A DNA stretch of 64,000 nt from Lytechinus variegatus (Eukaryota > Echinodermata > Echinoidea > Temnopleuroida > Toxopneustidae): NCBI RefSeq assembly GCF_018143015.1, contig NC_054749.1:32172911-32236910 (forward strand), in the 5' to 3' direction. Numbering within the stretch: the stretch's first letter is position 1; every line of letters begins with the position of its first letter. This document shows positions 1 to 64,000 of this stretch, piece by piece. Made by a program: the position numbers and the translations under genes. A model generated the notes under the pieces. It searched no databases. It saw only the letters and a program-made list of their open reading frames with translations, and was not told the DNA's origin.

Positions 1-430
1 ATTTTCCTTTATCACCCGGGTATCAATCCCAAATCTGTGTTTTCATGCTAGCGCTCTCGTTGATCCATGTTCAAATTTTGTTCTCCCCCCCTCTCTCTCT
101 CCCTCTCCCTCTATCGGTCAGCCTAATTCTTTTTTCTCTCTCTCTCTCCTCCATCCTCTAATATGTCACTATATTGTTTTCTTTGTTCGCGTGTCTGTAT
201 GTGTGTGTGTCTTTGATAATACATGTCCCATATTTTTGTCACCTTATTTCCATTTTTGCTATCATTTCCTTTCTTACTCTAAAATAGTTTTTCCTATTAT
301 ATTTATCACATTTTACTTTCCCATTTTTATGATATTGTATATTCGTTCAGCCGAATGAATTTCCATATTTACTTAATTTTTATTGCTTTGTCTTGTCTTA
401 ATTGCTTTATATAAATTATTTATTCAACTA
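1..430. other. Noncoding, pyrimidine- and AT-rich
   Basis: This stretch holds CT-rich microsatellite runs near 85-150 and AT-rich sequence. I see no gene in it. Confidence 0.6.
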
Positions 431-435
431 GCTAT

Positions 436-625
436 AGGGGATCCACGCTCTACAAGCAATGCTTTTTTAGTGGATCCCCTCATTTCCATATACGCTCATA
501 CAAGCGTTTGTTATATAATTATGCTAAGTTAAAAATTATTTTGTATTCGTACTTTGATTTGTATTTGCATTCGATTTATATTTGTTTTGGAAATGAAATA
601 AATTTCTTGAATCTTGAATGAATCT
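436..625 (+). mobile_element. LINE 3' end with conserved hairpin
   Basis: An 11-bp perfect inverted repeat (AGGGGATCCAC at 436-446, GTGGATCCCCT at 470-480) encloses a small inner hairpin (AAGC 454-457, GCTT 461-464). About 140 bp later comes a tail of short TTGAAT-like repeats (about 606-622). The same arrangement follows a readable reverse transcriptase at 53.2-54.3 kb, so I read this as the 3' end of a 5'-truncated CR1/L2-like LINE. No coding part is left here. Confidence 0.6.
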
Positions 626-639
626 ATGAGTATGCCCAA

Positions 640-1373
640 ATTGGATTTTTTAAATAAAAGATGTCAAAATATTTGATTGATCAATTCGCTCGCTCGCAAC
701 ATCTTATAATATTTGACCGATGCGTCATATCTGGCCTCCACAAAATTATTGGCGCATTATTACGCCACTGGTTTTATATACCCGTGGCAAAAAGTGCACC
801 ATGAATTAGCTAATTGTACTTAGTTAATTGTACTGTACTTTCCACTTCCAAACATTACAAAACCATTCCAAAACAATATTTCTTTTTAGTAAGCGTTGTC
901 CGTGCACGCAATATAGAAATTGAATTATTTCCATTTAAGAAGTTCTCTGCAAGCCAAAAGGAATCAGGTTATATCGCACGGGTTCTTCATGTGGCAAACA
1001 TGCATGGCAAACGTGATTCGTTATTTACAACACCCGAGATTTGCAAAAATCTTTCTGGCCAAGTAACATTTTTTTATAATCCATATTCGTCATCATTGTG
1101 AGTTGATGAGCCTGCTATGCACAAATTGTTTTGAGAATATTAATTATTCTTGATGCCTCAAAAGCATATTTTTTCAAAAGTTCAAGTCAACATACTACAT
1201 GTACCGTACTAAGTTTTATGCTTAGGCTTAGTTCCGGTTTATCTTAGAACTATCCGATATATTCAGTCCACACACTACGCAATCTATAGGACTGTATCTA
1301 ACTCGAATTTCTGATCGTCTTTTGATTTCTGGCATAATCTGCGCAAATTTAAGATTAAGTAATCTCATTCACC
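640..1373. other. Upstream region of the Ig-like gene
   Basis: This region is AT-rich. A 95-codon open frame at 814-1101 has no recognisable domain and I do not call it. Promoter elements for the downstream gene cannot be assigned by eye. Confidence 0.5.
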
Positions 1374-2651
1374 ATGTCACCGATTCGTTTCCAACTAAAA
1401 TGGGAAATTTTCTATTTTGGGGTAATTTCTTTTATTTTTCAAACTATTTTCCAGAGAGCGCTATGTGAGGATTTTTTATGGTGCACAGTTAAGCAAGAAG
1501 AAACATTGGAAGCAGTCAGCGGGCAAAGTATACCTCTGGTATATTTTTTCGAACATCCGGAGGAACCTTTTAGCGGTTCAATGGTCTGGGCAAAGTGGAG
1601 AAGACCAAATAATGAACCTGTGTTGATATATGATATCGACAAAGATACAAGCAACCAAGGACGATATAGGTACAGTTATGGAATCAATGAAATTTACGTA
1701 TTCATTGCTGATACTGAACTAAATGATTCAGGAAAGCATGTCCTACTGTGGTATCACACTCATGAGCGCGAAATACCAACCTGCCATATTGCTGTTTTCC
1801 ATTTGATTATTGTGGATACAGACCCCTTCTGTTCAACCCTCTATGACCAAGGAACTCAGAGATTGCAGATGTCTTGCGAATGGATTCAGGTCACCGCTGG
1901 TACTCGAGTTCAACTGTTGACAAGAACTGATCAGATTGTCTATGAGTATTTGACTCCCCAGGTGAACATCGATGGCGGTTTCAATTCAACAAACAAAGTC
2001 AATATTTTCTTTGCTCTTGATGATATTCTTCAAGCTAGAGGTCTTCTGAGTACGTGTCTCATCTTCACCCTGACGGACAACGGACAATCCAAACTGTGCA
2101 GATTTCTTCAAATACAACGCCCACAAGAAAGTCTGCACTCATTCGAGTGCTGTACCACCGCGGAAGATGATGCTGTCAAGCTCTGGTACATAAATGGCAG
2201 TAATCTGCGTCCACTCTTATTTGCTGACAACATGACATATTTTATACACCAAGGACCCGTTACTTTCTTCTGCGGAGAACAGAAGGAAAACGAGACATTC
2301 TTATTGAATGGCATTCAACATACTGATCTGGAAAATAACGAGTACAACATTTCTTTGTCAGCATTACGGAGAAATCAAAGTATTGGAAATACTAATTTAC
2401 GATGTGAGAATATATCCGTTGAGTTGAGAATCATTGATGACATACCTCCGGGAGAGATGTCAGATATAAGCACGGTTACCAATACTAGGCCTACTGAAGA
2501 CACGGTATCTGTCACTTCAGAAGACGCAAGAAGTTCCAAGGGGTTTATAGGTCTATCAACGGAAACATGGCTTATTTTAGTTCTGGTTTTGTCGACCGTA
2601 GCCCAAAGCGTGAGCATCACGGCGTTTATATTTTCCTACGTAAAGGGTTAG
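1374..2651 (+). CDS. Intronless immunoglobulin-like type I membrane protein
   Basis: A 425-residue uninterrupted frame starts with a hydrophobic signal peptide (about residues 1-30). The ectodomain looks like three degenerate Ig-like modules (about 35-148, 150-250 and 255-355). The first carries a W...P-LIY pattern at 75-86 and an F-strand-like NDSGKH at 118-122, but lacks the usual Tyr-x-Cys. About eight N-x-S/T sequons follow (for example N118, N204, N274, N286, N306, N325, N334 and N346). A Ser/Thr-rich stalk precedes one membrane segment (about 398-422), and the cytoplasmic tail is only about four residues (YVKG). The membrane segment has no charged residue that would suggest pairing with a signalling adaptor. 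Role inferred: cell-surface recognition or adhesion. A coding region without introns is unusual for an Ig-domain protein, so a retrocopy is possible, but the open frame argues that it is under constraint. Confidence 0.7.
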   Translation: MSPIRFQLKWEIFYFGVISFIFQTIFQRALCEDFLWCTVKQEETLEAVSGQSIPLVYFFEHPEEPFSGSMVWAKWRRPNNEPVLIYDIDKDTSNQGRYRYSYGINEIYVFIADTELNDSGKHVLLWYHTHEREIPTCHIAVFHLIIVDTDPFCSTLYDQGTQRLQMSCEWIQVTAGTRVQLLTRTDQIVYEYLTPQVNIDGGFNSTNKVNIFFALDDILQARGLLSTCLIFTLTDNGQSKLCRFLQIQRPQESLHSFECCTTAEDDAVKLWYINGSNLRPLLFADNMTYFIHQGPVTFFCGEQKENETFLLNGIQHTDLENNEYNISLSALRRNQSIGNTNLRCENISVELRIIDDIPPGEMSDISTVTNTRPTEDTVSVTSEDARSSKGFIGLSTETWLILVLVLSTVAQSVSITAFIFSYVKG

Positions 2652-4056
2652 GTGTTGACATTATTGCTTTGAAATCATATTTTGTTCTATAACATGTTTT
2701 TATTGTCTTTTCTAAAATCAAATATACAATAACACTATAAGTCTCATAAGCAAACTATGCATTGACTGAAAACAAGTATTATCACAGAGTTATACATTTT
2801 GTACAAAGGAAAATATAATGATAATGAAGAACATGTGACTTGTCTCTAATACAGGTTGAAATTGACAAGACTCTGAAATGACAAGATAAAGATCGATCAT
2901 GAACAGAAAACATTTTCTAGAAGGCGGTATAATTTAAAAAGTTATAATTGTGTTCCGTAATGATACATTGATGGTATGCAATCTTACTACGATTTCTGAG
3001 GTTTCTAAACTAAGTTTACTTTACATTGATTCCCACTGTGAATCTTGACCTTCAGTTCAATCTGAACATGGCCATGGGACGAAAATGTGTTGGTAACAAT
3101 AGATATTCGAAAAGCTAATCATTATCGAGTGATCGAATTCCGGGATCGAATTATCAGTCGAACATTAATGGATTATGCATATGTCATTCTGAAATGTGAG
3201 GATTGTGTATAATTTTTGTTTGACTTAATAAAAAAACGTTTGCAGTACAAAACAGAAGAAGAGGACTGAAGAATATCGGACGTTTGCAACTGATCACCGA
3301 TGTTGTGCTCCAAGCATATCCCTATACGCCGCTCGAACATGCAGTTGAAGATTCTTCTTGATTATGTATGTCCCTTCATTGTTTACATCCCTTTTACTAA
3401 TAATGTTGGGCGCCACTCACAAACTATATGCTTTCTAGCATCTAGGGGTCATCGAAAAGTTCTAATGATATGTATCATATATCTTTTTCTATCATCTGTT
3501 CTTATTTCCTTATATTCTTATTCTTATATCATCTTCTTAAAAAAATAGATGAGGGTGTTTCAATACGCCTGACAGCTAGAAACAAGTTTATGCACAGTGC
3601 AATTCAATTATTTGGATTCTCTCCAGAATAAGATAGATTTGAAGCTGGTAGACATGTCATTTCGTGAAAATTTGATGAGAATTTTAGAAAATTCTCTTTG
3701 AAAAAACAACACACACCAAGAATCTCAAACATGGTTCACTCATCGTATTAAGTCGAGTGTAATTATAAGAGCAAGTTTATGAAACATCTCCATTTTGATG
3801 TACATATACAGGCTTATACCGATAGAACAGCCTATGGTAGAAGTGGCTGTCTTGGGAAATATTATTCAACGTTGTCACTTTGTCGAATACATCATATTTT
3901 TGGTCAATTTTCCCTTTCCATTTTCAGACCAGAATACTATTTCTTGTTACAACTACTCCTATCAACACTGATTAATCACAATTAATATTTCCATGTTAAT
4001 TTCACAATGTAAAACTTGCAATAGTCGTAACTCTTTATGAAACAGGCCTCATGTCT
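2652..4056. other. Noncoding downstream of the Ig-like gene
   Basis: This is AT-rich sequence. AATAAA-like motifs near 3224-3240 could serve polyadenylation, but this is not decisive. The short open frames at 3300-3548 and 3779-3985 have no recognisable content. Confidence 0.5.
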
Positions 4057-4065
4057 GTTTTAAAT
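4057..4065 (+). repeat. Left target-site duplication of TU-like element
   Basis: GTTTTAAAT is identical to 9445-9453 and lies immediately outside the left terminus. Confidence 0.75.
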
Positions 4066-4072
4066 GGTTACA

Positions 4073-4217
4073 GCCCGATAGACCGCGGGTCCGTTAGACC
4101 GCGGGTCCGATAGACCGCGGGTCCGTTAGACCGCGGGTCCGATAGACCGCGGGTCCGATAGACCGCGGGCCCGATAGACCGCGGGCCCGATAGACCGCGG
4201 GTCCGATAGTCCGCGGT
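4073..4217 (+). repeat. Left outer-domain tandem array, 16-bp unit
   Basis: About nine head-to-tail copies of GATAGACCGCGGGTCC occur, with GTTAG and GGGCCC variants. Each unit contains the palindrome CCGCGG. Confidence 0.9.
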
Positions 4218-4293
4218 GTGTGTAAAATTATGATCAGGACAACATAGTGAAATCCATGTCATCAAGAGGTCAAAAGGTCATTGATACAAGTCC

Positions 4294-5256
4294 ATGGGGT
4301 TCTATAACAATGACCTACAGGACAAATCGCACCCTGACATCTACTTCAAGGAAAATATTATCTCCATATTTTTATCGTCGGGGACTGTTACACCCCCCCC
4401 CCCCGGAAATATGCCCTCTAGACGCCATACGGAGCCTCTAAAATGCCATCGACTTGACGACATGGCGAGATACTTTATCTTGCCATGTCGACTAAATAAG
4501 CTTATTATGTCCGCATGGCGAGATACGTTATCCTGCCAAGTCAGTCCACTTATAAAACGTTATATGTCAACATGGCAAGATATTATTATCTTGCCAAGTC
4601 GACTTAAATAATACATGTCAACATGGCGGTATATCGGGATTCTTGCCGGGACTTGTACACTTCATATCTCGCCATGTGGACATATCGACTTGACAAGATA
4701 GAATATATCGCTATGTCGAAATAATAAGCTTATTAATTACTTTAATAGGCGGCGGAAGCGGGGGGGGGGGGGCTTTCCCCCTAAATTTGAGGTGGGAGGA
4801 CGGTCCCCCCTAAATTTGTAGTCTTTTCTACGTCCCCCCCCCTAAATTGAGGTAGACCACCCTAGAATATTTTTGCCCCCCCTAATTTTGGTTGATAACC
4901 TTCTTTTTTTTTCTTGTCAAAATATTTTGATGGTCCCTCCTAAAATTTTGGTTGATTTGCTTGTCAATTTTTTACCTGTGTCCATCCCAAAATCTCAGGT
5001 GGATCCCCCTAAATGTTTTGCCTTCGGCCGCCAATGATTAATTAAGACATGGTAAGATAAAGTACCACGCCATGTCGTCACGTTAAGGCATTTTCACAAT
5101 TATTATTTTCATAATTATCTGGGGTAATTGTCTGGAGAGTAAATTTCCGGGGGGGGGGTAACAGTCCCCGGCGGTAAAAAATATGGGTTAATATTTTCCT
5201 TGAAGTAGTTGTCAGGGGGTGATTGCCCTAATTGGGTTATTGTTATAGAACCCAGG
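4294..5256. repeat. Nested inverted-repeat element inside the TU-like element
   Basis: About 120 bp at 4294-4420 (from the GGGTTCTATAACAATGACC start to a poly-C run) recurs as a diverged inverted copy at about 5130-5256. The interior holds a cluster of palindromic units built on ACATGGCGAGATA...TATCTTGCCATGT (about 4446-4730, and again at 5045-5085). Confidence 0.65.
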
Positions 5257-5674
5257 CGCGGATCCGGGATTTCAAGGGGAGGGAGGGAGAGCAAATTTGA
5301 CCTGATGTTTGGCGCCCATGTGTACTTTTCGAAAAATGGCGCCCACTCCCTCCCGGCCAGGCTAAATTAAATTATCTTATAATCACATTAAAAAAATAAA
5401 GACCACTTTTTAATGTGTTCTTGAAAAAAAATCCATGAATACATAAATACCAAAAGGTAGGGGGACACAGGGGCGGTTCCAGCCTTCGCCAATAGGGAGG
5501 GGGGGATGGGCGGAAATTTGTTTCAGCCATATTTTCCCCGATCGGCAGCTCGAAGATAATTTTTGTTTGTTTCTTTTGGGGAAATTTTATGTATTTTTTT
5601 CCTAAAATTTGAACTGATTCTGGGCAATGTTTGTTATCCTGAAAAAGACATGTATGCAACTTAATAATTACTAC

Positions 5675-8490
5675 GAACGCAAAGCGCGAGGGGAAATGAA
5701 CTGATGAAAAAGATACCTGTTAAAGTAGCATTTAACAATCAAATAATGCGAGCGCGAAGCGCGAGCTGAATCTTTTTGAAATTTTCACCCAAAGAAAGGA
5801 AATTCTAAGCACTTTTTTTAACTCAAGCAGAATAGGTATATGAGTAAAAAAAGCAAGCGCGAAGCGCGAGCGGAAAATTTCTAGATTTAGTCCTATAATA
5901 TTTACTGAACGAGACACTCTATTCATGATTTATAAATCCTAAAAAATATGAGTATTAATAATGCGAGCGCAAAGCGCGAGCAAAAAAAATATACGTTTTA
6001 AACTGGTACCTGTTAAGGACTGCTTGCTCTTAGCCATGAAGGCGTCACATATTTCAACAATCAAAAAATGCGAGCGCGAAGCGCGAGCTGAACATTTTTG
6101 AACTTTTTTAAAGAAAGAATGGAAAATTTCAATCAGTTTTTGTAATCGTGAACAGGATAGCTATGTAATTTAACGATTGATGCGAGCGCGAAGCGCGAGG
6201 AGAAAAAAAATCGAGATTTAGACCTAAAAGTGGGCCACTCTGATCATGTTTTGTAAATCATCAAAAGGATGAGTAATATGGCGTCTTCCTACATTAATAA
6301 TGCGAGCACAAAGCGCGAGCAGATTTTTTTTGATATTGTGATCTGAAACTAGATAATGATTAAAATTAGAGAACAAGTTGGGTATCTGAATAAACATGCG
6401 CGAGCGTGTTTCATATTTAGACCTAGAATCTAGGCATTCTAAATACAACTTTGATCATGAAAATCATGAAACTTTGATAGTCCGATCTGAAAAAGAGTCA
6501 ATTTCAGCTTTATAATTCTAGCACTTTGTAGAAAAATTGTAAGGTGGATATGGATCGCACTTAAAAAAGAGCTGATATTATTATTACTTTGAGTTTTGAC
6601 ATAGGACCGGGACATCCTTACGACATGCCATCATATGAAAATGATGACTATCTTCCTATTCATCTTGATAAGCGCGAGATGAAACAAAGGGACAATTTAA
6701 TTATTAAATTGATATTTATTAATGCCTAATGAGGGCGCGAAATCTGATGATATCATGGCATAAAACTGGACATTTCACTTTTGTGATTATGAAAAGGATG
6801 CATCAGTTTATATATTTTTAACCATTAATGCGAGCGCAAGTCGCGAGCTATAATTTTTGATAAACTGTCATGAAAAGGGGATTTTAAGTACTTTGTTGTA
6901 TAAACAATATTGAAACATTTATATAACTCGCCAATCAAAATGCGAGCGTGCAGCGCTCCAGCTGATGCGCCTTAACAATCAGACCAGAAAAGGGATATTT
7001 TGAAAACTTTATGGATTACACGAAAATATAGGTACCTGATAAATCAAAATTTGCGAGCGCGTAGCGCAAGCAGCAAATGTTAACATTCAAACCATAAAAT
7101 TGACATTTTTACAGAGCATTTTTTAAAAACCAATTTTAAATTACACAAAATAATGAAAGTTCGATTTCCGAGGTGAAATATGTGTTGTTTATTGACTTCC
7201 AAACTTGATATTCGAACTCCATATTGAACAAGATATTTAAATCACCTAATAGGCAATGTGAGCGCGAAGCGCGAGCGAAAGTTTTATATAGTTGCACGAA
7301 AGATTCTTTTTATTTTCCAAGTCTTCCCCTCATCTTATTTTATGCCTTCGTCGTCCTTCTCTTCCTATTCTCCTCTCTTTTTCCTCCTTTTTCCTTCTTT
7401 CTTTCCTTTTTTTTCTTTTTTTGCTCCGCCAAGAGGGGGGGGGGGAGCTCGGAAAAAAAGGTTAAAAAAAAAGGTTGTGTCCCCCCTACTATTTTGAGTA
7501 GGTGGGACACGTCCCCCCTGGGATTTCCGCCCATGATGTAATATCAATGGGAGCGCGAAGCACAAGTGATTTTTTTTTGGGGGGGTTCAATTTGGTTTAA
7601 CTTCTCACCAGAGTAGGCCCTACTAGAATATTGTGAACGGGAGCTGTAGTTTCTGTACTGTTGTTTTAGTATACCCTTCAATATTATCAATGATAACCTC
7701 TAGGAAATATGCAATCTCGACTAATTATCCTCATCAGTGGCGTATTTATTCAGCATGGGTGCAGGGGGAGGGGGGGGGGGCGAGGGCACCAAGATATAAA
7801 AATAAATGAAATGGGGGGTAGACGTTAAAGAAAATCTGAGATTTTATTCTTGAAAACACATTGGGGTATCTCACAAGGCCTAAATAAATAATGAGAACGC
7901 GAAGCGCGATCTGATTTTTTTAAAAGAATTTTCCTGTATTTTATCTTGAAAGCCTAAGTCAGGGGCGGACCCAGCTTCCGCCAATAGGGGAAGTGCCATT
8001 TTTTCACCCATATTTTCCCCGATCGGCAGCTCAAAGTAGATTTGTCCAAGTGCCGTAATGAGCCAACAATTTCGAGGGGGCTCGATATGGCGTATCACAT
8101 AAAATTAATAAGAAGTTGGCCGTGAGCGAAGCGAGCAAGCAAATATGTTGACACTTTTAACACAAAAATACAAGGTTGTGATAGATTTTGACATAATATT
8201 TGGAAAATAATAGTATATTTCATCCTAATCCCTTTTCTTTTCTCTCTATTTTTTCTTAGCCTTGATTCTCTCTTTTTTGTTGGAGGGGGGGGGGGGGGCA
8301 AACGCCCATGTCCTAACAGTCATTTCCTAGATTTACTTTATAAGCAACATAAATGTGTTATAATCTCATAAGCCATATGCAAGCTAAAACTTAAATTTCA
8401 TGTATATTGTCCTGAAAATTTAACATTCTGGGCAATGTTTGAGAACCTGAACAGGACGCGTATGTAACTAGATAATTACCATGAGCGCGA
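5675..8490 (+). repeat. Dispersed array of a GC-rich palindromic motif
   Basis: The motif GCGAGCGCGAAGCGCGAGC, or a close variant, recurs about every 100-250 bp (near 5678, 5747, 5853, 5962, 6069, 6181, 6301, 6830, 6951, 7052, 7257, 7549, 7890 and 8480) inside AT-rich spacer that varies between copies. Many copies are followed by TGAA or AAA. A 100-bp internal duplication (5468-5570 and about 7960-8040, sharing a CCATATTTTCCCCGATCGGC core) lies in the same tract. I see no coding sequence. Confidence 0.85.
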
Positions 8491-8619
8491 TTCGCGAGCA
8501 GAAATGTTGAATATTATGGACTGGTCGAAAAGTTAGTCATCAAGACGATACATATTTCAACGATTAAACTGAAAATTTTTGATATTCCAACCTAAAAAGA
8601 TGAGATTTCAAATCCCCCA

Positions 8620-9172
8620 ATGGGACATTCGACATTTATTTCCATCTCTCCTTTTCTTATCTTTCTTCCCATCTTTCTCTCTTTTTAGTATTATTCTCTT
8701 CCTATTTTTTTCTTCTTTTCCTTTCTTTTCTTTTCTTTCTTTTCCCTCTTCCTCTTTCTTTCTCTTTCCCCCATTACTTATCCCTCTTTCATTTTTTTCC
8801 TTTCCCCTTTTTTCTCTTTTAATTTTTTCCTTCTCTCCCTCCCCATTCCACTCTCTCTCTCTTTATTCTCCTCTTTTCCCCCCTTCCTCTATCTCTTTTT
8901 TTCCTTATCTTTCTTCCCATCTTCCTCTCTATTTAAATATTCTTCTCTTCCTTCCTCTTTTTTTCTTCTTCTTTTTCCTCCTTTTCCTTTCTCCTAGCTT
9001 TCTTTTCTTCTCTTCCTTTTCCCTCCTCTCTTTTTTCTCTTCTTTCCCCCTGTTCTTCTCCCTTTTTCTTTGTCTTTTCTTTCCCCCTCTTACTCTCTTT
9101 TCTATTATCTTCTTTTTCCATCTTCCTTCTCTCTTTTTACTCTCCTTTTCCCCTCTCCCCCTCTTTTTTTTG
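8620..9172 (+). repeat. Polypyrimidine tract, about 550 bp
   Basis: This stretch is almost entirely C and T on the + strand, built of irregular TTTCTTCC-like runs and ending in a G run at 9175-9185. Open frames of 216 codons (+) and 103 codons (-) here are compositional artefacts. Confidence 0.9.
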
Positions 9173-9310
9173 AGCGGGGGGGGGGTGGGTGAGGCAGTTT
9201 CCCCTCGCCCCCCATGGATCCGCACCTGATAGAACCCCATGGTCTCGTATTATTTGACCTTTGGACCTCTCGATGACATTTGATATATCTGATCATAATT
9301 TTACACGCAC

Positions 9311-9436
9311 TGCGGACTATCGGACCCGCGGTCTATCGGACCCGCGGTCTAACGGACCCGCGGTCTATCGGACCCGCGGACTATCGGACCCGCGGTCTAT
9401 CGGACCCGCGGACTATCGGACCCGCGGTCTATCGGG
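9311..9436 (-). repeat. Right outer-domain tandem array of TU-like element
   Basis: About eight copies of the 16-bp unit stand in the orientation opposite to 4073-4217. Confidence 0.9.
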
Positions 9437-9444
9437 ATGTCCCC

Positions 9445-9453
9445 GTTTTAAAT
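9445..9453 (+). repeat. Right target-site duplication of TU-like element
   Basis: GTTTTAAAT is identical to 4057-4065. Confidence 0.75.
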
Positions 9454-10274
9454 AAGTCAAATCATGTACGTATATTGCATTAAAAAAGAATTGTTTTGTA
9501 TTCCACACACACACGCACGCACATACTCTCACCCACACACATCCGCCGAGTATACTGCAAAATAAACTTAAAACGTAAACAAAAAATTGTTGTTTGAGGG
9601 TCTGTAACAGCATATATGGGAACAACTCTTTTTTTTGTGCTGATTGCTATTTTTTAATTATTGTAATGTCAAAGGTCATTTAGCTGAGAGGTTAACCCTA
9701 AAACCACAGGGGGTGACTCAACCCCCCTAGAATTCTTTTCCGACTGCGCCATTCGATCGGCGCGCAGGTTGTCTGGGACATAATCTACAAAATTGTATAG
9801 TAATTTATTTCATGAAATTGTCATCAAGTGATTATGCTGATTTATGCATAATTAATTTGCAAAATCATACTTCTCCCTAAATAAAGCTCCAAATGTAATT
9901 TTTGGTATAGAAACTCTTTGTGGTGTTCTCAGCAAGTGTACATGAAGATTGCGATATCAGTTCAATTTGTCATGTATTATATTGTTTTTTGCGATTTCTT
10001 ATGTATTTTTTTAAACCTTTGATTTTCATTAGTTTTCTATGAAATTCTTGAAATTTGTTTGGGACTCTTCTGAGATCATAAACAGCATAAAATAAATACA
10101 TTTATACCAGCAAAACTAAAAGTAATCATACATTTATGATATTTGGTTGGAAACACAATTTGCATTGACTTTGTACACGAAATCACGTTTTTGAGCAATT
10201 TTTGGTCTGACATGCACTTACATAATAATAATGTTGTGTAATTTCGGAATCGCGTACCCGGGTGAGGCAAAACT
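9454..10274. other. Noncoding
   Basis: A CA-rich run lies at 9505-9540. Otherwise this is AT-rich and I see no gene. Confidence 0.5.
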
Positions 10275-10414
10275 GGGGAGCGTTTCATGAAAGGACTTAT
10301 CGGACGTTTTATCCGACAGTTACTATAGTAACAGTGCCTCTCAGCCAATCAGAATCAAGGAAAGATGTCAGATCTGACAACTTGTCAGACAAAAATGTTG
10401 ATGAAACGGTCCCC
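10275..10414. mobile_element. Foldback MITE, about 140 bp
   Basis: The left end GGGGAGCGTTTCATGAAAGGAC pairs imperfectly with the right end ATGTTGATGAAACGGTCCCC. Inner CGGACGTTTTATCCGACAG and CTGACAACTTGTCAGAC segments continue the fold. There is no coding capacity. Related but diverged foldbacks lie at 37529-37700 and 42300-42460. Confidence 0.65.
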
Positions 10415-11350
10415 AGGTCTCAAAAGTTGCGCAAGACTTGAAGTAAAAAGTCAGCAAGCGGCGTGGTCAAAGATTTTCGTGCGGCGAAAATATTGCGCGA
10501 ATTGTTGAGTGGGGAGGGGGCCTCCGAACCCCCCCCCCCCGGCCTGGATAGGATGAAAACTCCTCGCTCCAAAACGTAATATTGTGTACAAAGTCAAAGG
10601 AAATTGAATTTTCTCATCCTATTCATAAAGATATGATTATTTTTACTTTCATCTGCCGAAATTTATTGATTTTAGCACAAGTTATGCTCTCCTATAAATT
10701 TCGGAGAAAAAAACAAACAAAAAAGGTCAAAAACAAAGAAATACATAATACATTAATAAAATAAATGAATGAATTTTCAAACCATTTTTTAATTGTAATT
10801 GTGTTACGATACTGCAACAAATAAGAATGAAAATTTAGTTTTAAATTTGATTTCCTTTCCTTTTACTACAGGAAATATATAGATTACTAAACAAAATAGA
10901 TATTAATCTTACATATCTAAAAGTGCTGATTATAATCCAAAGTTATGTACCAGATTAGTTGGCTGGCGAAAATTCCTTAAATCAAAGTTCACAATGATGG
11001 CAATGATGAAATTGATGTTGAAGCACGATGAATAACAAGAGTCTCTGTAACGAGTTGAAATGTCTGTGAAGACGATGTTGATAATTAACAGTCAATTTCA
11101 GCAATCCATGGGTTGAAAAGCGTTCATTAGGTTGATGATCTTGATAAGAACTGAGAATTCCTCTCTTAAAGTAACTGCTAACAGTTCACTGATGGCGTGC
11201 AAATAATTCCACAAAAGACAAATGTTGTATGCCGGTTGGAAATAAACTGGTGTGTTTCCATTTTTCTTGTTTCTTGTTCTTTGATTTTTTTTGTTCTGCT
11301 GTTCTCTGTTTTGTCACCTTCGTGTCTGTCTTCGTAGGCAATTCTAAAAT
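10415..11350. other. Noncoding
   Basis: A poly-C run lies near 10530, with AT-rich sequence around it. I see nothing coding. Confidence 0.5.
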
Positions 11351-11360
11351 AATTATTTAG

Positions 11361-11615
11361 AGGGGTCCACACAATACAAGCACGGCTTTTTAGTGGATTC
11401 CTCCATTTTCTCAGAATTTTACTTTATAATTGTTATAACATTTTGCTTATACATGTATATAATACTGTTCTGTTTTACTTATAGATAAATATCATATACT
11501 GTACATACCTCAATTTATTTTGTCTGTATAAGTTCATTGTACCTATTTTGACCACATTAGTTTGTTCTGCTGAAAATGAAATGGAATCAAATAAATTGAA
11601 ACTGAAATTGAAACT
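11361..11615 (+). mobile_element. LINE 3' end with conserved hairpin
   Basis: AGGGGTCCAC (11361-11370) pairs with GTGGATTCCT (11393-11402), using two G-U pairs, around an inner AAGC-ACG-GCTT hairpin (11378-11388). A short-repeat tail of the GAAACTGAAATTGAAAC type ends the unit near 11610. The architecture is the same as at 436-625 but the sequence is diverged, so this is a separate old insertion. Confidence 0.6.
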
Positions 11616-12300
11616 ATGCTCTGACATAATGTCTGGCGTGCAACTTTGAGATCTGACGTGATAATGTCCTTGAAGAAACTGCCAGCTTATATACAAATTA
11701 TTCACTATTCTGTAAGCTTCTAGTATTGTCTACAAAAAGAAAATTCTGCCGATTTCTAGAGCAGTCCAACATTCTTGAATTACCACAGTGAAAATAACAA
11801 TGTAAACAAAATAGCTAATCCTATTGTTCTTTTCACTGCCACTACAGTCTATTGTACAGCAATCTCTATTTAGAAATAACAAAATTCCTCAGCCTGTTAA
11901 ATAGACATGCCTACCAAAGACTTACCATAGAGCCTTACTGAGACATTCTGGAATATTCTTAATCATTCTATGCTAGGAATATCCTTAAAGAGAAAATAAC
12001 TAAATAAAATGAATGTAATTGCTGCTATAATTCTACATCGGTGGATCCAGGGGGTGGCGCAGGGTGCGCCCCCCCTAATATTTGAGCGGCGCTGAAGGCG
12101 CAAAAAATAAAAAAGAAAAGAAAAGTAAAAGAAAGAAAAGGCACTATTAGGCGCTTGAAAAAATAAAAATAAAGGAAAGTAAAGAAAAGGCGCTGCTTAA
12201 AAAAAAATACACTGATATAACATTAGCAACAGTAAAGGAAAGACTATCCCCCAGCAAAGCACAATCATATCATCTTCATTATCTTTTCTTTAACTACATT
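11616..12300. other. Noncoding
   Basis: The sequence GTGGATCCAGGGGGTGGCGC at about 12041 looks like a transposon end (compare the inverted CTGGATCCGCC near 14551), but the element cannot be delimited. A purine-rich AAAGAAAAG tract follows at 12100-12200. Confidence 0.4.
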
Positions 12301-12309
12301 TTTCCCAAC

Positions 12310-12830
12310 TTCGCCGGTAGCAGTGCGCTGCCTGCATCTCACTGGCGCCAATCAAGAATAATCAGCTCCACCTAAATCTAACGGCGCCATCTGGTTATAA
12401 ATCGGCGCTGCTTGAGTTCTTAACCGGCGCCGATCAAGGATAATCAGCGCCACCTAAATCTAAATCGGCGCCGGGCAAGAATAATCAGCGCCATCTGGTG
12501 ATAAATCGGCGTCGGTAAAGAAAAATCGGCGCTGCCTGAGTTCTAAACCGGCGCTGATCAAGAATAATCAGCGCCACCTAAATGCAAATCGGCGCCAGAC
12601 AAGAATAATCAGCACTACCTGGCTGAAAATAGGCGCCTCCTGGTTCTAAATCGGCGCCAGTCGATTATGAATTGCCGCTGCCTGAATCTTACGTGACGTC
12701 GGAAAAAAATAATCAGCACTACTTGTTTAAATCGGCACCGCTCAAGACAAATCGGCGCTGCCTTTGTCTTAACCGGCGCCACCTAAATTTAAATCGGCGC
12801 CGGTCAAGAATGATCAGCGGCACCTGGTTA
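12310..12830 (+). repeat. GGCGCC-bearing minisatellite
   Basis: About ten irregular units of roughly 45-60 bp alternate a TCGGCGCC block, a TCAAGAATAATCAGCGCCACC block and a CTAAAT linker. Most units carry the palindrome GGCGCC or a one-base variant. Units are diverged and of unequal length. I see no gene. Confidence 0.8.
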
Positions 12831-13790
12831 TACATTTTATTGTTGAATGGTCATAACGAATAACAAAAGCTTATCGCATGCCCTTACAGAGTGGACTGGG
12901 GCGGGACAGTTGCCCACAGATGTCATGAAATCTTTAATTTGTTATTTAAAAAATCCCAGAATCATACAAAAGTGTAGAGCAAATCCTTTAATTTTGATTT
13001 TATTTTCTAGTGCTTCAGTAAGTAAAGATCAGTCACCTTTCTTCTTTACACATTCCACACTGTGTCACCTCTTTGGCCTTAAGTGCAAGACAGCTACTAT
13101 AGTGTTTTATAAAGATGATTCGATATTTTAGTCCAAAACTTTGCTAAAACCCGTTGCTTATACCGGGAGTGTATAATTACGCAACCAGACGTATATTCGT
13201 TAGACCTTAAACCACTAAATATAATTTTCAATGTATAAATACAGTTTGTCAATACTTTTGTTTTAACGTTTAAATGTTTACGCCACAAAATTTGATTTAT
13301 TTTCATCTTCCATTAAGTTAGATATTATTCATCTGATCACTCTGGAAGAAGTTTAAAACAAAGATAACGATACCTGTAAAACTGGAGAACTATTTCCAAA
13401 GCTCTGTCTTGAAGGATCTCTTTCTGAATTCAGGTCATAAGCATTATATCCAGTTTCATCGAAGTAATCAGATAAAAATTACTCATCATTCAGCATCACA
13501 AATACCAAATTCTGTATATGTGCCTATACATCATGTACATGAAAATGAATGATAATATATAAACCTGGAATTGTGATACATTCCAAATGATTCATAATGT
13601 AGCATCATTGTATATGCAGAGGCGTCGATCCTGGGGGGGGGATCGCCCCAACGATGAAAATACCCTCCCCCAATAATTACGAATGTGCAAAAATACATGT
13701 ACAATAATGTTACACAGAAATCAGCAAACGAGATTGAGCTACACAACTCGTTCTTTATTTAAAATCGTGCTCAAATTGTCCGCTTTTCAG
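12831..13790. other. Noncoding
   Basis: I recognise nothing here. A G run with a GGATCGCCCC motif at about 13630 resembles other transposon-end fragments in the window. Confidence 0.4.
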
Positions 13791-13799
13791 ATTGGATAT

Positions 13800-14262
13800 A
13801 TAAAAAATTTCTGCTCGCGCTTCGCGCTCGCATCATTTCCGTAGAAAACCCCATACTTTTCATGATTATAGGTAAATAGAATGTCCCATTTTCAGTTCTG
13901 AACCTCAAAAGAACTCCCGCTTCGATTTGCAATAATCTTTTGTTGGATCATCTTGTTCTTTATTAAAATCGTCCATTAAACTGTTTCTTTTTTTTCAGAT
14001 CGAAATATCAAAATTTTAAGCTCGCGCATCTATTTTTTTTAGATACCCATCTTAATCATTGATATCAAAAAAGCTTAGAATAACAAGCTTTCAGAATATA
14101 AAGAAATTTCAGCTCGCCCTCGGCACTCGCATTATCTGTGTAGTGAGATATGTATCCTCCTCATGAGTTACTACAAACAGTCCTAAACAGGCACCTTTTT
14201 CCTGTTTTCAGGTCAGTATACTATAAAAATTTCAGCTCGCGCTTCACGCTCGCGATAATTTG
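13800..14262 (-). repeat. Second cluster of the GC-rich palindromic motif
   Basis: Copies of GCTCGCGCTTCGCGCTCGC and variants stand at about 13804, 14020, 14113 and 14233, inverted relative to the 5.7-8.5 kb array and with similar AT-rich spacers. One more lies near 48578. Confidence 0.75.
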
Positions 14263-14311
14263 TCAGTGAGATATTTGTCTCTATCTCATGAGTCATATAG
14301 ATAAATAAATA

Positions 14312-14320
<9 letters not shown>

Positions 14321-14379
<59 letters not shown>

Positions 14380-14403
14380 TATATATATATATATATATAT
14401 ATA
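14321..14403 (+). repeat. (AT)n microsatellite
   Basis: About 80 bp of AT/TA dinucleotides are followed by a (GT)n run to about 14430. Confidence 0.95.
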
Positions 14404-14630
14404 TGTGAGTGTGTGTGTGTGTGTGTGTGGTGTGCGTGTTTTGACAGGATCAGACTTTACTGACCCCCTTTTTTTAACATTTTCTTTTATGGCGCCGGTG
14501 AAGTGCAAAAATATGTGCGCCGCTCGGCAGTGCGCCCCCCCCCTTTCGCCAAAAGCTGGATCCGCCTATGTTCTACTTATATATAACAATTGGTACCAAC
14601 GGTTAAAGAATATCGACAACAAAAATTAAC

Positions 14631-15400
14631 ATTCTATAAGTTTTTGTTTGGTAAATAAGAGCAAAAAGTATGATTTATGCAGATATTATATTAGCAAAAA
14701 TATTTAATACAAAAAAATCTTATCATTTCGGAAAAAAAATTAACCATGCAGGCTTGTGGATCACATCCAACACTATTATCATGTCAATTTTCACGAAGTT
14801 CGGGCGATCGGCAGCCAGGATCTCGAGGGTGGGGGGGGGGGGGCGTTGATTTCACGGCCGCGGAACGGTTTTCAAAGTTTGGTTGAAAAGCGACTTACGG
14901 TTGCGGAGTTAGGTGTCATAGGAGAGTCTTGCATGTAAACTTTAACGTTGACCTGAAAATGACCTTTGACCTTACCATGTGACCTTCAACTGCAGCATAA
15001 CATGCAGGTCCCCCAAGTCCATCTACCATCCAAGTTTGGTTGAAAAGCGACTTACGGTTGCGGAGTTAGGTGTCATAGGAGAGTCTTGCATGTAAACTTT
15101 AACGTTGACCTGAAAATGACCTTTGACCTTACGATGTGACCTCCGACTGGAGCATAACATTCTATAAGTTTTTGTTTTGTAAATAAGAGCAAAAAGTATG
15201 ATTTATGCAGATATTATATTAGCAAAAATATTTAATATAAAAAATCTTATCATTTCGGAAAAAAAAATAACCATGCAGGCTTGTGGATCATATCCAACAC
15301 TATTATCATGTCAATTTTCACGAAGTTCGGGCGATCGGCAGCCAGGATCTCGAGGGGGGGGGGGGTGTTGATTTCACGGCCGAGGAACGGTTTTCAAAGG
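14631..15400 (+). repeat. Two interleaved direct duplications
   Basis: A unit of about 240 bp at 14631-14870 recurs at 15159-15400 with few differences. A second unit of about 129 bp at 14875-15003 recurs at 15032-15160. The shorter unit contains closely spaced TGACCT half-sites (TGACCTTTGACCT). Low divergence indicates recent tandem duplication of a mobile or satellite segment. No coding sequence. Confidence 0.85.
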
Positions 15401-15840
15401 GGGTCTGACCATGCAAAAGATCACAATCGTATGGTAATTTTTACGTTTTTGTACATGGTTTTGGAAAAAAGTGTGGGGGGGGGGGTGCTCAAGCTGAAGG
15501 TCCGCGCCCCCTGGATAACCCATCCCCTGTCATATAACACCCTCCAAAAAATTTTTTAAAAAAGGTTAAAAAGCGATAAGGCAAAAAAATAATAATAACC
15601 TATGGGTATATTGCTTCCTTTTATAACATGGCCTATATAATGTTTCCAGATTTTTAATGGTTTAAAAAAAAAATCTGCCCAGTACTGTCTACTTTCTACG
15701 GTAAAATATGGATCTATCAGTATCCCTGTTCAGGGGCGGCTCCGGGGTATTCTAATTGGGGGCAAAGCGACTGATGACGTCATATTCATCTCTCACCTGA
15801 ATAACTGGGATATTATAGAGTACGCTTTCTTACATGCTTC
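15401..15840. other. Noncoding
   Basis: This stretch holds poly-G runs and AT-rich sequence. CAGGGGCGGCTCCGGGG at about 15730 looks like a transposon end. Confidence 0.4.
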
Positions 15841-16710
15841 CTTCTCTCTTTCATTTTCTTCATTTTTTCTCCTCATTTTCCATCATAAGGGAGACAAGTT
15901 TTACATCCAAGACTGTGACGTCATGCACAGGCAAGCAGCTCCTTCGTACGCCATGTGATATGTAATGAAATTAAAACATTTTCTAAAGAAAAAACAGTTA
16001 TTTTATTTGTGCAGTGGATCAGACAAATATCTCTGGCTACATCCTATTATCCTCTCTCTTTACTTCCTTCTCTCCCTCTTCCACAATTATCCCTCTCTTT
16101 CTCACTACTCACACTTGGTCTCTATCTCACCAATATTTCTCTAGCACCTTCTATTATCCCCTCTCTCCTCTCATTACCTCCTCTTTTTCCTCAATCACTA
16201 TCCCTCTCTTTCTAACTACTCACACTTGATGGTCTCTCTCTATTTCACCAATATTTCTCTAGCACCTATTACCCCCTCTCTCTCTCTCTCTCTCTCCTCA
16301 ATCACTCTCACTACTCACACTTGATGGTCTCTCTATTTCACCATTATTTCTCTGGCACCCTTCACTGATCCTAATAGCTCTCTCTTCCACAACTATTCCT
16401 CTCTGGCCCCCTTCTAATTCTCCCTACTCTCACTTGTAGATCTATGTCTTTGCCTCACAAATATTTCTTCTCTGGCTCCATCTCCACATTCTCTCTTGCT
16501 TTTTGCCCCCACCCCCTCACTCCTCTATCTCTTCGACCATCAACCCTCCTTCGCCCCCCCCTCTTTCTCACTACTCGCACTTGTTAGTCTCTTTTATTTC
16601 TCTCGTCCTCTCTTGCACTCTTCTCTCATCCTCCATCGCTTCTACCTCCCCTCTTCCATCACTATCTCAATATCTCTCTATTGGTCCCCCTCACCACTCT
16701 CTAAATAGTA
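15840..16710 (+). repeat. CT-rich minisatellite
   Basis: Pyrimidine-rich units of roughly 100-130 bp repeat the phrases ACTACTCACACTTG, GGTCTCT and ACCAATATTTCTCTAGCACC (about 16100-16350), decaying toward both ends. The open frames here are low complexity and not genes. Confidence 0.75.
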
Positions 16711-17938
16711 TTCACGTACACATCTTTCCATAAATACCAATCAGATTTCTATGCAATACACATAAGTTATTGCCTATTAAAGGAAATCTCCTTGCAGTAG
16801 AATATATAGAGTATATAGTGATATCTTTATTGATCCATGCACTCCCCCGCCCCCAACCCCCAAAAGATACTCATGAACACTACTTCTCTAGAGTGGCCTT
16901 TAGACACACTTTCCTGTATTTGATCTTTGACAACAGAATGAAACGATTCCAAACCATGAACATCACATATCAGTTTCAACATTTTATTATAAAAAATATA
17001 GCTTTATATAGAAAAAATATACTACATATACCATCTTATAACAATATACACTTTGATATTACATTTTATTTTTTCATTTATTTTATTTTGACATGGTACA
17101 TGTACATCAGCGAAAGGCTGTTCTTCCGAACATCCATGTATAACAAACAGGGCTGTCTGAAAGTATATGATATTACCTCTCACAACAAAGCATTTCATCT
17201 ATTAAGAATGGTAAATAAAATACACACTTTTAAAAAATGTGTAATATTCGCAGATACAAATGTTCTGTTTTAAGTGATCCAGATTGAAAAAATATATGCA
17301 ATTTACTAACTACAAATTATGATAGCAAGTTATTCAACATAACAATTAAAAATGTTCACAAAAGCCTTAAAAAAGCATCGTCAGCTTCATCCTGTAAATG
17401 TGAGAACAATCTTCATGGCTTGGTGATACAATAGCCATACTATGGAGCTATAAAAAATTCTTCTAACAATAAATCTCAAGCAGATCAAATATGTGATATT
17501 TGAACAGCAGTCATTCATCATTTCCACTTCATAATAACAGGTTATGTAACATTTGGTTATGTTGTGATCTGTGTGTCCAGGGACATTGTAGTGCTCTCCT
17601 TTGACAATTTGTGTTCAAACAATTTATTTTCTGTGTTTCGTTTTATTAGATTACCGTTTCTTTAGTTTTTGTTGGCCCTTTTCATCAGGAGAAACAAATA
17701 CAACTACAAAGTGGTATGCACTGAATAAGCAAGAAAATTTGATATCACCAGACAGAAAAAAAAGATATCGGTCATGACATGTTGGCTGTAAGAAGAATGG
17801 TGAATATACATGAAACTACAAGACTAAGTGGTGTTTGACCTTAGATAACCCCCTCTAGGATTACAATTGCCATCTTTTCTGTACTACCACATTCCAGAAA
17901 GCTTCATACTCACATTATATTCATTATCACCATTATAA
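16711..17938. other. Noncoding
   Basis: The 167-codon frame at 16770-17273 has AT-driven composition and no recognisable domain, so I do not call it. I see nothing else. Confidence 0.45.
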
Positions 17939-19690
17939 TTGCAAATATCGTCAAAATTCAAGATGCTAAAGAGGCATGGATATATTAAGAAAGGGAAGGG
18001 GTTCATGGGGGTACCACATCATGTGGTTAAAAGGCGGAAAATTAGACAGGAGACAGAAGAGCCAATAAATGATCCAGTGTCGGTAAGGAAGCTCCAGGCT
18101 GGAATTTCTGATCCCAGTCCCACATGTGCAGCTTTGGAGGGCAGCTATCTCATTGATGGTGGACTGCTGGCAGCTGTTCTTGGCAATGCTCATTTATGTC
18201 CAGGAGGTAAGTTTTATGGAGTTTTCAACTATTCATTATTCTCTTTGTAGTATGATTTACCAATTTTCTTGCTGTTTTATCTTGATTTATTCATTTGGCT
18301 CATCTCTCTTCAAAGTCTACAGAGGTGATTATATTTTCATATTCATAATACTTTAACTTACAAACATTTTATTTCATATTACTTTGGGACATCATACATG
18401 CTAGTATTTATACAAGGCTTTTTTTTCTCCTCTTGCTTTCTAGGTTTGTGAGCAACAAATGTGTGAAGCCGCCCAACACCTCCGGAGGGCTGCAATGGAG
18501 GAAGATAGCAGCATCAAGGAGGGGAATGTGGTGGAAGTGTCATTTGATGGGACATGGCATAGGCGTGGCCATCGTTCCAATCATGGGGTGGCATTGGTAA
18601 TTTCTATGGATACTCGGGAGGTATTAGATTTTGAATTTTTATCTAAGATATGTAAGGAGTGTGATGTTAGGAAGGATTGGGATAGGGAAGGGGAAGAATA
18701 CAAGGAATGGTGGGAGGGTCATGAAGAAGAATGCTTAGCTTATCATGAGGTAAGTAGTGGGCTGATGGAGGTTGAAGCAGCAGCTAGAATGTGGGGTAGG
18801 TCTATAGATAAACATAATCTTAGGTATAAATATATGGTAAGTGACTGGGACAGTAAATCATTTAATAAAGTTAGGGAAATATATGGTACATGTGAAAATA
18901 AATTGGTAGAAAAGTTAGATTGTGTAGGTCATGTGGGGAAAAGGATGTCTGATGCATTAGACAAAGTTCGTAAAGATATAAAGAAGGGTGAGAAATTGTC
19001 AGATGGGGAGTCAGTGGGGGGAGGTAAGGGTAGGCTAACAGGGACTAAAGATACAGGGGCAATAGGTAGGTTAAGTAAGTTTTATAGGAATGCAGTTCGT
19101 AGTAATTGTAAAGTAGTGATTAAGGATAAGGTCAAGATTAAGGCAGTTGAGAAAATGTAAAGGGCACTTCTTTATCATGAAGTCACACTTCCTGATAATA
19201 AAGTGCATCATCAGTACTGCCCAGACAGCGAATGGTGTGAGTACAAAAACAAAGGCAGTATGGTAGACAAAGACGGTGTTTTTTGATCTACTCTTGCCTA
19301 CAATTCAAGCGACTTAGTGCTCCAGACCTCATAAAAAGGTGCCTCCCAGGGTACACCCAAAATCAGATTGATCAAGTTTAAATTCTCTCATCTGGAAAAG
19401 GTGTCCCAAACACCTGTGGAGAGGTCCACGTGTTATTCGCATAGCAACAAATCTTTCCGTTCTGGCGTTCTACTGTGTCGCAGAGCAAAGTCGCAACAGA
19501 CTATTTCAAGCCCTGAATCTCAAAATGAGTGCTCATATCATGTCATCATGGCAAAGAAAGGATAGTGCAAGATTAATGAATTTAGAAAAAAGGGCAAGGG
19601 AGGTAGAAAACAAGAAAAAGGAAGCAAGTAGGGTTAGGAAATCAAGACAAGGAGATGCATGTGGAATGGGTGGGGGTTGCGTATGAATCT
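17939..19690 (+). pseudogene. Mutator-like transposase, nearly full length, broken
   Basis: The N-terminal segment (17963-18207, basic KKGKGF...KRRKIR) is followed by a GTAAGT donor and, after about 230 bp, a TTTCTAG acceptor. The main frame then begins at 18459. That part has an FDGTWHRRG motif with a candidate first catalytic Asp, a conserved WDREGEEYKEWWEGHEEEC block, and a VSDWDSK motif with a candidate second Asp. Translation stops at 19158, but homology continues through broken frames (HQYCP, WCEYK and a degenerate SGKGVPNTCGEVHVLF) to about 19690. The intron does not rejoin the frames as read. This family occurs widely in invertebrate genomes and is usually annotated as Mutator-like. 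It is inactive here. Three more remnants lie at 20250, 26228 and 32326. Confidence 0.75.
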
Positions 19691-20249
19691 GGGGCTTTTT
19701 TGACTAAATAATTTTAGTCTTGTACACTTGCTTTTACTGTGGAATTATTGGAAATATATTATCTTTTATAAATAATTCAAACTATTTTACTATTATTATT
19801 GTTATTTCAATTTATGGAATGTTTATGTACGAAATGCTTCAAGTTTGTTTCTTTCTTATTCCACCCGCAAATATCGTTACCAACGATCGATTTATTATCA
19901 AGTCATATTTCAAATTGTATTAAGAATAATTGTACAACTTAATGTAAAATAATAACATGTTTTTATTCATAGAAGACATAGAAAAATCTACCCTCTGTCA
20001 CCTCTGTCACCTCCACTGCCACTTTCATAAAGTACATATGTGATAGGAATGTCCAAGTTATTCACAGCAATGCTGATGCTCCAACATTCCTTCCATAAAG
20101 TAGATTAATAATTAATGTATTCATTATTATTCGTGTTTTGTGATGTGTACGAGACTGAGTGAGAGGACAATAACGGGAAAATATATATTACTAACATAGA
20201 GATCAAATGGCAATATAATATGACGAAGAGAGTAGGGAAAGGGATATAA
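19691..20249. other. Noncoding
   Basis: AT-rich; I see nothing recognisable. Confidence 0.45.
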
Positions 20250-20465
20250 AAGATGCAGAAGGCAGTAATGGCTGCTCTGTATTATTCTGTCAAACAGGAT
20301 GATCAGAATAAGTGTCGCCAGTAATGCCCTAATGGAGATCAATCGTGATGTATGTGATGTACAAAAGAGAAGGCAACATGGAGAATAAGAGATCACCATC
20401 TTGATGGTGTGTTCCTGGAACTCTTATCACCTACATTCAAGCAACTCAGAGAGTGCGAGAACTTA
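20250..20465 (+). pseudogene. Mutator-like transposase remnant, C-terminal piece
   Basis: A conceptual reading gives KAVMAALYYSVKQ, then a broken CRQ-CPNGD, then DGVFLELLSPTFKQL. This parallels KAILAILYHSVK, HQYCPKDG and DPVFLKELLPTFTRL of the better-preserved copy at 26228. It contains stops and frameshifts. Its sequence is too far from the neighbouring copy to be a recent duplicate. Confidence 0.55.
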
Positions 20466-22130
20466 TTTCTAAGTGACTTCCTGGTTTTGCGCAATGGCAG
20501 TTGAATTGTGATTCAAACTGGTTGACACAAAAGATCGCAATGAGGAAGAAAATATAAAGACGCACAAATACAATTCTTGACTTGTGGGCATGGTATTGTT
20601 TATCGTTGGCCTCAAGTACAAGATATTGCCATTGTTTAAAAAAATCTCTGCTCATGAAATTTAGATGACAATGTTGATAAATTGATGTAGCTGAGTGGTT
20701 CCTGAAAAGGAATCATGAATGGATGCAAACAATGGAATGCATTTTGTCAAGAAACCCTTAACATCAAATCAAATGTAATTACCAAAAAATTTCATAATTT
20801 TCCAAGGTGTAGCGGGTGTATTTTTCACACTGTGATCATATCAAGCAGTTCTTCACCGATTACAAAGACTGAAATCAAAAAGTGTACTTTGTGATTGTGA
20901 AAGTGACGAGGTGAATGCTATTATCAGATCTCTTGATTTGATCTACAGTACTTTGTCCCTGGAACATGCTTCACAGTGAGACTGAGTATGTAGATCAGTA
21001 CAAATACATACAAGAAATGCTACAAAAATTGAAGCTTTGGATAGGGCACAAAACAGTTCAAAACTCTTAAGACACCAAAAAGAGCATTTTCTCTCATCTC
21101 CATGTAGAAAAAGATGAATTATGGGAGCAGCTTCTTGGAGACATGTCCAACCAAACAAACACTCATGGAGTTAATGGCAGGGTTTGTCAAGGTAACGCAA
21201 AAACAACTTGCTGACGTTTTATCCGAAGGAAAGTTTGGTGAAGAGCCCAGCAAAGAATTAAGATAAAAAATGAAAGTTGTAAGCTTACTAAAAATACTTA
21301 GTTTCAGAATTGAATTTGGAGACCTGGACTTAAGTCACTTCCATAGAAGACATGCATCCCTTCACTTTCACTTAAGCAAAAAAAAATATATATCATAAAA
21401 CAATCTCAAAATGGCGGTCATCACAGTCCATTCAAGAACAGGGTGATGAAAACATGTTGGAAACGAGCGCTGCTCTTAAAAGAAAGCATGTCGAGGCAGA
21501 AAAGGTAGTATGGGGCTAATAAGGTTGAAGATAAACTGAAAGAAACAAATCGAAAGAAAACAGAGAAGGCTGCCCTGAAGCTAGAAAAGACAATATCATT
21601 AATGGCAATGTAAAGAAGTATGATGGACCATGTAAAAATCCTCTAGATGAAGAACATCTAATCAATAGAAATGTGATACAGCAATAAGATGGAAATGATA
21701 AAGAATGACATTAGATGTGTAAAAACGTTCTCGGTATAGTTGATAAAACGTTATTGTTTGGCAAGAAGAATTAGCATCGAACTTAAAAACTTTCTTGGGT
21801 GTATCGGAACACATAACTCGACCCGACATGACCAGTCATCCTTCCACTAGCAGTAGAACGGACATCGGTAAAAGGTAAACTTAGTCCACACACGAACTCG
21901 ACGGTGGGATATATTTCGACCACGGGTGGTTGAATATCCATCTAGTTTAATTTTACACCAACATGTCGACTGGTCATCTGCTATTGAGATTTAAAATACA
22001 GCAAATAATCCCATTATTAGTTGATTGGGAGATCCAACAAAACTTGTTACTGTCAAAATACATGTAACTATAAATAGTTCTTTGTGGAGGATGAGTGTAA
22101 ATGTTTCTTGTATTGCATTTTCTTCTCTTT
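20466..22130. other. Noncoding, possibly decayed transposon
   Basis: Fragments such as a Lys-rich stretch near 21480-21600 hint at an old coding segment, but I cannot assign it to any family. Confidence 0.35.
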
Positions 22131-22135
22131 CACAG

Positions 22136-23340
22136 ACATGCCTGAATGGTCATAAGGACCGCTTCTGCTTTCAGGAGACTCTACATAGAAGCCATGTTGG
22201 CGATATTAAAATGGCTTCAGCTATTTTATTGTCAGGGAATAACTTCACAAAAATCCAACACATGCTCAAAATTATGGGATTGCATCCTATAACCAGTAGA
22301 CTGTTCTTCGCAATGCAGAACAACTATGTCTGCCCTGAGGTACAGAGCACATTTGCCGGCATTGTGCAGAGAAATGTGGACGAACTGCATGGCCATGAGA
22401 TTGAAGTGTGCGGTGAGTACATTATACTGAATTGCACTACAGAATATCTAATAAGTTGTTTGTTTGCTATTAAGCGAATCAATCATGTTTCATATGTTCT
22501 TTGAAAATGAAAGAAAAAGAAAATTGCAACGGCTGTTTACAATGTCAAGATTATTATGCATTTGCTTTTTGTATCACCATGAAACATGCAATGCATTTCA
22601 ATCTATGTTTTATTTTCCCTATGTGACCTTAGTTGATGCACGTAATGACTCACCAGTGTTTAGCGCCCAATACTGCACCTACACCTTCCTGGACCATAAG
22701 ACAAAAAATATTGTGGATGTACAGTTCGTCGACAAGAGGAAGACTGAGGACAAGAGCCCCAGCATGGAGCCTCTTGCCCTTGTGAGGGCTTTGGATGCGA
22801 TAAAAGAGAAGAGGCTAAAAGTGACATAACTTGTGACAGATGCACTGATGGGTATGTATTTTATTTTGTATTATTGTTGCAAATCTTATTGATCTGTATG
22901 AATTCAGTCTATTGATTGTAGTTATCAGGGCCAAGCCCATTTCTTTATGATGAGGATCCCTAGGTACATGTATGCGATCTTTTAAAGAACTGCAGAAAAA
23001 GAGACCCCTTAGTGTTACGTTAATTTTGATGTCATTTACAGCTGCGTCATACATGTCTATATGTAATTTTCCATAATAAAGTTTTTAAATTGGAGTTTTT
23101 TCTGCAAGCCCTATGATACATTTTGTAATTTTTTTTTATTTGGGGGGGGGGGGGGTGTCATGAGAATCTGGTTCTGTTGTTCTGTAAGATGTTTTTTTTC
23201 ATGTGTTAATCAATGTAGTAGCAATTAAAGTTGAAATTACTGGATTAATGATTCTCTTAACAGGACGAGATTATCCAGAGATTATTCACAGTTGGGATGT
23301 TTGGCACGGAGCCAAAAACATTGGAAAGAAGGTGTCCAAG
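22136..23340 (+). pseudogene. Transposase-like gene with three in-frame exons and one stop
   Basis: Three exons join in frame through consensus sites: 22136-22412 (donor CG|GTGAGT), 22633-22851 (acceptor CTTAG, donor GG|GTATGT) and 23264-23340 (acceptor AACAG, donor AAG|GTAAGA); both junctions are phase 1. The product reads TCLNGHKDRF...ASAILLSGNNFTKI, then VDARNDSPVFSAQYCTYTF, then DALMGRDYPEIIHSWDVWHGAKNIGKKVSK. The Asp in VDAR and the HSWDVWHGAKN motif match a large family of transposon-derived proteins common in cnidarian, echinoderm and fish genomes; I cannot name its superfamily. One TAA (22827-22829) interrupts exon 2, and the C-terminal exons after 23340 are not found before other repeats begin. 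Intact splicing phase with a single stop suggests recent inactivation. Confidence 0.65.
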
Positions 23341-24500
23341 GTAAGATACACATCACTTTGTGTATATGAAGCAAAACCTTATTTGATGATGCCTCATCGT
23401 CAAGATAACTGATACCAATTCAAGTCTTGTTTTGAACTTGGTGTGTGAAGTGTGTGGCAATGAAGTTGGTTGTACACAATCATCAAAAATACGGTCACCA
23501 ATGCGGAAGTGACCGTATTTTTTCACATTTTGATAATTGAATTGCTTGGGATTGGCAACTGGTAGGTCTAAGAAAAATGTGGGCTAACTTCAGCGAAAGA
23601 ACTTTTGATAGAGATTCTGATGTCAAAAGTTCATAGGCCCCGCCCCCCCCAATCCAGAAATAATGATGAAAAAACTAACAAAAAATATGATCCCGTGCAT
23701 TTTTTAAGGTGCACATTAGATGGTCGTTAGAAAATAGTATTCTAGTGTTATTCCCGTTGGTTTCATGACAATACCTATCAGGATTTTGGATTCCCAAGCA
23801 AAAAACTAAAAATGACGTCATCCAGCGCTGTTTAATATTCACGTTTCCGACGTTCTTTTTGATCGCATGGTTACGATTCCTCATGAATATTGATGAATCA
23901 GTAGCGTGGCGCGACACTTGACTTTTACATCTAGTCTAAAAAAACAGACCTTTTTGAAAATATTTAAAGAAATACAGTCGCTGCCATGTAAAGTGAGGAA
24001 AATCAATCGAATGAAAAAAATAAAAGGCTGGATATTAGTCTAAATTATTTATGAATGGAATTTTCCACAACTTGAATGGAAAGAGAGATCAAATGGCACA
24101 TGTTCGACCCCAAGCCTGTCAAGAGACCCAGGGAATTTCCCTGATTGATGCAGAAATTCAAAGCTTGATAGAGGGGCTTCAACATTCTATTTGAAGAAAT
24201 ATAATTCAGAGACGATGAGAGCTTGAGATCGGGGGGGTGGGGGGAGGGAGAAAAAGATCTGGGATTAAATTGCTGATAATACATTGAAACTGTTCAACTA
24301 AAAAGCTTTTTCATTATTTAGCTCTACCGAAGTGTTCAAATCACCCCCATTAATAAATGAACTTTCAAACTTTAATTGACAATGAAAACAAGACCCAGCT
24401 TGTCCTGCCTTTTCACCATGGATCTCAACAAGAAGGCCACCCCTGAATCTAATTTTCCAGAGATACCCAATAAAAGGAGCACCATATAGCAGAAATGCGA
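23341..24500. other. Noncoding with a palindromic MITE
   Basis: Apart from the palindrome at about 23478-23545 I see no gene. Confidence 0.5.
23478..23545. repeat. Short palindromic element
   Basis: The perfect 13-bp inverted repeat AAAATACGGTCAC / GTGACCGTATTTT flanks a 10-base loop. Imperfect pairing extends outward (CAATCATC against GATAATTG). It is probably a very small MITE. Confidence 0.7.
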
Positions 24501-24509
24501 AACACGATC

Positions 24510-25956
24510 CAGGGATTGTACTCACCAATATCAGGACTCGTCAAGGTGTCTCCATGATGACTAAGGCAATCAATTTTTTCCGGCTGTTTTTCTCCATCGA
24601 GGTCTTAGGACAATTGTTCATGTTCACCAATGAATATGCACGTCAACACATTCATGAAAAACCTTCGTATGCAACATCTTCTGGTGACTGGAAACCAGTG
24701 GGAGTAGAGGAGATGGAACTTTGCGGACTGCTTATTTACATGGGACTTGTACCTTTACCTGATTTAGAATTGTATTGTAGTACATCTTTTCCGTATCATG
24801 GTACCTGGGCGCAGGCATATTTAACTAAGGATAGGCTAAAAGGGATTTTGGGTTTTCTCAAAATTACGGACCCAAATACTGAAGGTGATAAGGACCCCCC
24901 CCTACATAAGGTAAATTATCTCCTGAAGCATATGAAAGAAACTTGTAAACAACTTTATCAACCTGGGGAACATATTAGTACAGATGAAAGGATGGTAAAA
25001 TCAAAGGGAAGGTTCGGTTTTATTCAGTATATTAGGGACAAACCTACTAAGTGGGGGTTCAAGTTGTGGGTGCTGGCCGACTCCTCAAATGCATATACAT
25101 ACGATTTTGATGTTTACGTTGGACGACGACGTACGGTATCTAGTAAACATGGATTAGGTTATAATGTAGTCATGGAACTATGAAAGGATCTTCATCACCA
25201 AGGGAAGGGTTTTCCGAAAGAATTCAAGGACACAATGAAACAGTGGGAGAAAGACACAGAAAGGGGTGAAATGAGATGGATTAGGGATGAAGATGTTGTT
25301 GTAATTCAATGGAAGGATAAGAAAGTAATAAGTGTTATGTCCAGCTACCATCCTGGAATAAGAAGACCCAATGTACGAGGAATACCAGGGCAAATGGGGA
25401 ACACAAAGAAATTAAAGTGAAACAACCAATCGCTTTTGCAGCTTATAACAAATATATGGGGGGTGTTGACAAATCTGATCAGTTGATAGGAAATTATAAT
25501 GTTCTACGAAAGACAAATAAGTATTGGAAGACCCTTTTCTATCATATGGTAGATATAGCTGTAGTTAACTCCTATATTTAATTCTGTGAGATGAAGAAAC
25601 TTCATCCCGGTGTTTCAGGCTTTGAGCGGAAGTCCCTCTTTCTTCAGCGGCAGTTCATGGAAGAGCTGGCAATGCAACTGGGTGGTATAAAGAAGGATGA
25701 TCCAGTTCCATTGTACAGACCTGTAACTCCTGTTGCTTCTAAAAGTGGGGCTCATGATGCAACATCAGCTATGCACCTTCCCATTGAAGATCCCGAGGGT
25801 CGTAGGAGAACATGTAAGGTATGCTATGCGTCCAAGAGTAATAATGCCAATAAATCCAAAATGATATGCTCTGTCTGTAAAGTACACCTCTGCACCAATA
25901 GAAATTGCTTCTATGATTTCCACACCAACCCAAAATATTCCTCTTCTCTCCAATAA
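24510..25956 (+). pseudogene. piggyBac-like transposase with internal deletion
   Basis: The reading runs DPGIVLTN, then AINFFRLFF...FTNEYARQHI, GLLIYMGL, KGILGFLKI, and ISTDERMVKSKGR with the first Asp of the piggyBac DDD triad. It continues with FIQYIRDKPTKWGFKLWVLAD and LGYNVVMEL, where a stop falls at 25181-25183. It resumes at once with HHQGKGFPKEF, then VDKSDQL in MGGVDKSDQL (25459-25479, the third Asp), and ends with a Cys-rich zinc-binding tail (CKVC...CSVC...LCTNRNC, about 25813-25911) and a stop at 25954-25956. Compared with the family, about 40 residues around the second Asp (the DNF/W-F-TS motif) are missing, so it cannot be catalytic. A further stop lies at 25418-25420 and another at 25579-25581. 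Confidence 0.8.
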
Positions 25957-26227
25957 CTTTTCCAAACACAAAGGGCTGTTGCGCTAGGTAAGTTTAGATT
26001 TGTTTGGAAAGTATTATTTTGGTGATATTTATAATATATATATAATTTGATGATATTTCATTTGATTAAATCTTGTCCAAGATTTTATTTTTATTTACAT
26101 TAGTTATCTGTCATTGATTAATTTCTTTGTAATCATCCTGACAGTAAATAGAGTGGGAAAAAATAGTAATGAAGGATATGACGTGAGGCAGTACATAATG
26201 ATCATGTAACTGCGCTTTTATTTTCTA

Positions 26228-27000
26228 TTGCAGGTATTGGTCATATTCATACAGTATAAGGCATTAGATAAGTATTGTAAGGATAAATCAGGTAAGGTGT
26301 TAAGTGATGGTAGGAGGGTGGGGTATGGGAGGGGTAGGCTAAGGGGGACTTCAGACACATTGTCAATAGGTAGATTATGTAAGTCATATAGGGCAACAAT
26401 ACGTAGTCATAGTAATAAGGGAGCATTAGATAATAAGAAAGATAAGGTTAGGGCTGTAGAGAAGATGCGCAAGGCAATACTGGCTATCCTGTATCACTCA
26501 GTAAAAATGAGAAATAACAGGAAACGTCACCAGTACTGTCCCAAAGATGGATGGTGTGAGTACAAAAAGACAGGCAAACAGGTCAACAGAGAGAATCACT
26601 TAGACCCTGTGTTTCTCAAAGAGCTGTTGCCTACATTCACGCGACTCAGTAATCCAGATCTCCTTGAGAGATGCCTCCCAGGTATCACCCAGAACCAGAA
26701 TGAGAGCTTCAATGCTCTCATCTGGAAAAGGTGTCCTAAACACCTGTGGAGAGGTCCACGTGTTGTTCGAACTGCAGTCAATCTTGCAGCCCTTTCGTTC
26801 AACTGTGGCGCATAGAATAGTCGCAACAGAGTATTTAATCATCTTAATCTCACAATGGGGGCACACACCATTCATGGTGCGCGAAAAAGGGATTATCTTA
26901 GCTTAAGTAACGCTAAATATAAATCAAGTAAATTAAGTAAGAAAATTAGGGAAATACGTAGGAAAGCAAGGAAGGCTAGGAAGGAGGCAGAAGATAAAAA
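26228..27000 (+). pseudogene. Mutator-like transposase, C-terminal half
   Basis: Homology begins inside the protein: GHI...ALDKYCKDKSGKVLSDG matches GHVGKRMSDALDKVRKD...LSDG of the 17.9-kb copy. It continues through KAILAILYHSVK, HQYCPKDGWCEYKK and LPGITQNQNESFNALIWKRCPKHLWRGP, where the Glu in NESFN is a candidate third catalytic residue. A stop follows at 26813-26815, and a basic, Lys/Arg-rich C-terminal segment lies in another frame to about 27000. The N-terminal half is absent. The apparent TTGCAG acceptor at its start is probably coincidental. Confidence 0.7.
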
Positions 27001-28258
27001 GGGATGGGGGGTCTTATTCGACGGGTGCTTACTAATTTTGATGGAGACAACCAGTTTCGAGTACCTACAATATATTAAATGGTGTGCAAATGAACCCATT
27101 CGAAATTGACTCCATCAAAGCTTATGCCTGTATTGTCCATTATTTATTTAATTTCCTGTTGTACATATTCATTCAAATTTTTATCCAATTTTCATTTTCA
27201 AATTAATTCAATTTCCTGCTGTACATATTCATTCTGGTTTTTATCCAATTTTATAATTTCAAATTCATTAATATCCCGTTGTACATATTCGTTTATAGTT
27301 TTATGAAACTTTTCAATTGCAATTTAATTTATCTGTTGAATATTCATATTATATTTTATGTATATAATATTATGTATATATGTAAATAGCTTTATTCATC
27401 TTTCTTTTATTAAGGATGACAGCCAGATGGATCACTGCCACATCCGCATGCACCGCTCAGCCCTTGTATTTACAGGAAGTCCAGCTGCATTAACAGATAT
27501 AGCGCTGGTAGCTGGACTTCCTGCTTAGATTAAGTAATTGTAGTTATTAGTAATTTTAATTAAATTTCAATTATAGTATTGTAATTATTTGTAAATAAAC
27601 ATATCTGTATATATTGGAACAAATAATTTTATCTTGCCACTTTTTTATGTGTATAGATAGTGTGTATGTATGATGTGATGTATGTATGTAATGCATGTAT
27701 GCATGCAAATGTGTATGGCTTTTTTTTTCTTTATTTTCTCAAAAGTATGATTTTCAGGTGATGTGTGTTATTGTGACAATGATTGAGTGAGAATGCAATG
27801 GCAGATTGAGTCCAAACTTTGCATGATGGCTGTTGAATGTCTACTCTATGGTTTGAGTTACCCAATTTACTGAAATGAGAAAAAGTTTTTGCACAATTAG
27901 CCTGATGAATATATAATTAGCTAATCCGAAATATGATTTAATAAAAAATTCATATAAAATATAAAAAATAATTTTCTAATAAACTGGGTAACTCAATCTA
28001 TTGGAATAGTAGAAAGAAACATTTTCACCAAGTTTCATGTGAAATCTACTACTAGTTTATGAATAAAGACCGGAAAAGGTATTTTTAATGTATTTCTTTA
28101 TATGCTAATTAGCGCCCTCAGGGGTCATTTTTCAACATCTGAAAAAAAAGTTGACTATATATTCTGAACATTGAAAACTATTTTTCCTTTTAAAATGTGA
28201 TAAAGAAGTATTCAACATGACCCACTTAAGTTCCTAAACTGTCAACATCCCCCTCAAA
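27001..28258. other. Noncoding with hairpins
   Basis: This region holds tandem CCTGTTGTACATATTCATT-like phrases (27155-27300), a 14-bp perfect hairpin (27473-27524) and a foldback with GAGTTACCCA / TGGGTAACTC arms (about 27855-27995). No gene. Confidence 0.55.
27473..27524. repeat. 14-bp perfect inverted repeat
   Basis: CAGGAAGTCCAGCT and AGCTGGACTTCCTG are separated by about 23 bases. This may be a transposon end or a stem-loop. It lies about 470 bp after the last Mutator-like sequence. Confidence 0.7.
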
Positions 28259-28398
28259 TTGAGTGAGGAAAATTCCCAGTTGCAGGCCTTTGTGCCATTG
28301 GGTCGGCGTTAATTCTTCACCCCCAAAAGCAAGGCTCCGGTGATCGCCAGCATAGAGCAGTGGACTTCTGCTTTCCTTATTTACGCATCCATATACTT
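28259..28398 (+). repeat. 140-bp duplicate of DIRS-like gag fragment
   Basis: This is nearly identical to 29098-29237, and the reading includes APVIASIEQWTSAFLIYASIY. It abuts the N-terminal part of the second piggyBac-like copy. Confidence 0.8.
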
Positions 28399-28875
28399 CT
28401 ACGGCAGCTGTGTGACTTTACCAATGAGTACGCGAGGCAGCATATCAACGATCGACAATCGTATGCTATGTGAAGTGGCAGGTTGAAGCCTGTTGTTGTG
28501 GAAGAGCTGGAAAAACTCTGTGGCCTCCTTATATACATGGGACTTTGTAGATTTCCTGATTTAGATTCTTATTATAGCACCAACCCTCCATATCATGGTG
28601 CTTGGGCACGGGCATTCTTATCTAGAGATAGGCTAAAGGGGATCCTTAGTTTTCTAAAAATCTCTGACCCAAATAATGAAGAAGAAACCGACCCATTGCG
28701 TAAAGTTAAATTTCTAATGAATCACATGAAGAAAGTATGTAAGGAATTTTATCATCCTCTGCAACATGTAAGCATTGATGAAAGAATGGTGAGGTCAAAA
28801 GGGCATTTTGAGTTTATTCAGTACATAAGGGACAAACCGACTAAATGGGGGTTCAAATTCAATTCTGCCCTATAA
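28399..28875 (+). pseudogene. piggyBac-like transposase, N-terminal half
   Basis: The reading is DFTNEYARQHINDRQSYAM, a stop, then CGLLIYMGL, KGILSFLKISDPN, VSIDERMVRSKGHFEFIQYIRDKPTKWGFKF, ending in an unrelated NSAL and a stop. It holds only the first triad Asp. The C-terminal piece of the same family lies at 31215-31345, so later insertions or deletions appear to have split one copy. Confidence 0.75.
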
Positions 28876-29097
28876 GTCCTAAAGAAAGCAACTTGCACTT
28901 CTACAACAAAGCCATCACCAATAACAAAACATCTGGAAAACACTTAGGATAATCTTGGTACAGCTCTAAGGGAAGATGTTGCAGAAGAAAATTGTGGGAG
29001 TGTATGATCGCCTTAGTTGTAAAACTTTGCTGGTAAGATGTATGCAAGGAAAGACACAGAATGCGAATACCACTTCTCTCATGCGAGCTCCCCTCGC

Positions 29098-30330
29098 TTG
29101 AGTGAGGAAAATTCCCAGTTGCAGGCCTTTGTGCCACTGGGTCGGCGTTAATTCTTCACCCCCAAAAGCAAGGCTCCGGTGATCGCCAGCATAGAGCAGT
29201 GGACTTCTGCTTTCCTTATTTACGCGTCCATATACTTGGAGCAGCACGCTATGAGTGCGCACAACCTCCTCAAGTATATGGACATCGTTCGCTCTATAGT
29301 GCGTTTTAGAGGGTTTAATTGGCGTGCTTTTGACATTCAATTTCGGTTACGTCAGGTCCGACATACACATCGTTCCTGGGCTGTCAGACACCAAACTATG
29401 GCTAACAGTAGCCTTGACACCCAGTCGAGCAGCGTTTCGTCCTTTGGTGATAACCAGTCCTTTTGGCCATACATTGTCTTGGCAGGTTTGTTTCTCATCC
29501 ACAGGATATTTCAATAGACAGGGGGCAATTCGGGCCCCTGGCGCCGTGCCTGCCCCTCCTGCTCCTCACCTGTCTCTTTCGCTTTTAACACTAGGTCATG
29601 CCAATGCCCCGCCTGCCGTTATGCTCATTGGTGAGGAAAACAGCGCATGGCTCACAGGCCTGCAACTATGCCGCAGCAATTGCCGGTAAACAGAAGCCTG
29701 GCTCCAACCCCAATTAAACTTGGCAGCATGCTCCCATTTCTTCGACAGCACCATAATCAACAGAATGCAGCTTTTCTGATTTATGGTTTTAGGTTTGGTT
29801 TTTCCTCGGGTTTCACAGGCGAGTGTTGCCCAAAGTCCTCGCGTAATCTGAAATCTGCTAGGGAGCATAAGGAAACGCTGTTGGAGAAAGTTGGTAAGGA
29901 TGTTAGTTTGGGAAGAATGTCAGGTCCTTTTCAATCACACCTTTCGAAAGCTTTCACTGCTCCCCAGTAGGCCAAAGCGAAATCCAGGAGAATACAGTCT
30001 AATTCAGCATCATTCCTCTCAAGGGGCTTCAGTTAATGATCACATTGATTCAGATTTATGTTCCGTGAATTACACTTCATTTGACCAGGCAGTTGATCTC
30101 GTTGCTCACTTGGGAGTTAATGATCTCATGGGAAAAAACGGCATCATATCCGCTTTTCGTTGACTACCAGTATATCCCTCTGATTTTGACCTTCTGGGGT
30201 TTTTCATTGATGGTGCGTATTACTTTGATAAATGCTTGCCAAAGGACTGCTCAATTTCATGTGCCCATTGTGAGCATTATAGCACCTTTCTCTAATTATG
30301 TTGCCGTAAATTTAAGTGTTATTTCCTGGT
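29098..30330 (+). pseudogene. DIRS-like retroelement fragment (gag and reverse transcriptase)
   Basis: A gag-like part (about 29170-29340) reads SIEQWTSAFLIYASIYLEQH...LLKYMDIVR...GFNWRAFDIQFRLRQ. After a poorly preserved linker (PAPPAP) come reverse-transcriptase motifs in broken frames: NLKSAREHKETLLEKVGKDVSLGRMSGPF (about 29850-29935), PGEYSLIQHHSSQGASVNDHID (about 29985-30050), CSVNYTSFDQAVDLV and SAFRL. Further out are readable traces of a DFDLLGF / YYFDKCLP segment. This order matches DIRS/Ngaro-type reverse transcriptases as I remember them. The catalytic core is missing beyond about 30330, and no tyrosine recombinase is visible. Confidence 0.6.
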
Positions 30331-30390
30331 TCAAATAATTTCTGACTTTGGTGATGTACGAATTTAGAATTACAATCATTATTTCACATA

Positions 30391-30880
30391 ATTTTTTAAA
30401 CATAGATCAATGTGCCTGAGGAAAAAAAAGTCTGCAGCACTTTGCCAACAAGAACTTCATCTGGAAGCTGCAAGACGAGAGAGGGCCCATTATAACCAGC
30501 TATGCCAGGTATCAAAGTAGATTGCTGAAGGGCTTGGAATTCAATGTCTTCAACAATCTAGACTGTGTTCCAAGCATGTATCCTTTCACTATAGTTTCGA
30601 TTTCGCACAACAGGTCCATTATCCACATAATCCTCATCAGTCGGGTCCCGTACATTTTAAAACTACAAGAAAATGCCTGGTTTTTGTTATGGCTGTGGAT
30701 GGTTTGCCAAATCAAGTAAACTATCTGGTTGATGAGGCACTTAAGTTGTGGAAAGGGTGCCAATGTAGTGATCAGCTACATTGATAATTTCTTTGAACAT
30801 TTTGGGATAGGAGAACAACATTTGCAGCTCAATGCTGACAATTGTACAGGTCAAAACAAAAACAATCTAAAGCTCTAAAA
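30391..30880 (+). pseudogene. Fragment of a transposon-derived protein with DNCTGQNKN motif
   Basis: Readable pieces are CLRKKKSAALCQQELHLEAA (about 30410-30470), then HYSFDFAQQVHYPHNPHQSG, then VDGLPNQVNYLVDEALK (to about 30750), and after a frameshift NFFEHFGIGEQHLQLNADNCTGQNKN (about 30783-30868). A repetitive invertebrate and fish family carries the same HYSFD..QQ.HYP and DNC.GQNKN signatures, with an Asp that could be catalytic. I do not know its superfamily. Several stops are present. Confidence 0.55.
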
Positions 30881-31214
30881 CCTGTTGCGGTAACCATCAT
30901 CGTGGGCTGCATAAATTAGCACTTGCGTCTTTTATTCTAGTTCAACATAGTGTAGCACCCTTTTGGTGCTACTTTTTTTTAAGTACTACCCCCACCCCCT
31001 CCCCTTTGTAGGGATACTGAACATCCATAATAAGATGGTCAGAACAGTCTTTGTGACCTTTGTACATACTGGAGAGAGAGCGAATAAGCGAGCCACTGGT
31101 CAGTTCTTTTATTCAAAGAACTACTTAGGAAATATCAGGGCAACAAAGGGATGGAACGTCCACAGCGCTTTCCTTAGTAACACTTTAGGGAAGAACTGCT
31201 GCTGCAGTTGTGGG

Positions 31215-31345
31215 GCAGCATAAAGTCTAGTCCAGTTCCCTTGTACAGGTCTGCACCTTCTATTCCTGTGGTAGGTATTAAGGCTGATGATGATGTTCCA
31301 CTGCATCTTCCGATAGAAGATCCGGATAAGAAAATACATACAATC
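31215..31345 (+). pseudogene. piggyBac-like transposase, C-terminal scrap
   Basis: SSPVPLYRSAPSIPV...VPLHLPIEDPDKK parallels DPVPLYRPVTPVASK...MHLPIEDPEGRR just before the zinc-binding tail of the copy at 24510-25956. The zinc-binding tail itself is missing. Confidence 0.65.
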
Positions 31346-32325
31346 CCAGGTAATGAAAAAAATAGGTAAGGAATCAGCTGCTAAGCTAAAAGGGGACACT
31401 GCTTCCAAAAGAAAGCTATTTTCCCATCACGGTCCCACCCATAGCCTTCCACGTAATGGTATGGTGGGACACCTGGTGATAAGTATCCTCCAGCTGAACT
31501 TGGCCCTGGAATTCTTCAAGGATCACATTTGTGAAGGAGGTAAGATCATTTTTATCATTTTACTGATGCTATTAGTACTTTATATAATATCTGTTTTAAT
31601 TAGAAATGTCATATAGGTCTAGTCTAGTAATATCTATGTCATGCATTGAAGGTTGGGTTAGATTGGATCTGATGTAACAAATACCTGCCTTTCGCAAATA
31701 CTATATAGTTATGAACTCTGTCACTATTTTGATTTTTATCAATTTATGTATACTGAAATTGTGAAGGTGAAGTAACCATCTATTGATTTTCCTAGATGAA
31801 ATTTCAATCAAAAGAGTGACATTGCTGAAAGAAAGTTCATTGATTTGTTACCCATAGCTGCATAAGAAATAATGTTGCATAAATTGTCTGTACGTTACAT
31901 GAATTTCTTTATTTTTCTTCAGGATTTCTACAACTAATGGAGCGGCATGCAGAGTGGCGAGGACTGTGCAGCAGTCTTGTCCTCCTGTGTGTAAGCTTGA
32001 ACACTGTTTCAAGTCTTTACCTAACGCTGTAGAATAGGGTGCTGGACAGTCGGCTGAGATCAACCGCCACTCGATCTGTTTATGCTCCCGCAGAAGTAGG
32101 CATGGGAAGAGAGGGACTTGCCCCCTCCCGTCAACAAGAAGAGCTTCCAGCAGCACCTTCTTAGTCTTTATACTCAGACGAATAAGGTGACAAACATGTT
32201 TAGATCGAGAGGAATAATGTATGTGTACATGTACATGTAGAATAAAAATGATCATGTAAATGCATTTTCTGTTCATCATACATTAACCATGCAAAGATCT
32301 TACAAGGATTTTTTTTATCCGTTGA
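31346..32325. other. Noncoding
   Basis: I cannot recognise coding sequence here. It may contain decayed upstream parts of the next transposase. Confidence 0.4.
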
Positions 32326-33000
32326 TTGCAGATCTGCGAGGAGCTGAAGGCTGCCGGAAGGAAAGTGCAGAAGGTTTTGGAGCACAACCCAGACGCTGAT
32401 AGGAATGGAGTTTTGGATGTGGCAGTGTCGTATGATGGTACGTGGCATAAAAGGGGGTTTACTTCTAATCATGGGGTGGGGGTAGTAATTAGTATGGATA
32501 CTGGGGAAGTGTTAGATAGGGTAGTAGTTTCAAAAGTGTGTCCGGAATGTCAATATAGAAATAATTGGGATAGGGAGGGGGATGAATATAAAACTTGGTG
32601 GGATGGGCATAAGGATGGTTGTTTAGGGAAGTATAAAGGGAGAAGTGGGAAAATGGAGGTGGAAGCGGCACAGGAAATGTGGAAAAGATTGATTAATTTA
32701 CACAATTTAAGATATAAATATGTTGTTTGCGACGAGGATAGCTCCACATTCAAGAATATTGAAGATGTATATTTTGACAATAAAGACAAACCGGGACCAA
32801 ATATGAATGTGTGACCATGTTGAGAAAAGAATGTTTAAACGGTTAGATAATTTTAGAGAAAAAAACAAGCTCTCTACAGAAGATAGGCAAGAATTATTAA
32901 ATAAGGGAAGGGTAGGGGGTGAAGGTAGGTTATGGGGAACAACAACAGACACTGGGACAGTAGGGAAACGTAAGTTATATTTTAGTTCTAGACATTCTTC
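32326..33000 (+). pseudogene. Mutator-like transposase, N-terminal half
   Basis: After a TTGCAG acceptor-like site the frame reads ICEELKAAGRKVQ, then VSYDGTWHKRGFTSNHGVG (first catalytic-type Asp), NNWDREGDEYKTWWDGHKDGC, and YKYVVCDEDSSTF (second Asp). A frameshift near 32810 moves to CDHVEKRMFKRLDNF and GGEGRLWGTTTDTGTVGKRK, after which homology ends. The C-terminal half is absent. It is about as diverged from the 17.9-kb copy as two members of one family would be. Confidence 0.72.
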
Positions 33001-33529
33001 ATTGGGACATTCTTCCCAATTTGGGAATGGAGCATGCATAGAATTTCACACAGGAATTTCTGTTCATTGTGTGCTCATTGAAGAAGATGGAGAAAAAATT
33101 GAATGAATACAAAGAGGAATTCCGCTCTCTGGGCGCTATGTCAGGCCATAGCGACGAAAGGAAACTGGACTGTGAGCGCTGTTGGATCCATAGCATGAGC
33201 AGCCCAGGTAATGTGGAAGAGGTCAATTGAATTACACAATTGATATTATTCTAAATAATCATCTGCAAAACAAAGACAATACAGACCAAACCTAAATGAA
33301 GAGAATGTATAGGCCTTTAATATTAGACTAGCTAGAAACACGATAACCAGAGACAGACTGATCCTAAAAAACTTAATAGCAAGAAATAAATAACAGAGTC
33401 TGCGCTTTCCCCAGTGGTAGCCTCTATGAGGATTTTTTAAAGCATCTGCAATAAGGTTGCAACCAAGCAAACGCCCTAGCTTAAATTGACTATCTCCCCC
33501 TGGGAGAGCAGGTCAAAGATGGAAGAAAG

Positions 33530-33830
33530 AATGGGGCATAGCCGCCAGGCTGAAGAGAGAAGGCAACTCAGCCTCAGTTTTACTGTAAAACCATCAAAGA
33601 GGTTCAAGGAAAGCGCCAGGACCCTCTGCAAAGGTGAAACTAAATACCGAATGTTGAGATAGCCGTCAGGCTATTGAGTAAAGGCAATTAAAAGCCGTAT
33701 AGCCTGCTGTTCCAGGCAAACAAGTACAAAGTTTCACTGCTGCATCAGTGGCAATGGAACAAATCAAAGAATTAGTGGGACATTACCGCCAGGCGATTGA
33801 GTTCAGGCAATTAGAAGTCGTAAGGCCCGA
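33530..33830 (+). repeat. About 121-bp tandem repeat, three degenerate copies
   Basis: The phrase ATAGCCGCCAGGCTGAAGAGAGAAGGCAA recurs as related sequences at about 33538, 33660 and 33781, spaced about 121 bp apart. No coding function is recognised. Confidence 0.6.
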
Positions 33831-35603
33831 TATTTTGGGCACAGTAATACAAATCTATCTGCGAATAGAAATACAATTTTGTCCGTATCATTTTCTTCTC
33901 AGCGTATTTCACCCGAGGTTTACAACTACCATGCCTACCACATAGATTTCTCACCGAATGATGAAGCCTCATTCATCGCAACCATTCACCTGGATCTGCA
34001 CTTGGAAAACATTATTTGACAAGTGGCTTGGATAGCTTGAACGCTCCTTCATACATCACTTGGCATGTGAAGCACACATTCCCTTCATGTGGAAGAGAAC
34101 ACTCTTTAAATATAAAAATTGAATAGGGACAAAGTACTAGACTAATAAGATGAGAAAAATTAGGATAAAACTAAAGCCTGCATAAATGAAATTTATGTTT
34201 CTTATACAAAATGTAACAATTTCACAATTCATAACCTTTTTCTTTTGAAATACTGGAGTAAAGGAACATTTCTGAAAACCTGACCATATCAGAAAAGTTT
34301 TGTTTATAAATAAAGTGATCTTATTTCTATTTATCATCTATTGCTATTTCATTTCTTAAGTAAAAAGTATAATAAGGAATGGCTGCCATTCTCATTTGCA
34401 ATGAGGTGAATTTCAGATTAAAAAAAAAACTTTGTTGAAATTACAGATATTTATAACAAAATCATCAGTAAAACCTGTCTGTTTGCTACCTATAATGATT
34501 TTTTTGATAATTCAATTGTAGACCCCCCCCAGTCTAATGGTTATTTTAGAGGTGAAGAACACAACTATGACATGTGTGACTCTTTAGGCATACAATTCAG
34601 AATTCCTTTAGAGCTTGTCTGTTACAGCATGCAAGACAGCATTGACTTATCTGAAAACAATTTAAAAAAAAAAAGATGAAGTTGTAATTCCAAGAACTGA
34701 ATCAAAAATAAATATCCGCATGTCACATTTACACACTTGACAGAACAGTAAGTATGTTTAGTGGTAACTGCATATTTACAGATGTGTACCTCTTCCAACT
34801 GAGATACATGTACGTGTGTCTTGAAAGTGGAGTTGGTGGTCATCCTGTTTCGGATCAGAAGAATGAATTCTAGTATTCCATACTGGTGACTCTCAGAGTT
34901 GACATTGACATATGCTCCCTGATACATCAGAGGAAAATCCCCAGTGCTACAGAACCAAAAGATAACAAAAAAGGAAAAATTACTTCACAAGTCACACCAA
35001 TTTTTCCCATAAACTGAATCACCTTAATCTCTTATATGCCAAATGTAATATTGAGCCTTGGGCATCTTTTTAGACCAAATGGGCAACATCAGAGAACATG
35101 GTTCAAATTTATGAAGAACCTTAGATATTGATGTTGGGTCAAAAACCCACCCCATGATTTCATGTACAACTCCAATAATGCTTTGTCAATGTAAATATAT
35201 CTTCCTTTTTTTTACTTTCTGCGAGATTAATTACAATTTCATACTTATTCTGATAGAAATATTGTCATCCAACACATCTAATTTTATAAAAGTCATTGCA
35301 ATTTTTTTTAAATTTGCTGTTTTGAGAGTAACAAGTCATAAAACATTGGCTCAACTTCTTACACATTGTAAAAAAAATTATGCAAAAAGTTTTTTTTTTT
35401 TTTTTGGGGGGGGGGGGCGAGGCAGATGCTACCCCCCCTTCCTAGTGCATGAACATTTAAATTTTTCACACAACACTATTCTTATGTTGTCCATTAAGAA
35501 CAAACACAGAATTTATTAATTTATTTCAAATAGTAAATCTTGATCATTTTATTGATGGCTGTGCCATCTTTGAACATACTCAACTCAGAGGGTTGAAGTG
35601 AAT

Positions 35604-35684
35604 GTCTTGTATCAGAATATTACTATAAGACATCAATATATTCAGACAAGAGGTGTCAGAGAAGTAACTCATCATGTACAAGAC
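35604..35684 (-). ncRNA. Box C/D snoRNA, family B copy 1
   Basis: On the minus strand, the terminal stem GTCTTGTA/TACAAGAC encloses box C ATGATGA, D' CTGA, C' TTGATGT and D CTGA. The antisense element before D' contains TCTGACACCTC, complementary to the conserved 28S segment GAGGUGUCAGA, with pairing extending on both sides. The likely role is to guide 2'-O-methylation of 28S rRNA, predicted at the G just before AGGUGUC. It lies in the intron between exons 35850-35983 and 34800-34918. Confidence 0.85.
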
Positions 35685-36419
35685 AAATATCAAACAATAA
35701 AATGATATCAGTTAGCTGAAAACATAATTTACCATCCAAAATCCTTTTCATACGTTTTTGTACTTTGTGTACCTGTCACAAGAATTAGATTAAGGGAAAA
35801 CTTAAGGAGTTTACAATATATCTACTAGAGGGGATGGTATTATACTAACCTATGAAGATTTACTGGATGTTGTGAAAATGCTTGTGTTGGTAAATGTTCG
35901 TTCTTCAAAACCTTCACGACCTCCAAATCATGTAAGAACAGCAGCAGTGGAAGGCAATACTAACAAACATGAATGACATTCATCTGATGCGAGGGAAAGG
36001 CAGGGGAAAAAGTAAGAATAAAATGTATTACAAATTTGACCCCCATTCAATTTAAGTAATTGTGTTATTACTATAACTGAAAATTTTGACAATTTCTGAA
36101 ACAATAGACAATCTAAAATTTGCTGTGATCAATTCAATCAATCGCCAATCATCGTAATCACATCAAGAGTTTTTTTTGAAGAAAAAACACATCACATATA
36201 AAATTTTCAAATCACAGACTTTTGGTTAAACAAAACAAACAATATATGCTATACTTCACTGCAATCTTACAACTTTCTAATATTACAGATTGATAAAAAA
36301 AGTCTTTGGTAAGTCCAAACTAAAAAAAAAAGTATAATATATATAAAAACATGACCTTTTAAATGCCATTTTTTAGTGTCAATGATTGCAACATGATAGG
36401 AAGAATCTAGTATTAGATT

Positions 36420-36490
36420 TTGTTGATCAGGGTTGGATTGAACCATCATTTATTATTCAGACGGCAATTCCTGGGTCATCATATCAACAA
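36420..36490 (-). ncRNA. Box C/D snoRNA, family A copy 1
   Basis: On the minus strand the unit reads terminal stem TTGTTGA, box C ATGATGA, D' CTGA, C' ATGATGG, D CTGA and closing stem TCAACAA, 71 nt in all. The element before D (CAATCCAAC) is complementary to 28S GUUGGAUUG, just before the A-loop. By the +5 rule the target is the first G of GGAUUG. The D' element (GGAATTGCCGT) has no target that I recognise. Confidence 0.88.
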
Positions 36491-37318
36491 CTATCCACTC
36501 TAATATCAATTGAAACATCAAATTTATACACCAAATCTTACAAAATCAAGCTATTTAACAACTCTCTGAAAATTCACAGGCTAAGAGCCCTCATTCTCTA
36601 ACAAACGTACGCTTGATCACTCCAAATTTGACGTAAGGGAGGGGGAGGTGAGACCATGTTTGCAACCTTTGAATTATTTTAAAGAGCTTGTACTCACAAA
36701 AAAATACTCACCTTTCACATGATGGCCCGATTCTACACTGATGGATCATCAACTGGATCACATGGATGAAAATAAACCTCACTTGGCTGAACCATAATCA
36801 AACATGAGAACTTATGAATCATTGACAAGATTGCATGGATGAAAATAGAGCTCTGTCAGCTGTAAGGAAAGCAAGAATAAAGGACAGTGAATGTGATGAA
36901 AAGAATTCAAAGAAATGTAGGGGATTATCCTTCTTTGGGTCATTGGGTTAATTAATTCTGTAATCTGGTAGTCACTGAGACAATTACGTACCTATTTCAT
37001 CTACCTTGTCAAAAGATCAATCATGTAATATATGCCAATATCTATTTTCATTCCAATTACTATACATAGATCACTTTGACGTGATTGATCTATAGGTAAA
37101 CTTGCATTAGTTGAATAGTGGTCTAAGTCAAAGCACTTTGTGTTGCATGATTTTAAATTGATTTTGGGAGCTGACATTGACTTGCGATCAATTGCAGGTT
37201 TCTTGCAACACTCCCATTAGTCAAACTTCTTCTCAACAGAATTGATTTCAGTGGTCCATGAAGATTTGACCGATGCAAAATTACCTGTATCTTATTTTTC
37301 ATCTATTTTCTAGAGAGA

Positions 37319-37386
37319 TGTTGATCAGGGTTGGATTGAACCATCATTATTATTCAGACGGCAATTCCTGGGTCATCATTTCAACA
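37319..37386 (-). ncRNA. Box C/D snoRNA, family A copy 2
   Basis: The boxes and both guide elements match copy 1. The terminal stem is TGTTGA/TCAACA. It lies in the intron between exons 37816-37890 and 36712-36786. Confidence 0.87.
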
Positions 37387-37528
37387 AACAATTCCATATC
37401 TACAAAGTTATTTCATTGGTGAAAACTAACCATCTTTGTGAATCACCATGTTTACCCCATTCTGTACAAATTCACTTCCTGGCCAATCCAAATCGCAGGT
37501 TAACTCATAGTCATTTTCAATGATTATA

Positions 37529-37700
37529 GGGGCCCATTTCATAAAGCTGTTTGCAAGTTAAGAGTGACTTTAAGAATGGCTGGTGATCCTTTCTTGTGGT
37601 AAATGATATTCACCATTAAATGTTCATCAGTGATTATTTAGTGCGTAAGAAAAGTTCACCAGTCGCTCTATACTTACAAACAGCTTAATGAAACACCCAC
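37529..37700. mobile_element. Foldback MITE in host-gene intron
   Basis: Ends CATTTCATAAAGCTGTTTGCAAG and CTTACAAACAGCTTAATGAAAC are imperfect inverted repeats. A diverged relative lies at 42300-42460. Confidence 0.65.
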
Positions 37701-38449
37701 CAGGTTTTTATTAACACATTACCAGTATTTTTTTTCTTTTCCATTGACATTCAGGTATTCTAAAACTGCATACATTTACTACTGGAGTCAAAGAATTAAA
37801 GATCCATTTCCTCACCTGTCAAGGCCAGTTGAGAAATGATGAACATCAAATGGATTGGATGGAAGAGGGGTGAATGAATGCCTTGATTAGCTGAAACAAT
37901 AGCAAGAACAAGGAAAAGGATTGTTTCAATATGGGGCTATTCCATATAACGATCAACCTTTTTGTACATCCGACCCCCCACTGTCTCAAGTTTTAATTTA
38001 CTTTATAAACTGACCAAATCATGGTCCTTTGAGAACATTACAGACTGTCAAAAGAACCAGAAATCAGAGACAGATAATTTTATTAAGGTCCCACATATAG
38101 GGGGCAAGACGAACATATCGGGTGATTTCAAGTCTGGTGCTGGCCTTGGTGTTGAAATTTGGATTGTTTCCCCTAGCTCCAAAACTTATTCAGAGCTTGT
38201 AAAACTAATCCAGATCACATTATTGCACATCTCAACAACTAGTGAGTGACTTCTCGGGACCATCTTCATTCTATGTTTGGTGTTATAATCGTGTAAAAAT
38301 TGACCTAACACCAACACCAAAAGGTCGACAGTGAACATGAAATCACCCATTATATGGAACTGACCTATGGGAAAATGGGGCCAATATCAATCAAAACATA
38401 TACTATAAATCAACAGTTGTCTTTGAGTCATGTGAGCTGAGTAATTGTC

Positions 38450-38516
38450 GTTGATCAGGGTTGGATTGAACCATCACTTATTATTCAGACGGCAATTCCT
38501 GGGTCATCATATCAAC
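38450..38516 (-). ncRNA. Box C/D snoRNA, family A copy 3
   Basis: Box C ATGATGA, D' CTGA, C' GTGATGG, D CTGA and stem GTTGA/TCAAC are intact, and the guide elements equal copy 1. It lies in the intron between exons 39619-39672 and 37816-37890. Confidence 0.87.
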
Positions 38517-38713
38517 AACTTCTCACAAGTTCTCACATAGGGATGCCAGTTAGAATTGATCAGAGGGCCTGAAAATAACCTAGAATACAATATTTTGTAC
38601 ACAAAAATGCTAAAACTATGGCCTGAAAATAAATTGTCAGATCCTGAATTCAGGCTTTTGCCTGAAAACTGGTTTCCCTGCTCACAGAATGAGCCACCAT
38701 TTGCTAGTCAACA

Positions 38714-39292
38714 TTAAAGGTCAAGTCCAGCTCAGAAAATTGTTGATTTGAATCAACAGAGAAAAATCAAACACAAATGCTGAAAATTGTATCAAAATCA
38801 GATGTAAAATAAGTTATGACATTTCAAAGTTACACTTATTTTTCACAAAATTGTTATATGAACGAGTCAGTTACATCCAAACGATAGTCGATGATGTCAT
38901 TCACTCACTATTTCTTTTGTTTTGTTTTCAATTTTTACGAATTTGACAATTAGGACCTCATTGCCTGAACCACAAAAGGTTAAAATAGTGGAATTCCATG
39001 TGTTCAGGGAGGAATGAAATTATATTTCACATGACAATGACGAGAAAATCAAAATATTACATATTTCATATAATAAAATACAAAAGAAATAGTGAGAGAG
39101 TGATGTCAGTTTTCTCATTTGTATACCGACCGAGATGTGCATATAACTGTTTTGTGAAATGAAGCGAAACTTTAAAATGTCGGAACTTTCTTATTTTACA
39201 TTCGATTTTGATGAAATTTTCAGCGTTATGCTTGTTGGATTTTTCTCTTTTTATTCAAATCAAGTTTTTGTTGGGGTGGACTTGTCCTTTAA
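38714..39292. mobile_element. TTAA-type non-autonomous DNA transposon, copy 1
   Basis: TTAA duplications at 38714-38717 and 39289-39292 flank inverted ends AGGTCAAGTCCA and (reverse-complemented) AGGACAAGTCCA. The element is colinear with 51959-52534. TTAA targets are typical of piggyBac and Kolobok. No coding sequence. Confidence 0.8.
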
Positions 39293-39905
39293 CTAATTAA
39301 TGTCATTCTTTAGTGTTTGTAAATTTAACCCCCAATGCTGGGCTATTTTGTTGTTACCGTTGACTGCATGATCATGGCAAAAATTCACATGCATATTGTC
39401 CATGGCATAATCTGCAAAACTGGAAAGTAAAACTTTTCTTATCAACTATGTCAATTTATGCATAAATCAAAGGTTTACTCTCATCACCTATATTCGACCA
39501 TAAATACTGTTTTGTTTACAGGCTCTTTGTACGAGTCTTACAAAATCTTGTATCAACATTTTTCTATAAATTGTGATTTTTAAAAAATTTCTTACATATT
39601 TCTTTGTTTTCTTCTCACCTTTGACCATCAGAATTCAATGGCCTTGGAACCAGATGATGAACTCGGCTACTACTGCACAAAGATGAAGGGGGTGATATCC
39701 AGGCACTGGAAAAGGGAAAAACAAAATAAAATTATAAAATATGAGTATACAGATATGAGGAATATGAAAGACTTATTTTACCCAGGGAGTCACTTAAGTT
39801 CTGAAAACTGTTCTCCAAGCGGGCCCTGCTTAACATGATGTCATTATTACCCCGGCTTTAGCAGACCAACCAAGATATTTGTCTTTTCAGTTGCTACATG
39901 ATTTG

Positions 39906-39976
39906 TTGTTGATCAGGATTGGATTGAACCATCATTTTCATTCAGACGGCAATTCCTTAAAACATCATATCAACAA
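39906..39976 (-). ncRNA. Box C/D snoRNA, family A copy 4 (diverged)
   Basis: The terminal stem (TTGTTGA/TCAACAA) and D' and D boxes are kept, but box C reads ATGATGT, and the guide before D has a C-to-T change that still allows G-U pairing. It may be weakly processed or on its way to a pseudogene. Confidence 0.75.
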
Positions 39977-40125
39977 CTAATCCCCCTACAAAAGCTACAA
40001 GAGAATATGATTTTAATTGATGTGTAGTCTTCATCCTTTCCACATTACAAGGCTGTTGGATGTTCTGTATTTATCTAGAACTTTTTATTGGAAGTCATCT
40101 GTTAGTGCACAATTAATAATCGTAG

Positions 40126-40336
40126 GAGGCGCGATAGCTCAGTCGGTAGAGCAGGAGATTCGTATTCCGGTGAAAGGGGTTCGATTCCCACTTGGTGCGC
40201 TAGTGCCATTTGGCAAGGCATTAATTCTCAGTACCAGGTCCTTCGGAGAGGACCTTAAGCCGTCGGACCTCTGGTTGCTTGCTTAAAAGCATTCATGCTT
40301 TCTTAGCAATCAGGTAAAAAATCACCACCACCACAT
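40126..40336 (+). mobile_element. tRNA-derived SINE
   Basis: A tRNA-like head (40128-40200) has a promoter A box TAGCTCAGTCGGTAGAGC and a B box GGGTTCGATTCCC. The body continues past the tRNA end with CCAGGTCCTTCGGAGAGGACCTTAAG-like sequence and ends in an ACC-rich tail. Poor acceptor-stem pairing and the long tail argue against a functional tRNA gene. It sits antisense in a host-gene intron. Confidence 0.8.
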
Positions 40337-40719
40337 TGAAGTTCGTAAAATATGGTTTTGGATGGTCATGAATTTCAATCATTTTTCAAATCCAAACAGC
40401 CTACAATCTGACTTCTTAGGCTAAATAGATCAAAACAAGAACGAGATCACCACACAGACATACCATGTCACCATGATCACGTTATTCCGGAGCAATCGTC
40501 AAATCTCCCAAAGTACAGTTCCATGTCAAAGCATCCCTAAAAGAATTAAAAAATACATATTTTACATGAAAATCAGAATCATGAAATTTCTTATGACACT
40601 TGAATAATCTCTTTAGTGGGTATCTGTGCAACATTGTAATTGGGAGTTACGTTGCGTCATAGCACAGAAGATTATATGTGAGCTATTGCATAACAGTGAT
40701 TACCTGGTATCGATGTGCC

Positions 40720-40800
40720 ATTAGATTCAGTAGTAAGCAAATGTTTTCTCATAAAAATGAATTTCGATCCGCTGAATTTACTCATCACAATCACATGGCA
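40720..40800 (-). ncRNA. Possible box C/D snoRNA (orphan)
   Basis: On the minus strand GTGATGA (box C) and CTGA (box D) are about 50 nt apart, bracketed by a broken stem (CCAT..GAT / ATC..ATGG). The element before D, ATTTGCTTACTA, resembles the complement of the 28S GUAGUAGCAAAU segment with a one-base bulge. Internal boxes are unclear. Its position alone in a host-gene intron fits the one-per-intron pattern. Confidence 0.4.
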
Positions 40801-41561
40801 GTCACCTGTATATATCACTAAAAGTATTCTGTTTTTGTTACAAAATACACAAGAGGAAGTCATATCTCATTAAAAAAACTTTCTATGATGTTAAAAATTT
40901 TAGCAAGATTGTGCACAGCAGACTGGAAAGTTCTTCTATTTATTTTATTTCACTCGTAGATTCATGTATTCAAAGGGGCAGTCAACCCTTGTAAAAATAA
41001 GCAAAACATTTGAATTCGACTATAAAACCCTTCAAAGAAAAACAAGAGTATTAATTTTTCAAAGTTAGATTTTTATGACTTCAGAAGGTTACATATTTAC
41101 ATTTCAACAATGCTATAATGGAATCTTCATTCCCATGCTTTTCTGATATTCCTTTTATTTATGAAAACTAAGTAGACTTGGGGATTTCCCAATCAACTAA
41201 TAGTACTTACTACTTACCAGGTTTAATTAAAGTTTTTTCAGAATTTCTGGTCCCTTTCTTCCCCAGACTGCCTGACCCATGCCCTGTAGATTTCTGGTGG
41301 AAAGGAACTTGATCATGCTTTGGAAAGACTTTAATCTGGTAGCTTCAGCATTGATTGATGACTCATAAAAAAGAGCGCCCCCACGTGGCAGCTCAGTTTG
41401 AAGTCTATCTTGCTTAGTCTCGCCTGCAATAAGGAAACAGTCAATACTTGATCACTCTGATCCAACAAGAAGTAATTCATCAAGAAATGGTCATCAGCTT
41501 TGCATTCCTTGCAGCTCTATAGACATCCCCCCTCCCTCATTTTTTTTCTCTTTGGGTTATT

Positions 41562-41642
41562 GTCTCGTATCAGAATATTACTATAAGACATCAATGTATT
41601 CAGACAAGAGGTGTCAGAGAAGTAACTCATCATGTACAAGAC
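41562..41642 (-). ncRNA. Box C/D snoRNA, family B copy 2
   Basis: The length and boxes match copy 1 at 35604-35684 with only a few substitutions (for example GTCTCGTA in place of GTCTTGTA in the + strand arm). The 28S-complementary element is unchanged. It lies in the intron between exons 41854-41900 and 41218-41283. Confidence 0.85.
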
Positions 41643-42299
41643 ATTCCAAAGATTTTTTTTCCCGTACCATTTATATATTTCACTATCACCATGTACATGT
41701 ATGATGCAGCATTTTTTATAGATCTAAAATTTCTGTTTGTAGTTTAGTCACCACCCTTTGTCCTTTGCATCAAAAATCTTTGTCATGGTCCAAGAGAGTT
41801 TCCATATGAAAGCTTATCAATACTATGCAAGATTTGATGATATAACTACATACCTCTCACAATGTCCTGATCTCCTTGCAGAACATCTTGAGACTCTCAC
41901 CTTGACAAATAAAGGATAAAATATTAAAGAATTGATTTAGATGCTTCATCACAGAAGCTGTCCATGTAGGAAATTAATCTACATTGACATTTGTCAGTGG
42001 TATTCACTTTAATTGAAATAATAAGGCTTGGTCTACATTTTATCACCACTAAAATCCCTGCATCATATCAGCTGGGATTAGGACATGATGTGAAGTCATA
42101 AATACCTCAGGTGAGTAAGGATGTCTCCAACAAACATAGTTTGTCAGCTCCGTCTTGAAACTAAATAAAAGGTCATCATCACTGGCATATGACTCACACA
42201 TCATGAGGGTAAGATCAGCAATTTTCTAGAAATTTTTGTTGTCTTGTCCTTCTTTATCCCCAGTATCGATTATGATGGCAAAGTAAATTTTCTACTAAT

Positions 42300-42460
42300 G
42301 GGCGGTTTCAAAAAGCAGTTTGCAATTTACACATCAACTTTACGCATGACTGGTGACCCTCTTTGTGCCTAATGATGTACATATCACTACTTATACGACT
42401 TGGCGTCTCAGAACATGCTTCAGTCGTGCAGAACTTTACAAATAGCTATATGAAACGCCA
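42300..42460. mobile_element. Foldback MITE
   Basis: The left arm GGCGGTTTCAAAAAGCAGTTTG pairs with a right arm ending CTATATGAAACGCC. It is related to 37529-37700. Confidence 0.55.
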
Positions 42461-42979
42461 GGTTCATATTGCATAGCATTTGTAGTTAAAGAAAATAAAC
42501 TTCAATTTGATTTTCCATATCTTGAGGCCTGTTTTTTTAAATATAACATCAGGAGACAACAACGTGCTATCACAACAAACATGGAAAACTTGCTTATAAT
42601 ACTTGCTGCTGCTGGGGAAGGTCTAGCCAGATTAGACACAATACTTTAGGTAACCCAACCATTGTGTGTGATCAATATGGCCAAGTTGGATCGGCTGAGC
42701 CATGTTGCTATGGTGCTTAAAATAAACACAAACAACTACAAGTCTTTGTGGAACATTCCCACAAGCTGCCAAGAGTTTGCACTTGACAAAATAAACAGAG
42801 AAACCATAAACTTCACTCACCAATCTCATTCTCTCGAGAGAAATCAGTTAAATTATACACATAAAACATGGGATCCACGAGTAGGTTGCTGAAATGAATA
42901 AGCAAAAAGTTGTCCAATGCTTCATAAATGTTAAAGTGGTAAAATGATGATTATAATGATAATAATAATGCTAGGCAGA

Positions 42980-44515
42980 CAAGCCTTGAAATAAGCACCT
43001 GTTAGCCGGGGGCAATTTTTTTTTTAAATTGCCCCCAGCTCACGGGCTTTTTACAGGAACCGGGGGCAATTTTCTGGAACCAGGGGCAATTTAAAAAAAT
43101 ATATATAACGGTGAACCACACCGCAAATTTGTTTATAGTAAGCGCAGCTCCTGCAATTTTTTAATTAGTAAATGAATAGCATATGCTAAGTATTAGGCTT
43201 ATTCAAACATTTAAGAAATCAGATTTAAATGTTTAAGTGTTTTGACACCCTCACTCCACATCCCCTTTACAACCACACACACATGGGCTTATTTATTTTT
43301 CGTCTTTAATGAACCATGATCAATGAACCCCCCCCAAAAAAAAATCTAAATAAATTAATGAAATAAAAATTTAAAAAAAAGAGAGAGAGATGGAGAAAGA
43401 GAGAATTCAGATCAAATAATAAATTTACAAAAAAAAATAATTTTTAAGGCTTTTTTTATGGTTTGAATCATGGGAGTGGGTGAGTGTTTGTGTGTGATTG
43501 TGGCTGTGAGGTGCACTTGGATTGCATATACGAAATCAATAAATAACTCAGTCTATTCAAATTCCAGCACATAGCCACAGGCTATGTACATGTACATGTA
43601 TTGTAGGTTCACGTACCTTAAGTTTTTCACAAGTTATTTGAAAACGCAGATCTCCACAGAAAATGCCTTTCATTCTGGGAGAGTCTGAATTCGGTGAAAA
43701 TGTATTCATTAATAACTTAAATATTCATCACAATGAAGAAATCATAAAGTTTTTTGACAGTTTTCAAAAATTAACATGAAATCTAAACTCTATCTCAAAC
43801 GGAAAATCACCATCACTTAGGCCATTACTGATAGAATTCTCACCCAGAGCTCTGGCAGACATGAGCTCAAAACTTGCTTGCTAACACCACACTCAAGTGC
43901 ATGCGGCTTCCTCCTTATTTTTTTTTATAGATTATTTATTGTCTGATATTTACCCTTCTCCAGGAAAGAAATTAAAAAGCTACAATTCACAACTATAAGC
44001 TAAGTTATTTTGGATTATTAAGGCTCCGTTTTGACAAGCACGGTAGGCGACTATGAGGATAAAAGACTTGCACATCGTATGTGCTGTGAACAGGGATTTA
44101 TCTCCTGTGCAATTCAAATTACTATATCACAGAATTGTGATATCCCGACTGGAAATGTGTGCATTAGAAATTGCACATGGTGAAGTATGGAAAAACCGCT
44201 ACCGGAAGAACGCGCGCATATGTATTACAGGAAAAAAAGACGGACGTAGCTCACTTTTTATGGTACAGAGAAAAAGACGCACTTGGCAATTTTAAACTGT
44301 GTTTATCGTAAATTGAAAGTTATTTGATTTTGGCTTTACAGATATTTAAATTACATGTATTATATGGCTTCACTGCTCACTCACGGCGGGCGCAATTACC
44401 TGGAAAATATTTGCGTCCAGTCGTCAAAATTTTGATGATTTTGGGGCTTCATGGGCGCAATTGATGGCGTTATGAGCGCGAATTTGCGCTCAGCGCCCAC
44501 TTATTTCAAGGCTTG
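42980..44515. mobile_element. Non-autonomous hAT-type element, 1.5 kb
   Basis: The perfect 16-bp inverted ends CAAGCCTTGAAATAAG and CTTATTTCAAGGCTTG are flanked by the exact 8-bp duplication TAGGCAGA (42972-42979 and 44516-44523). An 8-bp duplication with ends starting CA is typical of hAT. The interior has repeated GGGGGCAATTTT phrases near the left end and related GGGCGCAATT phrases near the right. No transposase is recognised. Confidence 0.85.
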
Positions 44516-44687
44516 TAGGCAGAAGTATGAAGGAAGGGTCAAAGGGAAGATTGTACAGAAGTCAGAAATTAAAACCCCCTACTCCCATTGATATGATTAC
44601 AGCACCCAATTAATCTTCAGACTGACATTTTATTATACATTATCATTTTGATCATTGAGTATTAGTGATTTCAATCCAGCAAACTTT

Positions 44688-44842
44688 CCTCTCAGACAAA
44701 TGCCTCGAAACTGTCATCAATAATTGTTAGCTGTTACATGCAGCCACACGATGTAATGCAGTATGACATAAAACATATCACAATGCCACCGTTAAAGCCA
44801 CATGCAGCCAACGTCAGCCTCGTCATCGAATCATCACCGAGG
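44688..44842 (-). ncRNA. SNORD15: U15 (SNORD15) snoRNA, copy 1
   Basis: On the minus strand, terminal stem CCTC/GAGG, box C GTGATGA, guide GATGACGAGG, D' CTGA, and far downstream C' TTGATGA, guide CGAGGCATTTG and D CTGA. The two guides are complementary to adjacent, overlapping parts of one 28S segment, CAAAUGCCUCG and CCUCGUCAUC. This is the hallmark of U15, and the total of 155 nt also fits. In mammals U15 sits in ribosomal protein S3 introns; here it is in the snoRNA host gene. Confidence 0.92.
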
Positions 44843-46253
44843 ATCTTGTCAGGAAAATTCATTCAGCTTGTTATCAGAAGGAAAACTGCTACTTTTTGGC
44901 ATTCTCCAATCAGACCATGGACAAATAACAGACATGGCTTCAACTGAGAGCAATTTTTTAACTTAAATCAGACATATTGCACTATTTTTTTTGCAGGTAG
45001 TACATGTAGTAGTTGGAAAGTAGGACACCAATCGCAATCAGTTGTGATCAGTTGAGGCTTCCAGTTGTGGGGTTTTTTTATATGGGGCCAACTTCATGGC
45101 CCTGTAATGCAATAGCTTTGCATTTATTGTAATGCTGATTTTTTTTAAAGAATTGATTAAATTTGATCACTATGTACAATATATCATATAGATTGATTAC
45201 AAAGCTTTGTGTTACAGGCCCAAAATCAAATTTAGATATTTACTTACTCCGCACTTTCGTGTCTTTTCCTCTCAGCCTCCATGAAATAATAGCTGGCCTT
45301 CTTCACCTATACAAGGGACGAGACACACAAAACATGACAGATAAATGAATTTATAAATAATCACAAAATATTGTTTGATTTTAATCAAGTCAACTCCAGC
45401 ACAATGTTGAGTGAAAAATCAAATTATGCTGGAAATTTCATATGCCTTAACACAGTGATATGCCAAAGCACGAGTTTTCTTTGGTATAAACTTTCTCGGG
45501 ATTTGAAAATAAATATAATTTTGGAATTCAATAGCTTAATATCAGTGAAAACGGCTGCAAATATTATAGAATAGATCTTGGCCCCCATATATTGATGTAA
45601 TTGGTCACTACGAAGGACAATTAATGCAACATGCTAAACAATGTAATAATTTTCTTTTTATAAATTCTTTTTATCATTATAAAAATATGATTTTTATAAT
45701 CATAAATGAATATTAATATTGTTCTATTTGCACCCATTATCATCAACATTTAGGCCTGGGACTTTTGGGTATTTTTGTCTTCGGCGCATGAAATATGACT
45801 TGTGGAAAAACCTTGTAGGTGATGTCATTTAGCCACTGCACTGCAAGCAAACTTATGAATGAAATATAGTAAGCATGCGCAGTGGAAGCCTCCATCAAAA
45901 CAAGTCTGCAATACTCTGTCACCTCGTACCAAATTCAACCAAGAATTCCACTTTCCTAAATTTCACATTAATTATGAAAGGTATTCTCAGAGGATCTTTT
46001 TTCCCACCGATACCACACAGGTAAGCAAATTTTGATTACTTCTTGCTTTCTGTCAAAGTCTTACAAAATAGCGTCGATATTACATCGTGTTCGTGAGTTT
46101 GTAGAATCTACCACTACATGCACTAAGTCAATTGATTTCCGGGTAGTTTTGGCTGGCGCTTCGTAAGCTCAAACGGCAAAAGAAACATGGCGACAGGACC
46201 CAGGCTTTAGTCCCAGCCCTATCATCTTTACTGATTTTAATCCAGCAAACTTT

Positions 46254-46408
46254 CCTCTCAGACAAATGCCTCGAAACTGTCATCAAGAATTGTTAGCTGT
46301 TACATGAAGCCACACGATGTAATGCAGTATGACATAAAACATGTCACAATGCCATCGACACGACACCATACGGCCAACATCAGCCTCGTCATCGAATCAT
46401 CACCGAGG
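46254..46408 (-). ncRNA. SNORD15: U15 (SNORD15) snoRNA, copy 2
   Basis: It has the same length, boxes and guide elements as the copy at 44688-44842. Differences cluster in the central part between D' and C', which fits selection on the guides. About 20 bp of flanking intron is also shared, indicating duplication of an exon-plus-intron unit. Confidence 0.92.
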
Positions 46409-47035
46409 ATCTAATCGGGAAAATATTTAAAGCCCTAAACCATAAAGAAAGTTTTAAAGTTGATCAGACCACAAGTGTAACAAATCTAGCTTTGACTGGG
46501 AAATAATTCAAACATTTTAAAATGTAGCCGCCCCCCCCCCCCGGAATATTGCAATGACCTACTTGAAATATGCTATGCAGTGTGAGTACACAAAAAAAAA
46601 TAATAATTTACATATACGCTATTAACTGTGCATTACAATTAAAATATCAGTCTTTAAAACATACAATTTGCCTTGACAAACTCATGCCATAATAATGTCA
46701 AAATTAATATGATGTATCTCTGTCATTTTGCATTTGCATCAGTATGGATGTTATGTGATTGATGAAAATAAGGTTTCAGCTCGAAGATTAATTAGATATA
46801 CCTATGCCTATAATCATAATTCACAATCTAAACTGGTTGTCACTTATTGGCCGCAGCATCTACATGTAGGTAGATATAACTGATCAACTCAGGTTTGATT
46901 AATCTTGAGCCAGGAACATCAGTTGACTAATCTAACCAAACATCAAGAGTTAGAGAATCAAAAACTCTAATACTTACTTTCATACTTCTGTTTCTCTCAG
47001 CCTCCATAAAAGAAAAGATAGCTAGCATTACCATC

Positions 47036-48390
47036 CTGTATTAAAAAAAAAAAAAAATCAATATAGAGGATATGGTAATGTGATAACAAGATTGAATGTC
47101 TACAACACCAATGTCAGTCTTACTGGCAAAAAGAGAAAATAAATGATATAAAACATTACATGTAGGTCCTAAATATTCATTTTTTTTTCAGAATCTTTTC
47201 AGTATATAAAACCATTTGATTACTCAAAATTTTAAACTTATCTTCCAATTGTTTTTTATACTTTTGAATGAGTATTTCTTCCTATGAACCAGAAAATACC
47301 ATTGACTTGCATGCATTATGAAGTCAAAATCTGTTCAATGATGCAACATTTAGAATGTGCAAGAGCACAGGGGTAAGTAGTCTTGGCTCAGGCAAATAAA
47401 GAGAATAGCGCATTGAAGTCTATGTGCTGAACACATAAACTTTTATCTCTTACGAACAGGCGAAAAAGGATTGAAAGCTTAAAACTCTGATTGGCGTTTA
47501 TCCAGACCAACAATGATTACTTCACTTTAGAATGACAAAATATTTTCGATTTCAATTATTAAAGAGTTACTACTGCATGTAGGCCAAGAAGATGGCACAA
47601 ACAGGGGAAAGAGTGCACATGAATTAGAAAGGACTTCCTCTCAGAAAATAATTGGCATCACTGGGGTTGCTTGGCACAAGGGTTTAGGTTGCACAACATA
47701 AAACATGTCCTACTACCCTATAATCACCACGGCTAAAGAAACCTTGTCAGCCATTACACAATTCATCACAGAGGAGTTATTCTTTCTCATTTGCAGTGAT
47801 CACTCTGAGGCAACAAACTATATCATTACAATAATAATTATTCATAATCAAGTCTTCATTTTAGTATTTGTTAAATAATAATTTTTATCTATAAATTGTT
47901 CTTCAAAACAGCATTTTGTAACATCGCCAATCAAAGGTACATTGTACATCATAACGAAGCGATTCAAGGGTCAGACCTTATGTATTTGCTTAGTTGACAA
48001 ACGGATAAGCACGAGATCGGTCTGGTAAGAAACCTTCCTGTTTTCGCCTTTTCATTAACCAATTTTGGAAAACTTCATACGCATTAGTGCTGTTGTCGAT
48101 AGGCCTCATATCGACACTGATGTTGACATACGAAGGATTTTCAATGTTTCCGACATGTCGACATGCACGCACCCACATCGACATGTAAACATAAAATAAA
48201 AAGGGGTCTAGCCTCAAGTCACAAGTGTAAAGCTTAGCTGAAAAGTAAGAAGTATTTATCAACAGTAATTGGCGCGATTAAAAGGTTTATTCAGCTTCGC
48301 GGCGCATTAAATGAAAATAGAATACTTGCGAGCTGCACGGCAGCAGAAATGCGTCAGTGCAGGCCGCCCTTCTCCATGGCGTAGCGGATA
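47036..48390. other. Noncoding, possible first intron of the host gene
   Basis: I find no convincing snoRNA or coding sequence in this stretch. Confidence 0.4.
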
Positions 48391-48815
48391 CAGCGTTTCC
48401 ACTTTCAAGGAAATTACCCGAATTCCGGGAAATCCAGACGTTTTCCAGGTAGGCCTAATTTCCAGGAATGAAAAAATTCCAGGAAATTCGAAAATTACAA
48501 TTAAATATAGCAACTATTAATATTCATGTTAATATATTTACATGATTTTAACCTCCATACATAGCTCAAAATTTTTCGCTCGCGCTCCGCACTCGCATTT
48601 CGTAATGTTGTTCCTATTTTTGAAGAGGGCGAGGACAAAAAAAATGCTAAATTCCCTGATTTTTGCCACCTGGTCCTGTATCAAATTTACACTTGTTGTA
48701 TTATTGCCCGATTTTCGTTAAAAATCAAACTTGAAAATTCCAGGAAATATTTATGAATTTCAGGAAATTTGGAATCCAATTTCGGGAAATTCATTTTGGA
48801 GCTGTGGAAACACTG
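48391..48815. mobile_element. hAT-type MITE, 425 bp
   Basis: The inverted ends CAGCGTTTCCAC and GTGGAAACACTG (11 of 12 pair) are flanked by 8-bp duplications AGCGGATA (48383-48390) and AGCGGATG (48816-48823), one mismatch. The interior is rich in TTCCAGGAAATT-like phrases and contains one copy of the GC-rich CGCTCGCGCTCCGC motif. Confidence 0.8.
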
Positions 48816-49558
48816 AGCGGATGGGCTGCTTTTCACACCACACGAAACGGCAAACGCAACGACACAACTCACAAGTCGACTGAGCTGAGATAAGCCAAAA
48901 TCCAGTGCTCAATCACTCGACTTGAGTGGTTTGACTCATACCTACGTGTATCAAATCGATAACTGAACATATAAAAACTATAAGATTTACTAGATAACAA
49001 GTTGGGATAAAAAGAAGACGGTAAAACAAATGTGAACAAATATTTTTTTTAAGTTACCATCGCATCAGACTTGAAAGTCGTGTTGTCCACGTGCTTGCCT
49101 GCATCGAAAGAGAACGCAATGCGCTTGAGCAAGCCACGCATGCATGGATATGCAACGCAGATTGGTCCCTTACTTTCGGGTTACGTTACATACGTTATGT
49201 ACAGGCCCAATACATATTCCTGAACTGAGAAAGGTTACCATTCTGTAAACTTTGGACAAATGAAATGGAGTAAACAAGCAAAGACCCGGGAAGGTTTGGT
49301 ATATATTTCTAAATTATTTCATTAATTCAATGAATGACATTTATTTTTAAGGGGGGGGGGGCATCAGCTTTGATTAAGCATGGATGGACCAAGCTTGTGG
49401 TTTTCTGTGATTAGGTTCGTGATTTCTCCCGGATATCTAGTTCACTAATTTCAAAGAACTGAGCAGCCTACATGTACCGGTACGTATACGACTACGAGAG
49501 CGATTGCATGAAAGGATCTTTCCAAGGACCGTCTTTCATGTCGCCCATCTTTTATGAT
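48816..49558. other. Noncoding, possible 5' region of the snoRNA host gene
   Basis: A minus-strand donor-like site (GATG|GTAACT, at 49057-49058) could end a first exon. No promoter can be assigned. Confidence 0.35.
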
Positions 49559-50545
49559 ACGCTATAACTTATAATTCATGGAGGGCAGCTAACAGATGCA
49601 TTCAATGTGAAGACAGGAGTAAGACAAGGGTGTCTCCTCTCACCCTTTCTCTTCTTAGTAAGTTAGTTATTGGCCATTGACTGGATTATGAAGTCCACCA
49701 CTGGAATCCAGACCAGTGGACTCTGGCAGCAACTGGATGACCTTGATTTTGCAGATGACATCGCCTTGCTCTCACACACTCACAAGCAGATGCAAGATAA
49801 AACCGACATCATTAGAGATAAGTCAGGTCGCCTTGGACTAAATGTTAACCAAACAAAGAGCAAGATTTTAAGAATCAATTCCTCAAATCAATCTGCCATC
49901 AGGTTGGAAGATAAATCACTGGAAGAGGTTGAAAGCTTTACATATCTGGGAAGTAACGTGGATAAACAAGGTGGGACAGATGCAGATGTAAGAATAAGGA
50001 TAGGGAAAGCAAGGGGAGCATTCCATCAGCTAAATAACATATGGCGATCTACAAAACTACCAAGGAACATTAAAATACGCATCTTCAACACAGTTGTCAA
50101 GCCGGTCCTCCTATATGGTGCAGAAACATGGAGAACTGCTGTTGCCATTATTAGGAAAATACAGACCTTCATCAATACTTGTCTAAGGCGTATCAGGATT
50201 TTCTGGCCTAAGGTAATCAGTAACCAAGACTTGTGGGAGATTGCTCATCAGCAACCCATTGAGGCAGAGCTCTTGCAGAGACGATGGCGGTGGATTGGCC
50301 ACACCCTACGGAAACCAATGCCTAATATAACTAGACAGGCATTGACTTGGAATCCTAAAGGAAGAGGGGAAGGCCTTGTAACTCATGGCGCAGAGACATG
50401 GAGGCAGATGCTAAGAGGATGGGCTGCACATGGAAAGAACTGGAGACGCTGGCTCAGGACCGCTCTGCCTGGAGGAACTTGGTTGACGGCCTATGTCCCA
50501 GGAGGGGCGATAGGCGTAAGTAAGAAAGTAAGTAATAACTTATAA
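49559..50545 (+). pseudogene. Non-LTR retrotransposon fragment, reverse-transcriptase C-terminal half
   Basis: A first frame (about 49580-49660) reads FNVKTGVRQGCLLSPFLFLVS. After a frameshift the frame at 49670-50545 continues with [13 protein letters not shown] (catalytic ADD motif), [12 protein letters not shown] and [11 protein letters not shown], then a thumb-like [14 protein letters not shown] region, YGAETW, and a C-terminal [13 protein letters not shown] segment. It ends in GTAAGTAAGAAAGTAAGT repeats. This order is typical of RTE/CFDP2-like elements; clade assignment is uncertain. The element is 5'-truncated and frameshifted, so inactive. Confidence 0.8.
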
Positions 50546-51958
50546 GCGGGGTGTTTCTGAAATTTATGATAAAGAATAAGAGGCATTATCGTGATATTGG
50601 GAACCACCGTTCACTTCACACAGCAGCGCTTTATTCAGTCACACGCACGGTTCCCTATTTCCAATTCCATTCACTTTGTCAAACTTTGTACACAAGTACG
50701 TGTACACAAATCTACGAGTGGTTCCCAAAACCACGATTTGGCCGAATAAGATTCGTTAGCTTTTAAATCAATTTTATACCATTTCATGATATATCACGTC
50801 ATTTTATAGACAAATATTTTGTTTATTTTAACGGACGAATAAAATATGCTTGCAGATGATTTATGTAAAATGCATTTCACATGGCGTGTCATAAAATATG
50901 GGCGACACGAAAGACGGTCGTTGCAAAGACCCTTTTGTGCAATCGGCCCCTGGAACTTTGTGGAAGTGCATGCCATAGCCAAGGCAATGCTGGCAATACC
51001 GTATGGGGCATGACTTTGCCGAGGCTGAAGGCGAAGCGTCAGTCTCGGTTTCTGTCCCATCGCCCCAGTGCTTCCACTCTTAAGGTCACAGAATCCAGGA
51101 AATTCCAGGAAGTGAGAAATGTCATGAAGTTTTCTGGAATTCTGGCCCGGGGGGGGTCGGTACTCGACCAAAAAAGTAGTAGGTATGTGCCGCAGGCAAG
51201 GCAAAAAACGGGGGCTTTGGAGCGGGCTTATTGTAAAAAGGAGGGTCCTGGGAACGGGCTTCGGAACTACAAATGTTTGCAAAAACGGGGGTCCTTCATG
51301 GGTCGCCTGCGTTTGTATCCCAATGGAACGCATGCGGCTAGCCCGGCGCATGGCCACCAGGTGCGCTCTCGCAGAGGCGATGGTTGGACAGCGCTCTGCA
51401 GCCGCTTTTCACCAAAATTGCAGCTCATTGTGGATCAATGCGGCTGGTACGGCGTAATGGAAAATATGCGAAGCTTTGGAGCGGATTTCTTTTTTCTCGA
51501 TAAGAAGAAAATGTTATCCCCTGGAACGGATATTTGAGTGTAAAAATGGGGGTCCCCTCCGCGGCACCCACTATGCATTATATACTGAGTGCCCCCCACC
51601 CAATGGGACATTTCCCACCCATTAAATGTAAATAAAATTCTAATCATCTGATAGAAGAATTGGTTAACGTTCATTTCAGGGGGACGGAAACTCTATAAGG
51701 GTGCGCGCGTACAGCGAGGACCTTCTGTCCTCTATTTTTCTCCATATGAGACATTTAAGTGCGACTCTAAGTCATACTTATCTTAGTAAATTTGAGATCC
51801 TTTTTTATTCTCCAGAGTGCTCAAAAACTTAAATTTTGGGCATACATGTCTTTGTGTGTATGTCCTCTATTGATGGAAAGTAATATTGCAAAAAATTGCC
51901 ATTTTTTTCAATCTATATTTTCAATTTAGAAAAAAATAATGAAAAGAATTTAATTTAC
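50546..51958. other. Noncoding, repeat-like G-rich segment
   Basis: The 218-codon frame at 50881-51537 has no domain that I recognise. Phrases such as GTCGGTACTCGACCAAAAAAG with a preceding G run look like a dispersed repeat rather than a gene. Confidence 0.4.
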
Positions 51959-52534
51959 TTAAAGGTCAAGTCCACCTCAGAAAAATGTTGACTTGACTCA
52001 ATAGAAAAAAATCAGACAAGCACAATGCTGAAAATTTCATCAAAATCAAATGTAAAAAAAGAAAGTTATGACATTTCAAAGTTTTGCTTATTTTTAACAA
52101 AATAGTAATATGAACGAGCCAGTTACATCCAAATGAGAGAGTCGATGATGTCACTCACTCACTATTTTTGTTTTTTATTGTTTGAATTATACAATATTTC
52201 AGTTTTTACGAATTTTATGATTAGGACCTTCTTGCCTGAAGCAGAAAATGTTAAAATAATGGTGTTCCACGTGTTCAGGGAGGAACGAAACTTCATTTCA
52301 CATGACGATGACGAGAAAATTAAAATATTTCATTGAATAAAATACAAAAGAAATAGTGAGTGAGTGATGTCATCAGTTCCCTCATTTGCATATTGACCAG
52401 TATGTGCATATAAAAAAAATGTCATAACTTTCTTATTTTACATCTGATTTTGATGAAATTTTCAGTGTTATGCTTGTTGAATTTTTCTCTTTTTATTCAA
52501 ATCAAGTTTTTGTTGGGGTGGACTTGTCCTTTAA
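51959..52534. mobile_element. TTAA-type non-autonomous DNA transposon, copy 2
   Basis: TTAA (51959-51962 and 52531-52534) flanks AGGTCAAGTCCACC and its inverted partner GGTGGACTTGTCCT. The element is colinear over its full length with 38714-39292. Confidence 0.82.
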
Positions 52535-53185
52535 GAGCCAAGCTCTGTGATGAATATCTGTATTAGAAACTGAAAGTGTAAAAAAAATCAAGCATTTGTC
52601 CCGAAGAACAAGAAAAATAAAAGCTTGCCACTTTCTTGAATAATTTGATGTAAAATGTAAATTTTAATTCCAAAGTGCCGTCCTCGGGTTCCAGCAAGTG
52701 TTCATTGTTGTCATGTTTCTTTGCTAGCTTTAAGCATACATGTACAATGCGCCTGCCAATCCTCCATGTTACCATTTATTTTTAGACGACAATGATTCCA
52801 CGGAACCCAAGACCGACTCTTTGGAATAAAAATATTACATCACATATTTCAAGGAACTGGTAAGCTGATTATATTTTTGAGATGTTAGATTTCATTCTGA
52901 TGCTTTGTTTTCCCCCGAAGATGGTGTGGCAGCATTCACTTTTCTTCATACACCTTGCGAAGTACCAGCACTACGAGTCCTCTTGCTGACATCTGTCTGT
53001 GTAGGAGGATAACAATTTTTAAAAAATGTTTAAATAACTCCTCTGAAACAGCGGATATATCAGTCTACTCCAAACAAACTGATAGTACTCTACTGGCAAA
53101 CTACATGTACATGTAGCTGACTGATTGTATTTGTCTATAATCAGGTCATCAAGTCATTGTTATCATGGTTATCAGAAAGAAAGTC
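52535..53185. other. Noncoding
   Basis: No gene recognised. Confidence 0.4.
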
Positions 53186-53189
53186 ATTG

Positions 53190-54283
53190 AAAAAGACATA
53201 CTTAAGCCTAGACCAAAAGCTTTGTTCTCTGTTATGTTGGTTGTTCTGCTGAACTTAAAGCAAATAAATTGATGATTAATATAAATAAAACTAAGTACAT
53301 AATATTCCGTTCATTCAAAAAACATTCTGTCCCCAACTTCACAGTTAAAATAGATAATACTGAAAATCGAAAATGTTCACAGCATAAACTTTTTAGGTGT
53401 AATAATCGACGAAAGATTAAATTAGACAGAGCATGTTAATAATATTCATGGGGAAAATAAGTATGTACATACATGTAGGTATTATGCGCAAAATTCGTCA
53501 TTTTATACCTTTAAAAACCTTGTTCATGTTATACAATGCCTTTATCTTGCCGTATTTGAATTATTGTGGAATAGTTTGGTCAGGTACTACTTCAAAAAAC
53601 ATAAATCGGTTATTTGTTTTGCAAAAGAAAGCAATTCGGCTGTGCACAAACTGGCACTACCTTGCTCATACTACTTTTCATTTCAAAAACTTAAATACAT
53701 TGAAGCTCTCTGATTTGATTAACTTGAAATTGGCAATCTTATGTTTTCTCATTTTAACGGCTACATGTAACTACCTCCTATTTTAGATGATTTATTTTCT
53801 AACACTAAATTCAAGCACTTATTTAATACACATAATAAGAATAACGCTATCTTGCCACATTGTCATATATATCACTCAGCATAACTTCATCATCAAATGT
53901 ATTAAGTTATGGAATGCTCTTACATCTGAAATAAAATAAATATACATTCATAATATGCTTTTAAATCTAAATACAGAAAAGTTATTTTATCTGCATATTG
54001 ATTCTACAAAATCTACACAAACATTTTTTTTTTATTTCTTTTTTTTGACTGTGTGTGTTTCTTTTTTTGGTGTCTTGTTTGTAGTCTGGTTGTAATTGAC
54101 CTATTGTTGATTTGATTGTTCTTTTAAGTTTTAGATTTACAATGTCATAATGTATATATTTTGTATGTAAGGGGATCACTGTTTAGCAAGCCATATAGGC
54201 TTTTATTGTGATTCCCATAGACATTTTATTGTATATATCTACTTTGCATTTTATGAATTAATAAATTGAATTGAATTAAACTC
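53190..54283 (+). mobile_element. 5'-truncated CR1/Jockey-like LINE with 3' hairpin
   Basis: Broken frames give NKTKYIIF-like and FLGVIIDERLN reverse-transcriptase motifs. An open stretch then reads IMRKIRHFIPLKTLFMLYNAFILPYLNYCGIVWSG, with LQKKAIRLCTN (53433-53786). After about 380 bp of 3' untranslated sequence comes GGGGATCAC (54172-54180) pairing with GTGATTCCC (54209-54217), around an inner AAGCC...GGCTT hairpin. The unit ends in an ATTGAATTGAATT tail at 54264-54283. This gives the identity of the tail-only copies elsewhere in the window. Confidence 0.78.
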
Positions 54284-55693
54284 CATTGGCTCCACTCACC
54301 AAATACAGAGACTGAAGTTCTAGCTCGATCTGTACAGGGAAGTCAATGGCCGTATGTTTATGTATTAAGTTCAGATAAAACAGGGAAGTGAAGTTGCGCG
54401 ACAGCCAAAGTCAGTCACTGTTTTTTCCCCTTTTAAGTTTATTTTTCCCTGCTTTGGTGCATTTCAGGCCAAAACAGAATAATAATCCTATTTTGGAGTT
54501 CTTTTTATATATGTTTGTAATATAAAGACAAAAATCGACGAGCCCCGTCAAGGGGATTTCGCATTAACCTACTGGAGGCTGCATGATAGCGAGCCGTCTG
54601 TGTACAAGGAGAAATAAAAATGTTAAAAAACTCCTCGAAACAGACGGCTGCCTGCTGTCTAACTTTATAAGCCCTGAAATGCACTTATCAGAATAAAATT
54701 ACATGAATTACCAAACTATTCATGCAATTTTATCCAAATGAATGCATGTAAGTAAAGCAATTTTTTTCTGATGAGTGCATTAAAGTACCAAAGCTCAAAC
54801 AATAACCGAGTATAAATGGTATCTTGGGGCTAGTTGTGGCAAATTTGTTTGCATCTTCCAAAGGTCAATACAAACATTTAGGCAAAAAAATAAGTTTCTG
54901 GATTTAGTAAGCAAAAAAGAGGTGATTTGTTTTGATCTGTCTTGGAATATCTCCCCCCCCCACCCTACAAAAATGACTAGATTATTTGTGACTTTCAAAT
55001 TTTTTTGAGGTTTTGAAAGTTACATCGAAACCAAGTAGAAATATTGGAATAATTATATTATACATATATATGCGCTATACACAAAAATATCACAGCGCTT
55101 AGATATCGAATACAAATATAAATCTTAAAGTAACAAAAGTATATATAATTGTGTACATTACGGTAAATTGAATCACCTATTTGTATTCTTAGATGCACCA
55201 GGTGAGGTCTGGTGGCCTCTTGCTTGCTGCTCCGTTCACCAACAATTTAAGGGACACGGAACACAGTTAATGAAAAAATAAAGGGTGATTGCTCATGTAC
55301 TGCAATTTAAAGCTGAGTGCCCCCCCATCATCCTGCCCTTGGACACTATATTGCAATTATTTTCATTATCTGCATCTTCATAATAATTGTTTTTAATATC
55401 ATAATTATGATTTTTAGGCAGAGAGGTCGTTGCAAGACTCCACATCATATTCTAGCTTGAAGCACCTGCTACTTTATGAGAACTGGCTCCCTTTTGTAGA
55501 CGCAATAGAAGGCGATTGATTCACAGTGGATTACAAGAGCACCATGGAATACCTGATTGCCACAATAGAATTCATATTCCTACAGATAATAAAAATATCT
55601 CTACCACATGGAGGTAGGTCAATAAGTTGTAAATATTATTGGAACAGAAAATTAGGGAGTGTTTCATCAGATATGTTTACTGACAGCTGTTGT
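54284..55693. other. Noncoding with nested inverted repeats
   Basis: Inverted repeats at about 54447-54795 are described as a finding. No gene. Confidence 0.5.
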
Positions 55694-56224
55694 TTAAAGG
55701 GATGGTCCGGGCTGAAAATATTCATATCTTAATACATAGAGTAGAATTCACTGAGCAAAATGCCAAAAATTTCATCAAAATCGGATAACAAATAATAAGG
55801 TTATTGAAGTTTAAAGTTTAGCAATATTTTGTGAAAACAGTTGTCATGAATATTCATTGGGTGGGCTGATGATGTCTCACCCCACTTACTGTTTTCTTAT
55901 ATTACATAAAATCATAATTATTTCATACTTGTGAATAATATGTCTCTTATAATGAAATAAGTTGCAGCAATAAATATCTAATGCACTAAGTTGTCAATCC
56001 AATTTTTCTAGTTCTTGGAGGAAAAAAATTTGAATGAAAATAACTTCAGATAATAAAATACTTAAGAACAAGTGGGATAGTATATCATTAGCTTGCTCAT
56101 TGAATATTCATGGGAAATGCATACAACTGTTTCATTGAAATAATGCACATCTTTAAAATGTCACTTTATCCGTTCAATCATATTATTCATAGCCTGGGGT
56201 AATTAGCCTGGGGCATCCCTTTAA
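55694..56224. mobile_element. TTAA-type non-autonomous transposon, second family
   Basis: TTAA at 55694-55697 and 56221-56224 flanks AGGGATGGTCCGGGCT and its inverted partner AGCCTGGGGCATCCCT. The interior shares the style (ATTTCATCAAAATCGG) of the family at 38714 but has different ends. No coding sequence. Confidence 0.75.
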
Positions 56225-57124
56225 ACAGAGTGTCTAGCAGGGACCATACAAGGATTTGTTCATATTATATAATTCAATGAAACCAGTTTATTCATAGCGC
56301 CCTCTTGTGATCAGACTAGATGAATATACTGACCAAATTATTTTCCTTAAAACCCCTTTCCGTTAAACCATTCCCTGATTTTAGATTAGGGCCCACTATT
56401 CGAAGCAAATCAGAAAAGAAGGATTTCATCATATATTGCACTGCACGTGTACCTGTACTCTATCAAAATGAATATTGTGTAGAATACAAATAATGGTGCA
56501 GAGAAGTATAGAAAATTATGAGAAAAATACAGGTTATCAATATAGTCTAACAAACACAAAATTATGATTTTCTAAATTTTCAATTTCCTGTTTTCACATG
56601 TGAATATCTTCCCCATACATTGTATCATAATATTGAATTCTTTAATTGTAGTTTTCCCGTTTCAGTTCTTCCTAATATAATTGAAAATTTATCATAAAGC
56701 ACAGACCTAAAGCATTTTATATTGTCTATTATTATGTTATGAATGGTTCAATGCATCTATCAATTATTTTCAACTTGGAGATATTTTTTGAAAGAGAAGC
56801 CCACCTCAACAAAAACAAAATGAAATAAGACTAAATGAAACAAGCATAAAAGAAAAAAATATATCAAATTTGGATGTAAAAATATTAAAAAAGTAATAGC
56901 ATTTTACAATTTATTGTATTTATATATAAAATACAGAATATTTTTTTACAGATATGACACAAAGGAAATTTTTCATTGAATCACAATGCACAAATAGGTT
57001 ACAATGATAATTCATATTTTCAAGGATTAAAATTTTTCTCACATTATAGTGAGGACAAAAATAAAAAAAATCATTCTCCATCTTTGTTTTTTGAAGTTTA
57101 TTCTTATATTATTTTGTTAATGAG
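56225..57124. other. Noncoding
   Basis: AT-rich; it may include a decayed transposon starting near 56790 (AGAAGCCCACCTCAAC). No gene. Confidence 0.4.
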
Positions 57125-57390
57125 TTGACTAGCATAGCTTGCAAGTGTTTTGTTTATTTCACTCTGATATATCTTCTGTTTATCTTGTTTTATGTAAATA
57201 TTTGTATTTATACTTTATATATGTTTTTATGTTCTGTACATTGTGTATGCTTGTATTACGCGGGGCCCCCATATAAAACAGTATTTCAATTATCATTAGG
57301 GCTACCCTGCTGAAATAAAAAAAAAAGTAAATGAATGAATGAATAAATAAATAAATGAATAAATGGATGAATTGATAAATAAATGAATTT
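57125..57390 (+). mobile_element. LINE 3' end with hairpin and (GAAT)n tail
   Basis: GCGGGG (57259-57264) can pair with CCCTGC (57305-57310), with one G-U pair, followed by TGAAATAAA and a GAATGAATGAATAAATAAAT tail. The architecture equals the other LINE 3' ends, but the sequence is diverged. Confidence 0.55.
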
Positions 57391-60300
57391 AGATGAAATT
57401 TTAAAAATCTTGAAAGTGTGTGACACCATCAGTTCTGTCCTTTTGCATAATAACCACCATGTCTCTATAAATAGTACGTGACATTAAGTGAAATTTCATC
57501 CAATTTTCATGAAAAATTCATCACTTTGCTCATTTGGTGTTTCTCTTTTTAATGATTGTTCTTCTGTGTAGATTTTTCCTTTACTGTCATCTTTAACTGG
57601 AACATGCTTTCATTGATTTTCATAAAGGGAAAAGAAGTTGTGTTTTTGCTCCATTGTTAAAATTATATTTAAAAGAGGGAATTTTATTATGTACTTATAT
57701 TTTTTATCAAAGAGATTATTGTATCAGTGATCTTATAGATTATAAAAAACACCTCTTTTATATCATCTAAATATTTGTACACATGCTTCCATTGAGAGTT
57801 TTTTAAAAGAGTTTTTACTTTTAACCTCTTTTTACTCTTTACCTTAACAATAGAGAACGTTTAATACAGCTAATCTTAAAAGCTGCTTAAAGCTTTTATT
57901 AAACCTAAAGCCTAATCTGGTCATATGATGAAAAGAGTAAGCAGATGAGCAGATTGGGAAAGATTTAAGATTCAGGTAAATGGGAACTTTTAAGATAAAA
58001 AAACATATTTATTGATGGAAAATGTCAAGATGATTAATTTTTAACCATTGGATTCATTGTCAAAATATTTATATAATAGATAAAGCATGTCTTGTGAAAA
58101 AAATGTTCCAGAGATCATGAGCAAAGTTTTTTAAAGAAATTTTTATGAATAGAATAAAAATCTGCAATATGTATGCTTTCACTCTATTTTGGTCTGGCTT
58201 TGTATCGCTATCTAGAGTTTCTTGGTTGGGGCTCATTTATAGGGGTTGAAGGTTTTTAAGAAACCATGTGGAAATTTATAATATGTAGATATAGGTTAAA
58301 GTTTTTAAGAAATCATGTGGAAATATGTAAATACCATATATAGGTAGGTTTGATCATTTCAATTATTTTACAATTACACTCATTTGTACAGGTGTACATG
58401 ATTTGCAATGGAAATATTGACTAGGATACAAGTAAATTCTGAAAAAATGCAACTGCATTCATTTCAAATGTGAAAGGACTCACAATCAGTCTCTTCCTCC
58501 TCCCCCCACCCTTGGGGCTTGAGGTACATGTATAGGCCTACATGTGATTGGGGCTCCATTGGTGATAAAGATGGCTTCTACTATGGCTTTGCTATTATCA
58601 TCCTCTTTTGATGAGATTAGACTGTGTCCACTCTCCAGGCTTAGAATACAAGAGATGTTTCACCGTGAGCCTGATATGGCATGAGCTCTAGCTGATCATC
58701 AATTCAAGAAAAAACCAAGATAAATGGTCTATTTCATGAACCCCGTTCCAATCAGCCAAAATTAGGACAATGTTGGCTTCTGCATAGAATGCGAATACAG
58801 AGAATGATTTGTACATGCTTATCTCATATATGACTCAGGCCTTAGATTTGGATATTTAGGTCAAGGTCATTTTCAAAGGGTCATGATTTATATAAGAGCC
58901 CAAATTGGAAAAAAAAAATTAAAAGGGCACCAAACATAGAGATGCATTGAGGACAATAAAAAAAAAGGATCCTTGGCTTTGGCCATGGATGACCTTTGAT
59001 TAATTGAAATATGACATACTGTACATCTGCCAATCAGCAGGCTCATTCATTAATAAATGTGCTAAACATGTACTGCTGCATTGCATCAAAATATATATAT
59101 TTACTTGGGTTTGTAATGGGATCAAATAAAAGGTAAAGTCCAGAGAAATTCATTTAGTATTCTAATGATAAGGATAATAATTAAAAAAAATAAATTAGGT
59201 GCTTTGTTCAAAAGTTAGATTGTTATATAGAAAGCGCATGAAAAGAAAAAGAAAGGAACAAAGAATGAACAATATGACTAGGGAAAATAACAACAACAAA
59301 AAAGAATGTAAACATCATTATGACAATTGATTAGACACACATTTCTAGACAAAATCGGTAAATATACAGCTTAAATGCAAAGGGTCAATTTTCAAAAGAT
59401 CTACTTCTTGCAAAATTTTTCATTGCATCAGGCTTTTAAACTCAAGCTTAGTCCAAAAGAGTTTCCCTGGATCAAAATCAGGTTCTGTAGAAACCTGGCT
59501 GATGACGAGAAGCCTACTGCCAAAGAGCTGTAGTATTAAACTGAAGAAGGGAACTGAGTGGATAATTCCTCATGTACTAGCCCTGTGGGTTGTTTGGGGA
59601 TTTTCTTCAAACATAATTGCATCTTGGCAATATGGAATCCTTACAACAAATAAAAGAAATCTCAGGTTGTTTTCACCTCAACCTTTGTCTGATTATCCCC
59701 TTTACCGTCACCCAGCCTTGTTATTTCTACTCCCCCCCGTCACTGTATTTCAGAAAACGAAAATCTAATCTTGAATTAAATTCTACCTAACAATCTTAAC
59801 AGAGAATTTCACTTCTGGCAAAAAGCTACACCCGCTCTCATTCTATCTCTCTTCATTTTTTAAAAAATGTTCATCTTCATCTTCCCTGTCTCGTTTTAAT
59901 GTTTTAAGATGCTGATAAAACAATTTCTTAGAATTTTAACAAAAAATATATCTCATTCTGTCTAATGTTCTTTATTTCACATCTTTTCTTTAATTCTATT
60001 TCTCCCTCTTCTTTCTTCTACCATCTCTCTCTCTCCCTCTCCCTGCTTGTTATTGTACCTCTTTGCTCATCAGACCACTTACCTACACAGTATTTTATTT
60101 TTTTTACTATGTTTATGTAATGTCATTGTCACAGTTTATACTATTGTAAACAAACCACCTAAGCAGAGTGAGAACATGGTCTTGAAAAGGTCTAGAAGAC
60201 ACCCACATCCACCACAGCATCTACCAGATAAATGACAAGAAAGGCCAAACAGTGCCCCTTCCCTTCCCCCATCCTTTTTAATTTGGTCCTTGGCTCATCC

Positions 60301-61105
60301 CGATCAATATGCATTTGTTATGCAAATGAGCTCCTAGCCCAAGACTGTCGGCTTGCGGTGAATGGGGGAAGACAAAACCAGCAGATAAAAAATCATTATG
60401 ATCAAACAGTTGGGTAATAGTCCACTCACAAGGGAGGGGTGTGCAGGTTGATTATATTGCGATGGTAATTATTTCAATTAATTGTAAAAAACTCTTAGGA
60501 ATTCAAAGATTTGAAGATGCTGTCGTGTGATCTCCTTGAGGATTGCCATTTAGAGACAGTTAAGCCTCACAGAAATCTTCTTAGTGGTGTTGAGAAGGAG
60601 CTGCTTCAAAAGGCTGCTGTTTGGCAGCTTATCCTGTCGAGGCGATGAACCATTCCTTGGATCCTCGTTATAGTGGTTGCGTCCCATCGATTGTAAAACT
60701 CTCCCCCCACACACAAATGTGCAAAGCTGGACTTCTCAATTGCCTGCTACTTACTCTGCATTTGTTGATTTTTCTGAAACAATTGTGGTAATTCAAGCCA
60801 TCTGTGGATTTCTTATTCAGTGGAATACATTATGTGAATACATAGCTTTGACGTGATATACTGTGAGTATCTAAATTTCAATTTGTACTGATACCTGTTA
60901 ATGAAAAGAGTTGTGGTTTTTCTTAAACATGTGATGGGATGGGTAAATAGCTTGTTTGGTGGTCACTCCGGTTTATGTCAGTTATGTGGATCAATACTTT
61001 AAAAAGTTGAGTTTTGCAAAATGCAGGTACATGTAGATATAATGAAAAAAAATGGCTTTTATATTTGTGTGATACATTATATTTTCTGTTTCATTCTCTT
61101 TCCAG
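57391..61105. other. Noncoding upstream of the potassium channel gene
   Basis: This region holds a short tandem duplication (58250-58335, TTTTTAAGAAA-CATGTGGAAAT) and AT-rich sequence. Upstream untranslated exons of the channel gene may lie here, but I cannot place them. Confidence 0.4.
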
Positions 61106-61106
61106 G
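61099..61106 (+). other. Splice acceptor before the channel coding exon
   Basis: CTCTTTCCAG|GCCTAC follows a pyrimidine-rich run about 110 bp upstream of the start codon. This implies at least one upstream noncoding exon. Confidence 0.6.
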
Positions 61107-61216
61107 CCTACAAGCCACTCTGGACCTGTTACTCAATAGTGTTTTAGAGTTGTTCGACCATACACGGAGGATTTCAAATTTAAAAGGACAAAGGAGAATA
61201 TTGATTTGGGTGTCCA

Positions 61217-62596
61217 ATGGGTACAAGACCTAACGGACAAAAGCCCTCGTATGGGGAGGCAGTTAACATGGCTGACTCGGCCAATACCAGCTTTGCAAGT
61301 GATTATGGCAACCACAATGACTCCAAGACCCTTGTTCTCCAGGGTCAGAACCATGTTGTATCTAATCACATTGCAGGCAACCATGTTGTAGGCAACTTCA
61401 ACAACCTCGCAGCAGAGTCCATGAAGTCATATGCTTCATCCACAACAGAGGTCTCAATGAGACATCACATTCCGAAGAGACGGAGACTTGTGGAGAAGAA
61501 CGGTCGCTGCAATGTTGAGTTTGAGAGCAAGGCAAAGCACTGGCGGCTTCAATTCTTCAAGGATATCTTCACAACTTCAGTGGATATGCCATGGAGATGG
61601 AACATCATCATGGTATGTCTTGGATTTCTCATCAGTTGGTTGGTGTTTGCTGGAATATATTATGCCATTGCCTGGGGTAGAGGAGACTTTGATCAGCTAG
61701 ACAACTCAGAATGGTCACCTTGCTTCCGTAACTTCTACAACTGGAATTCAGCGTTGCTCTACAGCATTGAGGCGCAAACGACGATAGGTTTCGGGTTCCG
61801 TTGCCCAACGGAGCAGTGTCCGGAGGCCATCGTGTTCCTTGTTGTCCAAGTCCTGCTTGCCAACTTCCTGGAGGCATTCATCATCGGTGCCTTCATTGCC
61901 AAATTCTCCCGACCAAAGATGCGAGCAAGTACCCTGCTCTTCAGCAAGACTGCCTGCATCACCAAGCAAGATGGAAGATTATGTCTTATCTTCAGGATAG
62001 GTGACCTACGACAGAAAAGCCAGATCGTAGAGGGTCACATCAGGTTACAGCTAATCAAACACCATGTCACACAGGAAGGAGCATGTTTTCCGTACAAAAT
62101 CTTTGATTTGAACATCGGCCATGAATTTGGCCTTGACCGCATCTTTCTGGTGTGGCCACTCACAATATGCCATGTCATCGACAGTAAAAGTCCCCTGTAT
62201 GAGATATCAAGAGACAGTCTTCCTGGAGCTGAGTTTGAGATTGTTGCCATCCTTGAGGGTATTGTAGAGTCCACAGGGACCACCACTCAAGCAAGGACTT
62301 CCTACCTCCCAGATGAAATCATGTGGGGGTATGATTTTGAGAACATCATCTTTGATAACGATGGAATGCATTTCATTGACTTTGAACGCTTCAACCATCT
62401 GACTGAGGTGCCTGCCTTTACCCATCTTAGTCCAAAGGAATACTATGAAGAGGTGAGGCGGCAGAACCCAAATGGTGATGGACCAATTTGGGCAGAGCGG
62501 AAGGAAAGTACCTGCAGCGCTACGACCAGTACGCCGGTCAAAAAGCAGTCTTCTTTCAGAAGATCGAGACAGATTGAGTTTGAGTCAAGGCTGTGA
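61217..62596 (+). CDS. Inward-rectifier potassium channel (Kir family)
   Basis: The 459-residue protein has a basic N-terminal segment (RRRLVEKNGRCNV, about 88-100), membrane helix M1 (about 129-153) and a pore loop with filter TTIGFG (188-193; Phe replaces the usual Tyr). Extracellular Cys169 and Cys201 match the conserved disulfide pair. M2 (about 204-228) has Glu219 at the position that controls rectification (Asp in Kir2.1, Glu in Kir4.1). The FSRPK segment after M2 matches the PIP2-binding site, and the cytoplasmic domain keeps VEGH (Glu272), SPLYEIS, FEIVAILEGIVESTGTTTQ and the YLPDEIMWGYDF region. The C-terminus FESRL fits a class I PDZ ligand. The coding region is in one exon, preceded by a TTTCCAG acceptor at about 61106, so the 5' leader is spliced. 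It tetramerises in the plasma membrane to set resting potential; the subtype cannot be named confidently. Confidence 0.95.
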   Translation: MGTRPNGQKPSYGEAVNMADSANTSFASDYGNHNDSKTLVLQGQNHVVSNHIAGNHVVGNFNNLAAESMKSYASSTTEVSMRHHIPKRRRLVEKNGRCNVEFESKAKHWRLQFFKDIFTTSVDMPWRWNIIMVCLGFLISWLVFAGIYYAIAWGRGDFDQLDNSEWSPCFRNFYNWNSALLYSIEAQTTIGFGFRCPTEQCPEAIVFLVVQVLLANFLEAFIIGAFIAKFSRPKMRASTLLFSKTACITKQDGRLCLIFRIGDLRQKSQIVEGHIRLQLIKHHVTQEGACFPYKIFDLNIGHEFGLDRIFLVWPLTICHVIDSKSPLYEISRDSLPGAEFEIVAILEGIVESTGTTTQARTSYLPDEIMWGYDFENIIFDNDGMHFIDFERFNHLTEVPAFTHLSPKEYYEEVRRQNPNGDGPIWAERKESTCSATTSTPVKKQSSFRRSRQIEFESRL

Positions 62597-62643
62597 CTAG
62601 ACAGAGGAACTTTATAAAAAGGAATATTTGAAAAAAATAACAG

Positions 62644-62654
62644 GTAAGAATAAA
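62644..62654 (+). promoter_or_regulatory. Overlapping splice-donor-like and poly(A)-signal sequences
   Basis: CAG|GTAAGA (GT at 62644) lies 5 bases before AATAAA (62649-62654), about 50 bp after the channel stop codon. The AATAAA could end a very short 3' UTR, or U1 binding at the donor could suppress it. Confidence 0.4.
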
Positions 62655-62659
62655 ACACA

Positions 62660-64000
62660 TTCCATGTCATCAATGCCTATTCAACAATTAAAACGGTCAT
62701 TGATTTTTCTCTTCTGATGATTTCTACAAGAAGCATGAGATAAATTTGTAGGAAGAAACTCCAAATACTGATTCAGATTTAAGAAGGGGTAAAAAAAAAT
62801 TATCCATATTTAATCCGTTGTCATTTCCCAGTCTCAAATTTATTATGAACCAGTTATTTTATTGTCATTTTTAAAATCAAATTAGGAAAGCAGAATTACA
62901 ATCATGCATATCTATATTACATTTGAACTATAAAACAATTGAAAAAAAATATATTAAAATATAAATGAATAAAAATATCCCATTGATCTTCAACACTGTT
63001 TTTCCTGTTATGATAGGATTCCAAATAAGTTACAAAAGAAATACATTTATTAAATAACCATATATTAATCACTTTTATTTCTCCTTTATAGATAGGGGTT
63101 TAGAATCATAAATTAGTTTCATGAAATAAAACCAACTCAAGTACCTTGAAAGATGTTCTATACTGTACATAGATACAAGTACGACCATGATCTGCATTGA
63201 AAAGGAATTAATAGTACATTAGGAGCTGATTGGCTTAGTCACAGCTAAATTCATAGGCTTTAATTGCCTCAGAAAAGATTTGGGTGAGGTAATAAGGTGT
63301 ACAGTTGATAGTGTCTACAATTTAATTAGTAGTCCTAGTCTTTGATGCAGTGATAAATTCTTGTAATAAGTAGTCTCATGATCCCAGCACCAGCGCCCTT
63401 TCCATGAAACCTAAAATTTGCAAGTGACAACCTATTGTTATAAGCTACTAAAATGGTGTATTTTGATTGGTCAAAAGTTTGTCATCAATTTCAGGATAAT
63501 TTGTTATTGATAATGATTTTGATTGATGAGAATTTTCTGGGTTAAATCCTTTGAACTAAAAATAGAAATCACTGGGAGTAGCTGAGGAGGTCTTGGGTTG
63601 ACTGAGCTTTCTATAGATATTATAGAGGGCAATATGAAGTAAATGATCTTCATTTGCTTCCAATTATCTATTAGAACATTTGATGTTTTATGATTGTGTC
63701 CACTATACGTGGATCAAATGTTAAGTCAATTAAAAAAGTTATTTTCTTCATATATGTAGTGGGGTAGGCTATATCAGCATTGATGCAACTGTACCATAAA
63801 AGAAGATGATTTACAGTAAAGAAAGTGATGCTGCAAGTCTTCACTTTGTAGATGATATTTATAAATTGTCATTTTAAAAGAAAACCGGAAAAATAATACA
63901 TCATGTTGCATATCACATGACTGTATCTCTTATGACACCGAAAGCTGATTATGTGATTGCAACTCTTTGAAATGACAAATGTGGAATCATTATTTCATTA
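62660..64000. other. Noncoding downstream of the channel gene
   Basis: AT-rich with no recognisable gene. It may be the 3' untranslated region or intergenic DNA. Confidence 0.5.

Follow-up and report, generated by a model that had tools for sequence, protein, structure and literature searches.

A locus that we read, with a probability of about 85%, as a noncoding snoRNA host gene, transcribed from the minus strand and holding about one snoRNA per intron, lies within the window analyzed here, i.e., the 64,000 nucleotides of Lytechinus variegatus contig NC_054749.1 (GCF_018143015.1) between positions 32,172,911 and 32,236,910 of the forward strand. This reading, already put forward in the initial annotation, is supported by the strand bias of the snoRNAs, by their alternation with exon-like segments, by the lack of a recognizable protein and by a CpG-rich stretch upstream. 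It is also based on guides that match known families (U15, snoR1, and 17 nt of SNORD69), on two full-length SNORD15 matches, on a D' core that is the same in all copies of a 71-nt family, on an excess of exon signals over the plus strand and shuffled sequences, and on the layout of the Drosophila Uhg genes as outlined in passages of PMC4430873.

Box C/D snoRNAs of the Minus Strand

Eight box C/D snoRNAs belonging to three families, i.e., two copies of U15 (SNORD15), two of a U60/snoR1-like RNA and four of a 71-nt family, lie on the minus strand of the window, from 46.4 down to 35.6 kb. The chain of eight guide RNAs with closing stems reported earlier was confirmed by scans that score the C box, the D box and the closing stem only, the D' and C' boxes being assigned by eye. 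With a score of at least 12, the region 33.5-49.5 kb yielded 12 candidates on the minus strand and 0 on the plus strand, compared with a mean of 0.57 in shuffled sequences (n=60; here, as in the exon-pair, RPS3, relic, and exon-alignment tests, Markov-1 resamplings), and the presence of several snoRNAs on one strand is a feature of Uhg/SNHG hosts. Nine candidates on the minus strand of this region have a perfect C box. Real DNA gives a higher background than the shuffles: the remainder of the window (48 kb, both strands) contains 4 candidates (2, 1, 0, and 1), one of them with a perfect C box. On the plus strand of the C13 locus no candidate was expected; 3 were found, all with an imperfect C box. 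Rfam at gathering scores returned 0 matches in the whole 64-kb window, and thus an Rfam-based annotation would miss all these snoRNAs; the family matches given below come from an Rfam search with an E-value threshold.

The two U15 copies (46253-46408 and 44687-44842, minus strand) share 91% identity and match RF00067 over its full length, with 58.6 bits (E 2.3e-10) and 57.0 bits (E 5.6e-10), respectively, under the gathering score of 75. The guide GAGGCAUUUG for 28S CAAAUGCCUC is present before the D box, and the guides are intact in both copies. Guide duplexes were computed on stand-in rRNAs, with 12 shuffled guides as control, and most raw scores were at chance; among the guides tested, those above the best shuffle were only the D guide of U15 copy 1, which pairs with 28S CAAATGCCTC, and the D' guide of the U21-site candidate described below. 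The D guide of U15 copy 2 was no better than the best shuffled guide on these rRNAs.

The U60/snoR1-like copy 1 (41563-41641, minus strand) matches snoR1 with 29.0 bits at 41567-41637 (E 0.0013 for the 1.6 kb searched; gathering 49) and copy 2 (35605-35683, minus strand) matches SNORD60 with 29.6 bits at 35607-35680 (gathering 42). Since neither gathering score is reached, we name them U60/snoR1-like only. The D' guide of copy 1 pairs with 28S AGAGGTGTCAGA, and the family site GAGGUGUCAGA was found, the score on the stand-in rRNAs being not above the best of the 12 shuffled guides. With SNORD60, plant snoR1, and yeast snR48, the RNA of this locus shares the guide GACACCUC adjoining D'.

The 71-nt family is represented on the minus strand by copies at 39908-39978 (repeat family D2, scan score 19.5), 38450-38520 (SNORD69 25.0 bits, SNORD36 25.5 bits), 37319-37389 (SNORD69 22.4 bits, SNORD36 28.4 bits), and 36422-36492 (found by the repeat family and by the box and stem scans). 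The first of them may be weak, given its C box TGATGT. These RNAs do not reach the SNORD69 gathering score of 37, and we therefore call them SNORD69-like only, although 17 nt of the third copy, GUUCAAUCCAACCCUGA, which include its D guide, are identical to the SNORD69 consensus. The best-scoring Rfam family is SNORD36, also below its gathering score of 30, and neither guide is conserved in the printed alignment, as judged by eye; SNORD49 (18.0 bits, gathering 37) and further Rfam families match weakly too.

The 71-nt family is also found at two further genomic loci, and its D' core AGGAATTGCCGTCTGA is identical in all eight genomic copies. The D' guide AGGAAUUGCCGUC is one base off AGGAAGUGCCGUC, the guide of nematode ceN22 and Plasmodium snoR28, whose best site on the stand-in 28S lies at the spacing of chicken U49. 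Compared with the U49-type guide AGGAAGUGCCGU, which we take to be that of human U49 (the site spacing was checked), the same one base is altered in 8/8 copies, and the altered base pairs better with 18S GCGGUAAUUCC. The view that this is simply the HBII-135 18S guide was dropped given the ceN22 and snoR28 guides. On the stand-in rRNAs, none of the tested guides of this family scored above the best of the 12 shuffled ones, and the best place for the D guide was in the SSU and not in the A-loop.

Three candidates can be added to these eight. A putative box C/D snoRNA at 42102-42188 (minus strand) has a 12-bp D' guide to 28S CCGTCTTGAAAC at the U21 site, a scan score of only 10.5 and an Rfam match to snoZ161_228 of 23.1 bits, below the gathering score of 45. 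Its assignment to U21 is probable and draws partly on known 28S positions; the snR39B site was discarded as its target on recounting positions. The orphan candidate snoRNA X (40716-40799, minus strand; C box GTGATGA, D box CTGA, stem TGCCAT/ATGGCA) has a scan score of 17.5, no Rfam match and no rRNA target better than those of shuffled guides on the stand-in rRNAs. The third candidate, at 47633-47778 (minus strand), is a decayed U15-like relic with a C box GTGATGA, a D box CTGA and a closing stem, which has lost the guides and gave no SNORD15 match in the Rfam search. It shares an exact 14-nt stretch, GACATGTTTTATGT, with U15 copy 1, and its local alignment was equalled by 2/400 shuffles against copy 1 and by 5/400 against copy 2.

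Exon-Like Segments and Upstream Region

Ten exon-like segments were delineated on the minus strand. Seven of them exceed the cut-off of the splice-site list, which was scored with generic splice matrices: Ea (46978-47035, score 17.5), Ec (42821-42888, 16.4), Ed (41854-41900, 15.9), Ee (41218-41423, 22.8, the top of the list), Eg (39619-39705, 22.1), Eh (37816-37890, 19.8), and Ei (36712-36859, 22.5), the last holding an internal 53-nt repeat. The other three were chosen by eye, i.e., Eb (45248-45306) and Ef (40464-40536), which lie below the cut-off, and Ej (35850-35983), which is absent from the scored list. Ea and Eb are paralogous, since 0/300 shuffles aligned as well. Among the exons proposed previously, 46978-47035 and 41854-41900 fit splice sites, as do 45248-45306 and 40464-40536 when judged by eye only, while 41218-41283 is better extended, with the acceptor at 41423 or 41293.

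Exon pairs scoring at least 17 number 10 on the minus strand, 4 on the plus strand and 2.2 in shuffles, and those scoring at least 22 number 3, 0, and 0.02, respectively; the exon signal is weaker than the snoRNA signal. Every gap between neighboring segments (nine in all) holds one of the 11 snoRNA candidates, and one more lies past each end, in an exon model picked with the snoRNA positions known, which uses 7 of the 14 minus-strand donors (pair score at least 15) and leaves aside equally good pairs such as 43851-43617 and 41029-40806.

The stretch 47751-49400, with a CpG observed/expected ratio of 0.82-1.46 in 400-bp windows and a CACGTG at 49088, is a plausible promoter around 48-49 kb. 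In the 1-kb bins of 34-48 kb, this ratio is 0.15-0.65 in 12 of 14 and 0.84 and 0.71 in the remaining two; high CpG is also found over the window's first 15 kb. The check for a 5' TOP start gave several pyrimidine tracts in 47-50.4 kb, including TTCTCTTTC at 49114, as possible candidates.

The bin with the ratio of 0.84 (44001-45000) bears on whether the snoRNAs belong to two or more adjoining host transcripts, for instance a U15 unit at 47-44.6 kb and a second gene starting at about 43 kb, since it lies between both units, where U15 copy 2 and Ec are separated by 1.8 kb. We find this arrangement unlikely, because the strand and the alternation of exons and snoRNAs continue unbroken across the gap, and the flanking bins are CpG-poor (0.45 and 0.44).

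Coding Potential of the Putative Host

The initial statement that no open frame annotates the host stands in that no recognizable protein was found; it has to be amended because a 75-codon frame, which depends on the exon model, begins at an ATG and spans Ea, Eb, Ec, and Ed. This frame, together with a 79-codon open stretch (first Met at residue 51), might indicate a host coding for a protein or small peptide, e.g., a decayed copy of RPS3, in whose introns 4, 5, and 6 chicken U15 resides according to passages of PMC2653536. U15 is not mentioned in passages of PMC3412847. In fact, Eb reads VKKASYYFMEAE, which superficially resembles RPS3 (VRRACYGVLRFIMES) and makes such an origin tempting by eye. 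Nevertheless, the similarity of Ea and Eb to the RPS3 exons of the genome is at chance level (matched or surpassed by 295 and 200 of 300 shuffles, respectively), and the best of the ten segments was Eg, with 24/300 shuffles as good, in a comparison where the edges of Ef and Ej were off by one base. Moreover, the longest ATG frames in the other two frames have only 41 and 33 codons, and Pfam gave no match for the two longest open stretches or the 75-codon frame, so that a protein-coding host was rejected as quite improbable.

The RPS3 gene of this genome (16 kb, both strands) contains no snoRNA candidate with a score of at least 12; GAGGCATTTGTCTGA and GGCATTTG are absent from it and GATGACGAG occurs three times. 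In the 870-Mb genome, U15 and the U60-like RNA were each found at this locus only by a search for DNA similarity, such counts being lower bounds for large families. That the cluster is mostly dead, consisting of snoRNA pseudogenes spread by duplication with no working host, is hardly credible. The U15 relic speaks for it, as does the C box TGATGT, present in one of the window's four 71-nt copies; against it, both U15 copies retain their guides, and DNA similarity revealed no further U15 or U60-like copies in the genome.

Proposed Expression and Targets

In the noncoding host gene that we favor, RNA polymerase II would initiate within the CpG-rich stretch around 48-49 kb and transcribe the minus strand as far as about 35 kb, if not further. 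The short exons would be joined into an RNA without a known protein product, and every excised intron would hold one box C/D snoRNA, shielded by snoRNP proteins bound to the C/D k-turn and freed as a mature snoRNA by debranching and exonuclease trimming. U15 is predicted to direct 2'-O-methylation of 28S at the A of CCAAAUGCCUC, and the U21-site RNA may act on the G of CCCGUCUUGAAAC (CCCGUCUUG). The spacer to D' in the U60/snoR1-like RNA is of the plant snoR1 type, not of the vertebrate U60 type, and thus the N+5 rule would place its 28S target at the first G of GAGGUGUCAG, which lies two nt upstream of the site used by vertebrate U60. The 71-nt RNA could target, via D, the SNORD69 site (first G of GG) in the 28S A-loop and, via D', either the 28S U49 site (C of UCGGCUCUUCC) or the 18S U of GCGGUAAUUCC.

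Taken together, these data admit a more tentative reading, to which we give clearly less than even odds, in which U15 moved out of RPS3 in this lineage and the sole source of U15 and the U60-like RNA is a dedicated noncoding host, while the 71-nt family at three loci unites a SNORD69-type D guide with a U49-type D' guide, which one fixed base change (8/8) would have turned from the 28S U49 site towards the 18S 530 loop. A clear noncoding host in an echinoderm, housing U15 elsewhere than in RPS3, would help to date snoRNA host changes across deuterostomes, and the locus yields checkable methylation predictions, including one retargeted guide.

Comparison with Known snoRNA Hosts

Dedicated noncoding snoRNA hosts are best known in insects and vertebrates. 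Among the matches listed, no literature title deals with sea urchin snoRNA hosts. Vertebrate SNHG genes (UHG/SNHG1 and GAS5) are noncoding spliced hosts of intronic box C/D snoRNAs that carry another snoRNA set. The usual distance from a snoRNA to the acceptor is roughly 70-80 nt in mammals, whereas the snoRNAs of this locus lie further away (139-1798 nt).

The initial annotation rightly regarded the layout of one snoRNA per intron as known: the Drosophila Uhg genes, as described in passages of PMC4430873, lack a recognizable open frame, and a single snoRNA lies in each of their introns, of which there are up to 16. Transcription is established for these genes (Uhg1-5, 7, and 8), whereas the host gene here is predicted from sequence. 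The Drosophila Uhg genes also harbor a snoRNA set different from that of this locus.

The U15 hosted by RPS3 in vertebrates is the same RNA with the same 28S site, whereas here its host is apparently noncoding and no U15 was found at the RPS3 locus. In chicken, the guides of U49 and HBII-210 (SNORD69) are kept in separate RNAs, the former in mRNA CR391615 and the latter in GNL3 according to passages of PMC2653536, whereas the 71-nt family unites both. The type of host is already known from flies and vertebrates, and what is unexpected is only the set of snoRNAs housed here.

The snoRNA units

The initial annotation had placed a series of box C/D snoRNAs on the minus strand, and repeats, Rfam and a C/D scan confirmed that snoRNAs are present there from 46.4 to 35.6 kb. 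The U15 pair is a direct repeat, 90% identical across 197 nt; two further sets of direct repeats are the 88-nt pair and the 71-nt family with its four copies. At gathering scores, Rfam gave zero matches in the whole window. With an E-value threshold, both long units match SNORD15 over its full length (E 2e-10 and 6e-10). Hits to SNORD60 and plant snoR1 for the 88-nt pair, and to SNORD36, SNORD69, SNORD49 and others for the 71-nt family, stay under the gathering scores.

The scan looked for a C box, CTGA and a closing stem in 33.5-49.5 kb with a score cut-off of 12. It found 12 places scoring at least 12 on the minus strand and 0 on the plus strand, and 60 Markov-1 shuffles averaged 0.57. The background of true sequence lies above the shuffles, with 4 places on both strands of the remaining 48 kb of the window and, by the same scan, 3 places in 20 kb of the plus strand of contig C13. 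Places with a perfect C box number 9 on the minus strand of the region, 0 on its plus strand and 1 in the rest of the window (both strands). The 12 minus-strand places are the eight reported units, an orphan RNA (X), a decayed U15, a place overlapping the latter (47848-47747) and 33979-33803, which has an imperfect C box and was left out of the snoRNA count. On the plus strand of 1-33499, two of the four C/D-like places outside the region score at least 16, one with a perfect C box; they could represent an inverted repeat or another snoRNA.

Three minus-strand candidates were listed besides the reported units. A putative U21-site box C/D RNA (42188-42102), in the gap between exon-like segments Ec and Ed, scores 10.5, below 12, and has a D' complementarity of 12 bp to 28S and a weak snoZ161_228 match; its complement, CCGTCTTGAAAC, was found in both stand-in 28S sequences. 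Orphan X, in the Ee-Ef gap, has the outer stem TGCCAT/ATGGCA and no match in Rfam. The decayed U15, upstream of Ea, has kept the stem and an exact 14-nt core of U15 and has lost the guides. A tRNA-like stretch, perhaps a SINE (40129-40199, plus strand; 20.7 bits, gathering score 29), lies in the gap holding copy 1 of the 71-nt family.

The host gene

The snoRNAs alternate with ten minus-strand exon-like segments, Ea to Ej (47035 down to 35850), with one snoRNA in each of the nine gaps. No exon was placed ahead of the decayed U15, and the acceptor at 34945, after the last U60-like copy, was drawn by eye. The exon signals are of moderate strength: donors with a pair of at least 15 number 14 on the minus strand, 5 on the plus strand and 6.1 in shuffles, the figures being 10, 4 and 2.2 at 17 or more and 3, 0 and 0.02 at 22 or more. 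The exon model takes seven of the 14 minus-strand donors, including all three of the strongest class; Eb, Ef and Ej were chosen by eye. Paralogy links Ea to Eb (none of 300 shuffles as good) and likewise the U15 units behind them, which points to a probable duplication of an exon-plus-snoRNA unit. Ei (36712-36859) carries an internal 53-nt duplication, 74% identical.

The longest ATG-initiated frame, of 75 codons from Ea to Ed, counts toward a host that encodes a small peptide, and because of it we raised slightly the standing of this explanation, which we consider improbable. In a 79-codon open stretch in Ed-Ee, Met first occurs at residue 51; neither this stretch nor the 75-codon frame matches Pfam. 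The earlier interpretation as a noncoding snoRNA host was judged right, and so was the anatomy: the locus is very probably a noncoding host gene of the Uhg/SNHG kind, with a predicted transcript.

CpG is 0.82-1.46 at 47.75-49.4 kb and low over most of the gene body, and high CpG occurs elsewhere in the window too. A CACGTG at 49088 is one of six in the window; E-boxes are among the features reported for Drosophila Uhg genes (PMC4430873). Directly upstream of the proposed promoter lies a reverse-transcriptase-like ORF (49670-50545, plus strand; RVT_1 at 27.8 bits, below the cut-off of 29.6; DUF6451). Other elements of the window are Mutator-like transposase fragments (18459-19160 and 32326-32814; Pfam PF20700), a DDE_Tnp_1_7 transposase fragment (24554-25183), presumably of piggyBac type, and a 459-aa ORF for an inward rectifier potassium channel (61217-62596; IRK, IRK_C).

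Predicted rRNA targets

The D guide of U15 pairs with 28S CAAATGCCTC. The predicted site of the U21-site RNA lies 10 nt from the A in AAACACGG, which we take to be the U18 site. This spacing agrees with the chicken table, which gives U21 at G1253 and U18 at A1263 (PMC2653536). The D' spacer of the U60/snoR1-like RNA is that of plant snoR1, the SNORD60 spacer being two nt shorter. The same table assigns U60 to G3825 and snR38 to G3847 (PMC2653536), and on the stand-in 28S, of the Gs in GAGG only the second or third is followed by a G 22 nt downstream; given this spacing, the RNA would, by the N+5 rule, direct methylation of a G that precedes the vertebrate site by two nt. Of the guides compared, only two, the D guide of U15 copy 1 and the U21-site D' guide, lie above the best of 12 shuffled guides; the argument for these predicted targets is carried by identity with the guides of known families, not by pairing strength.

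The two-guide 71-nt family

Rfam ranks SNORD36 above SNORD69 for this family; by eye, no guide is shared with SNORD36. Copy 3 carries GUUCAAUCCAACCCUGA as its D guide, letter for letter the SNORD69 consensus, and this sequence is unchanged in six of the eight genomic copies (C to T in one, A to G in one). On L003, a stand-in rRNA sequence to which this check is limited (the distance on L002, the other one, is far longer), the first G of the A-loop GG and the U60 site are 124 nt apart, the chicken HBII-210 spacing (3949 minus 3825). The D' guide, AGGAAUUGCCGUC, is one base off AGGAAGUGCCGUC of ceN22 and Plasmodium snoR28. 28S UCGGCUCUUCCU fits the guide of those two RNAs, and on L003 the C of this site and the U60 site are separated by 86 nt, as U49 and U60 are in chicken (3911 minus 3825; all three chicken sites from PMC2653536). 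The base change gives the urchin guide its best pairing at 18S GCGGTAATTCCA of L002, where the predicted methylated base would form a G-U; this was seen on L002, L003 being divergent at that place. Thus, the D' guide may be a U49 guide that has weakened or one that has acquired a new target.

The core AGGAATTGCCGTCTGA is invariant in all eight copies, and the C box reads TGATGT in two of them. Pairing in the closing stem reaches 91%, a level attained by 44 of 500 shuffles, and there is one compensatory change (69 of 500 shuffles). With the partner shifted by +3, the stem is 68% paired and its covariation score rises, so the covariation is suggestive only.

Genomic copies and RPS3

By DNA similarity, which gives lower bounds for repeats and large families, the 870-Mb assembly (33 contigs) holds two matches to U15 and two to the U60-like RNA, all in the window, and eight to the 71-nt family (four in the window, two on C17, two on C13). 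An ornithine decarboxylase-like ORF on C17 (L014 6677-6958) has the 71-nt copies downstream on the same strand; because this Orn_Arg_deC_N match (E 3e-15) lies about 1.8 kb from the nearer copy, the C17 copies may sit inside an ornithine decarboxylase gene. Between the two C13 copies there are two further related box C/D-like RNAs (32382303-32383822, minus strand) with a AAGAATCGCTGTTCATGA core and the C box TGATGT.

RPS3 was placed on C1, where four exons were located and no U15 was seen in the 16 kb around them. The boldest joint reading would have U15 out of RPS3, a dedicated noncoding host as sole source of U15 and the U60-like guide, and the 71-nt D' guide retargeted to 18S; we put the odds somewhat against it, and lowered them slightly because the D' guide may address either of two sites. 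Two things are of interest here, where U15 is hosted and the RNA with two guides; in the chicken table, U15 resides in introns 4, 5 and 6 of RPS3 (PMC2653536).
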